Origin: a bacterium
Lineage (GTDB): Bacteria; 4484-113
Length of the DNA: 44,510 bases
Assembly (NCBI GenBank): GCA_029932365.1
Contig: JAOZQG010000006.1
Coordinates: 1 to 44,510 of the forward strand
Direction: 5' to 3'
Part shown: in pieces, positions 1 through 44,510 of the stretch
Position numbering within the stretch: the stretch's first letter is position 1
How the letters are laid out: every line of letters begins with the position of its first letter
Position numbers and translations under genes: made by a program
Notes under the pieces: model-generated
Database searches by the model: none
What the model was told of the DNA's origin: nothing
The model's input: only the letters and a program-made list of their open reading frames with translations

Positions 1-1
1 C

Positions 2-76
2 TTTTTCGGCTACACTCACGACTCCATCCTGAAGAGCGAAGAGCCCATTCACGCGCATCAGGGCGCGGGGCGGTAA
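2..76 (+). CDS. C-terminal tail of an unidentified protein (partial)
   Basis: The window opens inside a gene. The frame beginning at base 2 reads 24 codons to a TAA at 74-76, ending in a His/Gly-rich tail (HAHQGAGR). This frame has strongly G/C third positions, like the real genes here, whereas the frame starting at base 1 does not. The product cannot be recognised from such a short tail. The next gene starts 20 nt downstream on the same strand. Confidence 0.5.
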   Translation, partial: FFGYTHDSILKSEEPIHAHQGAGR

Positions 77-95
77 AATAGTAAGGGCTTGCGTC

Positions 96-833
96 GTGAA
101 ATGGCTTGAAGACAGGCGGCTTATGTTTCTGCCGTGGCTGCTGGTGCTGGCATACGCAGCCTACGCCGTCGCGGGCGATTACGGCCAGTTCCAGCAGGAT
201 AAAACGCAGCAGGAGCAGGCTTTGCGCGAAGTGCGTGACGTGCTCGCAAAAACCACCGACGCGTGGGTGGAGCAGACGATAGAGATTACCGAGCAGTACC
301 GCGAAGACGAGGAGCGCCCGGGCATCCGCCGGTCACTGGACAGGCTGAACGAGGAGAATGCTGAAGCCTGGGCGGAGCTGAAGAGTCTCTCCCGCGTGCA
401 GTTTTTCCCCGAAACGCTCGACTATTTGTATTCGCTGGCCACAAGGCTCGAGCGCTTCTCCGAAATCGCCGACGGCATATTCGCCGCCAAGACCGAGCTG
501 ATAGACACCGAAGCACGGCTGGAAGAAGCCCCGCGGCGGATTCAGTACTACGCCGACCGCAAGCGCTACTTCTGGTCGCAACTGGACATCATCAACTACT
601 ACCTGACCCAGGAAGCGCTGGCCCAGTCTGAAGGGGCGCTTTACGAGCTGCAGATACGAAAGGAGAGCGCACAGGCCAAGGTCGAGCGCTGGCAGGAATC
701 GTTTGATCAGGAGCGTCTACTCGCCACCGACGATCTGCAGTCAATCGAAGACGCGCTCCAGCGCGAGGCCAACGCAGAATATCTGGGATACCTGCAGGCG
801 CGGTTGCGCAGCTTCACCTCCCGTAGGTCCTAG
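96..833 (+). CDS. membrane-anchored coiled-coil protein, function unknown
   Basis: This 245-residue protein is not recognised. The GTG start is preceded by AAGGG about 9 nt upstream, and a TAAAAT box lies at 74-79. Residues 10-26 form one hydrophobic segment (LMFLPWLLVLAYAAYAVA), read here as a signal anchor. The remaining roughly 215 residues are highly charged (Glu, Gln, Arg) with long helical stretches typical of coiled coil, for example around 30-110 and 165-235. A single N-terminal anchor with an extracytoplasmic helical rod would suit a scaffold or envelope spacer, but that is inference only. It converges on the lipoprotein gene ending at 854, with only 20 nt between them. Confidence 0.75.
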   Translation: MKWLEDRRLMFLPWLLVLAYAAYAVAGDYGQFQQDKTQQEQALREVRDVLAKTTDAWVEQTIEITEQYREDEERPGIRRSLDRLNEENAEAWAELKSLSRVQFFPETLDYLYSLATRLERFSEIADGIFAAKTELIDTEARLEEAPRRIQYYADRKRYFWSQLDIINYYLTQEALAQSEGALYELQIRKESAQAKVERWQESFDQERLLATDDLQSIEDALQREANAEYLGYLQARLRSFTSRRS

Positions 834-853
834 CTGGCATCCCGCGCGCTCAA

Positions 854-2296
854 TCAAGTTGGTTCGCCCGGAAGCATAATCGGCGGCGGCCCGGCATCGC
901 TGGATCCTTCCAGCGGCTCAACCGGCGGCTCATCCCCCGTGTCCTCTGCGGCCTTCTCCGGCTCCGGTAGCGAGGTGGCGTCCAGCGCAAGCTCGCGCAT
1001 AAGCGAGTAATTGCCCGCGCCCGTTTCGTAATCCTCGATAACTAAGAGCTTCCCGCCCTTGGTGTCCGTGTCCATAAATCTGATTCGCCGCGCGATGTCG
1101 TTTTGCCAAAGGACGCGTACCTTCGAGCCGTCCAGCGCCGCGGCGCAGACCGAATGCACGCGATTGACGCCGACAAGAGCGTAGCTGCTGTAGAAAAATA
1201 CCGGCTCCCCGGGATGGCAGATTACATCCAGGTGCGGCGATACGTCAGGCAGTACAACTTGCAGGCTGTGGTTTGCCAGGTTGAAAAGCTCCAGCGTCAG
1301 CTTCCCCCGCGTATGGGGCACCGACGCTTCCTCGTCGGCACCTTCCTCCGACGGAGTGAAGCGGCTCAGAAGCACCTTGTCGTCGTCCACGAATTCAACC
1401 ACCGGAGCCCACCGCTCTTCTTCCAGCGTTACGTAGTAGGGGCAGGAATATACGAGTCTTAGCTCCGCCGCAGATTGCTCCGGCGTTCCCTGGTAAAGCG
1501 CGAAGTACGATTTCTCATAGTCGCTGGCGTCGTAGTTGCGCACCACGTCCAGCGCGAGCGTCAGGTCGGGCGAGAGCAGCGGCGAGTAGTCAAACTCGTA
1601 TATGTCCTTCGCCGCCGCTTCATCGCAAAGCGTCCAGCGGGTGGTCAGCCCCCGCATGTAATAGCCGCGGAACGGGGTGATGCCGCTGGTATGCGCCAGC
1701 ACCAGTTTCCCGTCTTTGGCTATCCGCTCAACCATCGCGCCCTCAACCGGCACAACCGTATCCTCACCGTCCGCATCCAGCCGGTGGAGCACAACTTCCA
1801 CGTCTCGCGTGGCTTCGCGCCCCATTATCACCTCGTCTTCGGCTTCCTCGCCTTCTATCGGCTGCACTTCTTCCAGCGCGTGATAGTAAGTATCGCCCCC
1901 CGGCGCTTTTAGGAAATTGAGCACCTTCTTCCCGCCCTTTAGCTGAAAGACCTGCGACGCATCCTGCGCGTCAACCAGGTAAAGCGTTCCCGCCCGGTCT
2001 TCCAGCCGAACCGCGTCGTAAGTCGTCACCAGCGCCAGCACCCGGTCGGTTCCGGCGAAGTAGGCCGCCTGCTTCAGCATCCGCCCCCTGGGGCTGTAGA
2101 AAAGCTCGCTGCTTCTCACGTAAAGCGATTCGTCGAGAAACGCTACCGGCGAGTACTCCTGCACTGCTGGCTCCGTTGCCGCCGGCGGCCGGGGAGCGCT
2201 TTCGGGCACCAGCGGCGCTTTTTCTTCCGCCGGCTGCGGAACGCACGATGCCAGAAACGCCGCAGCCACCAGCAGGCTCGCAATCCGCGCGCTCAA
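854..2296 (-). CDS. lipoprotein, probable beta-rich/propeller-like domain
   Basis: The 480-residue product has a lipoprotein signal: a hydrophobic core followed by the lipobox LASC, with Cys at about residue 18. A Pro/Glu/Ala linker follows, then a long beta-rich body with recurring short motifs of alternating hydrophobic and Asp/Gly residues, as in TolB- or WD40-type propellers. The tail is a Pro/Glu/Gly-rich low-complexity stretch. The best start is TTG at 2296, which overlaps the TGA of the upstream Sir2 gene (TTGA). A later GTG would remove half the signal peptide. It is the third gene of a purN - sir2 - lipoprotein operon, and no specific function can be assigned. Confidence 0.75.
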   Translation of the reverse strand: MSARIASLLVAAAFLASCVPQPAEEKAPLVPESAPRPPAATEPAVQEYSPVAFLDESLYVRSSELFYSPRGRMLKQAAYFAGTDRVLALVTTYDAVRLEDRAGTLYLVDAQDASQVFQLKGGKKVLNFLKAPGGDTYYHALEEVQPIEGEEAEDEVIMGREATRDVEVVLHRLDADGEDTVVPVEGAMVERIAKDGKLVLAHTSGITPFRGYYMRGLTTRWTLCDEAAAKDIYEFDYSPLLSPDLTLALDVVRNYDASDYEKSYFALYQGTPEQSAAELRLVYSCPYYVTLEEERWAPVVEFVDDDKVLLSRFTPSEEGADEEASVPHTRGKLTLELFNLANHSLQVVLPDVSPHLDVICHPGEPVFFYSSYALVGVNRVHSVCAAALDGSKVRVLWQNDIARRIRFMDTDTKGGKLLVIEDYETGAGNYSLMRELALDATSLPEPEKAAEDTGDEPPVEPLEGSSDAGPPPIMLPGEPT

Positions 2297-3063
2297 CCGA
2301 CCAGCTCCCTGACCTTTTCCAGAAGCTGAGGCAGAATCTCGCCGCTTTTGCCGTGCAGCGCGAAGTCCGCCGTGTAGCTCAGCTCCGTCGGCTCCAGGTT
2401 AATCTCCACGACTTTCCCGCCGGCGCGGCTCGTGATGTAGGGCAGCCCCGCTGCGGGATACACCTGCGCCGAAGTGCCCACCACCAGCATCAGGTCCGCC
2501 GCGCCGCTTACGTTGAAGCTTTCCTCGATGACAGTCGGGTCAAGCTGCTCCCCGAACCACACAACGTGCGGGCGCAAAATGCTGTCGCACCAGGGGCAGG
2601 GCGGCGGATATTCGGGAAGCGGCGTGTCGGGAATATGTTTCAGCTCGGCGCAGCATCCCTTCAGGCACCGGGCGTACCATAAATTGCCGTGCAGCTCCAG
2701 TATGGTCTTGCTGCCCGCGAGCTCGTGCAGGCCGTCGATGTTTTGCGTAATCAGCGAATACGACGCGCCGCGCCCGGTGACCATCCGCTCCCACTGCGCC
2801 AGTGCATGATGCCCCGGATTGGGCTCGACTTCGGCGAGCTGCCCCCGCCGCCAGTCGTACCACTCCCAGACCTTTTTCGGGTCGGCGAGGAATCCCTGCA
2901 ACGTCGCCAGCTTCATCACGTCCTCGTCCTTCCAGAACCCGTGCTTGCCGCGAAACGTGGGGACTCCGCTTTCCGCCGACACTCCGGCGCCGGTCAGCAC
3001 CGCGGCGCGCTCGGCCTTAGCCATAAGCTCCGCCACCCGCATGATGGTCTCCGGTGCGATCAC
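2293..3063 (-). CDS. cobB: Sir2-family NAD-dependent protein deacylase (sirtuin)
   Basis: Sirtuins remove acyl groups from lysine using NAD+, giving O-acyl-ADP-ribose and nicotinamide. The NAD-binding signature GAGVSAESGVPTFRG is at residues 25-39, followed by TQNIDGLHELAG and the catalytic His in ELHGN (about H125). Zinc ligands appear as CLKGC (133-137) and CPWC (156-159). Residues Y69 and R72 (YDWR) fit the Tyr-x-x-Arg of CobB/SIRT5-type sirtuins, which favours acidic acyl groups such as succinyl-lysine as well as acetyl; that point is inference. The GTG start at 3063 overlaps the purN TGA (GTGA), so it is translationally coupled. AcsA, a classical sirtuin target, is encoded at 14564-16282. 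The length of 256 residues is normal. Confidence 0.93.
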   Translation of the reverse strand: MIAPETIMRVAELMAKAERAAVLTGAGVSAESGVPTFRGKHGFWKDEDVMKLATLQGFLADPKKVWEWYDWRRGQLAEVEPNPGHHALAQWERMVTGRGASYSLITQNIDGLHELAGSKTILELHGNLWYARCLKGCCAELKHIPDTPLPEYPPPCPWCDSILRPHVVWFGEQLDPTVIEESFNVSGAADLMLVVGTSAQVYPAAGLPYITSRAGGKVVEINLEPTELSYTADFALHGKSGEILPQLLEKVRELVG

Positions 3064-3713
3064 TGCATCTCCCCCAGAAGCTCTCTTCCGTGCACCCGCA
3101 CTCTACCGTCCGGCTGCAACACGACGCGCCCGTCGGCGAACCAGTTGATGACCTCGGGGTAAAGCTCGCGCTCGGCTGCGCGCACCCGCTCGCCCAGCGT
3201 CTCCACCGTGTCGCCGTCCAGCACCGGCACGGCGCGCTGGGCGATTATCGGACCCCGGTCGTATTCCTCGTCCACGAAATGCACCGTGCAGCCGGTGACC
3301 TTGCAGCCCGCCTTCAGCACCGCCTCGTGCACGTGGTCTCCGTACATCCCCTTGCCACCGAAGCAGGGCAGCAGCGCCGGATGGATATTGATTATCTTTC
3401 CGTGGTAGTGCGGCGGGAAGACGTATAGGCTCATAAACCCGCCGAAGGCGATAAGCTCCGGCGCGAACGGCTCCACGCCCCGCGTCACCACTTCGGAAAA
3501 TTCTTCCGGCGTGTCGTATTTTTTGCGAGGCACGACGATTGTCGGGATGCCCGCGTCCTCGGCGATCTGCACGCCCCTGACCTTGCTGCGCGAGGAGACG
3601 ACGCAGGCGATTTTAGCGCGGCAGCTTTCGTCGGCGACGCGGTCGATTAAGTTTTTGAGCGTGCTCCCCCCGCCGGAAATAAATACCGCCAGCTTAACTA
3701 CCCTTTCCCCCAC
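3060..3713 (-). CDS. purN: phosphoribosylglycinamide formyltransferase (GAR transformylase)
   Basis: PurN transfers the formyl group of 10-formyl-THF to GAR in step 3 of de novo purine synthesis. The phosphate-binding loop SGGGSTLKNL is near the N terminus. The catalytic triad is visible as N109 and H111 in INIHPALLP, and D152 in the HFVDEEYDRGP segment. The length of 217 residues is typical. The GTG start at 3713 lies 6 nt after a TATAAT box (complement 3720-3725), so the mRNA is probably leaderless. It leads an operon with a sirtuin and a lipoprotein, and its cofactor would come from Fhs (21148-22947). The other purine genes here (purH, purM) are in separate units. Confidence 0.95.
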   Translation of the reverse strand: MGERVVKLAVFISGGGSTLKNLIDRVADESCRAKIACVVSSRSKVRGVQIAEDAGIPTIVVPRKKYDTPEEFSEVVTRGVEPFAPELIAFGGFMSLYVFPPHYHGKIINIHPALLPCFGGKGMYGDHVHEAVLKAGCKVTGCTVHFVDEEYDRGPIIAQRAVPVLDGDTVETLGERVRAAERELYPEVINWFADGRVVLQPDGRVRVHGRELLGEMQ

Positions 3714-3719
3714 GCACCG

Positions 3720-3725
3720 ATTATA
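3720..3725 (-). promoter_or_regulatory. -10 box of leaderless purN promoter
   Basis: TATAAT on the minus strand, followed by CGGTGC and then the GTG start of purN. With a usual -10-to-start-site distance, transcription would begin at or next to the GTG. No convincing -35 hexamer lies 16-18 bp upstream and there is no Shine-Dalgarno sequence. Confidence 0.7.
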
Positions 3726-3811
3726 TCATTGGATTCGCACGCTGCGGTGCGCAGCAGGAACAAAGACAACCGAAACGAATCCTTGCTCCGCAGAAGGTCG
3801 CGCGCCAGTGG

Positions 3812-3817
3812 TTATAA
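3812..3817 (+). promoter_or_regulatory. -10 box of leaderless ruvX/yqgF promoter
   Basis: TATAAT followed by 7 nt (AGGCGC plus one base) and the GTG at 3825. Transcription would start at about the GTG itself. No good -35 is seen. This box fixes the start codon well downstream of the first codon in the ORF track. Confidence 0.7.
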
Positions 3818-3824
3818 TAGGCGC

Positions 3825-4244
3825 GTGAGTGTACTGGGGCTGGATCTGGGTGAAAAGCGCGTCGGTGTGGCCATCGCCGAGCCGCCGGGGTACGTCGCGG
3901 TGCCGCTGACGACGCTGGAAGCGACCCCCTGGGGGAACTTCGTTAACGAGCTTTCGGCAATCGTCGCCGAACGCGGCGTGAAAACCATCGTGGTGGGCCT
4001 GCCGCTGCACGACGACGGGCGCGAAGGTGAGGCCGCGAGAATGGTGCGCCGCATGGCCGAAAAGATTGTGCTGCGGCTGAAGCTGAGGGTGGTCTTCCAG
4101 GACGAGCGGCATACCACCGGCGAAGCGGAGCGCACCCTCATCGCCACGGGCAAAAGGTCGCGCGAGCGCAAAACAAAGCGGGACGTGCTAGCCGCCGTAT
4201 TCATTCTGGAAACGTATCTGCGGCGCGTGGGGGAGGGCGCGTGA
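3825..4244 (+). CDS. yqgF: YqgF/RuvX family putative Holliday junction resolvase / pre-16S rRNA nuclease
   Basis: YqgF proteins have an RNase H-like fold and act in pre-16S rRNA 5' end maturation; they are also annotated as RuvX resolvases. The first strand carries the catalytic Asp in LGLDLGEKRVGVA, followed by VVGLPLHDDG, DERHTTGEAE and the terminal D-x-x-AA motif (DVLAAVFILETYL). The ORF track extends to 3729, but the GTG at 3825 is preferred: it sits 7 nt after TATAAT and gives the normal family length of about 140 residues. It is the first gene of a four-gene run (yqgF, yqeG, MFS, small membrane protein) whose stops and starts overlap by 4 bp. Confidence 0.9.
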   Translation: MSVLGLDLGEKRVGVAIAEPPGYVAVPLTTLEATPWGNFVNELSAIVAERGVKTIVVGLPLHDDGREGEAARMVRRMAEKIVLRLKLRVVFQDERHTTGEAERTLIATGKRSRERKTKRDVLAAVFILETYLRRVGEGA

Positions 4245-4762
4245 GCGGCGGCGCGCTGCAGTTTCGGCCTGACGTTAAATTCGTGCGCGCCAGCGAAATT
4301 ACGCCCGAGCTTCTGGCCGGCGAGGGCATACGCGGGCTGATACTCGATCTGGACAACACGCTTACGCGCTGGGAAGAGAGTAAAGCCGCGCCGTTCGCCC
4401 CGCAGTGGGTAAAGTCGCTTAGGGACGCGGGGATACGCATGGTCATCCTCAGCAACGGGCTGCGCGATAAGCAGGATACGGTTTCGCGTGCGCTCGAACT
4501 GCCGCTGGTGCGCGCGCTGCTGCCCAAGCCGTTCGCCGCGGGATTCGTCAAGGCGCTGGAGGTGCTGGAGCTTCCGCGCGAGGAAGTGGCGATGGTGGGC
4601 GATATCGTGATGACCGATATCTGGGGAGCGAACCGGCTGGGCATCCGCACGATGCTCGTGGACCCGCTTTCGCCGCGCGATTTTCCCGGCACGAAGCTCT
4701 GGCGCGCGCTGGAAGTGATATTCAGGCTGCGCCGACCCAGCGGGAGGAAACGGTCGCGGTGA
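4241..4762 (+). CDS. yqeG: YqeG family HAD-type phosphatase
   Basis: YqeG proteins are HAD superfamily IIIA phosphatases, related to the mitochondrial phosphatidylglycerophosphate phosphatase group; the bacterial substrate is not settled. HAD motif I is LDLDNTLT with the nucleophile and acid/base Asp pair, motif II is VILSNG, the lysine lies in PKPF, and motif III is VGDIVMTDIWGANRLG. The length of 173 residues matches the family. The GTG start at 4241 overlaps the yqgF TGA, indicating translational coupling. The C terminus is Arg/Lys-rich (GRKRSR), possibly binding membrane or nucleic acid, though that is speculation. Confidence 0.9.
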   Translation: MSGGALQFRPDVKFVRASEITPELLAGEGIRGLILDLDNTLTRWEESKAAPFAPQWVKSLRDAGIRMVILSNGLRDKQDTVSRALELPLVRALLPKPFAAGFVKALEVLELPREEVAMVGDIVMTDIWGANRLGIRTMLVDPLSPRDFPGTKLWRALEVIFRLRRPSGRKRSR

Positions 4763-6123
4763 ACCAAGCGCCCCGCCCGTATCTGACGCGCTTTTCCCAG
4801 TTCGCGTGGCTGGCGTCGTTTTGGTTTGTGGTTCATTTCATCTGGGCGACACTTCTGCCAGTGGTCATCCCGGCGGTCGTCCGGGGCTTCGCCGAAAGGG
4901 GCATCATTCCTCTGGAGGAGCTGGGCACGCGCCTGGGACTGGTGCTGGCGCTGGGCGCGGTGGTCTCCGCGGTTTTGCAGCTTACTATAGGCTTCATCAG
5001 CGACTCCAGCGAAAGCCGGTATGGCCGGCGCAAGCCCTACATCATCATCGGCGCGCTGGCGACGACGGTGGCGATTATCTATCTCATCGAGGCGCCGGGC
5101 TACTGGCACCTGGTGCTGGCGTATATGCTGGTGCAGGTGTTTTTGAATACCGCGAGCGTGCCCTACCAGAGCATGATGCCCGACCTGATACCGGAGCGCT
5201 ACCACGGCCGGGGCGCGGCGATGATGGGCATATTCGACCTGACGGGGAAGCTGAGCGGGCTGGTCGTGGCGGCGCTGGCCATCAGCGGGGTAGGCCTGGG
5301 CGCGGTTCAGGTCGCCGGCGAAAGCCCTTCGTTTGCGCTGCTGGGCGTCGTGTACTGCGTGCTGCTGCTGGGGCTGACGTTCGTCGTGTTCATAAAATCG
5401 CCCAGCTACCCGGTCATCCACGCCGCGGGATTTTTGCGCCTGCGTTTCGGCGCAGAGACGGTGCGCAACATCAGAGGGCTTCTGCGGGAGTACGCGCGCT
5501 TCGAGTTTGGGCGCAATCCCGAATTCGTGAAGCTGGCCTTCTCGCGCATGGCCATACTGCTGGGCTACTACACTTTCATCCCGCTGGTGTATTACTTCTG
5601 CGAGGCGAACCTGGGGCTTACGGCGGAGGACCGCTGGATGGCGGCGGTGCTGCTGGCGTCCATCATTCTGGGCGCGGTGGCGGGCAACCTCGCAGGCGGA
5701 TACGTAAGCGACCGCATCGGCAAGCGGCGGATGATATTTGCCGGGATGGCGGTGACGATTTTGTTTATGTTCCCCGTTATCTTCGCCACGGACATCATGC
5801 ACGCGATTTACTACGGAGCCGGGCTGGGTCTGGGCTGGGGCGCCTTTATCGCCGCGGACTGGGCGTTCGCCTTTACGCTCATCCCAAAGGAACGCAGCGC
5901 GCGCTATATGGGCGTGTGGGATATGACCGCGCTGGCACCGCAGATGGTCGCGCCGCTGGTCGCCGGGGTGGCGCGGGACCACCTGATAGCTGCGGGAATA
6001 GCGGTTGAACCGACGGCGTACCAGATAATCTTCACCTTCTCTATCTTATACTTCGTCGTCGGACTGGTCATACTGGGATTTGTGCGCGAGCGCAGGCCGG
6101 TGATGGGCAGGGATTCGCTATGA
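4759..6123 (+). CDS. MFS transporter, sugar/SLC45-like
   Basis: This 454-residue protein is almost entirely transmembrane helices, about 12, in keeping with the major facilitator superfamily. The loop after helix 2 holds a motif-A-like sequence (FISDSSESRYGRRKPYI), and the second half has the matching GGYVSDRIGKRRM. The RYGRRKPYI form is common in sucrose/maltose-type (SLC45, GPH-like) carriers, but the substrate cannot be read from sequence. The GTG start at 4759 overlaps the yqeG stop (GTGA), and its own stop overlaps the next gene (ATGA). The antisense 593-residue ORF over it is a shadow of the GC-rich codon pattern. Confidence 0.88.
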   Translation: MNQAPRPYLTRFSQFAWLASFWFVVHFIWATLLPVVIPAVVRGFAERGIIPLEELGTRLGLVLALGAVVSAVLQLTIGFISDSSESRYGRRKPYIIIGALATTVAIIYLIEAPGYWHLVLAYMLVQVFLNTASVPYQSMMPDLIPERYHGRGAAMMGIFDLTGKLSGLVVAALAISGVGLGAVQVAGESPSFALLGVVYCVLLLGLTFVVFIKSPSYPVIHAAGFLRLRFGAETVRNIRGLLREYARFEFGRNPEFVKLAFSRMAILLGYYTFIPLVYYFCEANLGLTAEDRWMAAVLLASIILGAVAGNLAGGYVSDRIGKRRMIFAGMAVTILFMFPVIFATDIMHAIYYGAGLGLGWGAFIAADWAFAFTLIPKERSARYMGVWDMTALAPQMVAPLVAGVARDHLIAAGIAVEPTAYQIIFTFSILYFVVGLVILGFVRERRPVMGRDSL

Positions 6124-6596
6124 AAGCATCAAGACTGATTCCGCTGGTGGTTCTGGTGTTCGTGGCGGGACTCCTGCTCGTGCTCTATCTGCCCCGAACC
6201 GTGCGTTACTTCTCGTTCAGGGGAGCGCTGAACGATATGGTGCGGCTGGTGAAGGAGGGTGACCCGGTCGCCGCGGCGAAGTACGTAGAGGACGTGGATT
6301 ACGAGGATTTAATTGAGTTGATCGAAACTCGCGTGCCGCCGGACTACCACCAGGACATGGTGGCGCTCAACGTAACTTCGGCCACATGGGACGGCGAGTG
6401 CTACAACGTGCGCCTGGTGGCACGTTTTCAGGGACAGCGCTACAACGGTATCGGTCAGGCGAAGATGAAATGGCATCGCACAGATCAGGGCTGGCGCTTC
6501 AACCTGCGAGACACAATGGTGGCCGAGGGCTATCCCCAGGGCTCGTTCGTCAGCCTGGAGCACTACCTCGGCAGCTCGGAACTCTTCCGGCACTAA
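6120..6596 (+). CDS. small membrane-anchored protein of unknown function
   Basis: A 158-residue protein, not recognised. One N-terminal hydrophobic segment (residues 7-24) is followed by a soluble domain with predicted helix (MVRLVKEGDPVAAAKYV) and then strands, ending in a tryptophan-containing beta stretch (KWHRTDQGWRF). The shape resembles small NTF2-like or DUF4878-type accessory domains on a membrane anchor, but that is only an impression. ATG overlaps the MFS stop by 4 bp, so it is probably co-translated with the transporter. It ends 25 nt from the convergent gene at 6622. Confidence 0.7.
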   Translation: MKASRLIPLVVLVFVAGLLLVLYLPRTVRYFSFRGALNDMVRLVKEGDPVAAAKYVEDVDYEDLIELIETRVPPDYHQDMVALNVTSATWDGECYNVRLVARFQGQRYNGIGQAKMKWHRTDQGWRFNLRDTMVAEGYPQGSFVSLEHYLGSSELFRH

Positions 6597-6621
6597 TACT
6601 GAGCAGTTAGGCGCCCCGTGC

Positions 6622-7668
6622 CTAGCGCACCTTTACCCGGATCATCCAGTTGGTCTTTTCCTGCAGGACCGAGAGCGGCCAATCCCAGAACGCGCCGACG
6701 GTGCCGTAGTAGTTGGGGTAGCCGCCGCCGCTGGTGTCGAAGCCGAGGTAAAGCGACGCTTCGGGCCGCGATACCGGCTCGAGGAGTATGTAGAAGTCGC
6801 CCGGCAGGTCCGTGTCGGGGAAATCCACATTTGACCAGTGGGGAATTTCCGTGAGGATACTGTATTCGCACTGCGCCGAGGTAATCACGCGCAGATCGTG
6901 GTCCAGCAAAAACACGCGGAACGTGGGCTTTCCGGTAAACCAGTCTCCCTCGACCCTTCCGTAGACGAAAACATCCTCCAGCGTTTTGTATCCCTGGTTC
7001 TTGAAGCCGACCATCGCTCCGCCGCGCTGGAACGTGAAGAATCCGTCTGCGGTGCCGTCGTCGTAGTGCAGATAGTTGATGCCCGAGATTTCGGTGGCGT
7101 CGATGAAGACCAGGGGCTCAAGCTTGTTACGCACGGTTATGCGTATCATCCAGTCGAACTTGCCCTCCACCGGCGTGAAGCCCGAACTGGGATTGCCCTG
7201 GTAACTGCGGAAAAACCGGGATTTCTCCGTGTACCCTATCTCCACGCCGAATTCTTCGCGGGCATAGGGATAGACCACAACAGATATCGGCTCGTCAATC
7301 TTCACGCTGGGAAGCTCGACGTAGACCCAGCCTTCTTCGCTGGCGTACTGCGAATACGGGATGAGCTTCTGGGCCAGCACTTTGCCCTCGGCGTCAGTGA
7401 TTGCGACGTTGGTGTAGGATTTCGCCGGGTCAGAGCCACCGCCGTAACGCCGGCCGAATATAGAAACACCCATAAGGTATGTTGCGTCCCAGTCCTTGAC
7501 CCCCGCGAAGTCCACCTTCGCGGCTTCTACGTAAAGCCGCTCAAAGTCGGTCACCTCACCTGAGTCATAGCTGAGGACGCGCTCCTGGTATTCATCCGCC
7601 CGCACAGGTGATGCGAGCGCCAGCAGGGACGCTATCAGGCACGCGAGCGCTAAAGAAGTATTCTTCAT
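6622..7668 (-). CDS. secreted beta-rich protein with internal duplication
   Basis: The product is about 348 residues from ATG 7668. That start is chosen over the longer ORF because it has a strong Shine-Dalgarno (AGGGAGGAGGCA) and begins an ideal Sec signal peptide (KNTSLALACLIASLLALASPVRA, cut near DE). The mature part seems to be two copies of a roughly 165-residue beta domain. Each copy opens with a Tyr-Asp-(Ser/Asp)-Gly motif (SYDSGE, HYDDGT), and each ends with an almost identical strand (FDWMIRITVR, TNWMIRVKVR). The family is not recognised. Such modules are typical of exported, possibly carbohydrate- or surface-binding proteins. A promoter lies just upstream (7691-7696). Confidence 0.8.
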   Translation of the reverse strand: MKNTSLALACLIASLLALASPVRADEYQERVLSYDSGEVTDFERLYVEAAKVDFAGVKDWDATYLMGVSIFGRRYGGGSDPAKSYTNVAITDAEGKVLAQKLIPYSQYASEEGWVYVELPSVKIDEPISVVVYPYAREEFGVEIGYTEKSRFFRSYQGNPSSGFTPVEGKFDWMIRITVRNKLEPLVFIDATEISGINYLHYDDGTADGFFTFQRGGAMVGFKNQGYKTLEDVFVYGRVEGDWFTGKPTFRVFLLDHDLRVITSAQCEYSILTEIPHWSNVDFPDTDLPGDFYILLEPVSRPEASLYLGFDTSGGGYPNYYGTVGAFWDWPLSVLQEKTNWMIRVKVR

Positions 7669-7690
7669 TGCCTCCTCCCTAACGTCTAAG

Positions 7691-7720
7691 ATTATAGCTG
7701 AGGCCAGGCTCTGGGGCAAG
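7691..7720 (-). promoter_or_regulatory. promoter of the secreted duplicated protein
   Basis: On the minus strand TTGCCC is separated by 18 bp from TATAAT (complement 7691-7696). The predicted start site leaves a short leader of about 15 nt containing the AGGGAGGAGG ribosome-binding site before ATG 7668. This is a conventional leadered gene, unlike the leaderless ones elsewhere in the window. Confidence 0.55.
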
Positions 7721-7723
7721 GAA

Positions 7724-8545
7724 TTAATCAACGAGCAAAGACTTAATTAGCTCGTAGTCGCTTAGCTTGTCCAGGTCCACCGCAATTTCCGGGTGGGGGA
7801 AAGGGACGATGCGCAGATGCGCGTTGAAGCGCTGCGAGAAGTCGCGCTCAATGTCGGGGACTGAAACAGTGCCCGTGAGGACACGCATGATAGTGCCGGA
7901 GCTGAAAAGAGACGCCAGGGCCAGGGGATTCTTGCGGCTGCGGTACACCTTTTCCAGCAGTTTGCGGTTATCGCGCAACAGACGCGGTTTCAGCAAAAAC
8001 GCGTTGCCGCCGGTGAAAGTTCCCTGTTTGGTGCGCACGTAGGTCCGCTTGGTGGCGGGAAACCGCCGCTGGACTATATCCTTTTCCACAATCGGCCAGT
8101 AGCCGTCGGCTCCAAGTTCTCGTGCCCGCGCCACCATATCCGCCAGATGCTGCGCTGTAACTAAAGGCACATCTACGTTGAGCAGCAGCATTCTTTCGTC
8201 GAAGAACTCTTCGCCCAATTCTCCCGCGAACACTTCAAGCCCGTCCACAATCGCGTCCAGCAGGCCGCCGGCACAGAGGTAGTGCGAGGCTTTGGGGGCG
8301 TAGCGGGAAACGATTTCGGCGCCGCTCTCTTCCCTTCCGAGATTCACCACTGTGCGCGCGTCAACGAATGCGCCGAATACCGCGGATAATACGCGCTCAA
8401 GCAGAGGCCTGCCGTTGAACTCGATAAGGCAGCGCTTGTGCGTCCCCGCCGCCGCGGCCAGGTCCGGAGGGACACCCCCACCCGCGAGCAGCAGGACGTT
8501 TAGCTTCTCAGAATTCACGAAGTGCACCCGCAATACTGAGGTCAT
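7724..8545 (-). CDS. MobA-like nucleotidyltransferase domain protein
   Basis: The N terminus carries the NTP-transferase glycine-rich loop LLLAGGG, then a Lys-Arg-Cys-Leu-Ile / GRPLLERVL segment and a metal-binding LLNVDVPLV strand, as in MobA/IspD-type GT-A nucleotidyltransferases (NTP_transf_3). The family moves a nucleotide onto a phosphorylated acceptor, but the acceptor here is unknown. Length is 273 residues from ATG 8545, which overlaps the upstream gene by 38 bp. A GTG at 8518 would overlap by only 11 bp and start 8 residues before the loop, and is equally plausible. It follows the degenerate HD-GYP gene in the same operon. Confidence 0.75.
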   Translation of the reverse strand: MTSVLRVHFVNSEKLNVLLLAGGGVPPDLAAAAGTHKRCLIEFNGRPLLERVLSAVFGAFVDARTVVNLGREESGAEIVSRYAPKASHYLCAGGLLDAIVDGLEVFAGELGEEFFDERMLLLNVDVPLVTAQHLADMVARARELGADGYWPIVEKDIVQRRFPATKRTYVRTKQGTFTGGNAFLLKPRLLRDNRKLLEKVYRSRKNPLALASLFSSGTIMRVLTGTVSVPDIERDFSQRFNAHLRIVPFPHPEIAVDLDKLSDYELIKSLLVD

Positions 8546-9848
8546 TGCGCCGCAAATCCAGCGGCTGCCCTACGACAGCGGCGTCTCTGGAATCGCTCCT
8601 GATTATCCGGACAACGGGATTCAGCAAGTCCTCGGGATGCAGGCGCGTCACCAGAGCCAGCCGTTCGTCGGCGAGCTTTACCGCCGACCCCACCGGGTAG
8701 ATGCCCAGCTCTTTTAGGAATAGCCCCGTCGTGCTGGAATAGAAGTTATTGGATACACGGGCCAGAATCCGTATCGCGGCGCTTCGCGGTGCAAGCCGGG
8801 GCAGGCGCGGTTTGCTCAGCGTGAGCAGCGCAAATTTGCTGGCCAGAGCAAGCAACTGCGAGTGCTGCGGGATTGAATCGTAGGAAAGACCGTAGGGGAA
8901 GCCTTCACCGTCGGCGTGCTCGTTTTGTAAAAACACCATTTCCAGGACGGATTCCTCGACTCCCTCCGCGCGGCGCAGCTTGTGATAGAGGTTCTTGTAT
9001 TCATCGGGGAGCTTTTCCAGCGCCGATTCGGCAATCTCGCCCGCACGCGCGAGCTGCGATACCACGCTCGCCAAACCCAGGTTGTAACAAGCGATTCCCT
9101 TGATGAATTCGCCCTGACGCTTGCGCTTTTCTCCGTCGGGCGCTGCAACCTTCAGGAAAACGATTACGGTGCGGACCGTATGAGCCGGGATCAGGTCCGC
9201 CGCATCGCCTAAGTCCTCCAAGCTCACGTAAGAGTTGCTGTCCAGGTTAAGTCCGTTCAGGACGAATTGAGCCAGCTCGCCTAGCGTTTCGTTGCTCACG
9301 GTCTCCCCGGCGGAAATCCGGGCCTGGGCGTGCTTGAGCCGCTTGCTCACTTCTGAAGCCAGGACCGGCGACATCACGGGCACCAGGCCGGCATCGCTGC
9401 GCAATTGCTCTTTGTGGCGGGAAAACCACTCCTCTTCTTCCGTGGGCGTTTCCACCGGAAGCGACCGGTCGGGCTCCAGCGCACGGGCGTAAGCGTAAGC
9501 GTGAAGGTGCAGCGTCTGGGCGGGCCGCAGTCGAGCGGACACCTCCGGCAACAGCTCGCCGGCGCACTCCTTATCCAGCGCCGCGATAGCGTCGCTGAGC
9601 TTGGCGTCGGGCACGTTCGCCAGCGGCTCCAGGATTTCGTAGTCGTCCGTCGGCTCGGTCACTTCGGTTCCTGCGGTTTCGTCAACGATTACTATCTCGC
9701 CGACTCCATGGTCTCTCAGGTGGCTTATGTGTTCTTCCGTGAGCTCGCTGAACGCCGTCAGGAAGGTGTCCTTGCCGACTTTCACGTCCAGCGCCAGGCG
9801 CTGGCCAGCTTTAGCCTGTTCAACGGTGATTAATCGGGTTCTAGCCAT
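8508..9848 (-). CDS. degenerate HD-GYP domain protein
   Basis: The product is 446 residues from ATG 9848 (the track's longer version uses TTG). The N terminus (LITVEQAKAGQRLALDV, then LTEEHISHLRDHGVGEIVI) is the small domain that often precedes HD-GYP phosphodiesterases of cyclic di-GMP. The C-terminal half follows the HD-GYP plan: IPAHTVR, a second helix, and HADGEGFPYGL in place of HHE-x-x-DG-x-GYP-x-GL. The key metal-binding His-Asp is replaced: the usual LLHDIG reads ACYNLG (Y255, N256). It therefore looks catalytically dead and may act as a sensor or adaptor. It is followed by the nucleotidyltransferase gene, with overlap. Confidence 0.8.
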   Translation of the reverse strand: MARTRLITVEQAKAGQRLALDVKVGKDTFLTAFSELTEEHISHLRDHGVGEIVIVDETAGTEVTEPTDDYEILEPLANVPDAKLSDAIAALDKECAGELLPEVSARLRPAQTLHLHAYAYARALEPDRSLPVETPTEEEEWFSRHKEQLRSDAGLVPVMSPVLASEVSKRLKHAQARISAGETVSNETLGELAQFVLNGLNLDSNSYVSLEDLGDAADLIPAHTVRTVIVFLKVAAPDGEKRKRQGEFIKGIACYNLGLASVVSQLARAGEIAESALEKLPDEYKNLYHKLRRAEGVEESVLEMVFLQNEHADGEGFPYGLSYDSIPQHSQLLALASKFALLTLSKPRLPRLAPRSAAIRILARVSNNFYSSTTGLFLKELGIYPVGSAVKLADERLALVTRLHPEDLLNPVVRIIRSDSRDAAVVGQPLDLRRNDLSIAGALREF

Positions 9849-9943
9849 GCAGACAGTAATCTTACCCAAAGCGGTGAGCGATGTCTATGCCATAAGTCCT
9901 ACAATCTAAGGGTAAAAACCCGTCCCCAAAAGCGCCGTTGTCC

Positions 9944-9949
9944 TATAAT
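9944..9949 (+). promoter_or_regulatory. -10 box of leaderless deoC promoter
   Basis: TATAAT followed by CACCGC and then GTG 9956, a 6-nt gap. No Shine-Dalgarno sequence is present. The same TA-x-AAT-CACCG pattern precedes the gene at 35605. Confidence 0.7.
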
Positions 9950-9955
9950 CACCGC

Positions 9956-10618
9956 GTGGATCTGCTGTCGCGCATCGACCATACGCTGCTTAAGATAGAC
10001 GCCGGCACGAGCCGCGAGAGTTTTTTTGCGGGCGCGCGGCTGACGCTGGAAAACGGCCTGCGCTCTTTTGTGGTGCCACCTAATCTCGTCTCCTCATTAG
10101 CAAGGGAATTCGCCGACCTGCGCGTGGTGACGGTTGTAAGTTACCCGCTGGGATGTGACGCTACAGCGATAAAGGCCACGTCCATACGGCGCGCGGCCGA
10201 AGACGGCGCGCGCGAGGTGGACATCGTGCTCAATCTGGTTTCACTGGTCGCCGGCACAGGCGAGTACATGGAGGAAGCGGTTGAGCTCTGTGATGCCGCG
10301 AGCGACGCGGGGATTGCAGCTAAGCTGATTATCGAAACGCCGATACTCGGCGAAAAGCGCATCCGCGAGATCTGTGCGGCACTCATGCCTTTAGAATTTC
10401 TGGCGCTGAAGACAAGCACGGGCTACGGGCGGGAGCCCGCCAGCGCTGAGGATGTGAGGACTCTGCGCGAATGCCTGGGAGATTCGCATCAAGTGAAAGC
10501 TTCGGGCGGTATCGGCAGCCTGAAGCAGGCGCGGGAGTTCGTGGAAGCGGGCGCGGACATACTGGGCACCAGCCGCACCACAACGATAATCAGCGAGCTT
10601 CAGGCCGGATGGTACTAA
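9956..10618 (+). CDS. deoC: deoxyribose-phosphate aldolase
   Basis: DeoC cleaves 2-deoxyribose-5-phosphate to glyceraldehyde-3-phosphate and acetaldehyde in deoxynucleoside salvage. Family motifs are RIDHTLLK at the N terminus, VVSYPLGC, REVDIVLNL with the catalytic Asp, LKTSTGYG with the Schiff-base lysine (about K152), and VKASGGIG with the second lysine (about K181). The length of 220 residues is normal. The ORF track starts at 9938, but GTG 9956 lies 6 nt after a TATAAT box, so the earlier codons overlap the promoter and are probably not translated. It converges on purH with 6 nt between the stops. Confidence 0.95.
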   Translation: MDLLSRIDHTLLKIDAGTSRESFFAGARLTLENGLRSFVVPPNLVSSLAREFADLRVVTVVSYPLGCDATAIKATSIRRAAEDGAREVDIVLNLVSLVAGTGEYMEEAVELCDAASDAGIAAKLIIETPILGEKRIREICAALMPLEFLALKTSTGYGREPASAEDVRTLRECLGDSHQVKASGGIGSLKQAREFVEAGADILGTSRTTTIISELQAGWY

Positions 10619-10624
10619 CTAAGC

Positions 10625-12244
10625 TTAATGCAGGAAGCTACGGTAGGGAACGAACACAAGACACAGCTTCAGCGCGTTGGCGCGGGCGATGACCTCGTGG
10701 TCCCGGATGCTTCCCCCGGGTGCTGCCAGCACGTCCACCCCGGCCTTGCTGGCGAGCTCCACGGAGTCGGCGAAGGGGAAGAAGCCGTCGGATACCAGCA
10801 CGGAGCCGGACACGCGCTTGCCCGCTTTTTCTATGGCGATTCTCGCAGCATCCACGCGGTTGGGCTGGCCGGTTCCGGCACCCACCATCATCAAATCCTT
10901 GAACAGCGCCACGGAGTTGCTCTTCAAGAAGCGAATTACTTTCATCCCGAACGCCAGATCGGGCTTGTACTGCGGGCGCAAGGGCGTGTCGCTCACTACC
11001 TCAATATCGCCGGGCCGCATAAGCTGCAGGTTTTCCTCCTGAACTAAAAAACCAAACGGCGTGCGTAAAAACTGGAGCGGGGTCTCGGTCTTTTTTTCGT
11101 TGGCGGCGACGACCCTTTTGCGCTCCGCTTCCAGCGCACGGGCGCCGGTTTCTAGCAGCCGCAACTTCTTTTTCGCCGCGAGCAGGCGCGTCGCTTCCCG
11201 GCTGAACTTGGGCGCCACCACCACTTCAAGGAAGGTCTTGGCGATCTCCCTGGCTTCGGCCTCCCCCACTTCAAAGCTGACTCCCAGGATGCCACCGTAA
11301 GCCGATATGGGATCGCCTTCCTTAGCGCGCTGGATGGCGCGCACCGGGTCGTCGTCGCAGGCTGCCCCGCAGGGGTTGACGTGCTTGACCACGCAGGCGG
11401 CGCAGGGCTTGTCGTAGGGCATGCGGCAGAAACGGAAGACCGCGCCGGCGTCCAGGAAATTGTTGTAGCTCATCTCCTTGCCCTGCAGCACCTTGAAGGG
11501 CACGGTGACGCCCTCCGAGGGCGTGTAGAGCGCCGCGCGCTGGTGGGGATTTTCCCCATAGCGCAGATTGCGCGTACGGGTAAAGGTGAGCTTGAGCCGC
11601 CCCTCCAGTTCCAGCGCGGGCTTTTTCAGGCCGGCTTTGCGCCGCTTTTCCCGCTCCAGCGCTGCGGTGAAGTAGTCCTCAATCGCTTCGTCGTACTCGC
11701 GGCAGTAGACCAGCGCCTTTTTTGCGTACTTCAGGCGCAGCTCGTAAGGGATATCCCCTTCGCAGTCGCGGTATTCCTGGATGAAAGGCTTGTAGTCTTC
11801 GGGATCGACCAGGACGATAACGTGCGGGAAGTTTTTGGCCGCGGCACGCACCAGCGTCACCCCGCCGATGTCGATTAGCTCCTGGGCGGTCTCCATGCGC
11901 GTGCGCTTGCGCACCTTCTCCTTGAAGGGATAGAAGTTGACCGCCACTAAATCTATCGGCGCAATTCCCAGCTTGTCCAGCTTGCGCCGATGGCGCTTTT
12001 TGCCCCGGTCGGCCAAAATTCCTGCGTAGAGCTGGTAGTGCAGCGTTTTCACCCGGCCGCCCAGCATCTCCTTGCCCCCGGTGAGTTTCTCGATGGGCTT
12101 GGCGGGGACCTTTTTGGCTTTTAGCTCTGCAAGCGTGCCGCCCGAGGAGTAGATGTTTGCGCCTTCCTCGGCGAGGAATCTCCCCAGGGTGCTGGCCCAG
12201 CTTTTGTTGAATACGCTGATTACGGCGGTCTCGATCTTACCCAT
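10625..12244 (-). CDS. purH: bifunctional AICAR formyltransferase / IMP cyclohydrolase
   Basis: PurH performs the last two steps to IMP: formylation of AICAR by 10-formyl-THF, then ring closure. The N-terminal MGS-like cyclohydrolase domain begins AVISVFNKSW and includes YSSGGT, GGRVKTLHYQLYAGIL and NFYPF. The transformylase domain includes RYGENPHQRAALY and the catalytic Lys-His in VVKHVNPCGAA. Length is 539 residues, close to the usual 510-530. GGAG lies 7-8 nt before ATG 12244. The substituted stretch KLDKLGIAPIDL is lysine-rich (KKRHRRK) compared with many homologues. A sigma70-type promoter is visible at 12285-12313. Confidence 0.96.
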   Translation of the reverse strand: MGKIETAVISVFNKSWASTLGRFLAEEGANIYSSGGTLAELKAKKVPAKPIEKLTGGKEMLGGRVKTLHYQLYAGILADRGKKRHRRKLDKLGIAPIDLVAVNFYPFKEKVRKRTRMETAQELIDIGGVTLVRAAAKNFPHVIVLVDPEDYKPFIQEYRDCEGDIPYELRLKYAKKALVYCREYDEAIEDYFTAALEREKRRKAGLKKPALELEGRLKLTFTRTRNLRYGENPHQRAALYTPSEGVTVPFKVLQGKEMSYNNFLDAGAVFRFCRMPYDKPCAACVVKHVNPCGAACDDDPVRAIQRAKEGDPISAYGGILGVSFEVGEAEAREIAKTFLEVVVAPKFSREATRLLAAKKKLRLLETGARALEAERKRVVAANEKKTETPLQFLRTPFGFLVQEENLQLMRPGDIEVVSDTPLRPQYKPDLAFGMKVIRFLKSNSVALFKDLMMVGAGTGQPNRVDAARIAIEKAGKRVSGSVLVSDGFFPFADSVELASKAGVDVLAAPGGSIRDHEVIARANALKLCLVFVPYRSFLH

Positions 12245-12284
12245 AGGCTGCTCCCGGCCTTGTTGACCATTGAGTCGCGGCCGC

Positions 12285-12313
12285 TTTATACCAAATATCG
12301 GATGCGGTGTCTA
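12285..12313 (-). promoter_or_regulatory. purH promoter
   Basis: On the minus strand, TAGACA (complement 12308-12313), a 17-bp spacer, and TATAAA (complement 12285-12290). The predicted transcript has a leader of about 30-35 nt with GGGAG ahead of ATG 12244. I see no purine riboswitch or PurR-like palindrome in this short leader. Confidence 0.6.
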
Positions 12314-12379
12314 TGGCGTGGCGGGGCTTCAGGCGGCTAAATTGTATATCGGGCGCGAAAATGCGCTGTGCGCGGCAGC

Positions 12380-12679
12380 CTAATCGCTCAGCGGACGCAA
12401 AACTTCATTGAGCGTTTCCAGATAGGCGGCGAAAGCGGCGTGGCCGGCGTCGGTGATATGCACATAAGTTGCGGCGTCGGCCAGCGCGGCGCGCTTCTCC
12501 ACCGTCACAAAGCCCGCCCTTTGCAGCGCGCGCAGGTGCGAGGCCAGATTGCCCTGTGTAAGTTTAAGCGCATCGCGCAGATAAGTGAAGCGCAGCGAGG
12601 GGCCTTCGGCGACCAGCTGCACCATTATCGCCAGCCGCACCGGCTCGTGAATTCGCTTGTCCAGCGTCTGAGGCGACAT
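12380..12679 (-). CDS. winged-helix transcriptional regulator (MarR/ArsR-like, PF13601 type)
   Basis: A small single-domain winged-helix protein of about 99 residues from ATG 12679. The pattern LDKRIHEPVRLAIM, LRDALKLTQGNLASHLRALQRAGFV, then VHITDAGHAAF is the classic HTH_34 arrangement in which a recognition helix (TQGNLASHL) is followed by the wing. The track's earlier start would place codons inside the promoter and palindrome. It is probably a dimeric repressor controlling itself, because a perfect palindrome overlaps its own transcription start. No metal- or ligand-binding cysteines stand out. Possible wider targets are not evident within this window. Confidence 0.85.
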   Translation of the reverse strand: MSPQTLDKRIHEPVRLAIMVQLVAEGPSLRFTYLRDALKLTQGNLASHLRALQRAGFVTVEKRAALADAATYVHITDAGHAAFAAYLETLNEVLRPLSD

Positions 12680-12693
12680 ATTTGGCACCACTC

Positions 12694-12710
12694 TGTTTGT
12701 ATTACAAACA
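12694..12710. promoter_or_regulatory. palindromic operator of the winged-helix regulator
   Basis: TGTTTGTATTACAAACA is a perfect inverted repeat: 8-bp arms around one central base. It abuts the -10 box (12710-12715) and covers the predicted start site, lying 14 bp before the regulator's ATG. This is the expected place for an autorepression operator. Confidence 0.7.
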
Positions 12711-12738
12711 GTATAGCGCAAATGGGTTGCGTGCGCAA
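12710..12738 (-). promoter_or_regulatory. promoter of the winged-helix regulator
   Basis: On the minus strand, TTGCGC (complement 12733-12738), a 17-bp spacer, and TATACT (complement 12710-12715). The start site falls within the palindrome 12694-12710, so a bound dimer would block initiation. Confidence 0.65.
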
Positions 12739-12774
12739 GTTATCCCTAAGCGGGCGATGAAATAGCGCGGTTAA

Positions 12775-12799
12775 GTATGCATTTGTGTGCACTGCATAC
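12775..12799. repeat. inverted repeat GTATGCA-N11-TGCATAC
   Basis: Perfect 7-bp arms (12775-12781 and 12793-12799) separated by 11 bp, so the arm centres are 18 bp apart. It lies between kbl and the regulator gene, about 40 bp upstream of the regulator's -35. The geometry fits a dimeric regulator site better than a terminator, as there is no T-run. The remaining intergenic DNA here (12740-12974) shows nothing else I recognise. Confidence 0.4.
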
Positions 12800-12974
12800 A
12801 ATAGGGTTTTCCCGGCAGAAGACACACTTCGCTATTCTGCTATAGCCAAAGATGTGGAGTCATAAACGACCGCCCATTGTCGCACAGGGTTAAATCGCTT
12901 CCCAGCTCGTGATAGGCGAGCCAACCAAGCAGCAAGCCCCGCCGCCACCGCATTAGCTTTGGCGAAGCCCCAGT

Positions 12975-14222
12975 TTAGAGCCCATATTTGGCGACGATGT
13001 CGTCTTTGGATTTTCCCAGGATGTCGTATTTGGCGCCGATCTTGGTGAAAGCCTCAAGGGCCTTGTCAAGGTGCTCCTTTTCGTGCGCGGCGGAGATCTG
13101 AGTGCGGATACGAGCCTGGCCCTTCGCCACTACGGGGAAGAAAAAGCCGATGACGTAGACGCCCTCGTCAAACAGGTCGCGCGCCATATCCTGCGCCAGC
13201 TTGGCGTTATAGAGCATAATGGGCACAATCGGCGTCTGGCTCTCCTTGAGGTCGAAGCCGGCGCTCTCAAGGCCTGCGCGCCAGTACTTGGTGCTCTCCT
13301 CCAGCTTGTCGCGTCGCTCGGTGGTCGCAGTGATTATGTCCATAACTTTATTCGCCGCCGCTACTACAACCGGCGCGACCGTGTTGGAGAACAGGTAAGG
13401 CCGAGCGCGCTGGCGGCACATCTCGACAAGCTCCGCGCGTCCGCTAACGCAGCCTCCCGATGCACCGCCGAGTGCTTTGCCGAGAGTGGTGGTTATCGCA
13501 TCGATGCGCCCCAGAACACCGCAGTGCTCGTGCGTGCCCTTCCCTTGTTTCCCGATAAAGCCGGTGGCGTGAGAATCGTCCACCATAACCATCGCGTCGT
13601 ACTTGTCGGCTAAATCGCATATCACGTCGAGCTTGGCCATATCGCCGTCCATGGAGAAGACACCGTCGGTGATAATCATCCTGTAGCGGGCATCCTGATG
13701 CTCCTGGAGCTTTTTCTCCAGGTGCTCCATGTTGGAGTGTTTGAACGTGTCGTGCTTAGCCGGACACAGGCGCATGCCATCAACTACCGACGCATGCACC
13801 AGCCGGTCGGCAATCATCACGTCCTCGGCCGTCAGTATCGCCTCAAACATCCCGGCGTTGGCGTCCATGCAGGACGCAAAGAGCACGGTGTCCTCCGTCT
13901 CAAGGAACGCGGTCAGCTTTTCTTCCAGCTCGCGGTGTATGTCCTGCGTGCCGCAAATGAAGCGCACGGAAGACATACCATAGCCGCGCATATCCAGCCC
14001 CTCATGCGCAGCTTTAATCACCTCGGGATGGCTGGAAAGCCCGAGATAGTTGTTGGCGCAGAAATTAAGCACGTCTCTCGGCTTACTTCCAGCAGGAAAC
14101 TCGACTTTAATTTCAACACCCTGCTCGGAATGGATGTAACGCTCCTCCTTGAACAGCCCGTCGTTTCGAATACCATCTATCAGCCCCTTATAGGCAGATC
14201 TTACCTTTTCTGAATAAGCCAT
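12975..14222 (-). CDS. kbl: glycine C-acetyltransferase (2-amino-3-ketobutyrate CoA ligase)
   Basis: Kbl is a PLP-dependent alpha-oxoamine synthase that splits 2-amino-3-ketobutyrate with CoA into glycine and acetyl-CoA, the second step of threonine breakdown. Family-specific stretches are FCANNYLGL, SSVRFICGTQ, TDGVFSMDGD, VDDSHATGF, the PLP-lysine motif TTLGKALGG and FPVVAKGQARIRTQ. These are Kbl-type rather than serine palmitoyltransferase-type. Length is 415 residues, slightly longer than the usual 398 because of N- and C-terminal extensions. A strong GGAGG precedes ATG 14222. It is the last gene of tdh - acsA - acp - kbl, which pairs both enzymes of the pathway with an acyl carrier protein and an acetyl-CoA synthetase. 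Confidence 0.95.
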   Translation of the reverse strand: MAYSEKVRSAYKGLIDGIRNDGLFKEERYIHSEQGVEIKVEFPAGSKPRDVLNFCANNYLGLSSHPEVIKAAHEGLDMRGYGMSSVRFICGTQDIHRELEEKLTAFLETEDTVLFASCMDANAGMFEAILTAEDVMIADRLVHASVVDGMRLCPAKHDTFKHSNMEHLEKKLQEHQDARYRMIITDGVFSMDGDMAKLDVICDLADKYDAMVMVDDSHATGFIGKQGKGTHEHCGVLGRIDAITTTLGKALGGASGGCVSGRAELVEMCRQRARPYLFSNTVAPVVVAAANKVMDIITATTERRDKLEESTKYWRAGLESAGFDLKESQTPIVPIMLYNAKLAQDMARDLFDEGVYVIGFFFPVVAKGQARIRTQISAAHEKEHLDKALEAFTKIGAKYDILGKSKDDIVAKYGL

Positions 14223-14300
14223 GATTATCCTCCTGGCAAAATGAATTGTGAATGGTTGTTATAGTGCTAGAAAAGCTCCGGGCACCTGTCGCCCTGCAGG

Positions 14301-14549
14301 CTATTCCGCATCAGGATTGAACTCGTGAACCAAATCGATTATCTTGCGCACCGTATCGAAAGCCTCGGGAGCAGCCTTCTCGTCAGGGATACTGATGCCG
14401 TACTTGTTCTCCAGGAACGTCTTCAGTGACACCATCGAGAAGGAATCGACTATCCCGCTCGATATCAGCGGCGTATCGAGACCCACTTCGTCGTCTTCTT
14501 CCAGATATTCATCCTTGATGTACTCAATGATGAGGTCCTGCATCGCCAT
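14301..14549 (-). CDS. acyl carrier protein
   Basis: An 82-residue acidic helical carrier protein. The phosphopantetheine attachment serine is in GIVDSFSMV (about S36), followed by the typical third and fourth helices (ENKYGISIPDEKAAPEAFDTVRKIIDLV). An AGGAGA ribosome-binding site lies 8 nt before ATG 14549, and acsA ends 14 nt upstream, so it is firmly in the operon. It differs from housekeeping AcpP (which has the DSL motif) and resembles specialised carriers of the D-alanyl or PKS/NRPS-associated type. Which acyl group it carries in a threonine-degradation operon is unclear. Loading by the neighbouring AMP-ligase, or acyl transfer by Kbl, are possibilities only. Confidence 0.88.
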   Translation of the reverse strand: MAMQDLIIEYIKDEYLEEDDEVGLDTPLISSGIVDSFSMVSLKTFLENKYGISIPDEKAAPEAFDTVRKIIDLVHEFNPDAE

Positions 14550-14563
14550 AATTTTTTCTCCTT

Positions 14564-16282
14564 TTATTCGTCTTCAAGAGTCGATATGTCGCCTATGGGC
14601 TCTCCCCTGTCCATCGCGCGGAGCACGCGCCGCATTATCTTGCCGCTTCGAGTCTTGGGCAGCTTGTCCATAAACTCGATGTATTGCGGCATAGCCAGAG
14701 GAGACAGCCTCTTCCGGACAAAGTTCATTATACTCAATTCAAGGTCTTTGGTTGGCTCAAAACCGGACTTTAGCGCCACGTAGGCCTTGACCACTTCCAT
14801 ATTTACCTTGTCGGGAGTGCCGATGGCGGCTGATTCAGCCACAGCTTCGTGCTCCAGCAGGGCGGACTCAACCTCGAACGGCGCGACGAGGTGGCCGCCG
14901 GTGTTGATGACATCGTCGTCACGCCCCTCAAACCAGTAGTAACCATCTTCGTCAATGCGCGCGCGGTCGCCGGTTATGTACCATCCGTTCTTGAATTTGC
15001 TCTCGTATATCGTGCGGTTTCCCCAATACTCCCGGAACATCGAGGCCCACGGTGGCTTGAGTGCCAGCTTGCCCGGCTTGTTGGGTTCGGTGATGGGCTC
15101 GAACCGGTCGTCGAGCACTGCGGCAGTCGTCCCGGGGAAAGGCTTGCCCATTGAGCCGGGCCGCACTTCCATCCCCGGGTAGTTTGTGATCATTATCGCT
15201 CCGGTCTCGGTTTGCCACCACGTATCGTGGAACGGCAGCCCGTACACTTTCTCCGACCAGATCACCGCCTCCGGGTTGAGGGGTTCACCCACGCTGCAAA
15301 GATGGCGCAGCGATGACAGATCGTACTGCTTGACGATTTCCTCTCCCTCACGCATCAGCAGCCGGATTGCAGTGGGCGCGGAGTACCAGACTGACACCCG
15401 GTGCTTTTCTATGGCGGAGTACCAGCGGGCAGGAATGAAACCGACCTCCAGGACGAGCTGCGTCGCCCCCAGGCTCCAGGGGCCGATGACGCCGTATGAG
15501 ATGCCGGTTACCCAGCCGGGATCCGCAGTACACCAGTAAACGTCATCCGGCTTAAGGTCCATTACCCATTTGGTCGTGATGTACTGCGATAATATGGAGC
15601 CGTGTACGTGCAGCGCGCCCTTCGGCTGACCGGTAGTGCCGGACGTGTAGTGCAGGAGTGAGGGCGTCTCCTCGGTGGCAGGAAAAACAGGGAAGACCTC
15701 TACCGGCGGCGCATCCTCCACTGAATACGCCATTTCGTCTCCCTTGAGTTTGCTCTCGTCATCAGCATCCACAACAATGACGCGCTTGAGCGCGGGCAGG
15801 CCCGGCCTTGCTTTGCGCAGTTTGCGCGCGAGACGAGGGCTTGTGATGCAGGCGACCGCGTCACAATTAGCCAGACGCACCTGTAGCGCCTCTTCTCCAA
15901 ACGCGGAGAACATAGGGACGGCAATAGCACCAAGCTTCAGGATGCCCAGAAGAGAAAAGTACAACGAGGGAACACGGTCCAGGTATATGGCAACACGCTC
16001 ACCATCCTTGACGCCAAGTTCCTGGAGGAGTTTCGCAAAAGCATTGCTGTACAGGCGCATCTGGTCAAACGTGTACTTGCGCTCCTCCCCCTGAGTGCTT
16101 TCCCAGATGAGCGCGGTCTTGCCGCCCAGACCTTGTTCGCAGATACGGTCGGTGCAGCACCACCCTATATTACGGGGCGCTCCGTCTTCGAATCCCAACT
16201 CCTGTGAAACAGCATCCCACGTGAAGTTCTTCACCCGTTCTTCATACGAGCCAATGTTAGTACCCGACTTGTCCGTGTTCAT
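14564..16282 (-). CDS. acsA: acetate-CoA ligase (acetyl-CoA synthetase), Bacillus AcsA type
   Basis: An ANL-superfamily adenylate-forming enzyme of 572 residues, the length of B. subtilis AcsA. The P-loop-like LHYTSGTTGQPKG, the segment DVYWCTADPGWVTG, the A5 motif DTWWQTETG, the A7/A8 hinge GWYITGDRA...FEGRDDDVI and the terminal PKTRSGKIMRR are all present. The lysine in the last motif is the residue that is acetylated to switch off such enzymes and deacylated by sirtuins; a sirtuin is encoded at 2293-3063. It makes acetyl-CoA from acetate, ATP and CoA. Here it may recycle or release the acetyl-CoA formed by Kbl, or activate an acyl group for the adjacent ACP. AAGGA lies 9 nt before the ATG. 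Confidence 0.93.
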   Translation of the reverse strand: MNTDKSGTNIGSYEERVKNFTWDAVSQELGFEDGAPRNIGWCCTDRICEQGLGGKTALIWESTQGEERKYTFDQMRLYSNAFAKLLQELGVKDGERVAIYLDRVPSLYFSLLGILKLGAIAVPMFSAFGEEALQVRLANCDAVACITSPRLARKLRKARPGLPALKRVIVVDADDESKLKGDEMAYSVEDAPPVEVFPVFPATEETPSLLHYTSGTTGQPKGALHVHGSILSQYITTKWVMDLKPDDVYWCTADPGWVTGISYGVIGPWSLGATQLVLEVGFIPARWYSAIEKHRVSVWYSAPTAIRLLMREGEEIVKQYDLSSLRHLCSVGEPLNPEAVIWSEKVYGLPFHDTWWQTETGAIMITNYPGMEVRPGSMGKPFPGTTAAVLDDRFEPITEPNKPGKLALKPPWASMFREYWGNRTIYESKFKNGWYITGDRARIDEDGYYWFEGRDDDVINTGGHLVAPFEVESALLEHEAVAESAAIGTPDKVNMEVVKAYVALKSGFEPTKDLELSIMNFVRKRLSPLAMPQYIEFMDKLPKTRSGKIMRRVLRAMDRGEPIGDISTLEDE

Positions 16283-16364
16283 ACAGCCGTTCCTTATGAT
16301 TTCACAGGGTTCTCTTTGGCTTGAGCGCCGTTACAATTCGCGCTGCCGTCCCGTTTTAACGCAG

Positions 16365-17351
16365 TTAAACATCTCCCTTATACAGCTCGCCCTTCTCATG
16401 GCGCTCCTTCAGGCGTTTAAGCATATCCTCGGTCATCTTCGCCAGGTCGTAGGCCGGCTGCCAGCCCCACTCTTCCCGGGCGGCGCTGTCGTCAAGGCTG
16501 CTGGGCCAGCTGTCCGCAATGTCCTGGCGGAAGTCGGGCTCGTAGGTGACCTCGAAGTCGGGGACATGTTTCTTAATCTCGGCAGCCAGCTCACCCGCGG
16601 TGAAGCTCATCGCGCCCACGTTGAAGTCGCCGTGATGCTTGAGGGATTCGAACGGCGCCGCCATCAGGTCCATCGTGGCTTTGATGCAATCGGGCATATA
16701 CATCATAGGCAGCGCAGTGTCCTCTCTCACAAAGCAGGTGTATCGCCCTTCCTCGATCGCCTTGTAGTAAATCTCCACGGCGTAATCCGTGGTGCCCCCG
16801 CCGGGCAGCGTCTCCGCTGAGATGATTCCCGGATAGCGCAGGCCGCGCGCGTCAACGTTGAATCTTCGGACATAGTAATCGCAGAGCAGCTCGCCGGCAA
16901 CTTTGGTGACACCATACATGGTAGTGGGCTTCAGCACGGTTTCCTGAGGCGTGTTGTCGCGCGGGGTTTCCGGCCCGAACACGGCGATACTGGAGGGGCA
17001 GAGCACCTGAACCAGGTCGTGCTCGCGCGCCGCTTCCAGCGTGTTGATAAGGCCGGTCACGTTCACGTCCCAGCATCGCTGCGGGTTCTTCTCGCCCTTG
17101 GCGGAAAGTATCGCCGCCATATTGACAATGGTGTCGATGCTGAACTCCTTGATGGTTTCGTTCAGCCTTTTCCGGTCCACCACATCGCACCAGGTGAAGG
17201 GCCCCGAATCGCGCAGCTCGGGCGAAGGTTTGGTCTTTCGCCCCGCCGCAACCACGTTGTCCGCGCCATACTTCTCGCGCAGCGCGAGCGTGAGTTCACT
17301 GCCAATCTGGCCCACCGCGCCGACTACAAGTATGCGCTTGATTTCCCGCAT
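16365..17351 (-). CDS. tdh: L-threonine 3-dehydrogenase, SDR (epimerase-like) type
   Basis: This extended short-chain dehydrogenase oxidises L-threonine with NAD+ to 2-amino-3-ketobutyrate, the substrate of Kbl. It is the epimerase-like form known from animals and from cold-adapted Flavobacterium, not the zinc-dependent E. coli form. Visible elements are the NAD loop VGAVGQIGSEL (10-20), DVNVTGLINTLEAA, the catalytic PSSIAVFG, the YGVTK pair (Y146, K150), RYPGII and GGGTTDYAVEIYYKA. Length is 328 residues. GGAGG lies 5 nt before ATG 17351. It heads the tdh - acsA - acp - kbl operon, with a promoter about 95-120 nt upstream. Confidence 0.94.
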   Translation of the reverse strand: MREIKRILVVGAVGQIGSELTLALREKYGADNVVAAGRKTKPSPELRDSGPFTWCDVVDRKRLNETIKEFSIDTIVNMAAILSAKGEKNPQRCWDVNVTGLINTLEAAREHDLVQVLCPSSIAVFGPETPRDNTPQETVLKPTTMYGVTKVAGELLCDYYVRRFNVDARGLRYPGIISAETLPGGGTTDYAVEIYYKAIEEGRYTCFVREDTALPMMYMPDCIKATMDLMAAPFESLKHHGDFNVGAMSFTAGELAAEIKKHVPDFEVTYEPDFRQDIADSWPSSLDDSAAREEWGWQPAYDLAKMTEDMLKRLKERHEKGELYKGDV

Positions 17352-17729
17352 GCCTACCTCCGGGTGGGGAGTATTCAGATTAACCGATCATGGTGCCAGG
17401 ATTTATATCACACGCTATCGACCGGCTCCATTCCCGCGCACCAAGTTACACAAGGCTATGACCTTTGTCAAGTGAAATGGTTAACAGTTCAGCATACTGG
17501 TCGTCACCGCTACGCTCATTGCACGAATGGACCTAACCTGCCGTATATCAGGGACGACCGAACCAATGCGTCAAGCTGCCCGCGTTCTTGAGGTCACCGC
17601 GCTAACACCCCGGGTCACGAATCGTAACGCTCTAAAGGCACCGGTCAGGCAGCAATCGCGCCTGAGCGAGTGACTTTGTAGCGGAGTCGCCTATCACGTG
17701 GCTGCTCGCTGACGGCGAACGACTCGCCG
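17352..17729. other. 378-bp intergenic region upstream of tdh
   Basis: The longest non-coding gap in the window. It contains the candidate tdh promoter at 17443-17471 and a GC-rich hairpin at its far end (17709-17733). The ORFs drawn across it (17019-17591, 17041-17475) are antisense extensions of tdh with no ribosome-binding site or protein-like composition. I recognise no tRNA, riboswitch or small gene in 17480-17700. Confidence 0.5.
17443..17471 (-). promoter_or_regulatory. candidate promoter of the tdh operon
   Basis: On the minus strand, a perfect TTGACA (complement 17466-17471), a 17-bp spacer, and a weak TAACTT (complement 17443-17448). It predicts a leader of about 85 nt. A TATAAA closer to the gene (complement 17402-17407) lacks a -35 partner. 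Confidence 0.5.
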
Positions 17730-17733
17730 TCAG
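17709..17733 (-). terminator. hairpin at the end of the purM - lipoprotein operon
   Basis: CTGACGGCGA and TCGCCGTCAG form a perfect 10-bp stem around a 5-nt loop. The stem overlaps the lipoprotein's stop codon (17730-17732). No U-run follows on the minus strand, so it may be a stabilising 3' stem or a factor-dependent terminator rather than a classical intrinsic one. Confidence 0.45.
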
Positions 17734-18104
17734 GATTCTAATCCTTGTCCGGGCGTCGCCCGCCTGACTTTCAGCTCCACGCTCGTCGTTCTACCTACCC
17801 TGACGGATACGCTTTCAGGCGAGATGATATCCAGTTTGACACCGTTTACGTTCCGGACCTCAAAACCGTACGTCCCGGCTTCTACACCTTCGAAAATCGT
17901 AACACCCCGTTCGTTCACGTTCTGCGAATACTTCGCCTTGCCGCTTTCGTCGATCAGGCTCACGCTCACGTAGCCGTAAGTCCCGCCAGCTTCGTTATAA
18001 ACTTCTACCTTGATCACGCTCTTAATGTTGGCTCGGAGTTGCGCGCAGCCCACCACCGTCAGCAGCAACAGTGCGGCAACTGACAGGATCACAGAAATTC
18101 TCAT
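17730..18104 (-). CDS. small lipoprotein with a beta-sandwich domain
   Basis: A 124-residue lipoprotein from ATG 18104. That start is preferred because GGGAGG lies 7 nt before it and it gives a clean signal peptide ending in the lipobox VVGC. After a short helical spacer, the rest is a single beta-rich domain whose pattern (VYVSVSLIDESG, then GVTIFEGVEAGTYGFEVRNVNG) is like carboxypeptidase-regulatory or Cna-B-type sandwiches, which often follow lipidation sites. A cell-surface or periplasmic role is likely; no enzyme motif is seen. It lies 24 nt downstream of purM, so it is co-transcribed with a purine gene without an obvious functional link. Confidence 0.8.
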   Translation of the reverse strand: MRISVILSVAALLLLTVVGCAQLRANIKSVIKVEVYNEAGGTYGYVSVSLIDESGKAKYSQNVNERGVTIFEGVEAGTYGFEVRNVNGVKLDIISPESVSVRVGRTTSVELKVRRATPGQGLES

Positions 18105-18128
18105 GGAAAAGCCTCCCAAAAACCAGGA

Positions 18129-19184
18129 TTACTCTATCAAAACATTGCCGCTACCGGAAACAACCTCGCCCAACCTGAGCAGCTTAATTTCGTTTTCATT
18201 CAACGAAAGCGCGGCTTCAGCCTGCTCGGGAGCGGCAATCAGTATGCATCCAATGCCCATATTGAACGTATTCCACATTTCCCGGTCGTCCACTCCCCCT
18301 GCTTCGGCGATGCGCTGAAACACAGGATACACGGGAATCGCCGAGCGGGTAATCCGCACGTCCAGACCAGAAGGCAGCATCCTGGCGGCGTTGCCCGGGA
18401 GGCCGCCGCCGCTGATATGAGCCACCGCCTTAATTTCAATTTCTGCCTTCAGCAGTATCTGCAGATGCCGGTAGTAGATGGTAGTAGGTTTCAGCAATTC
18501 TTCGGCCAGCGAACAACCCAGACGGTCGTCGCGCTTCAGCCAGTCGCGCTCCGGCAGCGACTCAAACGCCTTGCGCACCAGCGAGTAACCGTTGGAATGC
18601 ACCCCGTTTGAGGAAAACCCGAGCACGATATCACCTGCCACAACGCTTCCGCCGTCGATCCGGCGGCGAGAATCCACGACGCCCACGGCGAAACCTACGA
18701 GGTCATATTCGCCTTCACCGTAAACGTCCCCCATCTCGGCCAGCTCACCGCCGAGCAAAGAGCAGCCGCACTCCAGGCACCCGTCGCGCATGCCCGAAAC
18801 GAGCCGCTGGACAATTTTCGGGTCCAGCCTGTTGCATGCGATGTAGTCAAGAAAGAACAGGGGTGCCGCGCCCGTCGTGATAACATCATTTACGCTGACC
18901 GCTACAAGGTCCCGACCTACGTTCTCCCAGGCGTCGAAGCGCGCCGCGAGCTTCACTTTAGTGCCCACGCCGTCAGTCGAGGCCACCAGCACCGGGTCGT
19001 CGCACTGCTCGAAATCCGCTTTGTAAGCACCTCCGAACGCGCCTATTGCTGAGAGTACACGCGAGGTATGGGTCGCTTCTGCAAGCGGCTTGATAAGCTT
19101 GATTGCAGCGTCCTGCGCGGCTATCGATACGCCAGCCTGCTCGTAGGTCAGGCTGCGCTTCTTCAACGGTTCATCTCGTTCCAT
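18129..19184 (-). CDS. purM: phosphoribosylformylglycinamidine cyclo-ligase (AIR synthetase)
   Basis: PurM closes the imidazole ring of FGAM to give AIR using ATP (step 5 of purine synthesis). Typical stretches are SLTYEQAGVSI, the VLVASTDGVGTKVKLA segment, GRDLVAVSVNDVITTGAAPLFFLDYIA, GELAEMGDVYGEGEYDLVGFAVG and the GFSSNGVHSNGYSLVR block. Length is about 351 residues from ATG 19184. A GTG at 19199 is also in frame and would leave only a 7-nt leader after the TATAAT boxes at 19213-19225, so the start is uncertain by five codons. It is followed 24 nt later by the small lipoprotein gene. Confidence 0.95.
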   Translation of the reverse strand: MERDEPLKKRSLTYEQAGVSIAAQDAAIKLIKPLAEATHTSRVLSAIGAFGGAYKADFEQCDDPVLVASTDGVGTKVKLAARFDAWENVGRDLVAVSVNDVITTGAAPLFFLDYIACNRLDPKIVQRLVSGMRDGCLECGCSLLGGELAEMGDVYGEGEYDLVGFAVGVVDSRRRIDGGSVVAGDIVLGFSSNGVHSNGYSLVRKAFESLPERDWLKRDDRLGCSLAEELLKPTTIYYRHLQILLKAEIEIKAVAHISGGGLPGNAARMLPSGLDVRITRSAIPVYPVFQRIAEAGGVDDREMWNTFNMGIGCILIAAPEQAEAALSLNENEIKLLRLGEVVSGSGNVLIE

Positions 19185-19212
19185 AAGGCACGGCCCCACG
19201 GGGCTGTCATCA

Positions 19213-19225
19213 ATTATATATTATA
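19213..19225 (-). promoter_or_regulatory. twin -10 boxes upstream of purM
   Basis: Two minus-strand TATAAT hexamers partly in tandem (complement 19213-19218 and 19220-19225). They imply a leader of about 7-25 nt depending on the box and start codon used. No clear -35 is found. Confidence 0.5.
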
Positions 19226-19245
19226 CAGGTATGCCTTGATTGGAA

Positions 19246-20097
19246 TTAGAAGCTTGTGTAGTAAAACCTCTGGAGCCACTCAGCAAGCCTATCCAGACCG
19301 CCCAGGGCAAAGGTCCCAACTATAATCGCCGCTATGATAACCGCTAAGAAGCCGCCCAGAAGCGACCACGAGTCCTCCGAGCGGCGAAAAGCCTCAAAGC
19401 TGCGCCATTCAAACCTCCTCCAGCGCCCACGCCGTAACCACCGTCCGAGAATAAAAATGTAAGCCAGGACAAGCCAGCCTGCACCGATATAGATATAGCC
19501 GGCTATGACCGAAGGCTCCGAGCTGGACATCGGCAAAGACCCGGCCAGGTCCCAGGGGCGGTTCAGGAGCAAAAGCCCCACGTGGAAAAACGCTGTAGCC
19601 AAGACCGGCGGGCAGAAAAGACACACGCACACCGCCACACCGAATGCTCCTGCCGGAAGCCCTAGCTGTGCCAGCGGTATCAGGCCGAGCGTCAAAGGCA
19701 GCAAATACGGCCACGAAACGGGGCTCGCCATATACAACCCGCAAACCGGCCCAAAGGACTGCTCGCGCAGGAAATCCTCGTTATCTCTTGATAGCGGAAT
19801 GCCCCGGCCGACGAGCCTCTTTGCTCCGCTTCGAGCATCCGTGTCCTCGGGGAAAGGCGCAGCACGGTCGGCAGATTCCCCGGGCCGACCCGCGTCGGCG
19901 CCCAGGCCGGTTTTGCTGTCCCGGAATGCCTTCTTCGCGCCTGCTCTCACATCATCTTGGGAAGTACGGCTACCGGACGTCCTGCTACGTTTTTCCTCCA
20001 GGCGTTTTAACCTGTCTCCGAGAAAATCGCCGGGCGCGCGTGCACGACCGGCACGGTCACCGGTCCCACCTTTCACCGGTCGTTTCTCTTCGTCCAC
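19246..20097 (-). CDS. multi-pass membrane protein with long charged N-terminal region
   Basis: Not recognised. From GTG 20097 (AGGTGA 7 nt before it) the protein is about 283 residues. The first 125 residues are hydrophilic, rich in Arg, Asp, Gly and Ser and probably disordered. They are followed by four or five hydrophobic helices: WPYLLPLTLGLIPLAQLGL, AVCVCLFCPPVLATAFF, an SVIAGYIYIGAGWLVLAYIF segment and a terminal GGFLAVIIAAIIVGTFAL. An Arg/Trp-rich loop (GRWLRRGRWRRF) lies between the last helices. The preceding gene encodes another charged, single-helix protein and stops 18 nt upstream, so the two may form a membrane complex. Confidence 0.7.
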   Translation of the reverse strand: MDEEKRPVKGGTGDRAGRARAPGDFLGDRLKRLEEKRSRTSGSRTSQDDVRAGAKKAFRDSKTGLGADAGRPGESADRAAPFPEDTDARSGAKRLVGRGIPLSRDNEDFLREQSFGPVCGLYMASPVSWPYLLPLTLGLIPLAQLGLPAGAFGVAVCVCLFCPPVLATAFFHVGLLLLNRPWDLAGSLPMSSSEPSVIAGYIYIGAGWLVLAYIFILGRWLRRGRWRRFEWRSFEAFRRSEDSWSLLGGFLAVIIAAIIVGTFALGGLDRLAEWLQRFYYTSF

Positions 20098-20115
20098 CGG
20101 ACTGTCACCTCGCAA

Positions 20116-20505
20116 CTATCTCAAACGCCAGAAGTGCGCAAGCACAATCAGCGGAAAAACCGGCGAACACAGAGCCAGCAGCAACATCCCCAGGCAGCCG
20201 GTCTTCGCCTTGGGTGTTTTCTTGGTTTCCACTAACTCTTCGGTTCTAGCTTTATACTCCTTAGCCTTTTTAGTTGCCTGCTTGGCGGCGTCCCACGGCT
20301 GCGGAGCACCGGTGTCCTTGCGCTTGTACTGCTTACGCTCGAAATGAGCGCCTTCCCCCGGCTTGAGCGGGCGCCCGCTGAATTTGGAAGCTTCATCGGC
20401 CCGATCCTGTTCCGTTTTGGTGGATTTCTTGATAACGCTTTCGTCAGGCGCGCGAATCGGCTTTCGTCGTTTAGAAGTACCCCCCGAGTTTCGACGTTCT
20501 TCCAT
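20116..20505 (-). CDS. lysine-rich protein with a C-terminal membrane helix
   Basis: A 129-residue protein, not recognised. About 100 N-terminal residues are very rich in Lys, Arg and Glu with no hydrophobic core, so probably disordered, and the protein ends in one hydrophobic helix (CLGMLLLALCSPVFPLIVLAHF). That makes it tail-anchored with the charged part in the cytoplasm. GGAGG lies 6 nt before ATG 20505. It is the first gene of a pair with the multi-pass protein at 19246, which also has a disordered charged N terminus; both could bind nucleic acid or acidic lipids, which is speculation. Confidence 0.7.
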   Translation of the reverse strand: MEERRNSGGTSKRRKPIRAPDESVIKKSTKTEQDRADEASKFSGRPLKPGEGAHFERKQYKRKDTGAPQPWDAAKQATKKAKEYKARTEELVETKKTPKAKTGCLGMLLLALCSPVFPLIVLAHFWRLR

Positions 20506-20577
20506 CTCCGACCTCCGAAACCCACTTGCTGGATTCGCTATTAGTATAGCACTGCCAAGGACAGCTTGAGAAGTCTG

Positions 20578-20606
20578 TTGGCAGAGCTCTTTCCGTATGG
20601 TAAACT
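20578..20606 (+). promoter_or_regulatory. promoter of the leaderless DinB-like gene
   Basis: TTGGCA (20578-20583), a 17-bp spacer, and TAAACT (20601-20606), ending 7 nt before ATG 20614. A full sigma70-like promoter places the transcript start at or within a base or two of the start codon. Confidence 0.65.
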
Positions 20607-20613
20607 GAATGTG

Positions 20614-21042
20614 ATGGCAAGGGAGGCTGTTGAAAAGCTCTGCCGGCGCCTGGCCGAGGAACGGGCGCGCACTCTGCGCACTATCGGGCAGGCGATAGAA
20701 GAGGACGACTTGCTAAAACCTTCCGGCACCGAGGACCTCAGCGTCCTGGACATCCTGGAGCGCATTGCCGCTTCGGATAGCGAGCTGACTGCGGGCGTTG
20801 TCCCGCTGAAAGGCGTCTCGCCGGTGGGCCCGTTTCTGCACCCGCTGTACTTCATTCGCGTGGCCTCGGAGGGGCGCGGCAGGCTCCTAACCGAGCTTTC
20901 ACAAATGACGGACGACGACCTGGACCGCCCCTACCGAGATACAGGCATGACCGTGCGCGAGGTCGTTGAAGAGCTAATCGACGATGAGTGCGAGCATTTG
21001 CGCCCGGCGCTTGAACGCTACATCGAATCAAAGGGCAACTAG
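20614..21042 (+). CDS. DinB-like four-helix protein
   Basis: This 142-residue protein has the amphipathic four-helix pattern of the DinB/YfiT superfamily: helix 1 (EAVEKLCRRLAEERARTLRTIGQAI), a segment at DLSVLDILERIAASDSEL, and a final helix TVREVVEELIDDECEHLRPALERY that normally carries metal-binding histidines. Only one clear family-position His is present (in ECEHLRP), and the first His position is missing, so the metal site may be incomplete. It may be a thiol-S-transferase-like relative. ATG 20614 is chosen over the track start because a promoter ends 7 nt before it. It is divergent from the lysine-rich protein gene. Confidence 0.7.
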   Translation: MAREAVEKLCRRLAEERARTLRTIGQAIEEDDLLKPSGTEDLSVLDILERIAASDSELTAGVVPLKGVSPVGPFLHPLYFIRVASEGRGRLLTELSQMTDDDLDRPYRDTGMTVREVVEELIDDECEHLRPALERYIESKGN

Positions 21043-21059
21043 GCGGGAGTTCTCCCTAG
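21039..21059 (+). terminator. weak hairpin after the DinB-like gene
   Basis: GGGA-GTTC-TCCC forms a 4-bp core stem, extended by CTA/TAG with a 3-nt bulge, overlapping the stop codon. It is followed by a pyrimidine-rich AGCTTTCTCCT. It may terminate this gene and face the convergent fhs. Weak evidence. Confidence 0.25.
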
Positions 21060-21147
21060 AGCTTTCTCCTATCATCCTGCATTCATACGCTTGCGCACGG
21101 GGACGTTTACTCCGCAGCCGCCCGCTCAAAAGCGTTACAGCGCAGCC

Positions 21148-22947
21148 TTACGCGAGGTTCTTGATTACAAAGCCACCGAAGGCGTCATCGTCGCGTTCAA
21201 GCTCCAGTTTGCGCGCGCCGGCCGTGGCGTAGGTCATCCCCGGCATCTCAAAGACGCTTCCGCACATCGCCACAATCCAGCCGGGTCCGCCCGCGTAACG
21301 AACCTTTGTTACCGTTATCGGCCTTCCGGTCGGGTCGCCTCGGTATTTCGCATCGTCGGTGATTGAATACTGCGTTTTGCTCATGCACACGTTGAGCATC
21401 GGTTCGTGCAGAGCTTCAATGGACGCCATAGCAGAGTCGACGCCGCGACCGTACCGCACTTCTCCGGCGCGGTAGATTTCGCGCGCGATGGTCTCAATTA
21501 TGCCCTTGAGATTCATCGTGCGCGGGTAAAGCAGGCGGAAATCCCTGGCGGTCTTTTCGTGGGTCATGCTAATGGTGTCAAGAACGGTTGCGGCCAGCTC
21601 TTCGGTTCCCTTAGGGCCGTCCGCATAGCCTGAATGAACCTCGCAGGGCACGCCGATTTCGTCGCGCACGTACCCGACTATCGCATCCAGTTCGGCCTCG
21701 GTGTTGAAGCTGAAGCGGTTCACCGCAACGACAACCGGTATGTTGTACTTGCGCAGGTTCTCCACGTGTATGCGCAGATTCCACATACCAGCCAGGCAGC
21801 CTTTAACGCTCTCGGGGAAGCGGAAAAGCCGCTGCTCCCGCTTGGTCTTGCCGACAGGCTCCATCCCCCCCTGGTATTTCAGGTCGCGCGTCGAGCAGAC
21901 GATGACGGCGCAGGATGGGTGCCGCCCGGTGGTCCGGCAGACGATATCGAGGAACTTCTGCGCGCCAAGGTCGGCTGCGAAGCCGCCTTCGGTGACCACG
22001 TAATCGCAGGCCTTCACCGCCGTCTCCAGCGCCACCACCGACGAGTTACCGTGCGCGATATTGGCGAACGGGCCGGTGTGTATGAAGACGCCGTTGCCGG
22101 CCAGCGTCTGCACCAGGTTGGGATTGAACGCGTGCAGCAGGATGGAAAGCAGCGCGCCGACGGCATCAATCTTCTGCGCAGTAATTAGCTCGCCCCGCTG
22201 GTATTCACCCACGACGATGCGGCCCAGCCGGCGGCGCAGGTCGTCCATGCTGGTCGCCAGGCCCAGCGTGGCCATCACTTCGCTGGCGGCGGTAATCACA
22301 TAGCGCGATTTCAGCCGCAGACTCTCGTCAACGTACTTGCCGGATGCCGACAGGTGTATCTGGCGAACACTGCGGTCAACCATATCCACCGCGCGCGGCC
22401 ACCAGACCTTCTTCAGATTCACCTTGTGCCTGTTTTTTCCCTCATAGGCGTAAGCCATAAGCATGGCGAACAGCAGATTGTGCGCTGCGCCGACTGCGTG
22501 AATGTCGCCGGTAAAGTGCATGTTGATGTCTTCCATGGGGATGACCTGCGAGTAGCCGCCTCCGGCGGCGCCGCCCTTCATCCCCAGCACGGGGCCCATT
22601 GAGGGCTCGCGCAGCACGGCGGTGGCCTTCTGTTTGGGACTGCCCTTGCGCCCCAGGACGCGGTTCATCGCGTCGGTCAGCGCTATGGTGGTCAGCGTCT
22701 TGCCGCTGCCCCTGGGCGTGGGAGTCATCGCCGTGGTGATGATGATGTGGCCGTCGGCGCGGCGTTTGAGATGACGCTGCACCTGGGTACCGTCAATCTT
22801 GGCGATGCGGTTGCCGTAAGAGTAGAATTCCTCCGGGTCGGTGGGTAAGCCCATATCACCCGCCACCTGTTCAATGGAACGGGCGTTGGCCAGCGCATCG
22901 GCTGCTATCAAGTAGCTCGGGGGCGTGGGATGCTTGATTCTGATCAC
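21148..22947 (-). CDS. fhs: formate-tetrahydrofolate ligase
   Basis: Fhs joins formate to THF with ATP to give 10-formyl-THF, which PurN and PurH use. Typical blocks are REPSMGPVLGMKGGAAGGGYSQVIPMEDINMHFTGDIHAV, VDRSVRQI, VVALETAVKACDYVVTEGGFAADLGAQKF and PVVVAVNRF. The usual P-loop GEGKTTTT reads GSGKTLTT, and the N-terminal third diverges from common homologues. Length is 600 residues against about 555-560 normally. GTG 22947 is preferred: GAGGAG lies 7 nt before it, and the track's TTG at 22953 falls too close to that site. The divergent neighbour encodes a DinB protein. Confidence 0.94.
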   Translation of the reverse strand: MIRIKHPTPPSYLIAADALANARSIEQVAGDMGLPTDPEEFYSYGNRIAKIDGTQVQRHLKRRADGHIIITTAMTPTPRGSGKTLTTIALTDAMNRVLGRKGSPKQKATAVLREPSMGPVLGMKGGAAGGGYSQVIPMEDINMHFTGDIHAVGAAHNLLFAMLMAYAYEGKNRHKVNLKKVWWPRAVDMVDRSVRQIHLSASGKYVDESLRLKSRYVITAASEVMATLGLATSMDDLRRRLGRIVVGEYQRGELITAQKIDAVGALLSILLHAFNPNLVQTLAGNGVFIHTGPFANIAHGNSSVVALETAVKACDYVVTEGGFAADLGAQKFLDIVCRTTGRHPSCAVIVCSTRDLKYQGGMEPVGKTKREQRLFRFPESVKGCLAGMWNLRIHVENLRKYNIPVVVAVNRFSFNTEAELDAIVGYVRDEIGVPCEVHSGYADGPKGTEELAATVLDTISMTHEKTARDFRLLYPRTMNLKGIIETIAREIYRAGEVRYGRGVDSAMASIEALHEPMLNVCMSKTQYSITDDAKYRGDPTGRPITVTKVRYAGGPGWIVAMCGSVFEMPGMTYATAGARKLELERDDDAFGGFVIKNLA

Positions 22948-22985
22948 GGGCAAACTCCTCGCCTGTGGTATTGTCGGCGGTCTTC

Positions 22986-22991
22986 ATTATA
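22986..22991 (-). promoter_or_regulatory. -10 box of fhs
   Basis: TATAAT on the minus strand with a weak TTTCAG 17 bp upstream (complement 23009-23014). The predicted leader is about 30 nt and includes GAGGAG. It lies back to back with the DinB gene's region. Confidence 0.5.
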
Positions 22992-23033
22992 GAATATAGC
23001 CGCTTTACCTGAAACAACGGACGGGAGGATACT

Positions 23034-23549
23034 ATGAACAACACGCATCATCCGGGTCCGCCCGGGACAAGCGAGCTTCTGGCGCGGCAGTTCCAGTTCG
23101 CCCGCGATTCGACCATTACGCTGCTGCATGAGTTCGACGAGGAAACCGCGCGCTGGCGTCCCACGCCGCATAACAACAACGCGCTGTGGCTGGCGGGACA
23201 CTTGCTCATCTCCAATGACGAGATGAGGGAAGCCCTGGGATTCCCCAAGCGGGACCAGGGACCTCAGGTAGACCCAGACTTCAACATCGGCGGCTTCTTC
23301 CACGAAGACAGGGACTACCCGTCCTTCGCTGAGTTCTCTAACGCGCTCATTGCGGAAAGGGACAATCTTATTGCAGCCATCAAAGGAATGTCCGCGGAAG
23401 ACCTGGCCAGACCGACAGAGGGGCCGCTGGCGGAGCTCTGCCCCACGCTCACCGACCTGGTTTCGCTGATAATCGCGCACGAGAACATCCACAACGGGCA
23501 GATGTATTTCCTGCGTCGGGGACTGGGCAAAGAACCACTGATAAAATGA
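23034..23549 (+). CDS. DinB family metal-binding protein
   Basis: This 171-residue protein is a clear DinB/YfiT member: a four-helix bundle carrying a metal site made of three histidines, H56 in LWLAGHLL and H149 and H153 in AHENIHNGQ. Relatives include thiol-dependent S-transferases and DNA-damage-inducible DinB of Bacillus, though substrates are usually unknown. GGGAGGA sits 4-5 nt before ATG 23034. A methyltransferase gene follows 3 nt after its stop. A second, more degenerate DinB-like gene lies 2 kb away on the other side of fhs. Confidence 0.88.
   Translation: MNNTHHPGPPGTSELLARQFQFARDSTITLLHEFDEETARWRPTPHNNNALWLAGHLLISNDEMREALGFPKRDQGPQVDPDFNIGGFFHEDRDYPSFAEFSNALIAERDNLIAAIKGMSAEDLARPTEGPLAELCPTLTDLVSLIIAHENIHNGQMYFLRRGLGKEPLIK
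23542..23547 (+). promoter_or_regulatory. -10 box of leaderless methyltransferase gene
   Basis: TAAAAT overlapping the last codons and stop of the DinB gene, followed by GAGTA and GTG 23553, a 5-nt gap. No Shine-Dalgarno is available for the GTG, so it is either leaderless or read through from the DinB transcript. Confidence 0.5.
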
Positions 23550-23552
23550 GTA

Positions 23553-24167
23553 GTGGACGCAAAGCAGCGGGAAAAATCGCGCTTCTTCGACCGCGTGGCT
23601 AGGGAATGGGCGACGCACGGCTATAGCATTGACGAGCTTCGTCGCGTGACGAGGCTTATCCGGCGCAGCAAAATCCAGCGCGGGATGCGCATCCTGGAGC
23701 CCGGCTGCGGGCCGGGCCTGATAACGCCGCTGATTGCGCAATGCGTGGGCCCCGGCGGGTATATCCTGGCGCTGGATATCAGCCCGGCTATGGTGGAGCA
23801 ATGCGAAAAGCGGACGTCGGACTTCCCGCAGGTGCGAGTGGAGCACGGCGCGATTGAGGATTTTACCGCGCACGAGGGCGAGTTCGACTGCGTGTTCTGC
23901 TTCAACTCGTTTCCCCACTTCACCGACCGCGAAAAGGCGTTGCATGTGGCCGCACGTTGCCTTAGGCCCGGCGGAAGTTTCGTAATCGCACACAGCAATT
24001 CGCGCAAGCGGATAAACGAAATCCACATGCGGGTCGGCGACGCGGTAATGCACGATGCGCTGCCTAAGCCTCGCGAGCTGCAAAGGCTTGCCGAAGCGCA
24101 CGGTCTGCTCGTCACCGAAACCTGCGACGACGACGACAGCTTCCTTTTCTCCGCCGAGAAGCGATAG
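23553..24167 (+). CDS. class I SAM-dependent methyltransferase
   Basis: A 204-residue Rossmann-fold methyltransferase (Methyltransf_11/25 type). SAM-binding motif I is ILEPGCGPG, the acidic residue of motif II lies in ILALDIS, and motif IV is FDCVFCFNSFPHF. Motif VI follows at LRPGGSFVIAHS. The substrate is not evident; the N-terminal amphipathic helix (REKSRFFDRVAREWATHG) is usual in ubiquinone/menaquinone-like and small-molecule methyltransferases. GTG 23553 begins 3 nt after the DinB stop, with a TAAAAT box 5 nt before it. It is followed by the large PKD lipoprotein gene. Confidence 0.88.
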   Translation: MDAKQREKSRFFDRVAREWATHGYSIDELRRVTRLIRRSKIQRGMRILEPGCGPGLITPLIAQCVGPGGYILALDISPAMVEQCEKRTSDFPQVRVEHGAIEDFTAHEGEFDCVFCFNSFPHFTDREKALHVAARCLRPGGSFVIAHSNSRKRINEIHMRVGDAVMHDALPKPRELQRLAEAHGLLVTETCDDDDSFLFSAEKR

Positions 24168-24185
24168 GTAATCCGCGCACGATGT

Positions 24186-24191
24186 TATAAT
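24186..24191 (+). promoter_or_regulatory. -10 box of the large PKD lipoprotein gene
   Basis: TATAAT, giving a leader of about 55-60 nt before ATG 24256. The leader includes GGGGCGCATTTCCCC, a small hairpin, and AAGGG about 10 nt before the ATG. No clear -35 is found. Confidence 0.45.
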
Positions 24192-24255
24192 CACCACGCC
24201 GGGAAGTGAACACAGGGGCGCATTTCCCCCACTAAGCTTTCAAGGGCTTTTACAG

Positions 24256-27200
24256 ATGAACAGGCACATCATCCTTCTGACACTGGCGATGTGCGGACTG
24301 GCGATTGCCGCGCTACTTGCGGCCTGCCAGAGCGTCGGTCCCACAGGAAAAGCGGTCAAACGCACCGAGCCGGAAAAGACCGCCGAAGAGCTGCGCGAAG
24401 CCGAGCACGGCCCCTCCGAGCAGCGCGCAATGGTAACGCGCTTCGGCAAGGAAGTGGTTTTCCGCCACTGCAAGGTCGTGTTCCCCACGGGCGCCTTCAG
24501 CGACGAAACCTACGTCACCATCAGCTTCCCCGAGGACGCGCCGGAGGGCTTCGTCGCCGAATCCGCTTACAGCGTTATGCCCGATACGATGCCGCTGGGC
24601 AAGCCGGCGATGCTGTCTTTGCACTACTTCGACGACGATCTGAAAGAAGGCGAGGACGAAAACGACATCCAGCTCGTCCGCCTGGTTGAAGGCATCTGGA
24701 TGCCGGTCGGAGATTTCACGCTGGACGTGTACAACAACATCGCAACGACCAGCGTCAAGCGGCTGGGAGTATTCGCGCTTATGGTCGTGCCCCGGCGCAC
24801 TCCGCTGATCAATGACCCGCCGGTCGCGCGAATTACTTACGAAATAGCGCTGCCCGGCGAGGAGAAGGAAGAACCGGCCGCTGAGGAAGAACCGGCAGCA
24901 GAAGAACACCCGATAACGAAAGATGAAATACTGGAAGAAACTGAAGCGGAAACTCCGGTCCGTGAGCCCGGCGTAGAAACCTCGGAGCCGATGGAACCGG
25001 AGAAAGAAACGCCGCCCGAAGCTTCTACAGGCGTTCCGGCGGTATCCGAGCCGGTGCCCATCGGCGCGGAAGAAGAAGTGCCGCCGGACGAGGATGGCGC
25101 GACTGAGAAAGGAGCGCCTGAACGCGCCGAACCAACCGATGAGCTTGAGGACAAGGAAGTCGTCGAGCCGAAAGACACTGAAGAAAGGCGCCGCCAGAGC
25201 TTCCTGGTGGAGACGCCGAAGGAACCAGCCAAACCGGAGCCAACCATCGGCGCAACCGTGGAGTTTTCGGGCGCCGATTCTTCCGATCCCGACGGCAGGA
25301 TACTGCGCTACATCTGGGACCTTAATGCCGACGGTGTGGCCGACTACGTTTCTGGCAGCCCCGAGGTCGCTCACGTTTACGAAGTATATGGGTCGCTGCT
25401 GGCCATTCTCCAGGTGGAGGACGACGCGCAACCCGCCGGAAGAGATGTGGCCTTCGCCACCTTTGAAATTCAGCGTGATCCGCTGGCTCCCAAGCTGCCC
25501 TTCAAGGTGAACTCGGTGGCCTTCCCTGCGGAAGTAAACAGCGGCGGCAAGGTAGTATTCGGCGCAGCCGCCACCGGGGGCGAACCCCCGTATGCTTTTG
25601 GCTGGACTTTCAGCGACGGCACCACCGCCGACGAACAGGCGGTCATCCTCGTGCCAGGCAAAGCGGGAGAGCTTACGGGCAATCTAACCGTAACCGATTC
25701 GTCGGGCAGAGCCGTCCAGAGAACGGTCTCGGCGACCGTCGTGCAGCCTTCGCGCGAGCCGGCAGAAAAGCCCGAAGTGAAGGTGCAGCCCAACCGGGTC
25801 TATCTCGACGTTCCCGGAAAGGTGCAGTTTGAAGCCACGGTGAGCGGCGGCCGCGAGCCGGTGACGCTGCTGGTGGACCCGGGCTTCGGTGAACCGTTGA
25901 GTACGAAAGACAAGGCCTTTACGCTGAGCTTCGCCAACGCCGGATACTATGTCGTCACCATTACCGCAACCGACCGCACGGGCCGAGGGGCAAAGACTTT
26001 CGTGCCCGTCGCAGTAACGCCGGGTGAAGTCGGCGTCTCGGGGGTCGACACCGGCACCGGCAGGCTCTCGTTCGCCTTTGAATACCAAAAAGACGGTTGG
26101 ACCGTAAGCTTCAAAGCCGCGGGCGCAGGCAAAAAGGCCAAACTGCACTGGGAGTTCGGTGACGGAACCGCGAGCGACGAGCGCAATCCAGGCAAAACCT
26201 ACGCGCGCGCAGACGAATACCGGGTGCGCCTTACCGTAGACGACGGATTCGAACGCCGCTTTGTAGAGCGGACGGTGCCCGTTGGCGGAGGCGAACTGGC
26301 AGCGGCGATTGACACTCCATCTACGGTGCGCGGCATGGTTCCGCTCAGCCTTACTCCGCAGGCCGTCGTCACAGGCGGCGAGTTCCCGTTGTTCTATCAC
26401 TGGAAGCTGGGCGAGCTTTTCAGCGAAGAAGAGTACCCCGAATTGGTGCTGACGAAGCCTGGCACTTACAAACTGCAGCTCACGGTCGGCGACGCCAGCG
26501 GCGACACCTACGACACATACCCGGTAACAATTAAAGCGAGCAAAACTCCCAAGAAATTCCGGTATCCGGTTGCGTACTTCGTCGAAACCGACGATGGTGA
26601 CATAGAAGTAAAGCTCTCCGAATACGACGGGAGCGGCGAATGCACCTTCACCCTGGGCCCGGAGAATCCCACCGGCGTCGCGCTGGCGCCCCAGGGCACC
26701 GCAATCGCCCTGCTCGCGGACAAGGGCTTTGTCGTATACGACCTGGCCGGCGGCCGCGAGATATTTAGCTTCACACCCAGCCGGGGTAGCATCAACGAAG
26801 TGCTACTCACCAGCGCGCAGGAGCTTTTCGCGTTCAACATTGAAGGCGACAAGGGCGTACGGGGCTACATCCGCAGCGAGGCTTCGGGCATCCTCCCGCT
26901 CAGCGACCGCATCGAACGTGTGGTTGACATAACGCCGGACGGCTCGGCGGTTCTCCTCGCGTCGGATAAGGGCGTCCGGATGTGTAAGGTGGACGTATTC
27001 ACTGGAGGCCTTAGCGACAGCGTCGAGCTTTTCGGCGAGGCGACAGAAGGAGTGCTTACTTCCGACGCCCGCAGCGCATTCCTTCTGGGGCTGGACGGCG
27101 ACGTGTACCAGGTGGAGACCGAAACGGGCGAGCAATGGCGGCTGACCCACGACGGGACGGCGAAACACTCCCTTCAGATAAGCGACGACGGTAAAACTAT

Positions 27201-27543
27201 CGCGTATTCGCTGGAGGGAGGCGACATCATCGCTATTCAGCCAAGAGGGGAAGCACCCGGTATGCCGGTAAACCTGACCGCGCTCAACGGCTTCGCCAGC
27301 CGCAATTGGAAGCTCTCGCCCGACGGACGGCTTATCCTCGCCTATGGTTCGCGGGACAACACCAGCGGCCTGTATATGCTCAACCTAGCGGTTGATGTGC
27401 AGTCGGCCGGTACCGACGAACTCGCACCCAGCTTCTACGCCGAGAGCACTCCGACCTTCACCATGAGCGGGCACAAAGATCGCTTCGACGTGCTGCTCAC
27501 TCAGAAGAAGCCCGCTCCGGAGGAAGAAGAGACAGCACTCTGA
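24256..27543 (+). CDS. large lipoprotein with PKD domains and a C-terminal beta-propeller
   Basis: The 1095-residue product has a lipoprotein signal with lipobox LLAAC (C24). Residues 65-175 form a beta-sandwich resembling ZU5-type domains (VVFPTGAFSDETYVTISF). Residues 195-335 are a Glu/Pro-rich linker. At least four, probably five, PKD-like domains follow (about 328-410, 415-500, 508-590, 604-678 and 680-762). The first and fourth are the clearest, with DSSDPDGRILRYIWDLNADG and WEFGDGTASDE. Residues 765-1085 are repeated beta units resembling a TolB/WD40-type propeller. It is probably exported and lipid-anchored. Its tail overlaps the CYTH gene by 47 bp on the opposite strand. Confidence 0.85.
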   Translation: MNRHIILLTLAMCGLAIAALLAACQSVGPTGKAVKRTEPEKTAEELREAEHGPSEQRAMVTRFGKEVVFRHCKVVFPTGAFSDETYVTISFPEDAPEGFVAESAYSVMPDTMPLGKPAMLSLHYFDDDLKEGEDENDIQLVRLVEGIWMPVGDFTLDVYNNIATTSVKRLGVFALMVVPRRTPLINDPPVARITYEIALPGEEKEEPAAEEEPAAEEHPITKDEILEETEAETPVREPGVETSEPMEPEKETPPEASTGVPAVSEPVPIGAEEEVPPDEDGATEKGAPERAEPTDELEDKEVVEPKDTEERRRQSFLVETPKEPAKPEPTIGATVEFSGADSSDPDGRILRYIWDLNADGVADYVSGSPEVAHVYEVYGSLLAILQVEDDAQPAGRDVAFATFEIQRDPLAPKLPFKVNSVAFPAEVNSGGKVVFGAAATGGEPPYAFGWTFSDGTTADEQAVILVPGKAGELTGNLTVTDSSGRAVQRTVSATVVQPSREPAEKPEVKVQPNRVYLDVPGKVQFEATVSGGREPVTLLVDPGFGEPLSTKDKAFTLSFANAGYYVVTITATDRTGRGAKTFVPVAVTPGEVGVSGVDTGTGRLSFAFEYQKDGWTVSFKAAGAGKKAKLHWEFGDGTASDERNPGKTYARADEYRVRLTVDDGFERRFVERTVPVGGGELAAAIDTPSTVRGMVPLSLTPQAVVTGGEFPLFYHWKLGELFSEEEYPELVLTKPGTYKLQLTVGDASGDTYDTYPVTIKASKTPKKFRYPVAYFVETDDGDIEVKLSEYDGSGECTFTLGPENPTGVALAPQGTAIALLADKGFVVYDLAGGREIFSFTPSRGSINEVLLTSAQELFAFNIEGDKGVRGYIRSEASGILPLSDRIERVVDITPDGSAVLLASDKGVRMCKVDVFTGGLSDSVELFGEATEGVLTSDARSAFLLGLDGDVYQVETETGEQWRLTHDGTAKHSLQISDDGKTIAYSLEGGDIIAIQPRGEAPGMPVNLTALNGFASRNWKLSPDGRLILAYGSRDNTSGLYMLNLAVDVQSAGTDELAPSFYAESTPTFTMSGHKDRFDVLLTQKKPAPEEEETAL

Positions 27544-28150
27544 GCCCGTAACGGTACTTGGACTCGGTTGAGGGCGTCAGGGAGTAACGCTCCTTGATGA
27601 AATCCTTCACCTCAACGAGCTTTTCCATCCCGATGCCGTGGTCCTCTATCTCCAGGTAGTTTACGCTGTGAATCTTACCCGAATCGGACGGATCGCGGAA
27701 CTTCACGTTATCATACGCGACGTTGAGGTTTTCGCTCTCGGTGCCCAGGTCGAACTCCTTGCTGGTCTCCTCGGAAACCAGTTGGAAGAACGCGGGCTCG
27801 TTTACGAGAAACCTGGTCAGACCGCTGAAGAATCTCACGACCTGGTCAAACTCGCGAACGCCCACCTTGAGCTTCAGTTCTTCGCGGATCAGTATATCCG
27901 GGTGCTTCTCTAGGGGGAATTTGAAAGTCAGACGGGTACCCTCGCCCGCGTAAATATTGTCCAGCTTGCGCCGCAAGCGGAACGAAAGGTTGTTCCGCAG
28001 CAGGTAATAGCTTTTGGTATCCACGTAGATGTCGCGCACCTGCGTCATACCGTTGCTCAGCAACGGCAGGTGGAAACGGTCCGAGATTGTCTCCACCGCT
28101 TCGCTCACGTCAAAATTGGCGTCGGGAAATTCTACTTCAATCTCCTTCAT
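27497..28150 (-). CDS. CYTH-like / triphosphate tunnel domain protein
   Basis: This 217-residue protein follows the CYTH tunnel-fold pattern: DIYVDTKSYYLLRNNLSFRLRRK (the Tyr-Phe/Leu-Asp and Leu-Arg-x-Arg part), a LTFKFP strand, REELKLKV, LEIEDHG and ESKYRYGL at the end. CYTH enzymes hydrolyse inorganic or nucleoside triphosphate or cyclise ATP. The N-terminal ExExK motif is altered to EIEVE (the lysine is replaced), so catalysis is uncertain. AGGAG lies 6 nt before ATG 28150. The stop lies inside the PKD lipoprotein gene on the other strand. Confidence 0.8.
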   Translation of the reverse strand: MKEIEVEFPDANFDVSEAVETISDRFHLPLLSNGMTQVRDIYVDTKSYYLLRNNLSFRLRRKLDNIYAGEGTRLTFKFPLEKHPDILIREELKLKVGVREFDQVVRFFSGLTRFLVNEPAFFQLVSEETSKEFDLGTESENLNVAYDNVKFRDPSDSGKIHSVNYLEIEDHGIGMEKLVEVKDFIKERYSLTPSTESKYRYGLRVLSLLPPERASSE

Positions 28151-28216
28151 AGTCGGCTCCTGTTTGGGTTGGGTATTCTACACCATAATAGTGCCAGTCA
28201 ATTGTTAGCGGATGAT

Positions 28217-28237
28217 GAGGAAACCGAAAATTTCCTC
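28217..28237. repeat. inverted repeat GAGGAAA-N7-TTTCCTC
   Basis: Perfect 7-bp arms in the 216-bp divergent region between the CYTH gene and the cohesin-like lipoprotein gene, followed by T-rich TATTTTC on the plus strand. It could be an operator for either gene or a hairpin, and no upstream plus-strand gene needs a terminator here. Function unknown. Confidence 0.35.
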
Positions 28238-28304
28238 GGGTATTTTCAGTAAACGCGGCACGCCATAATCGGGTAAAATAGCGAGGAGAGACGAACAAGG
28301 TTCG

Positions 28305-28333
28305 TTGATATTCGTCTGAGTAGGTGATAGACT
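28305..28333 (+). promoter_or_regulatory. promoter of the cohesin-like lipoprotein gene
   Basis: TTGATA (28305-28310), 17 bp, TAGACT (28328-28333). It predicts a start at about 28340 and a leader of about 27 nt containing AGGAG about 10 nt before ATG 28367. Confidence 0.55.
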
Positions 28334-28366
28334 GAAATCTGGTAACATACCAGGAGCGGCTTAGCT

Positions 28367-30514
28367 ATGCGCAAACTGCATTTATTTCATGCGATTGCCT
28401 TGTTGATCATCTTCGCTGCGGCTGTGGCGTGCACCAGCAGCAGCACCACAACGCGAACCAATCCCAGCTACGACCAGGACTACAGCAGGTCGACCCGGTC
28501 GCGTCAGAGCAGCCAGGCATCATCCCAGGAGGGCTTTCCGGAAGAGACCTACCGGCCGCCGATAACCCTGATGATGTTGTCAATGATGACCGGAGAGGTG
28601 ATTGAAGGTGAATCCTATGCGGTTATCGCGGTGGTGGATAATCCTGAGAACCGTGACCTGACGTACAGGTGGTCGGTGGAAGACGGCAAGCTAGGAGAGC
28701 TTCCCGAAAGCATGCGGGCCGATGTGCTCGGTTTTGAAGAACAGCTGCGCAGCAACAAGGGCATCTCCGGCCGAGCTCCTACAGGTGAAGCCGTTGCGGG
28801 AGAAGATACTCCCGCGCCTGGCGCGGAAGGCATGGTAGGAGCTCCGACAGGGGAATCGGCCGCAGCGAAACCCGCTGGCCCACGCTCTGGGGTAGAAGAA
28901 GCCGAGGCCAAGCCCGCTCCCAGGCCAAAAACTCCCATCGAGTCTGAACCTTCCGCGGAAGAAGAAGCCAAGGCTGAAGCTCAACCCGTAGCCACCGAAA
29001 GCACTGAAGACGAGGAAGCGGAGCAGCCGGCCGAAGAAAGCGAAGAGGAAGCACCTGCACAAGCTGCGCCCGCCGAAGAAGAGCCGGAGAAGGGCAAGTC
29101 GCAGCTGGTGGCGATGAATTTCGTCCGCTACGCCGCGCTCGGTGCCGAAGAAAACGAAGGTGACGAAAACGAGCCGGCGGAAGAACAATGGCCTGAGCCG
29201 CAGCCCAAAGACGCTGACCAGGGCGCCGCTGCGGAAGAGCTGCCCGAGCAGGTGGAGGAGACGGACAACGACGATGCCACCAAAGATACTGATGAAGAAA
29301 CCGCCGAGGAACAGCTCTCTGCGGAGGAACTGGCTGCGCGTGAAGCGATGGCCAACCAAGAAGAAGCTGAAGGCATGGTTCGGGAAGTCGGCGAATCTGC
29401 CGAGGAATTTGAAGGCTTCAAACCAACGGTGGGCGAAGGCCGGCTGGTCGAGCCTGAAGTGGAAGAGGAAGAAGGCAAAGAAGACGAATCGCTACTCGAC
29501 GCTGCGCCGTCGCTGGTCACAATCGAAACCGACAAGCCCTATGCGCTGTGGACTCCGCCGGGAATCGGCTCGTACACCATACGCTGTATCGTGCTCGACG
29601 ACAAAGGCAACGAGCTGACGCCCGAGCGCTCGTTTCCGGTAACCGTAACCAAGCCTGAGCCCAAGACGGAACTGGTTTGGAACACCTCCCAGAAGCTTTA
29701 CGAAGACGACTATCTGGTCGTAGAAGTGCGCGTGAAAAACGTGCCCAGCTTCAGCAAGGGGCTGTTTACCATCAAGTTTGACCCCACCATTCTGTCGTTC
29801 CGCCTGGTGGAAACGGGCGATTTCTTCCCCAAGGATTACCGCACTTCATTGTTCTACGCCCAGCCGCCAAACTACCCGGGCAAGGTCACTGTCGCCGTCT
29901 CGGCAGACGAAGTTGGCCTGCCCAAGGGCGATGGCGTTGTCGCTCGCACCATTTTCAAGGTCAAGGAGACGATAAACGATCCCAGCCAACTTAGCATCTC
30001 CGAAGTGATGAGCGAAGAATCGCGCTATATACTGGACGCCGAGGGAGTCAACGTGCTACCGCTGGTTACCGAACATCCCGTTTATGCTACCGAATGGACT
30101 GAACCGCCCGAACGTCCGCAGCGAACGCGCACCGAGACAGCGAGCCGGGGCGGCGTGCCCTCCGCGCCCGAGCCACCCAGCCCGGCGCAGAGCTCCGGCG
30201 GCGCCGGCGGCAAAGGTGGAACGGTCCCCGCGTCGGGCGAAGGCACGCAAAGCGAAATAGCTTCGCAAGGCGGTATTGCCAGGCTCAAGGGAGGAGAATC
30301 CCCAAGCGAGGGGACAGGTGATTCCGTGGGAACAGTCCAGGCTCCGGAAGGAAGTGAATCGGGACTTATGTCAGTAGAGGAAAGAATCGCAGCACTGGAG
30401 GAGGAGCGGAGCCGCGTTGAGGCCAACGAAAACATCCCGGAGGAAGACCGGCAACGGATTCTGGCTGATCTCGACCGAAGGCTACAGGAACTGCGAGAGG
30501 GCGGCACAGAGTAA
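28367..30514 (+). CDS. lipoprotein with cohesin-like domain and acidic linker
   Basis: The 715-residue product has a signal peptide with lipobox AAVAC (C22). A Ser/Thr/Gln spacer and a beta-rich domain (about 65-115) come first. A very long Glu/Ala/Pro-rich linker (about 125-370) follows, then a short beta domain (375-430). A cohesin-like domain lies at about 435-573: VEVRVKNVPSFSKGLFTIKFDP, LSFRLVETGDFFP, then GKVTVAVSADEVGLPKGDGVVARTIFKV, the normal order of cohesin strands. The tail is Gly/Pro-rich with a terminal coiled coil (SVEERIAALEEERSRVEA). Cohesins bind dockerins, and a dockerin-like domain is encoded at 31854-35525. Binding is not proven. Confidence 0.82.
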   Translation: MRKLHLFHAIALLIIFAAAVACTSSSTTTRTNPSYDQDYSRSTRSRQSSQASSQEGFPEETYRPPITLMMLSMMTGEVIEGESYAVIAVVDNPENRDLTYRWSVEDGKLGELPESMRADVLGFEEQLRSNKGISGRAPTGEAVAGEDTPAPGAEGMVGAPTGESAAAKPAGPRSGVEEAEAKPAPRPKTPIESEPSAEEEAKAEAQPVATESTEDEEAEQPAEESEEEAPAQAAPAEEEPEKGKSQLVAMNFVRYAALGAEENEGDENEPAEEQWPEPQPKDADQGAAAEELPEQVEETDNDDATKDTDEETAEEQLSAEELAAREAMANQEEAEGMVREVGESAEEFEGFKPTVGEGRLVEPEVEEEEGKEDESLLDAAPSLVTIETDKPYALWTPPGIGSYTIRCIVLDDKGNELTPERSFPVTVTKPEPKTELVWNTSQKLYEDDYLVVEVRVKNVPSFSKGLFTIKFDPTILSFRLVETGDFFPKDYRTSLFYAQPPNYPGKVTVAVSADEVGLPKGDGVVARTIFKVKETINDPSQLSISEVMSEESRYILDAEGVNVLPLVTEHPVYATEWTEPPERPQRTRTETASRGGVPSAPEPPSPAQSSGGAGGKGGTVPASGEGTQSEIASQGGIARLKGGESPSEGTGDSVGTVQAPEGSESGLMSVEERIAALEEERSRVEANENIPEEDRQRILADLDRRLQELREGGTE

Positions 30515-30538
30515 CGGGTACCACCCGAGTAATCGGGT
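30515..30538 (+). terminator. hairpin after the cohesin-like lipoprotein gene
   Basis: ACCCGA-GTAA-TCGGGT is a perfect 6-bp stem (30523-30538). It competes with an upstream CGGGT/ACCCG pairing. There is no T-run, so this is weak terminator evidence. Confidence 0.3.
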
Positions 30539-30612
30539 ATCGGATGGCGCTGACGTCTCGCATCAGCTCACCCCTTCGGGTTAGTGGGAAGAAGCCGGAC
30601 GGAAATAGAAAA

Positions 30613-30714
30613 GGCGCCGGGGAATTACCGCGGCGCAGGTCACTGCCTGCTTAGGGCTGCTACCTTCCGGTCCTGACCCGGTTCGCAGCGCAACCTCGCA
30701 CAGGTTCCCCGGCT
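30613..30714 (-). ncRNA. ffs: signal recognition particle RNA (small bacterial SRP RNA)
   Basis: On the minus strand, the SRP domain IV signature is GGTCAGGACCGGAAGGTAGC, directly followed by AGCCC, the Ffh-binding GGAA tetraloop region with the symmetric and asymmetric loops. The 5' end GCCGGGGAA pairs with the 3' end TTCCCCGGC, giving the long closed hairpin of about 100 nt of small SRP RNA without an Alu domain. The 3' end runs into CGCCTTTTCTATTT, which looks like an intrinsic terminator. A TACAAT box lies upstream. The RNA works with Ffh to deliver membrane and secreted proteins, of which the window encodes many. Confidence 0.93.
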
Positions 30715-30721
30715 TAAACCT

Positions 30722-30727
30722 ATTGTA
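30722..30727 (-). promoter_or_regulatory. -10 box of the SRP RNA gene
   Basis: TACAAT on the minus strand, followed by AGGTTTA and then the paired 5' end of the RNA, the correct distance for a mature or near-mature transcript start. No clear -35 is seen. Confidence 0.55.
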
Positions 30728-30782
30728 GCAGACGAGCGTATTTGCGCATTCCCTGGGCTTGCACCATCTCAGCAGGATTTCG

Positions 30783-30812
30783 TTGCCACTTATCACTTCC
30801 TTGCCCTACAAT
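30783..30812 (+). promoter_or_regulatory. leaderless promoter of the RmlD-like gene
   Basis: TTGCCA (30783-30788), an 18-bp spacer, and TACAAT (30807-30812), followed by 7 nt and ATG 30820. The transcript would start at about the first codon, and no Shine-Dalgarno is present. Confidence 0.6.
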
Positions 30813-30819
30813 ATGAACG

Positions 30820-31692
30820 ATGCTGCTTCCCGACGAAACCGTGGTCATACTCGGCTCGGGCCAGATAGGTCGGGCGCTGTACGACGAGTGCTCGCAGAAA
30901 GAGAGCGCCGGTTGCACTATGCTGGGGCACGAAGAGGCTGACGTTACGGACCTTGAAACACTGCGCGAGCGCCTGGCAGAACTAAAGCCTACGCTTATCT
31001 TCCATACCGCGGCGTTCACCAAAGTAAACGAGTGCGAGCGCAACCCCGGGCTGGCATTCGCGGTAAACGCCCGGGGAACGGGGAATGTGATTGAAGTCGC
31101 CCGGAACCTGGATGCGCGCGTCGTCTACTTCTCCACTGATTACGTATTCCCGGGAAAGCTCGTAGGCGAGTACTGCGAAGATGACCCTCCCCAGCCGCTG
31201 AATGTCTATGGCCAAAGCAAGCTTATGGGCGAGCAAATCACAGCCGAATACGAGGGAAGCATCATAATCCGAACCGCCGAGGTCTTCGCGGCGACCGGCC
31301 GCAACTTCCCGCTGGCGATACTCGCCAAATATGGCGAGGGTCAAAAGGTCCATGTCGTGAACGACGAATATGCCACGCCGACCTATGCACCCCATTTTGC
31401 GTCGGCGGTTAAAGAGCTAATAGCTGTGGCGGAGCATCGCCTCTATCATTTGCGGGGCCCGGAGGAGCTGACATACTACGAGTTTGCGCGCCGCATCTTC
31501 GCCGCAGCCGGGCTGCCGGTTAGCGCTATCGCGGCCACGGCTACCCACAGGCTGGTGCTACCGGTAAAGCGTCCGGCGCGGGCGGTGCTTTCTGTGAAGC
31601 GCTACTTGAGCCACGAGTTGCCTTTGTTGCCTTCGCTGGATGAAGCGATAAGCGACTTCGTGCGCCTGCGCCATTCGCGGTTGGATCGGTAA
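30820..31692 (+). CDS. rfbD: dTDP-4-dehydrorhamnose reductase family protein
   Basis: This extended SDR of 290 residues resembles RmlD/RfbD, which reduces dTDP-4-keto-rhamnose to dTDP-L-rhamnose for surface polysaccharides. The NAD(P) loop is ILGSGQIGRAL. The catalytic Tyr-Lys is in STDYVF / LNVYGQSKLMGE, and HTAAFTKVNECERNPGLAFAVNARGTGN matches the family's NAAAYT-D-x-AE block. RmlA, B and C partners are not in the window, so it may act on another nucleotide sugar or be a standalone RmlD homologue such as methionine adenosyltransferase subunit-like proteins. The promoter lies 7 nt upstream, indicating a leaderless message. Confidence 0.85.
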   Translation: MLLPDETVVILGSGQIGRALYDECSQKESAGCTMLGHEEADVTDLETLRERLAELKPTLIFHTAAFTKVNECERNPGLAFAVNARGTGNVIEVARNLDARVVYFSTDYVFPGKLVGEYCEDDPPQPLNVYGQSKLMGEQITAEYEGSIIIRTAEVFAATGRNFPLAILAKYGEGQKVHVVNDEYATPTYAPHFASAVKELIAVAEHRLYHLRGPEELTYYEFARRIFAAAGLPVSAIAATATHRLVLPVKRPARAVLSVKRYLSHELPLLPSLDEAISDFVRLRHSRLDR

Positions 31693-31724
31693 CAGGCGCG
31701 CACCGCAGTATGGGGCGAATGTAC

Positions 31725-31738
31725 GGCGAAATTTCGCC
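31725..31738. repeat. palindrome GGCGAAATTTCGCC between convergent genes
   Basis: A perfect 14-bp palindrome, with an alternative longer pairing GGGCGAA / TTCGCCC (31713-31739). It lies between the stops of the RmlD-like gene and the large dockerin-like gene, where a bidirectional terminator would be expected. No T-run follows, so this is weak. Confidence 0.3.
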
Positions 31739-31853
31739 CTGATTGAATCTTAACTTGCGCTCGGGTTGATGCGCGGCCGCGCTTAGCCGCATCCTCCCGC
31801 TGTATCTGCAACCCAAACTAAAGCTTTCCGCGTCCCGGTTCTCTTGAGCCCTG

Positions 31854-34800
31854 TCAGTTCATAAACGATACGTAGAGATTATCGTCCATCACCAGCGAGA
31901 AGACCGGTCTGCGACTTTCGCCAACGTCTCTCATCTCCATTGAAAGGTACCTGCCGGCACCGCCCAAAGCGGGCTGCACGCTGTAAATGTAGTAGTTGCC
32001 GGGATGCAGGAGGTTCTCGATGGCCAGACGGCCTGCGTTCAACGTCTGATTGTAGGTCGAAGCGAATATCATCAAACTGGACATAACGATGTCGGTGTAA
32101 TAGCCCGTGTCGTGCGCGGTCTGAGCATCCACCGGGCTGAATGTCCATCCGGGAATTCCGTCCTCAACATCTCTGCGGGCCACCCAGAACGAGGAGTCCT
32201 CTTCACGGCGGAAGGCTATACGCGGTAGCCAGACGGGGCTTCCCTCATACTCAGTTTCCCAGATGCATAAGCTGACGTTGGTCACCAAGTCGGAGTCGCC
32301 CGCACGGAGTCCCAGTCGCCAGTCCGCCTCTGCGTTGCGCAGTATCCAGGAAAGCCGACCGCTGGGGTCATCGGGGTCGCCGTAGGCGATAGTGGCCATC
32401 TCGTGCGCCGGCTCACCCTCCAAGGAGAAATAACCGTACGCCAGAGAGGGCCTGGCGCCGTCCTGGTCGGGACCGCCGCCCGCTGAAATGCCGCCCAGCA
32501 CTTCAATCTGCCATCCCCCGCTGTTCCAGGCGAACCGGAGCACATCATCATCCTCCTCGCTGGCAGCGCTCCACGAAAGATAGGCGACTGAGGGTGTATC
32601 CGTAGAATCAAATGCCAGCGACGGATTGACGAAAACAATGCTCTCCCCGCCATCGTCCACCAGGTCCGGCGCGGCCCAGTCACCTGGGGAGTTGCGTTTC
32701 ACGTGCTCAACTGTCGTATAAGGCGTGAGAGGGCTTTCATCGTACTCGTGTGTGTTGTTAATAAACGCGATGTGCGGCACGTCCGCGCTGTCAAACATAA
32801 GTGACGGCATTTTCCCCCGCGACTCGTCGGGCAGGCCACCGCAGACTGTCTCCGTTACCCAGTCACCGGCTTCGTTGGTGGCGTAACGCAGCTCGTGTAC
32901 GAATTGCCCTGACGATACCTCGTTCGCAACCGTGTATGCGATGCCGACTGAGTTGTCGCTTGCCACGTCTACACTCGTGTATTGAACGGGCAGCGCGTCA
33001 TCATCCAGAAGCTCGTAATCGTAAGTAATACCCGGACGAGGAATCGCCGTGTAATATACCGAATTGTAGTCTTCGTTGGGGCCTCCTTCCAGTTCCGGCC
33101 AGTTATCCAGCGCCCGCACGGTGAAGCTGTAAACCGTATTGTTCATCAGGCCTTCCACTCGGTAGTAAAGGTCGCCGGTAACCGCCGTTCGGCCGTCAAG
33201 GATGGCTTGCGCATAATCGGAGATGCCCTGGTCGCCCGGCTCCCAGTAGACCCGGTAGCTTACCGGCGGCGACTGCGCGTCGGTGGCGGAATTCCAGGAT
33301 GTGTCAGCGTAACCGTTGCCGCCGGAAGCGAACTGAATGCCTGTTGTGGTGTCCCATTCGGGTGGCCGGTTATCCAGCCCCACACCGGGAATTGCGGTCA
33401 ACGTTTCGGCATTCTTATCTTCGTTGCCGGTGGCGTCTTTGGCGCGGACTACGAAGGCGTACTCCTGGCCGTCGGTTAGACCATTGATATAGGTGGGCGG
33501 GAAGTGGGTGTCAACTTCAACGGAGCCGGTAGCGGCCGAGAAATCGACCGCGTCACCCTCCTGATAGTAAATGGTATATACAACCGGCGGGCTGTCCTCA
33601 TCGCTCGCGGCTCCAAACTCCACGCGCACGGAATCTTCCCCAGGCATCGCATTTGTCACTCCTGTCGTATCGTCCCACGTTGGCGGGGAAACATCACCCA
33701 TATCGGGTCCGGGCGTGACTTGGAGGGTATTCGTGTTCGCATCCTCATTGGGGCTGATCGGCGGGTCGTAGCGGTCGGCGCTGTCAATTGCTCGCACTCC
33801 AACGGTGTATTGTGAGTCGTTCACCAGCCCGGTTACGGAAAAGGGAGAGCTGTCCGCTTCCAGGAACGACGCGGTATCAAACTGGAGTGTTGCGCCTTGC
33901 CTGAGGTACACCCGATAGCGCACAGGCGGCGACTGGGCGTCCACAGCGTGCCCAAAGGTCACGCGGAAACCGCCGTCTCCAGGCTCAACGGAGACGATAC
34001 CCACCGTGTCCGCCCATACGGGCGGAGTGAAATCGTTGCGGGCCGCCGCGCTGGGCGTGCAGGTCTTCACGGCGTCCGCGACCGGCGAGGTCCGGTTCTC
34101 GGCTTCGTCTTCCGCGGCCAGATACGCTGCATAAGTTGTCCCGTTAGCCAGGTCTTCCCAGATGTACGGCGGGTCCACATCGGTAACCTCGATAATTGTT
34201 GAATTGTCAAGGTCTATTCCCGCGTCACCGCCCGGCGGGCCTAGGTAGAGAAAATAGCGGAGCCGGTCCTGAGGCGTGACGTTGTCAACGGCGTTCCGCC
34301 GATAGACTATCTTCGCCCGGCCGTCACCGGCGTCCATAAAGGTAATGCCCTTGTACGGGTTGGTCGGCGCACCCGGGCCGTGCGGGGGTGTTGTGTCCTC
34401 GCCCTGATCGATGGTGAGAGTCTCGGTAACATCGTAGCCACTTTCGCCCTCATCTCCTACGGGGACGAGGCGATAGATGAAAGTGGTGCTGGTCTCAACG
34501 ATGTCATCCAGCAGCGTATTGTCCTGGTAGAAGTAAGCGGCGGGCTGGAAGGGCTCGGTTACCGCCCGTTCAATAGACATTTCCGATCCCGGGTCGTCCA
34601 TATTCACCAGCAGCTTTTCGTCTATCTCAGGATGGCCTTCCACGCTGCGGTAGATGTTGTATCCGTCAAGAGTCGTGCCGTAGTGCATGGCTATAGGTGT
34701 TATCTCGGCGATGCTGACGCTACCGTCCGTAGCGCCCGCGCGGTCTATGAAGCCCTCAGAGACGTCATTACCCAGGCCGTCGCCCACGTTTCCTCCATAG

Positions 34801-35525
34801 TAAATGGCGACAGGGGTGATGTCGGAGATGCCGACCGTGCCGTTATTGTCGTAGTCGCCGCGCAACTGGTCGTTCCAGGAAAGCCGCGCGGCTTCGTCGC
34901 CGAAAGATTCGACATTGTAGTCTTCCAGCAGCAGCGCGGCTTCGCCGGCCGTAGCGCTCACGGCGCGGCTGCCGGCGGCCTGGCCGGGGGAAAACGCCAG
35001 CTCGGCAACCAATCCGCCGCCGGAGATTAGCCCTTTATCCTGAGGGCGCACCCGGGCCAGCCCGAAGGGCAGCGTGCCGGCGAATTTCTTGACCGCCAGA
35101 AAGATGCTCTCGTCTCTGCCGCCGTAAAGCGAGCCGGGAAGTATTTCGCGCAGCTTCCATTCGTCCGGATTGTATTTGAGCACGAACAGGCTGGCCGCGG
35201 AATCCGTTAGATCCTGTGCGTAGACCGACACGAAAGTGTCCCCGTTCATTAGCGTGCGCACCGCGAAGTCGTAGTACTTGCGGTCCTCCGGGGCGATCTC
35301 CCCCCACATGTCCAGAACAAAAAGGGAGAAGCCTTCGTGGTTTATCGACTTGGCGGGATCGTAAACCTTCAGTTCTCGGGCCAAAGAGTCCGGCGCGGCC
35401 TGACCAAGGATACCCGAGCGTAGCGTAGTTGTTGGCGGCGCGCCGCTGCGCCCGCTGCCGCACGAAAATAGGATAACCAGCAGCAGAAATACGCAGGCTA
35501 CCGTCGAATGCTTTATTAAAGCCAT
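31854..35525 (-). CDS. giant lipoprotein with dockerin-like domain, FN3-like repeats and beta-propeller-like tail
   Basis: The 1223-residue product has a signal peptide with lipobox LFSC (C22). A dockerin-like module lies at residues 223-284: the calcium loop DYDNNGTVGISD has Asp/Asn at positions 1, 3, 5 and 12, followed by ITPVAIYYG. A second half (DGSVSIAEITPIAMHYG) lacks the first two ligands. Fibronectin-III-like domains follow, including three close repeats at about 501-607, 614-714 and 721-828. The C-terminal 380 residues are beta-rich (propeller-like). GGTGA lies 5 nt before ATG 35525. It is probably exported and lipid-anchored. Confidence 0.85.
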   Translation of the reverse strand: MALIKHSTVACVFLLLVILFSCGSGRSGAPPTTTLRSGILGQAAPDSLARELKVYDPAKSINHEGFSLFVLDMWGEIAPEDRKYYDFAVRTLMNGDTFVSVYAQDLTDSAASLFVLKYNPDEWKLREILPGSLYGGRDESIFLAVKKFAGTLPFGLARVRPQDKGLISGGGLVAELAFSPGQAAGSRAVSATAGEAALLLEDYNVESFGDEAARLSWNDQLRGDYDNNGTVGISDITPVAIYYGGNVGDGLGNDVSEGFIDRAGATDGSVSIAEITPIAMHYGTTLDGYNIYRSVEGHPEIDEKLLVNMDDPGSEMSIERAVTEPFQPAAYFYQDNTLLDDIVETSTTFIYRLVPVGDEGESGYDVTETLTIDQGEDTTPPHGPGAPTNPYKGITFMDAGDGRAKIVYRRNAVDNVTPQDRLRYFLYLGPPGGDAGIDLDNSTIIEVTDVDPPYIWEDLANGTTYAAYLAAEDEAENRTSPVADAVKTCTPSAAARNDFTPPVWADTVGIVSVEPGDGGFRVTFGHAVDAQSPPVRYRVYLRQGATLQFDTASFLEADSSPFSVTGLVNDSQYTVGVRAIDSADRYDPPISPNEDANTNTLQVTPGPDMGDVSPPTWDDTTGVTNAMPGEDSVRVEFGAASDEDSPPVVYTIYYQEGDAVDFSAATGSVEVDTHFPPTYINGLTDGQEYAFVVRAKDATGNEDKNAETLTAIPGVGLDNRPPEWDTTTGIQFASGGNGYADTSWNSATDAQSPPVSYRVYWEPGDQGISDYAQAILDGRTAVTGDLYYRVEGLMNNTVYSFTVRALDNWPELEGGPNEDYNSVYYTAIPRPGITYDYELLDDDALPVQYTSVDVASDNSVGIAYTVANEVSSGQFVHELRYATNEAGDWVTETVCGGLPDESRGKMPSLMFDSADVPHIAFINNTHEYDESPLTPYTTVEHVKRNSPGDWAAPDLVDDGGESIVFVNPSLAFDSTDTPSVAYLSWSAASEEDDDVLRFAWNSGGWQIEVLGGISAGGGPDQDGARPSLAYGYFSLEGEPAHEMATIAYGDPDDPSGRLSWILRNAEADWRLGLRAGDSDLVTNVSLCIWETEYEGSPVWLPRIAFRREEDSSFWVARRDVEDGIPGWTFSPVDAQTAHDTGYYTDIVMSSLMIFASTYNQTLNAGRLAIENLLHPGNYYIYSVQPALGGAGRYLSMEMRDVGESRRPVFSLVMDDNLYVSFMN
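33042..34025 (-). repeat. three tandem FN3-like repeats within the giant lipoprotein gene
   Basis: At protein level three units of about 100 residues share the consensus PP-x-W-D/A-x-T-x-G near the start and D-x-x-SPPV-x-Y-x-(V/I)-Y-x-x-G 30 residues later. Examples are DAQSPPVRYRVYLRQG, DEDSPPVVYTIYYQEG and DAQSPPVSYRVYWEPG. They are diverged copies, consistent with old duplication rather than recent DNA-level expansion. Confidence 0.75.
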
Positions 35526-35550
35526 CTATTTCACCCCCGATACCTGTTTG

Positions 35551-35556
35551 ATTATA
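35551..35556 (-). promoter_or_regulatory. -10 box of the giant lipoprotein gene
   Basis: TATAAT on the minus strand, with a leader of about 20 nt that includes GGGGGTGA before ATG 35525. No good -35 is seen. The divergent promoter at 35570-35598 begins 14 bp away, so the two may influence each other. Confidence 0.5.
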
Positions 35557-35569
35557 CCATCGGGTATCG

Positions 35570-35598
35570 TTGACTCCCGTCTGGGTGAAGGCTACAAT
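35570..35598 (+). promoter_or_regulatory. leaderless promoter of the secreted protein gene at 35605
   Basis: TTGACT (35570-35575), a 17-bp spacer, and TACAAT (35593-35598), then CACCGT and ATG 35605. This is the clearest leaderless promoter in the window, as both hexamers are near consensus and the gap to ATG is 6 nt. Confidence 0.75.
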
Positions 35599-35604
35599 CA
35601 CCGT

Positions 35605-36189
35605 ATGAGAGCAGCGTTTACAAGGGGCAGGCTGCCGGTCGCAGCGCTAATTGCCGTCTTCCTGACGCTTCTTGCTCCGGCTGCGCGAAGCGTTCACGCG
35701 CAGGATTCCTGGCTCGGTGACCCGCTAGACCGGGCGGTAACTCATGCCGCGCGCTACTTCGAGTGCAACGGCACGTACCAGGAGCGATTTGATACCTGGT
35801 GGCTATCCACCGCTAATCCCTTCAAGTTCCGGCGGTACTTCACGGGCACCTGGTATTTCGACGGCGTCCAGGTCTCCTCAATTGAGGGGAATAGCTTCAT
35901 TCTTCGCATGGATTTTGATGTGTACACGAACTCCAGGGAATCCGGCGGCAAGCCCACTGCGGCAACGGTTGACCTTATCGTGCAGAATCCCAACTCGGAG
36001 GAGGAGCTGGAGATTCTGAACGTGCGAGTCGAGATGAACAAAGACGAGCTGCCCATTCCAACGTACGTCTACGTGCCCAAGAGCCTGCTGACCGATGACG
36101 GTCGCGTGGTTGTAGAGCTTCATGGTCTGGGCCAGATTGGGATCGGCCGCTCCCGTTTGCGCCTGCTGGCTCCCCTAGAACGCTACTGA
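35605..36189 (+). CDS. secreted protein of unknown function
   Basis: A 194-residue protein from ATG 35605; the track's earlier start would fall inside the promoter. A typical Sec signal peptide (residues 1-32, LPVAALIAVFLTLLAPAARSVHA, then QD) is followed by a soluble domain with alternating strands (YFTGTWYFDGVQV, FILRMDFDVYTN, AATVDLIVQNPN). The family is not recognised. The pattern FTGTWYFDGVQVSSIEGN with a later long strand-rich half could be a small beta-barrel or jelly-roll domain. The gene for a diacylglycerol-kinase-like protein starts 6 nt after its stop, so they form an operon. Confidence 0.75.
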   Translation: MRAAFTRGRLPVAALIAVFLTLLAPAARSVHAQDSWLGDPLDRAVTHAARYFECNGTYQERFDTWWLSTANPFKFRRYFTGTWYFDGVQVSSIEGNSFILRMDFDVYTNSRESGGKPTAATVDLIVQNPNSEEELEILNVRVEMNKDELPIPTYVYVPKSLLTDDGRVVVELHGLGQIGIGRSRLRLLAPLERY

Positions 36190-36195
36190 GTTTCA

Positions 36196-37095
36196 ATGGC
36201 TGCCGCCGCACGTTTTACCGGCGAACGGTGCCTGGGAATTATCTCACCGTCGGCGCGTCCGCTCTCGGACGTCCTGCGAAAGCGCCTGGAGGTTAAGCTC
36301 GGAAAGCTCGCAGTGATATCGCCAGGGAACGTGGAGGAGCTGCACGATACAGTAGCGCGCTCCAAAGATGAGTACCCGCTCGTCCTTGTTATCGGAGGCG
36401 ACGGCACAATAAGCCAGGTCGTCCAGCATCTGGACCTCGAGTCGCAGATACTGGCGATTCTGCCTTCGGGCACGGGCAACGACCTGGCGCGGGGGCTTGG
36501 CTTGCCCCGCCGGACTGACTGCTACCTGAAAGCCCTGCCGGATTTCGTCCTGCGGGAGATAGATGTGTGGCTGATGGATGGCAGGCGCTTCATTAACTCC
36601 GCAGGCTTCGGGCTGGACGCGCAGGTTCTGGCCACTATGGCATCGTCCCGTGGCCTTGCCCGGCAAAATTACGTAGCCGCCTTCATTGCCACGCTGCCCG
36701 GGCTACGCCCGCTTTATGTCAGAGCTACCGGGAATGGCGAAGTATTGGTGGACGGCGACGTCTGGTGGCTCGCGGCGCTTAACTCGCCGTTCGTCGGCGG
36801 AGGGATTCCCCTGGCTCCCCGGGCGCGGCTCGACGACGGGAAGCTCGACATAGTGGCCGTCCACGCCTGCTCGAAATGGGAGCTTCTGCTCAAGCTGCCC
36901 CGCGTTACCCGGGGCCATCACCTTAAAGATCCCCGAGTATCCTGCCACCAGGCGGCCCGACTGACCGTCCAAAGCTCGCAGCAGCCCGTTGCAGCCGAGG
37001 GTGATGGCGAACTTATGACGCTGTACGAACGCCGCATTGCACTGGTTCACGCGGGCAGGCTCAGTGTCCTTTGTGCAGCGGCAGGTACACGTTGA
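36196..37095 (+). CDS. diacylglycerol kinase / YegS-like lipid kinase family protein
   Basis: A 299-residue DAGK-catalytic fold protein. The nucleotide-binding GGDGT (67-71) and the PSGTGNDLARGL segment (90-101) are the family hallmarks, followed by the C-terminal beta-sandwich with the NSPFVGGGIPLAPRARLDDGKLDI segment. Members phosphorylate diacylglycerol, sphingosine or related lipids in membrane turnover, and the substrate is not readable here. No Shine-Dalgarno is found before ATG 36196, so it may be coupled to the upstream stop 6 nt before. Its 3' end overlaps the convergent histidine kinase gene by 35 bp. Confidence 0.9.
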   Translation: MAAAARFTGERCLGIISPSARPLSDVLRKRLEVKLGKLAVISPGNVEELHDTVARSKDEYPLVLVIGGDGTISQVVQHLDLESQILAILPSGTGNDLARGLGLPRRTDCYLKALPDFVLREIDVWLMDGRRFINSAGFGLDAQVLATMASSRGLARQNYVAAFIATLPGLRPLYVRATGNGEVLVDGDVWWLAALNSPFVGGGIPLAPRARLDDGKLDIVAVHACSKWELLLKLPRVTRGHHLKDPRVSCHQAARLTVQSSQQPVAAEGDGELMTLYERRIALVHAGRLSVLCAAAGTR

Positions 37096-38650
37096 AGGCG
37101 GCCCCGCCAAGCTCGCTGGTCCGTTCGGCCATGACGACTCCTCCGAGTCGGCGGACTATCTGCTGTGTAACGTTCAGCCCCAGGCCGCTGCTGCTTTGCG
37201 GGTCTTTCGTCGAAAAGTAGGGCTCGAATATGCTGGACGTAAGGTCGCTGGGGATCCCCGGTCCTGAATCAATGATCCTCACCAGCAATATACTTGGCGC
37301 GCTGAATCTGACAAACCCGTGCGGCAGATCTCGGTGAGCCACTTCGGTAACTTCAATGCGAATACGCTTGTCCTCGGAATCCAGCATAGCCTCAAACGAG
37401 TTCTGCACGATGTTAAACAGCGCCTGGCGCAGCGAGTTGGGATCGGCATCGACAAATCCGACGGCTTTCATGCTGAGTTCCAGCGTAACATCCTTGGGCA
37501 CGACGAATTCCACCAGCGACGTGAAGTTTTCAAAGAAGCTCTCAACGGCCAGCTTGGAGACGCGGGGCTCGTGCAGCCGGGCATAGCTCGTGAGATTGCC
37601 TATGAGCTTAACTCCCCGGTCAACCAGACCGTTTACCTTCTGCAAATATGACGCTTCGCTGCTCTCGCTGTCGGCTTCGGACTGTAAAAGCGAGGTGACG
37701 CCTTTAATAGCGGCAAAAATGTTGTTGAACTCGTGAGCCACGCCCCGCGCGAGCATGGCAACGCTTTCGGAGCGCTGCATGAGCGTCACCGAATGCGAAA
37801 GCCGCTCTGCCAGAACGGGCTGGGATATAAGCAGGCACAGTATCGTGCGCCTGCCGGCGTCCTCCATCGGCAGCAGGCTAAACGCCAGGGTCGTATGCAT
37901 GTCGGCGCCCCTTCCCAGCGCGCCCTCAAGTTCGGTGTAGTAATCCACCGGCGGGAAATAGGCTTCCTGCCCCATGAGGGCATCCTGCACCAGGGATGCC
38001 GTTTCGGGGCGCGAGAAGTTTGAGTCCTTGCTGATGTCATATGAGGGCGAATCCGCTTCGCCCTCCAGTTTGAAAAGCTCGCGCGCCCGCGGGCTGATGT
38101 AATCCGCCTTTCCGCCGTCATCCAGCAAAAGGAAGCTGGCTTCCAGTCGTTCGAGAAGCTTGGTTGTACGGGCATCCTCCTCCAGCTGGCGCAGGACCTG
38201 CGCGAGCGGCTCCTCGCTTATGGAGAATGCGCGCGGCGCGACTTCCGCTCCCGGAGCCGCCTGAAGCAGCACTACCGTCCCGAAGAACCGGTCGTCCTGC
38301 CACAGCGGGGTAGCGGCGGTAACTAGCTCCTTTTTCGCCGCTGAAGGGGCACCGCCCTTCGCGCTGGGTACGGAAGCGTAACCGGTGAGTGTCTGGCGCT
38401 GTTCGCCGTTCTTTAACTGTCCCACTTCAATACGGGGAAACAGAGATTGAAGGCTGGCGCCGACGATGTCTACAAGCTCTCTGCCCATGAGCTCACCGAA
38501 TGCGGCCGTGGCCCACTGGCAGACCATTAGGTCATCAAAAAAGGCCATGCCCAGAACCTGGGCGTTTTCCAGATAGGCGAGCAGTTTCGCTCGCTCGGCG
38601 ATGTCATTGCTTGAGGGCAAAAGCTCCAGGAATTCGAGGAACTTCTTCAC
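37061..38650 (-). CDS. soluble PAS-domain sensor histidine kinase
   Basis: A 529-residue cytoplasmic kinase with no transmembrane segment. Two PAS-like regions (about 25-130 and 165-280) are followed by a HisKA helix with the phosphorylated His in GVAHEFNN (about H306). The HATPase_c domain has the N box NIVQNSFEAM, the G1 box DSGPGIP and the G2 box SSGLGLNV. HisKA to ATPase order is normal. GGGAGG lies 7 nt before GTG 38650. It follows the ABC-2 permease by 20 nt, so it may sense a state linked to that transporter; no response regulator is encoded in the window. Confidence 0.92.
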   Translation of the reverse strand: MKKFLEFLELLPSSNDIAERAKLLAYLENAQVLGMAFFDDLMVCQWATAAFGELMGRELVDIVGASLQSLFPRIEVGQLKNGEQRQTLTGYASVPSAKGGAPSAAKKELVTAATPLWQDDRFFGTVVLLQAAPGAEVAPRAFSISEEPLAQVLRQLEEDARTTKLLERLEASFLLLDDGGKADYISPRARELFKLEGEADSPSYDISKDSNFSRPETASLVQDALMGQEAYFPPVDYYTELEGALGRGADMHTTLAFSLLPMEDAGRRTILCLLISQPVLAERLSHSVTLMQRSESVAMLARGVAHEFNNIFAAIKGVTSLLQSEADSESSEASYLQKVNGLVDRGVKLIGNLTSYARLHEPRVSKLAVESFFENFTSLVEFVVPKDVTLELSMKAVGFVDADPNSLRQALFNIVQNSFEAMLDSEDKRIRIEVTEVAHRDLPHGFVRFSAPSILLVRIIDSGPGIPSDLTSSIFEPYFSTKDPQSSSGLGLNVTQQIVRRLGGVVMAERTSELGGAAFNVYLPLHKGH

Positions 38651-38670
38651 TCATCGGCCTCCCGGCAGGG

Positions 38671-39477
38671 TCAGTACTGCCCGAGCCTGCCGTCTATTCG
38701 GGACTTCCGCTCGCAGATAAGGAAAACGGCGGACCCGATAAGCAGATACACCGCAGAGTTTATCACAAGGCCGAGCAGCAGCCAGGGCCTGGTGCCGTCG
38801 AATACTGTGCTCTGCTCCACGACCACGGTCTTGATCAGGCTCACTCCAAGCGTAAGGGGCAGGCTGTAGAAGGCGACCTTTAGCCAGCCTGAGATCTGTT
38901 CGGCGGGGAAGTACGCGAGAAAGAAAAACGCAAATTGCATAATGGTCCCGACCTGACCGATGCGCTTGAAGACCAGCGCCAGCCCGGCGAATATCAGCCC
39001 GAAACCGTATATCCCCGCGACCGTTACAATGAGCAGAAACAGTATCTGCAAGATGTTGCCCGTACCTATAGCCAGCCACTTGCCGGTACTGGCCATTATG
39101 CAGACGAGCAGCACAACCACCATAAGCAGGCTGGTTATAAAGTCAACGGCGCTCCGTATCATCATCAGCGCCAGCACGCGCGGGTAGGTGAGGAATATCT
39201 GTTCCAACACCCCCATCTGGGCTTCGGATTCGATATGGTGTGCCAGCCGCCCCAGGGCGGATATCACGAAAAACCACATAACGTAAGAGATAATGAAGCC
39301 GTCCAGCGAGGCGCTGAGCACCTGGGGGTCCCTTACCAGCGAGCGGGCGCCGAGAAACAGACCCATAAACAGTATGTACATAATGAAAAGGCCGATAAAT
39401 AGCTCGATGGGGTATCTGAGGGCGAGCAGCACGCTGCGAACCAGCTCCGCCCGAAACAGCTTGAGCGCCCGTATCAC
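38671..39477 (-). CDS. ABC-2 type transporter permease
   Basis: The 268-residue protein has six hydrophobic segments, and its sequence layout (a long first periplasmic stretch, then FVISALGRLAHHIESEAQMGVLEQIFLTYP as the coupling-helix region) fits the ABC-2 family used for drug, lipid or polysaccharide export. GTG 39477 overlaps the ATPase stop by 4 bp (GTGA), so it is translated with its partner. The substrate is unknown. The transporter pair precedes a histidine kinase gene. Confidence 0.9.
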   Translation of the reverse strand: MIRALKLFRAELVRSVLLALRYPIELFIGLFIMYILFMGLFLGARSLVRDPQVLSASLDGFIISYVMWFFVISALGRLAHHIESEAQMGVLEQIFLTYPRVLALMMIRSAVDFITSLLMVVVLLVCIMASTGKWLAIGTGNILQILFLLIVTVAGIYGFGLIFAGLALVFKRIGQVGTIMQFAFFFLAYFPAEQISGWLKVAFYSLPLTLGVSLIKTVVVEQSTVFDGTRPWLLLGLVINSAVYLLIGSAVFLICERKSRIDGRLGQY

Positions 39478-40475
39478 GCTTCATCTCCTTTTCTGCCCGC
39501 GTAGTGTTGGGTTATCTGCAGGAAGATGTCCTCCAGCGACGGCGTGACCTGGCTTATCGTTATAAACTGCGGACGGCGGGATAGCAGCAGCTCCGACAAC
39601 TTGTAGAAGCCTTCCCTGCTGTCCAGATGGAAAGTAATCCTTACCTCTTCGTCGTCAGAGCTTCGCTCCTCGGTGAACCTGAATGCTGACACATCGTTGC
39701 GCAGTCTCTCCCATTCGCTGCGGGGAAGCTGCAATTCGTAGTTCTGCTGGCGAAAAAACGCCACGAGGTTGGGCAGGCTGTCCTCGGCGATTAGCTCCCC
39801 TTCGGAGAGAATGCCGATGCGGTCGGCGACCCGTGCGGCCAGCTCCATCATATGGGTGGTGAGTATGATGGTGCGGCCGTCGCGTTCCACCAGCTCGCGC
39901 AGGCGCTTCTGGATGAGCCGTGAGCTTTCCACGTCCAGGCCCAGAGTGGGCTCGTCCAGCAGCAGTATCTCCGGCTTGCCCAGAAGCGCCACCGCGACCG
40001 CGACCTTCTGCTGCATTCCACGGGATAGAGTCTGCGTGCTGGCGCGCGCCTTTTTAGTCAGGTCGAACATCTCCAGAAGCTCGTCCGCTTCGCGCCTGAT
40101 TTGCGTAAGCGACAGTCCTTTGAGTTCCCCGAAGTAGTAAAGGTTTTCCAGAGGGGAGAGCCGCCAGTACAGGTTGCGGGAGCCTTCAAGCACCGCGCCC
40201 AGGCGCGGCCGCGAACGCAGTTCGCTCCCGTCCCTGTCATAGAATACGACGCGCCCCCGCGTGGGCAGGATCAGGCCGGCGATTATCTTTATGGTGGTGG
40301 TCTTGCCGGCTCCGTTGGGCCCAAGCAGGCTGAAGATGCAACCTCGCGGCACCTTCAGGTCTATCCCGCGCACGGCTTCGACCGCGCGGTGGCGGTGCCA
40401 GGGCAAAATGGGGTAGAAGGTCTTCGCCAGCCCTTCAAGCCGGAATGCGTCCTGCTGGTCGGTAGTTCCCGCCAC
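39474..40475 (-). CDS. ABC transporter ATP-binding protein
   Basis: From GTG 40475 the protein is about 333 residues. Walker A is GPNGAGKTTT, the signature is LSRGMQQKVAVAVAL, Walker B is EILLLDEPTLGLD and the switch His is in TTHMMELA. A C-terminal extension of about 100 residues follows the usual core, as in ABC-2 type exporters of the CcmA/DrrA class. The track's TTG start at 40499 would sit inside the TAGAAT box (complement 40489-40494). It begins an operon with the permease and the histidine kinase. Confidence 0.93.
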   Translation of the reverse strand: MAGTTDQQDAFRLEGLAKTFYPILPWHRHRAVEAVRGIDLKVPRGCIFSLLGPNGAGKTTTIKIIAGLILPTRGRVVFYDRDGSELRSRPRLGAVLEGSRNLYWRLSPLENLYYFGELKGLSLTQIRREADELLEMFDLTKKARASTQTLSRGMQQKVAVAVALLGKPEILLLDEPTLGLDVESSRLIQKRLRELVERDGRTIILTTHMMELAARVADRIGILSEGELIAEDSLPNLVAFFRQQNYELQLPRSEWERLRNDVSAFRFTEERSSDDEEVRITFHLDSREGFYKLSELLLSRRPQFITISQVTPSLEDIFLQITQHYAGRKGDEA

Positions 40476-40479
40476 CTCT

Positions 40480-40494
40480 GTTATAAGGATTCTA
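40480..40494 (-). promoter_or_regulatory. -10-like boxes before the ABC ATPase gene
   Basis: On the minus strand, TAGAAT (complement 40489-40494), ending 13 nt before GTG 40475, and TATAAC (complement 40480-40485), ending 4 nt before it. Either gives a very short or absent leader, and no Shine-Dalgarno is seen. Confidence 0.4.
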
Positions 40495-40514
40495 CACAAT
40501 ATCGGCGGACGCGC

Positions 40515-41729
40515 CTAATGCGCCATCAATTTGCCTATGCGTTTTCTACGCTCTTCCCAGCGCGCAAGCACATCGTCCATATGGCTTCCGCCAAATTCCA
40601 CCAGTATCACATCCGCCAAAATCAGCGCCAGCATATTCTCGGCGATGACCGAAGCGGCGGGTGCGGCAGTAATGTCGCTGCGGTGTTTGGAAGCCTTTAC
40701 GGTTTTGCCGCTGGCGAGGTTAACCGTCCGCAGCGCTTCTTTCTGCGTGGGGATGGGCTTGACCATTCCGGTGAGCACGACCGGCATACCGTTGGTCAGG
40801 CCCCCCGTTATGCCACCAGCACGGTTGGTTGCGTGGGTTAGCCCTTCGCCATCGCTCACAATTTCGTCGTGGTACTCACTGCCGTCGGCCTCCTCCAGCC
40901 ATCCTGCCGCGCCGAATCCAACCAGCTTCACAGCCGGTATGCTCACGATGGCCTGCGCTATGCGGCCGTCGAGCCGCTCGTCCCACTGGGCAAAGCTTCC
41001 GATCCCCGGCAGGAGACCGAACGCCATTACAGCGAATCCGCCGCCCAGCGTCACGCGGCGCTTGCGGGCGTCGTCCACTGACGCCTTCGCGGCCTTCCCC
41101 ACCTTTTCGTCAGGCATTCTCAGCGGGTTTTTCTCGATCTGCGCCACAGGCAGTTCCTGCAACTCCTTCGCCTCCAACAGGCGCAACAGCTTGCGTCGCG
41201 GCAATCCGGCCTTTCCGATGCGGTGAACGAAGCTCGCCACGCTCACATTCACCGCCGCGAGAAGCTCCTTGCATACCGCACCGGCGACGACACGAGCGGC
41301 AGTTTCGCGGGCGCTGGCCCGCTCCAGTACGTCCTGAATGTCCGCGGGATGGAACTTATCGCCTTTGTAAGAAGCGTACTTCATCGCGCCGGCAAAGTCG
41401 GCATGTCCGGGGCGGGGACGGGTCAGCGGGCTTTCGCGCAGGCCTTCCCACGGGTCCAGCAGGCGCGACCACTTCTCGGCCTCGGCGTTGGGGATGCGGA
41501 AGACCAGCGGATTCCCCGTGGTGACGCCGCCGCGCATCCCCCCTTCGCAGGCAACGGCGTCGGTTTCGCGCTTCATCCGGCTGGAGCGCCCGTAAAGCTT
41601 GCGCCGGCGGCGAAGCTCGTCGGCGATGCGCTCCCGCGGAAGGCGCAGGCCGGCGGGCATGCCCGACAGGACTGCGCTTATCGCGCTACCGTGGGATTCC
41701 CCCGCTGTCAGCAGGCGTAACCGCTGCAC
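40515..41729 (-). CDS. aroC: chorismate synthase
   Basis: AroC turns 5-enolpyruvylshikimate-3-phosphate into chorismate with reduced FMN, the last shikimate step. Family hallmarks are GESHGSA, GVTTGNPL, the RPGHADFAGAMKY segment, RASARETAARV, and the GGITGGLTNG block near the FMN site. Length is 404 residues, in the usual range of 350-410. GTG 41729 lies 6 nt after TAAAGT, so the message is probably leaderless. It is divergent from lysC. Confidence 0.95.
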   Translation of the reverse strand: MQRLRLLTAGESHGSAISAVLSGMPAGLRLPRERIADELRRRRKLYGRSSRMKRETDAVACEGGMRGGVTTGNPLVFRIPNAEAEKWSRLLDPWEGLRESPLTRPRPGHADFAGAMKYASYKGDKFHPADIQDVLERASARETAARVVAGAVCKELLAAVNVSVASFVHRIGKAGLPRRKLLRLLEAKELQELPVAQIEKNPLRMPDEKVGKAAKASVDDARKRRVTLGGGFAVMAFGLLPGIGSFAQWDERLDGRIAQAIVSIPAVKLVGFGAAGWLEEADGSEYHDEIVSDGEGLTHATNRAGGITGGLTNGMPVVLTGMVKPIPTQKEALRTVNLASGKTVKASKHRSDITAAPAASVIAENMLALILADVILVEFGGSHMDDVLARWEERRKRIGKLMAH

Positions 41730-41735
41730 GGCTTT

Positions 41736-41741
41736 ACTTTA
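41736..41741 (-). promoter_or_regulatory. -10 box of leaderless aroC promoter
   Basis: TAAAGT on the minus strand followed by AAAGCC and GTG 41729. No Shine-Dalgarno is present. It lies 24 bp from the divergent lysC -10. Confidence 0.5.
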
Positions 41742-41765
41742 GCACAGGCGGTGCGCGGTCGCTGA

Positions 41766-41771
41766 TATAAT
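41766..41771 (+). promoter_or_regulatory. -10 box of lysC
   Basis: TATAAT with a leader of about 24 nt before ATG 41802. The leader contains only a weak GCGGGA ribosome-binding site. No attenuator or lysine riboswitch fits into so short a leader. Confidence 0.5.
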
Positions 41772-41801
41772 AGGTGTTTACGGGCTGCGGCGGGATTTTA
41801 C

Positions 41802-43064
41802 ATGAGGCGCGTACTTAAATACGGCGGGACTTCACTGGCGACACCGGCTCACTTCGAGCAGGCGGCGCGCGCCATCGCGGGGCTGGTGGAGGTCGGCGAG
41901 CAGATTGCGGTCGTCGTTTCGGCGATGGCAGATGAAACCGACCGGCTGCTCCAGGAGATGGGGGAATGCGGGGGAACCGCGGTGGACAGCGGCACACTGC
42001 TCAACTACCTCTCAATGGGCGAGGAAAAGAGCGTGCTCTTAATGTCCGCGGCGCTGCAGGCGCAGAAGGTCGGCGCGGTGGCGCTGCATCCGCGCTGGCG
42101 CGAAAGCTGGCCTTTGATTGTGGACAGCGATGACGACTCGCCGGTCGCGCCCATAAAAACCAACGAGGAACGAAGCTTCTCCGTCCGCACGCAAAAAACC
42201 TCCAACCGCTTTATAAAAAACGTGCTGCCCCACCTGCGGCTGGGCAAGGTGCCGGTGATTTCGGGATTTATGGCGCTTTCCAGCCGCGACGAGCTCGTCA
42301 CGCTGGGGCGCGGCGGGAGCGACATCACCGCCTTCGTCGCCGGGCGCTACATTGACGCGGACGAAGTGGTAGTGGTGACCGACGTGGAAGGCGTGCTGTC
42401 CGCCGACCCCGGCCTGGCGCAGAACCCGCGCATCCTGGACAACCTCACGGTGGAGGACGCCGAGGTCATCGCCCGAAGCGGCGCGAGAGTCGTGCATCCG
42501 CGCGCGTTTCGGTTTATGACCGCCGATATGCGCGTGCGCATCGTGGATTTCCGCAAGCAAAATGAGCTGGTCAAGACCGGCACGACCATTACCGGCGAGA
42601 GCAAGACGACGATTTTCCGCAACGACAACCGCCTGGCGGCGCTGGTGCTGGTCGGCAGCGGCTGGGCCAACAAGCCGGGCATTCTTGGCAGGCTGGCTAA
42701 CGTCCTGGGCGAAAACGACATCGCCATCAGCGCGGCGACCAGCGGCGGCCGCTTCATCGTGTTTTACCTTGACGAAGACATTGCGGAAAAGGCGCACAGC
42801 CTTCTGCACGACGCCGTCGGCGAAGACCGCGAAACCTTTACCAACATCACGCTTCGCGGCGGCATGGGCGAACTCAGGCTGCGCAGCCCCGAGTTTATTG
42901 ACCGTCCAGGCGCCATCGGCGATTTGGTACGCGCGCTCGCCCATCGCAAAGTGAACATTATCGAGGTCGTAACCAGCCTGAGCGACATCCACATCTACGT
43001 CCCCTGGGACGACCTGGAAGCGGCCTACGAGTGTATGCTGAAGTTCTTCAAATCAAAGTATTAA
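41802..43064 (+). CDS. lysC: aspartate kinase
   Basis: LysC phosphorylates aspartate, the first step toward lysine, methionine, threonine and diaminopimelate. The ATP-binding KYGGTSLATP start, GRGGSDITAF, VVVVTDVEGVLSADP and ARVVHPRAFRFM are present. Two ACT domains follow (about 281-345 and 355-420, the first at ALVLVGSGWANKPGILGRL, the second ending in VNIIEVVTSLSDIHIYV), the usual feedback-sensing arrangement. Length is 420 residues and it is not fused to homoserine dehydrogenase. KYGG replaces the more common KFGG. The gene stands alone after its promoter, and the 220 bp downstream (43065-43284) hold no gene. Confidence 0.94.
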   Translation: MRRVLKYGGTSLATPAHFEQAARAIAGLVEVGEQIAVVVSAMADETDRLLQEMGECGGTAVDSGTLLNYLSMGEEKSVLLMSAALQAQKVGAVALHPRWRESWPLIVDSDDDSPVAPIKTNEERSFSVRTQKTSNRFIKNVLPHLRLGKVPVISGFMALSSRDELVTLGRGGSDITAFVAGRYIDADEVVVVTDVEGVLSADPGLAQNPRILDNLTVEDAEVIARSGARVVHPRAFRFMTADMRVRIVDFRKQNELVKTGTTITGESKTTIFRNDNRLAALVLVGSGWANKPGILGRLANVLGENDIAISAATSGGRFIVFYLDEDIAEKAHSLLHDAVGEDRETFTNITLRGGMGELRLRSPEFIDRPGAIGDLVRALAHRKVNIIEVVTSLSDIHIYVPWDDLEAAYECMLKFFKSKY

Positions 43065-43191
43065 AGCAGATCGGGCAGTGGAGATAGAACTGCGGTTGCG
43101 ATCGATGACAGCTCAATTTCTCCTCTCGTGCGTCTTTCTTGCTCCTTCATCCTAACTCAGGCAACGCCAGCTTTATACCACCCAAGTAATG

Positions 43192-43197
43192 TATAAT
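43192..43197 (+). promoter_or_regulatory. -10 box of the enoyl-CoA hydratase operon
   Basis: TATAAT followed by an A-run, predicting a leader of about 80 nt before ATG 43285. No -35 is obvious. I see no recognised operator in the leader. Confidence 0.45.
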
Positions 43198-43284
43198 AAA
43201 AAAGACAGCCGAATCGCCTGGGGGCTGCCAATCCGGTGAGCTATCCTTGACCGTGCATCCGCGTGCGCGGCGAAGGAGACTACG

Positions 43285-44070
43285 ATGGCAAAAGGCTTCA
43301 AATACCTCGAGGTCAGGCGCAGGGCGGGAGTCCTGTACATCTGGCTGAACCGCCCCAATGAGCGCAACGCGTTCGACGACGTTTTAATAACCGAGCTTAC
43401 TCAGGCTTTCTCCCGCATACCCGAAGACATACGCGTGGTCGTGCTGGGGGGGCGGGGCGACGTGTTCTGCGCCGGCGCCGACCTGGAATACATGAAGCGC
43501 GTGGGACAGATGGGACACGAAGAAAATATCGCGGACGCGAACGCGCTGGCGGAAATGCTCGCCATGGTTAACGACTGCCCGGTGCCGCTGGTCGGACGGG
43601 TGCAGAAGGCCGCATTCGGTGGCGCTATCGGACTGATTGCCTGCTGCGATTCGGTGTTCGCCTCCGAAGACACGGTTTTTGCGTTCTCCGAGGTCCGCCT
43701 GGGCCTGAGCCCCGCGACGATATCCCCCTACGTGATTGCCAAAATCGGGGAAAACACAGCGCGCGACCTGTTTCTCTCCGGAGAAAAGTGGGACGCCAAA
43801 CGCGCTAAAGAAATCGGGCTGGTGCACTATGTCGTGAAGCCTGATGTGCTGGACAGCGCGGTGAACGTGAAGGTCAAGGAGCTGCTGAAGGCCGGGCCGA
43901 AGGCGGCCCGGGCCACCAAGCGGCTGATTGCGGATGTGACCGGCTCCGTCGCTCTGGCCATGCGGGACTCAACGGCAAGGCTCATCGCCGAGCTCAGGGC
44001 TTCCGAGGAAGGCCGCGAGGGCCTGACCGCCTTTGCGGAGAAGCGCAAGCCCTCCTGGATGGAAAAATAA
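43285..44070 (+). CDS. enoyl-CoA hydratase/isomerase (crotonase) family protein
   Basis: A 261-residue crotonase. The oxyanion-hole motifs GGRGDVFCAGADLEYM and VQKAAFGGAIGLIACCD, the catalytic glutamate region FAFSEVRLGLSPATISPYV and the ERNAFDD start are typical of the AUH/methylglutaconyl-CoA hydratase and enoyl-CoA hydratase branch. GAAGGAG lies 6-7 nt before ATG 43285. It is followed 14 nt later by a biotin carboxylase gene. That pairing (hydratase plus biotin carboxylase) is the leucine-degradation (liu) arrangement, so it may hydrate 3-methylglutaconyl-CoA, which is an inference from context. Confidence 0.9.
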   Translation: MAKGFKYLEVRRRAGVLYIWLNRPNERNAFDDVLITELTQAFSRIPEDIRVVVLGGRGDVFCAGADLEYMKRVGQMGHEENIADANALAEMLAMVNDCPVPLVGRVQKAAFGGAIGLIACCDSVFASEDTVFAFSEVRLGLSPATISPYVIAKIGENTARDLFLSGEKWDAKRAKEIGLVHYVVKPDVLDSAVNVKVKELLKAGPKAARATKRLIADVTGSVALAMRDSTARLIAELRASEEGREGLTAFAEKRKPSWMEK

Positions 44071-44084
44071 CCTGCCTGTGACCT

Positions 44085-44510
44085 ATGTTTAAGCGAGTTC
44101 TTATTGCCAATCGCGGTGAAATAGCGGTACGGATAATCCGCGGCTGCCACGAGCTGGGATGCGAGGCGGTCGCGGTTTGCTCCGAACCTGACGCCGGGGC
44201 GCTGCACGTGCGACAGGCGGATGCCGCCGTCCTGCTCGGCCCCGCGGCGCCCGCTGAAAGCTACCTGAACTTCGAGCGTATTTTAGACGCGGCGCGGCAG
44301 CAGAACTGCGAAGCCATCCATCCCGGCTACGGCTTCCTGGCGGAAAACGCCGATTTCGCTCAAGCCGTGGAGGACGCGGGTTTTGCCTGGATTGGCCCGC
44401 CGCCGGAGGCCATCCGCCGCATGGGGCTTAAGGTGGAGGCGCGCGAGCTGGCGCGAAAGTCGGGTGCGCCGGTAATTCCCGGTATGGACAATCCCGAAGC
44501 AAGCGACTCT
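44085..44510 (+). CDS. biotin carboxylase subunit (acyl-CoA carboxylase alpha), partial
   Basis: The first 142 codons of a biotin carboxylase that runs off the window. [18 protein letters not shown], the [16 protein letters not shown] segment and [15 protein letters not shown] are diagnostic of the N-terminal biotin-carboxylase domain. ATG 44085 is chosen as the only start that gives the conserved IANRGEIA near residue 7. Candidates are the alpha subunit of methylcrotonyl-, propionyl- or acetyl-CoA carboxylase. The upstream hydratase gene favours methylcrotonyl-CoA carboxylase (liuD). No Shine-Dalgarno is evident. Confidence 0.93.

Follow-up and report, generated by a model that had tools for sequence, protein, structure and literature searches.

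The two lipoproteins encoded at 28367-30514 and 31854-35525 of the window (the whole stretch of DNA analyzed here, 44,510 nucleotides in length) belong, with a probability of roughly one half, to a non-cellulosomal cohesin/dockerin system of the outer membrane that the whole phylum shares and in which Ca2+-dependent contacts would cluster lipoproteins laterally. The novel parts are the insertion of the dockerin into an fn3 domain and its amplification throughout the phylum. The window originates from the GTDB phylum 4484-113, which corresponds to the uncultured Candidatus Niteriota. Relatives within this phylum include CSMAG_2248, a sister species of the same genus (G002), and 4484_113, which belongs to the same family (G001).

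Domain composition of the two lipoproteins

A preliminary description of this DNA had claimed a cohesin-like domain in the 715-aa lipoprotein, and this assignment holds (Table 1). PF00963 matches residues 445-543 well above its cut-off (E = 1.6e-8; 35.3 bits, cut-off 24.1), and for an AF2 model of residues 425-575 (pLDDT 77) all 50 Foldseek matches listed were PDB cohesins. Likewise, a profile of the orthologous domains (A5) matched only cohesins in the PDB, with a best E-value of 1.7e-4. The nine-stranded jelly-roll fold of cohesins is indicated for both window proteins, as their models match mostly PDB cohesins in Foldseek with a probability of 1.00. The 715-aa lipoprotein has a single-copy orthologue in nine of the ten phylum genomes, the tenth genome being 77% complete, and the Ig/PKD-like domain split by a linker recurs in the orthologues L146, L149, L150 and L160. 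The PKD lipoprotein that had been noted upstream was also found, and in G002 it likewise adjoins the cohesin gene.

Table 1. Positions of the domains of both lipoproteins and of the upstream PKD lipoprotein in the window.
Feature	Position	Strand	Evidence
PKD lipoprotein, C-terminal propeller-like repeats, upstream neighbor	24256..27543	+	PF18911 E = 2.7e-35; synteny
Cohesin lipoprotein, 715 aa	28367..30514	+	ORF, Pfam, orthologues in 9/10 phylum genomes
Signal peptide and lipobox AVAC, Cys22	28367..28432	+	Sequence
Ig/PKD-like domain, split by long acidic Pro/Glu-rich linker	28559..29656	+	Sequence
Cohesin domain	29639..30091	+	PF00963, orthologue profile vs PDB, AF2 and Foldseek
Lipoprotein, 1223 aa: cohesin-fold domain, predicted dockerin-in-fn3, fn3 repeats, C-terminal beta-rich repeats	31854..35525	-	
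Signal peptide and lipobox LFSC	35460..35525	-	Sequence
Cohesin-fold domain, residues 61-182	34980..35345	-	Pfam sub-cut-off, profile, hhalign, AF2/Foldseek
Predicted N-terminal half of split fn3 (strands A, B)	34863..34934	-	AF2, excision test
Dockerin-like double F-hand, predicted in fn3 B-C loop	34680..34859	-	Profile A1, AF2 helices, 2Y3N_B match
Predicted C-terminal half of split fn3 (strands C-G)	34407..34664	-	AF2, excision test
Further fn3 repeats	33036..34388	-	PF00041, 3 stretches, E = 4.9e-15

The 1223-aa lipoprotein contains a cohesin-fold domain of its own, which had escaped the preliminary description, as had the position of the F-hand pair within fn3 and the abundance of the module in this genome (about 40 copies). 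PF00963 reaches this domain below its cut-off (E = 0.03; 14.9 bits), and a profile of the divergent cohesin-fold domains (A4) found no cohesin in the PDB by sequence. A cohesin profile built from other proteins of the phylum scores the domain at 55 bits, hhalign aligns its family with the cohesins of the 715-aa lipoprotein family (Prob 95.9), and PDB cohesins are among the top Foldseek matches of its model. In addition, members of the same family elsewhere in the phylum exceed the PF00963 cut-off.

The first F-hand loop of the 1223-aa protein is canonical (DYDNNGTVGISD, residues 224-235) and is followed by a helix. The second is degenerate, consisting of a 14-residue loop (DRAGATDGSVSIAE) in which Glu replaces Asp at position 12. 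Pfam Dockerin_1 (PF00404) yielded no match to this protein, and a profile of ten modules from the same genome (A1) matched positions 34638-34886 at E = 7e-31, the module itself being one of the ten rows. Together with a PDB match of that profile to a type II dockerin (2Y3N chain B), these data bear out the dockerin-like F-hand with a degenerate second repeat that had been described from the sequence. The placement of the module near the N terminus and the lipoboxes of both lipoproteins are also as described.

The fn3-embedded module and its distribution

In an AF2 model of the region (pLDDT 83.6, pTM 0.72) two beta strands precede the F-hand pair, and the remainder of an fn3 sandwich follows it. 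For an excision test, the double F-hand was removed from 14 paralogues, the flanks were joined and the resulting profile was compared with the PDB. It matched fn3 domains of titin and fibronectin (E = 2.2e-8 to 1e-7) over profile positions 10-66 and thus across the junction, which lies near position 32. Pfam fn3 matched the single excised sequences weakly (one of ten, at E = 0.034), and hhalign of the excised set with the fn3 repeats of the 1223-aa protein itself gave only P = 0.0026. Based on the strand order of the model and on the match spanning the junction, the dockerin-like module is placed inside an fn3 domain, within its B-C loop.

The module itself resembles, as far as its sequence tells, a type II dockerin. 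The best PDB match of the ten-module profile is the type II dockerin of Cel48 from B. cellulosolvens (2Y3N chain B, E = 6.9e-9). An identity as generic EF-hand or calmodulin was considered and rejected, as calmodulins followed at 1e-5, i.e., about three to four orders of magnitude behind the dockerin in the same search. Dockerin_1 exceeds the Pfam cut-off in three members of this genome (C98, C35 and C4) and reaches E<=0.01 in five of the 34 module proteins. At the level of the family, the Ca2+ ligand positions 1, 3, 5 and 12 are present in both F-hand repeats. Among 93 modules, with 91 first and 74 second repeats being readable, Ile10 occurs in 90% of the first and 84% of the second repeats and Ala17 in 90 and 85%, respectively, while Tyr or Phe occupies position 20 in at least 96% of either repeat. 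Asp12 was present in 100%, a value to be read with its being near-obligatory in the search pattern, and the helix positions Thr14-Pro15 are also invariant across the modules. Type II dockerins of B. cellulosolvens carry Met10, Ala17 and Phe20 (PMC5590126). As the recognition residues are nearly uniform and alike in both repeats, a shared partner appears to be the simplest reading.

The preliminary description had called for a count of further cohesin and dockerin domains. A profile search of this 1.94 Mb draft genome revealed 40 modules at E<=1e-5, and all ten phylum genomes examined contain the module, with 12-107 copies each. When 85,462 species genomes were scanned for the core pattern, matches were almost confined to Candidatus Niteriota. 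One match fell in an Anaerolineae MAG; in a control of its phylum three of 151 genomes had 1-5 weaker matches, mostly without fn3 flanks. For MAGs of Kazan and Bathyarchaeota, a horizontal acquisition of the module was considered as well and dismissed, as the respective contigs are contaminations identical or nearly identical to the Niteriota lineage.

Most of the 34 module proteins inspected in this genome start with a lipobox, and nearly all modules of the phylum are located close behind a lipoprotein anchor. In six to seven of the 34, including the 1223-aa protein, a cohesin-fold domain precedes the module; in the others it is mostly a short helical segment. The module is followed by domains of a display type, among them PKD, fn3 and propeller domains. 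No recurring catalytic family was found in these 34 proteins among the 25 most frequent of 36 families.

Candidate partners and competing explanations

Pfam cohesins (E<=0.01) are present in all ten phylum genomes with 3-10 matches each, and in nine of the ten they exceed the cut-off. They occur in several architectures, namely lipoproteins of the window type, small Ig-cohesin lipoproteins, FecR-cohesin, cohesin-fn3(dockerin) and cohesin-fn3(dockerin)-cohesin. A second class of dockerins is classical and C-terminal; those inspected are carried by S8 or M6 peptidases or by Ig-like proteins. In two species, the gene of a 182-aa cohesin-like lipoprotein, for which PF00963 is just below its cut-off, overlaps the start of a gene for an M6-like peptidase with an N-terminal F-hand remnant. 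This genome also encodes Omp85, which makes an outer membrane likely.

In the surface system proposed here, the fn3-dockerins would bind cohesins in a Ca2+-dependent manner, with the fn3 beta-sandwich presumably acting as a holder of the dockerin, a role that the X-module has in type II X-dockerin pairs. As a lipid anchor is present and the module lies near it, attachment probably does not depend on the dockerin, which makes lateral clustering of the membrane-anchored lipoproteins, or their tethering to cohesin receptors, the likelier role. Chains bearing both a cohesin and a dockerin could act as adaptors, and the PKD, fn3 and propeller parts would, assuming surface exposure, face outwards. 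The dockerin-bearing S8 and M6 peptidases may be held by the same cohesin system, their C-terminal dockerins possibly keeping them on the same coat. A more far-reaching version is that, throughout the whole phylum, the fn3-embedded dockerin marks tens to more than 100 lipoproteins as a general tag close to the membrane, and that a small number of cohesin receptors sort or cluster the tagged proteins or retain them on the outer membrane. We regard this generalization as speculative and rather unlikely, but if true, a bacterial surface proteome would be organized through cohesin-dockerin contacts.

Several observations weigh against the proposed surface system. Dockerins greatly outnumber the cohesins detectable by Pfam, a scaffoldin with multiple cohesins was not found, the second F-hand of the 1223-aa protein is degenerate, and the uniform positions 10, 14, 15 and 17 could be structural. 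The main rival reading is accordingly a structural one: the F-hand pair would be a calcium-stabilized insertion into fn3, a lineage-specific marker of lipoproteins with no cohesin partner, and the cohesin-fold domains would serve other roles. The excess of dockerins over detectable cohesins, a possibly structural Thr14-Pro15 and the degeneration of some second loops, as in the 1223-aa protein, would fit with this idea, and so would the presence of the module in nearly every member whatever its other domains are. However, the module is closer to true dockerins than to generic EF-hands, a type II-like recognition pattern is kept in both repeats, and genuine cohesins co-occur in every genome, often in the same chain. 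A structural insert thus appears possible, albeit somewhat unlikely.

Another reading takes the cohesin and dockerin of one chain as partners. The cohesin would grip its own dockerin and form a closed N-terminal head, which opens upon loss of calcium or exchange of the partner. The arrangement of a cohesin-fold domain directly before the fn3-dockerin in the 1223-aa protein and in five to six other proteins of the genome would be suitable for such an intramolecular clasp. Yet, in most members of the family no cohesin precedes the module and the AF2 model gives no evidence of docking, which makes this mechanism distinctly improbable.

That the two window genes encode a dedicated pair building a lattice is very improbable, as these genes, although lying side by side and both encoding lipoproteins, are convergent and 1.3 kb apart with an rmlD-like gene in between, their blocks (21148-31692 and 31854-38671) are on separate contigs in the sister species, the neighbors of the cohesin gene vary across the phylum with no constant dockerin gene beside it, and some 40 further dockerins encoded in this genome would be competitors. 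The separate contigs and the unrelated neighbors elsewhere suggest that the two genes are only incidentally neighbors in the window. Hence, what had been proposed as a surface assembly by these two neighbors survives as a lipid-anchored, non-cellulosomal cohesin/dockerin system on a far larger scale (40 modules in this genome), but not as a pair, given the separate location of the two blocks in G002.

Relation to cellulosomes and other cohesin/dockerin systems

The two features of cellulosomes that were looked for, a multi-cohesin scaffoldin and dockerins on glycoside hydrolases, are absent from the loci and families covered. No chain in the loci inspected has more than two cohesins, and glycoside hydrolase domains were not found on the 34 module proteins among the 25 most frequent of 36 families. 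The lack of a nearby glycoside hydrolase claimed before is borne out by a scan of 13 window genes (21.1-43.1 kb), which revealed none.

To our knowledge, cohesins and dockerins outside cellulosomes have almost no defined functions. Non-cellulosomal proteins with these domains are present in Archaeoglobus, and Peer et al. reportedly reviewed such proteins in 2009. A description of an fn3-inserted dockerin, or of cohesins and dockerins in Niteriota, was not found in the literature searched, most subscription journals being outside its coverage. Here, cohesins and dockerins have been amplified across a complete lineage into a very large family of lipoproteins. With recognition residues this uniform and few candidate cohesins per genome, their role is testable by a small binding array. 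If true, the dockerin in an fn3 loop would be a new form of dockerin presentation and useful in protein engineering.

The closest counterparts of the single domains are the type II cohesin/X-module-dockerin pairs of C. thermocellum CipA, A. cellulolyticus and B. cellulosolvens. Both share the cohesin fold, two F-hand repeats with a hydrophobic position 10, Ala17 and an aromatic position 20, and a beta-sandwich partner domain that holds the dockerin. Unlike in these pairs, the dockerin of Niteriota is predicted to be located inside the beta-sandwich (fn3) and not after it, it is placed near the N terminus of a lipoprotein, and neither a cellulase nor a multi-cohesin scaffoldin was found. The Foldseek matches of the 1223-aa protein model include a cohesin-fn3 glycoside hydrolase of Clostridium perfringens (PDB 2W1N), in which a cohesin also adjoins fn3 in a non-cellulosomal protein. 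There, however, the fn3 domain is uninterrupted and the protein is a glycoside hydrolase, not a lipoprotein.

ANME archaea likewise contain cohesins and dockerins without having a cellulosome (PMC9012536). In these archaea as in Archaeoglobus, a cohesin and a dockerin can occur in one chain, but a lipoprotein family of 12-107 copies with an fn3-inserted dockerin has not been reported for the former. Among bacteria, a hypothetical peptidase-bearing 'planctosome' was proposed for the Nemodlikiaceae of the Planctomycetes (PMC6461901), and the Ca. Stygibacter complex of the Cloacimonadota is another case of cohesins and dockerins without a cellulosome (PMC8542988). Both systems resemble the one proposed here in their secreted peptidases with dockerins, their cohesin proteins and their adaptors combining dockerin and cohesin. 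They differ in that they build on enzymes and on anchors that carry an outer-membrane or a C-terminal sorting domain, whereas the proteins of Niteriota are mostly non-enzymatic lipoproteins.

A cohesin-like lipoprotein gene overlapping a peptidase gene

A 182-aa cohesin-like lipoprotein and an M6-like peptidase are more promising as a candidate cohesin/dockerin pair than are the neighbouring lipoproteins of the window. Their genes overlap by one base, the peptidase carries an F-hand remnant at its N terminus, and this overlapping couple is kept in two species, the window's own (G000, L032) and a sister species of the same genus (G002, L205).

Positions of the gene couple and of the apparently interrupted Ig/PKD-like domain
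Feature	Locus	Coordinates
Cohesin-like lipoprotein and M6-like peptidase genes	L032 (G000:C104)	12766-14264
Cohesin-like lipoprotein and M6-like peptidase genes	L205 (G002:C1)	6393-10222
Ig/PKD-like domain with apparent acidic-linker insertion, cohesin lipoprotein	Window	28559-29656

The acidic linker

The Ig/PKD-like domain of the window's cohesin lipoprotein appears to be interrupted by an inserted acidic linker, an arrangement also found in orthologues from other families. Antisense to this linker lies an open frame of 222 aa (28691-29359, minus strand), most likely a composition artefact.

Related contigs and other cohesin architectures

Two MAGs labelled 'candidate division Kazan' and 'Bathyarchaeota' include contigs (L114, L127) whose genes are identical or near-identical to those of G000 contigs C4 and C72. 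These contigs are contamination from the window's lineage, and hint at Guaymas Basin sediment as its source.

Within the phylum, FecR-like proteins of three genomes (L144, L147, L148) end in a C-terminal cohesin. Four further loci (L138, L139, L154, L164) combine in one chain a cohesin or cohesin-like region, a predicted dockerin-like insertion in an fn3 domain and a second, C-terminal cohesin, which is the phylum's nearest thing to an adaptor scaffoldin.
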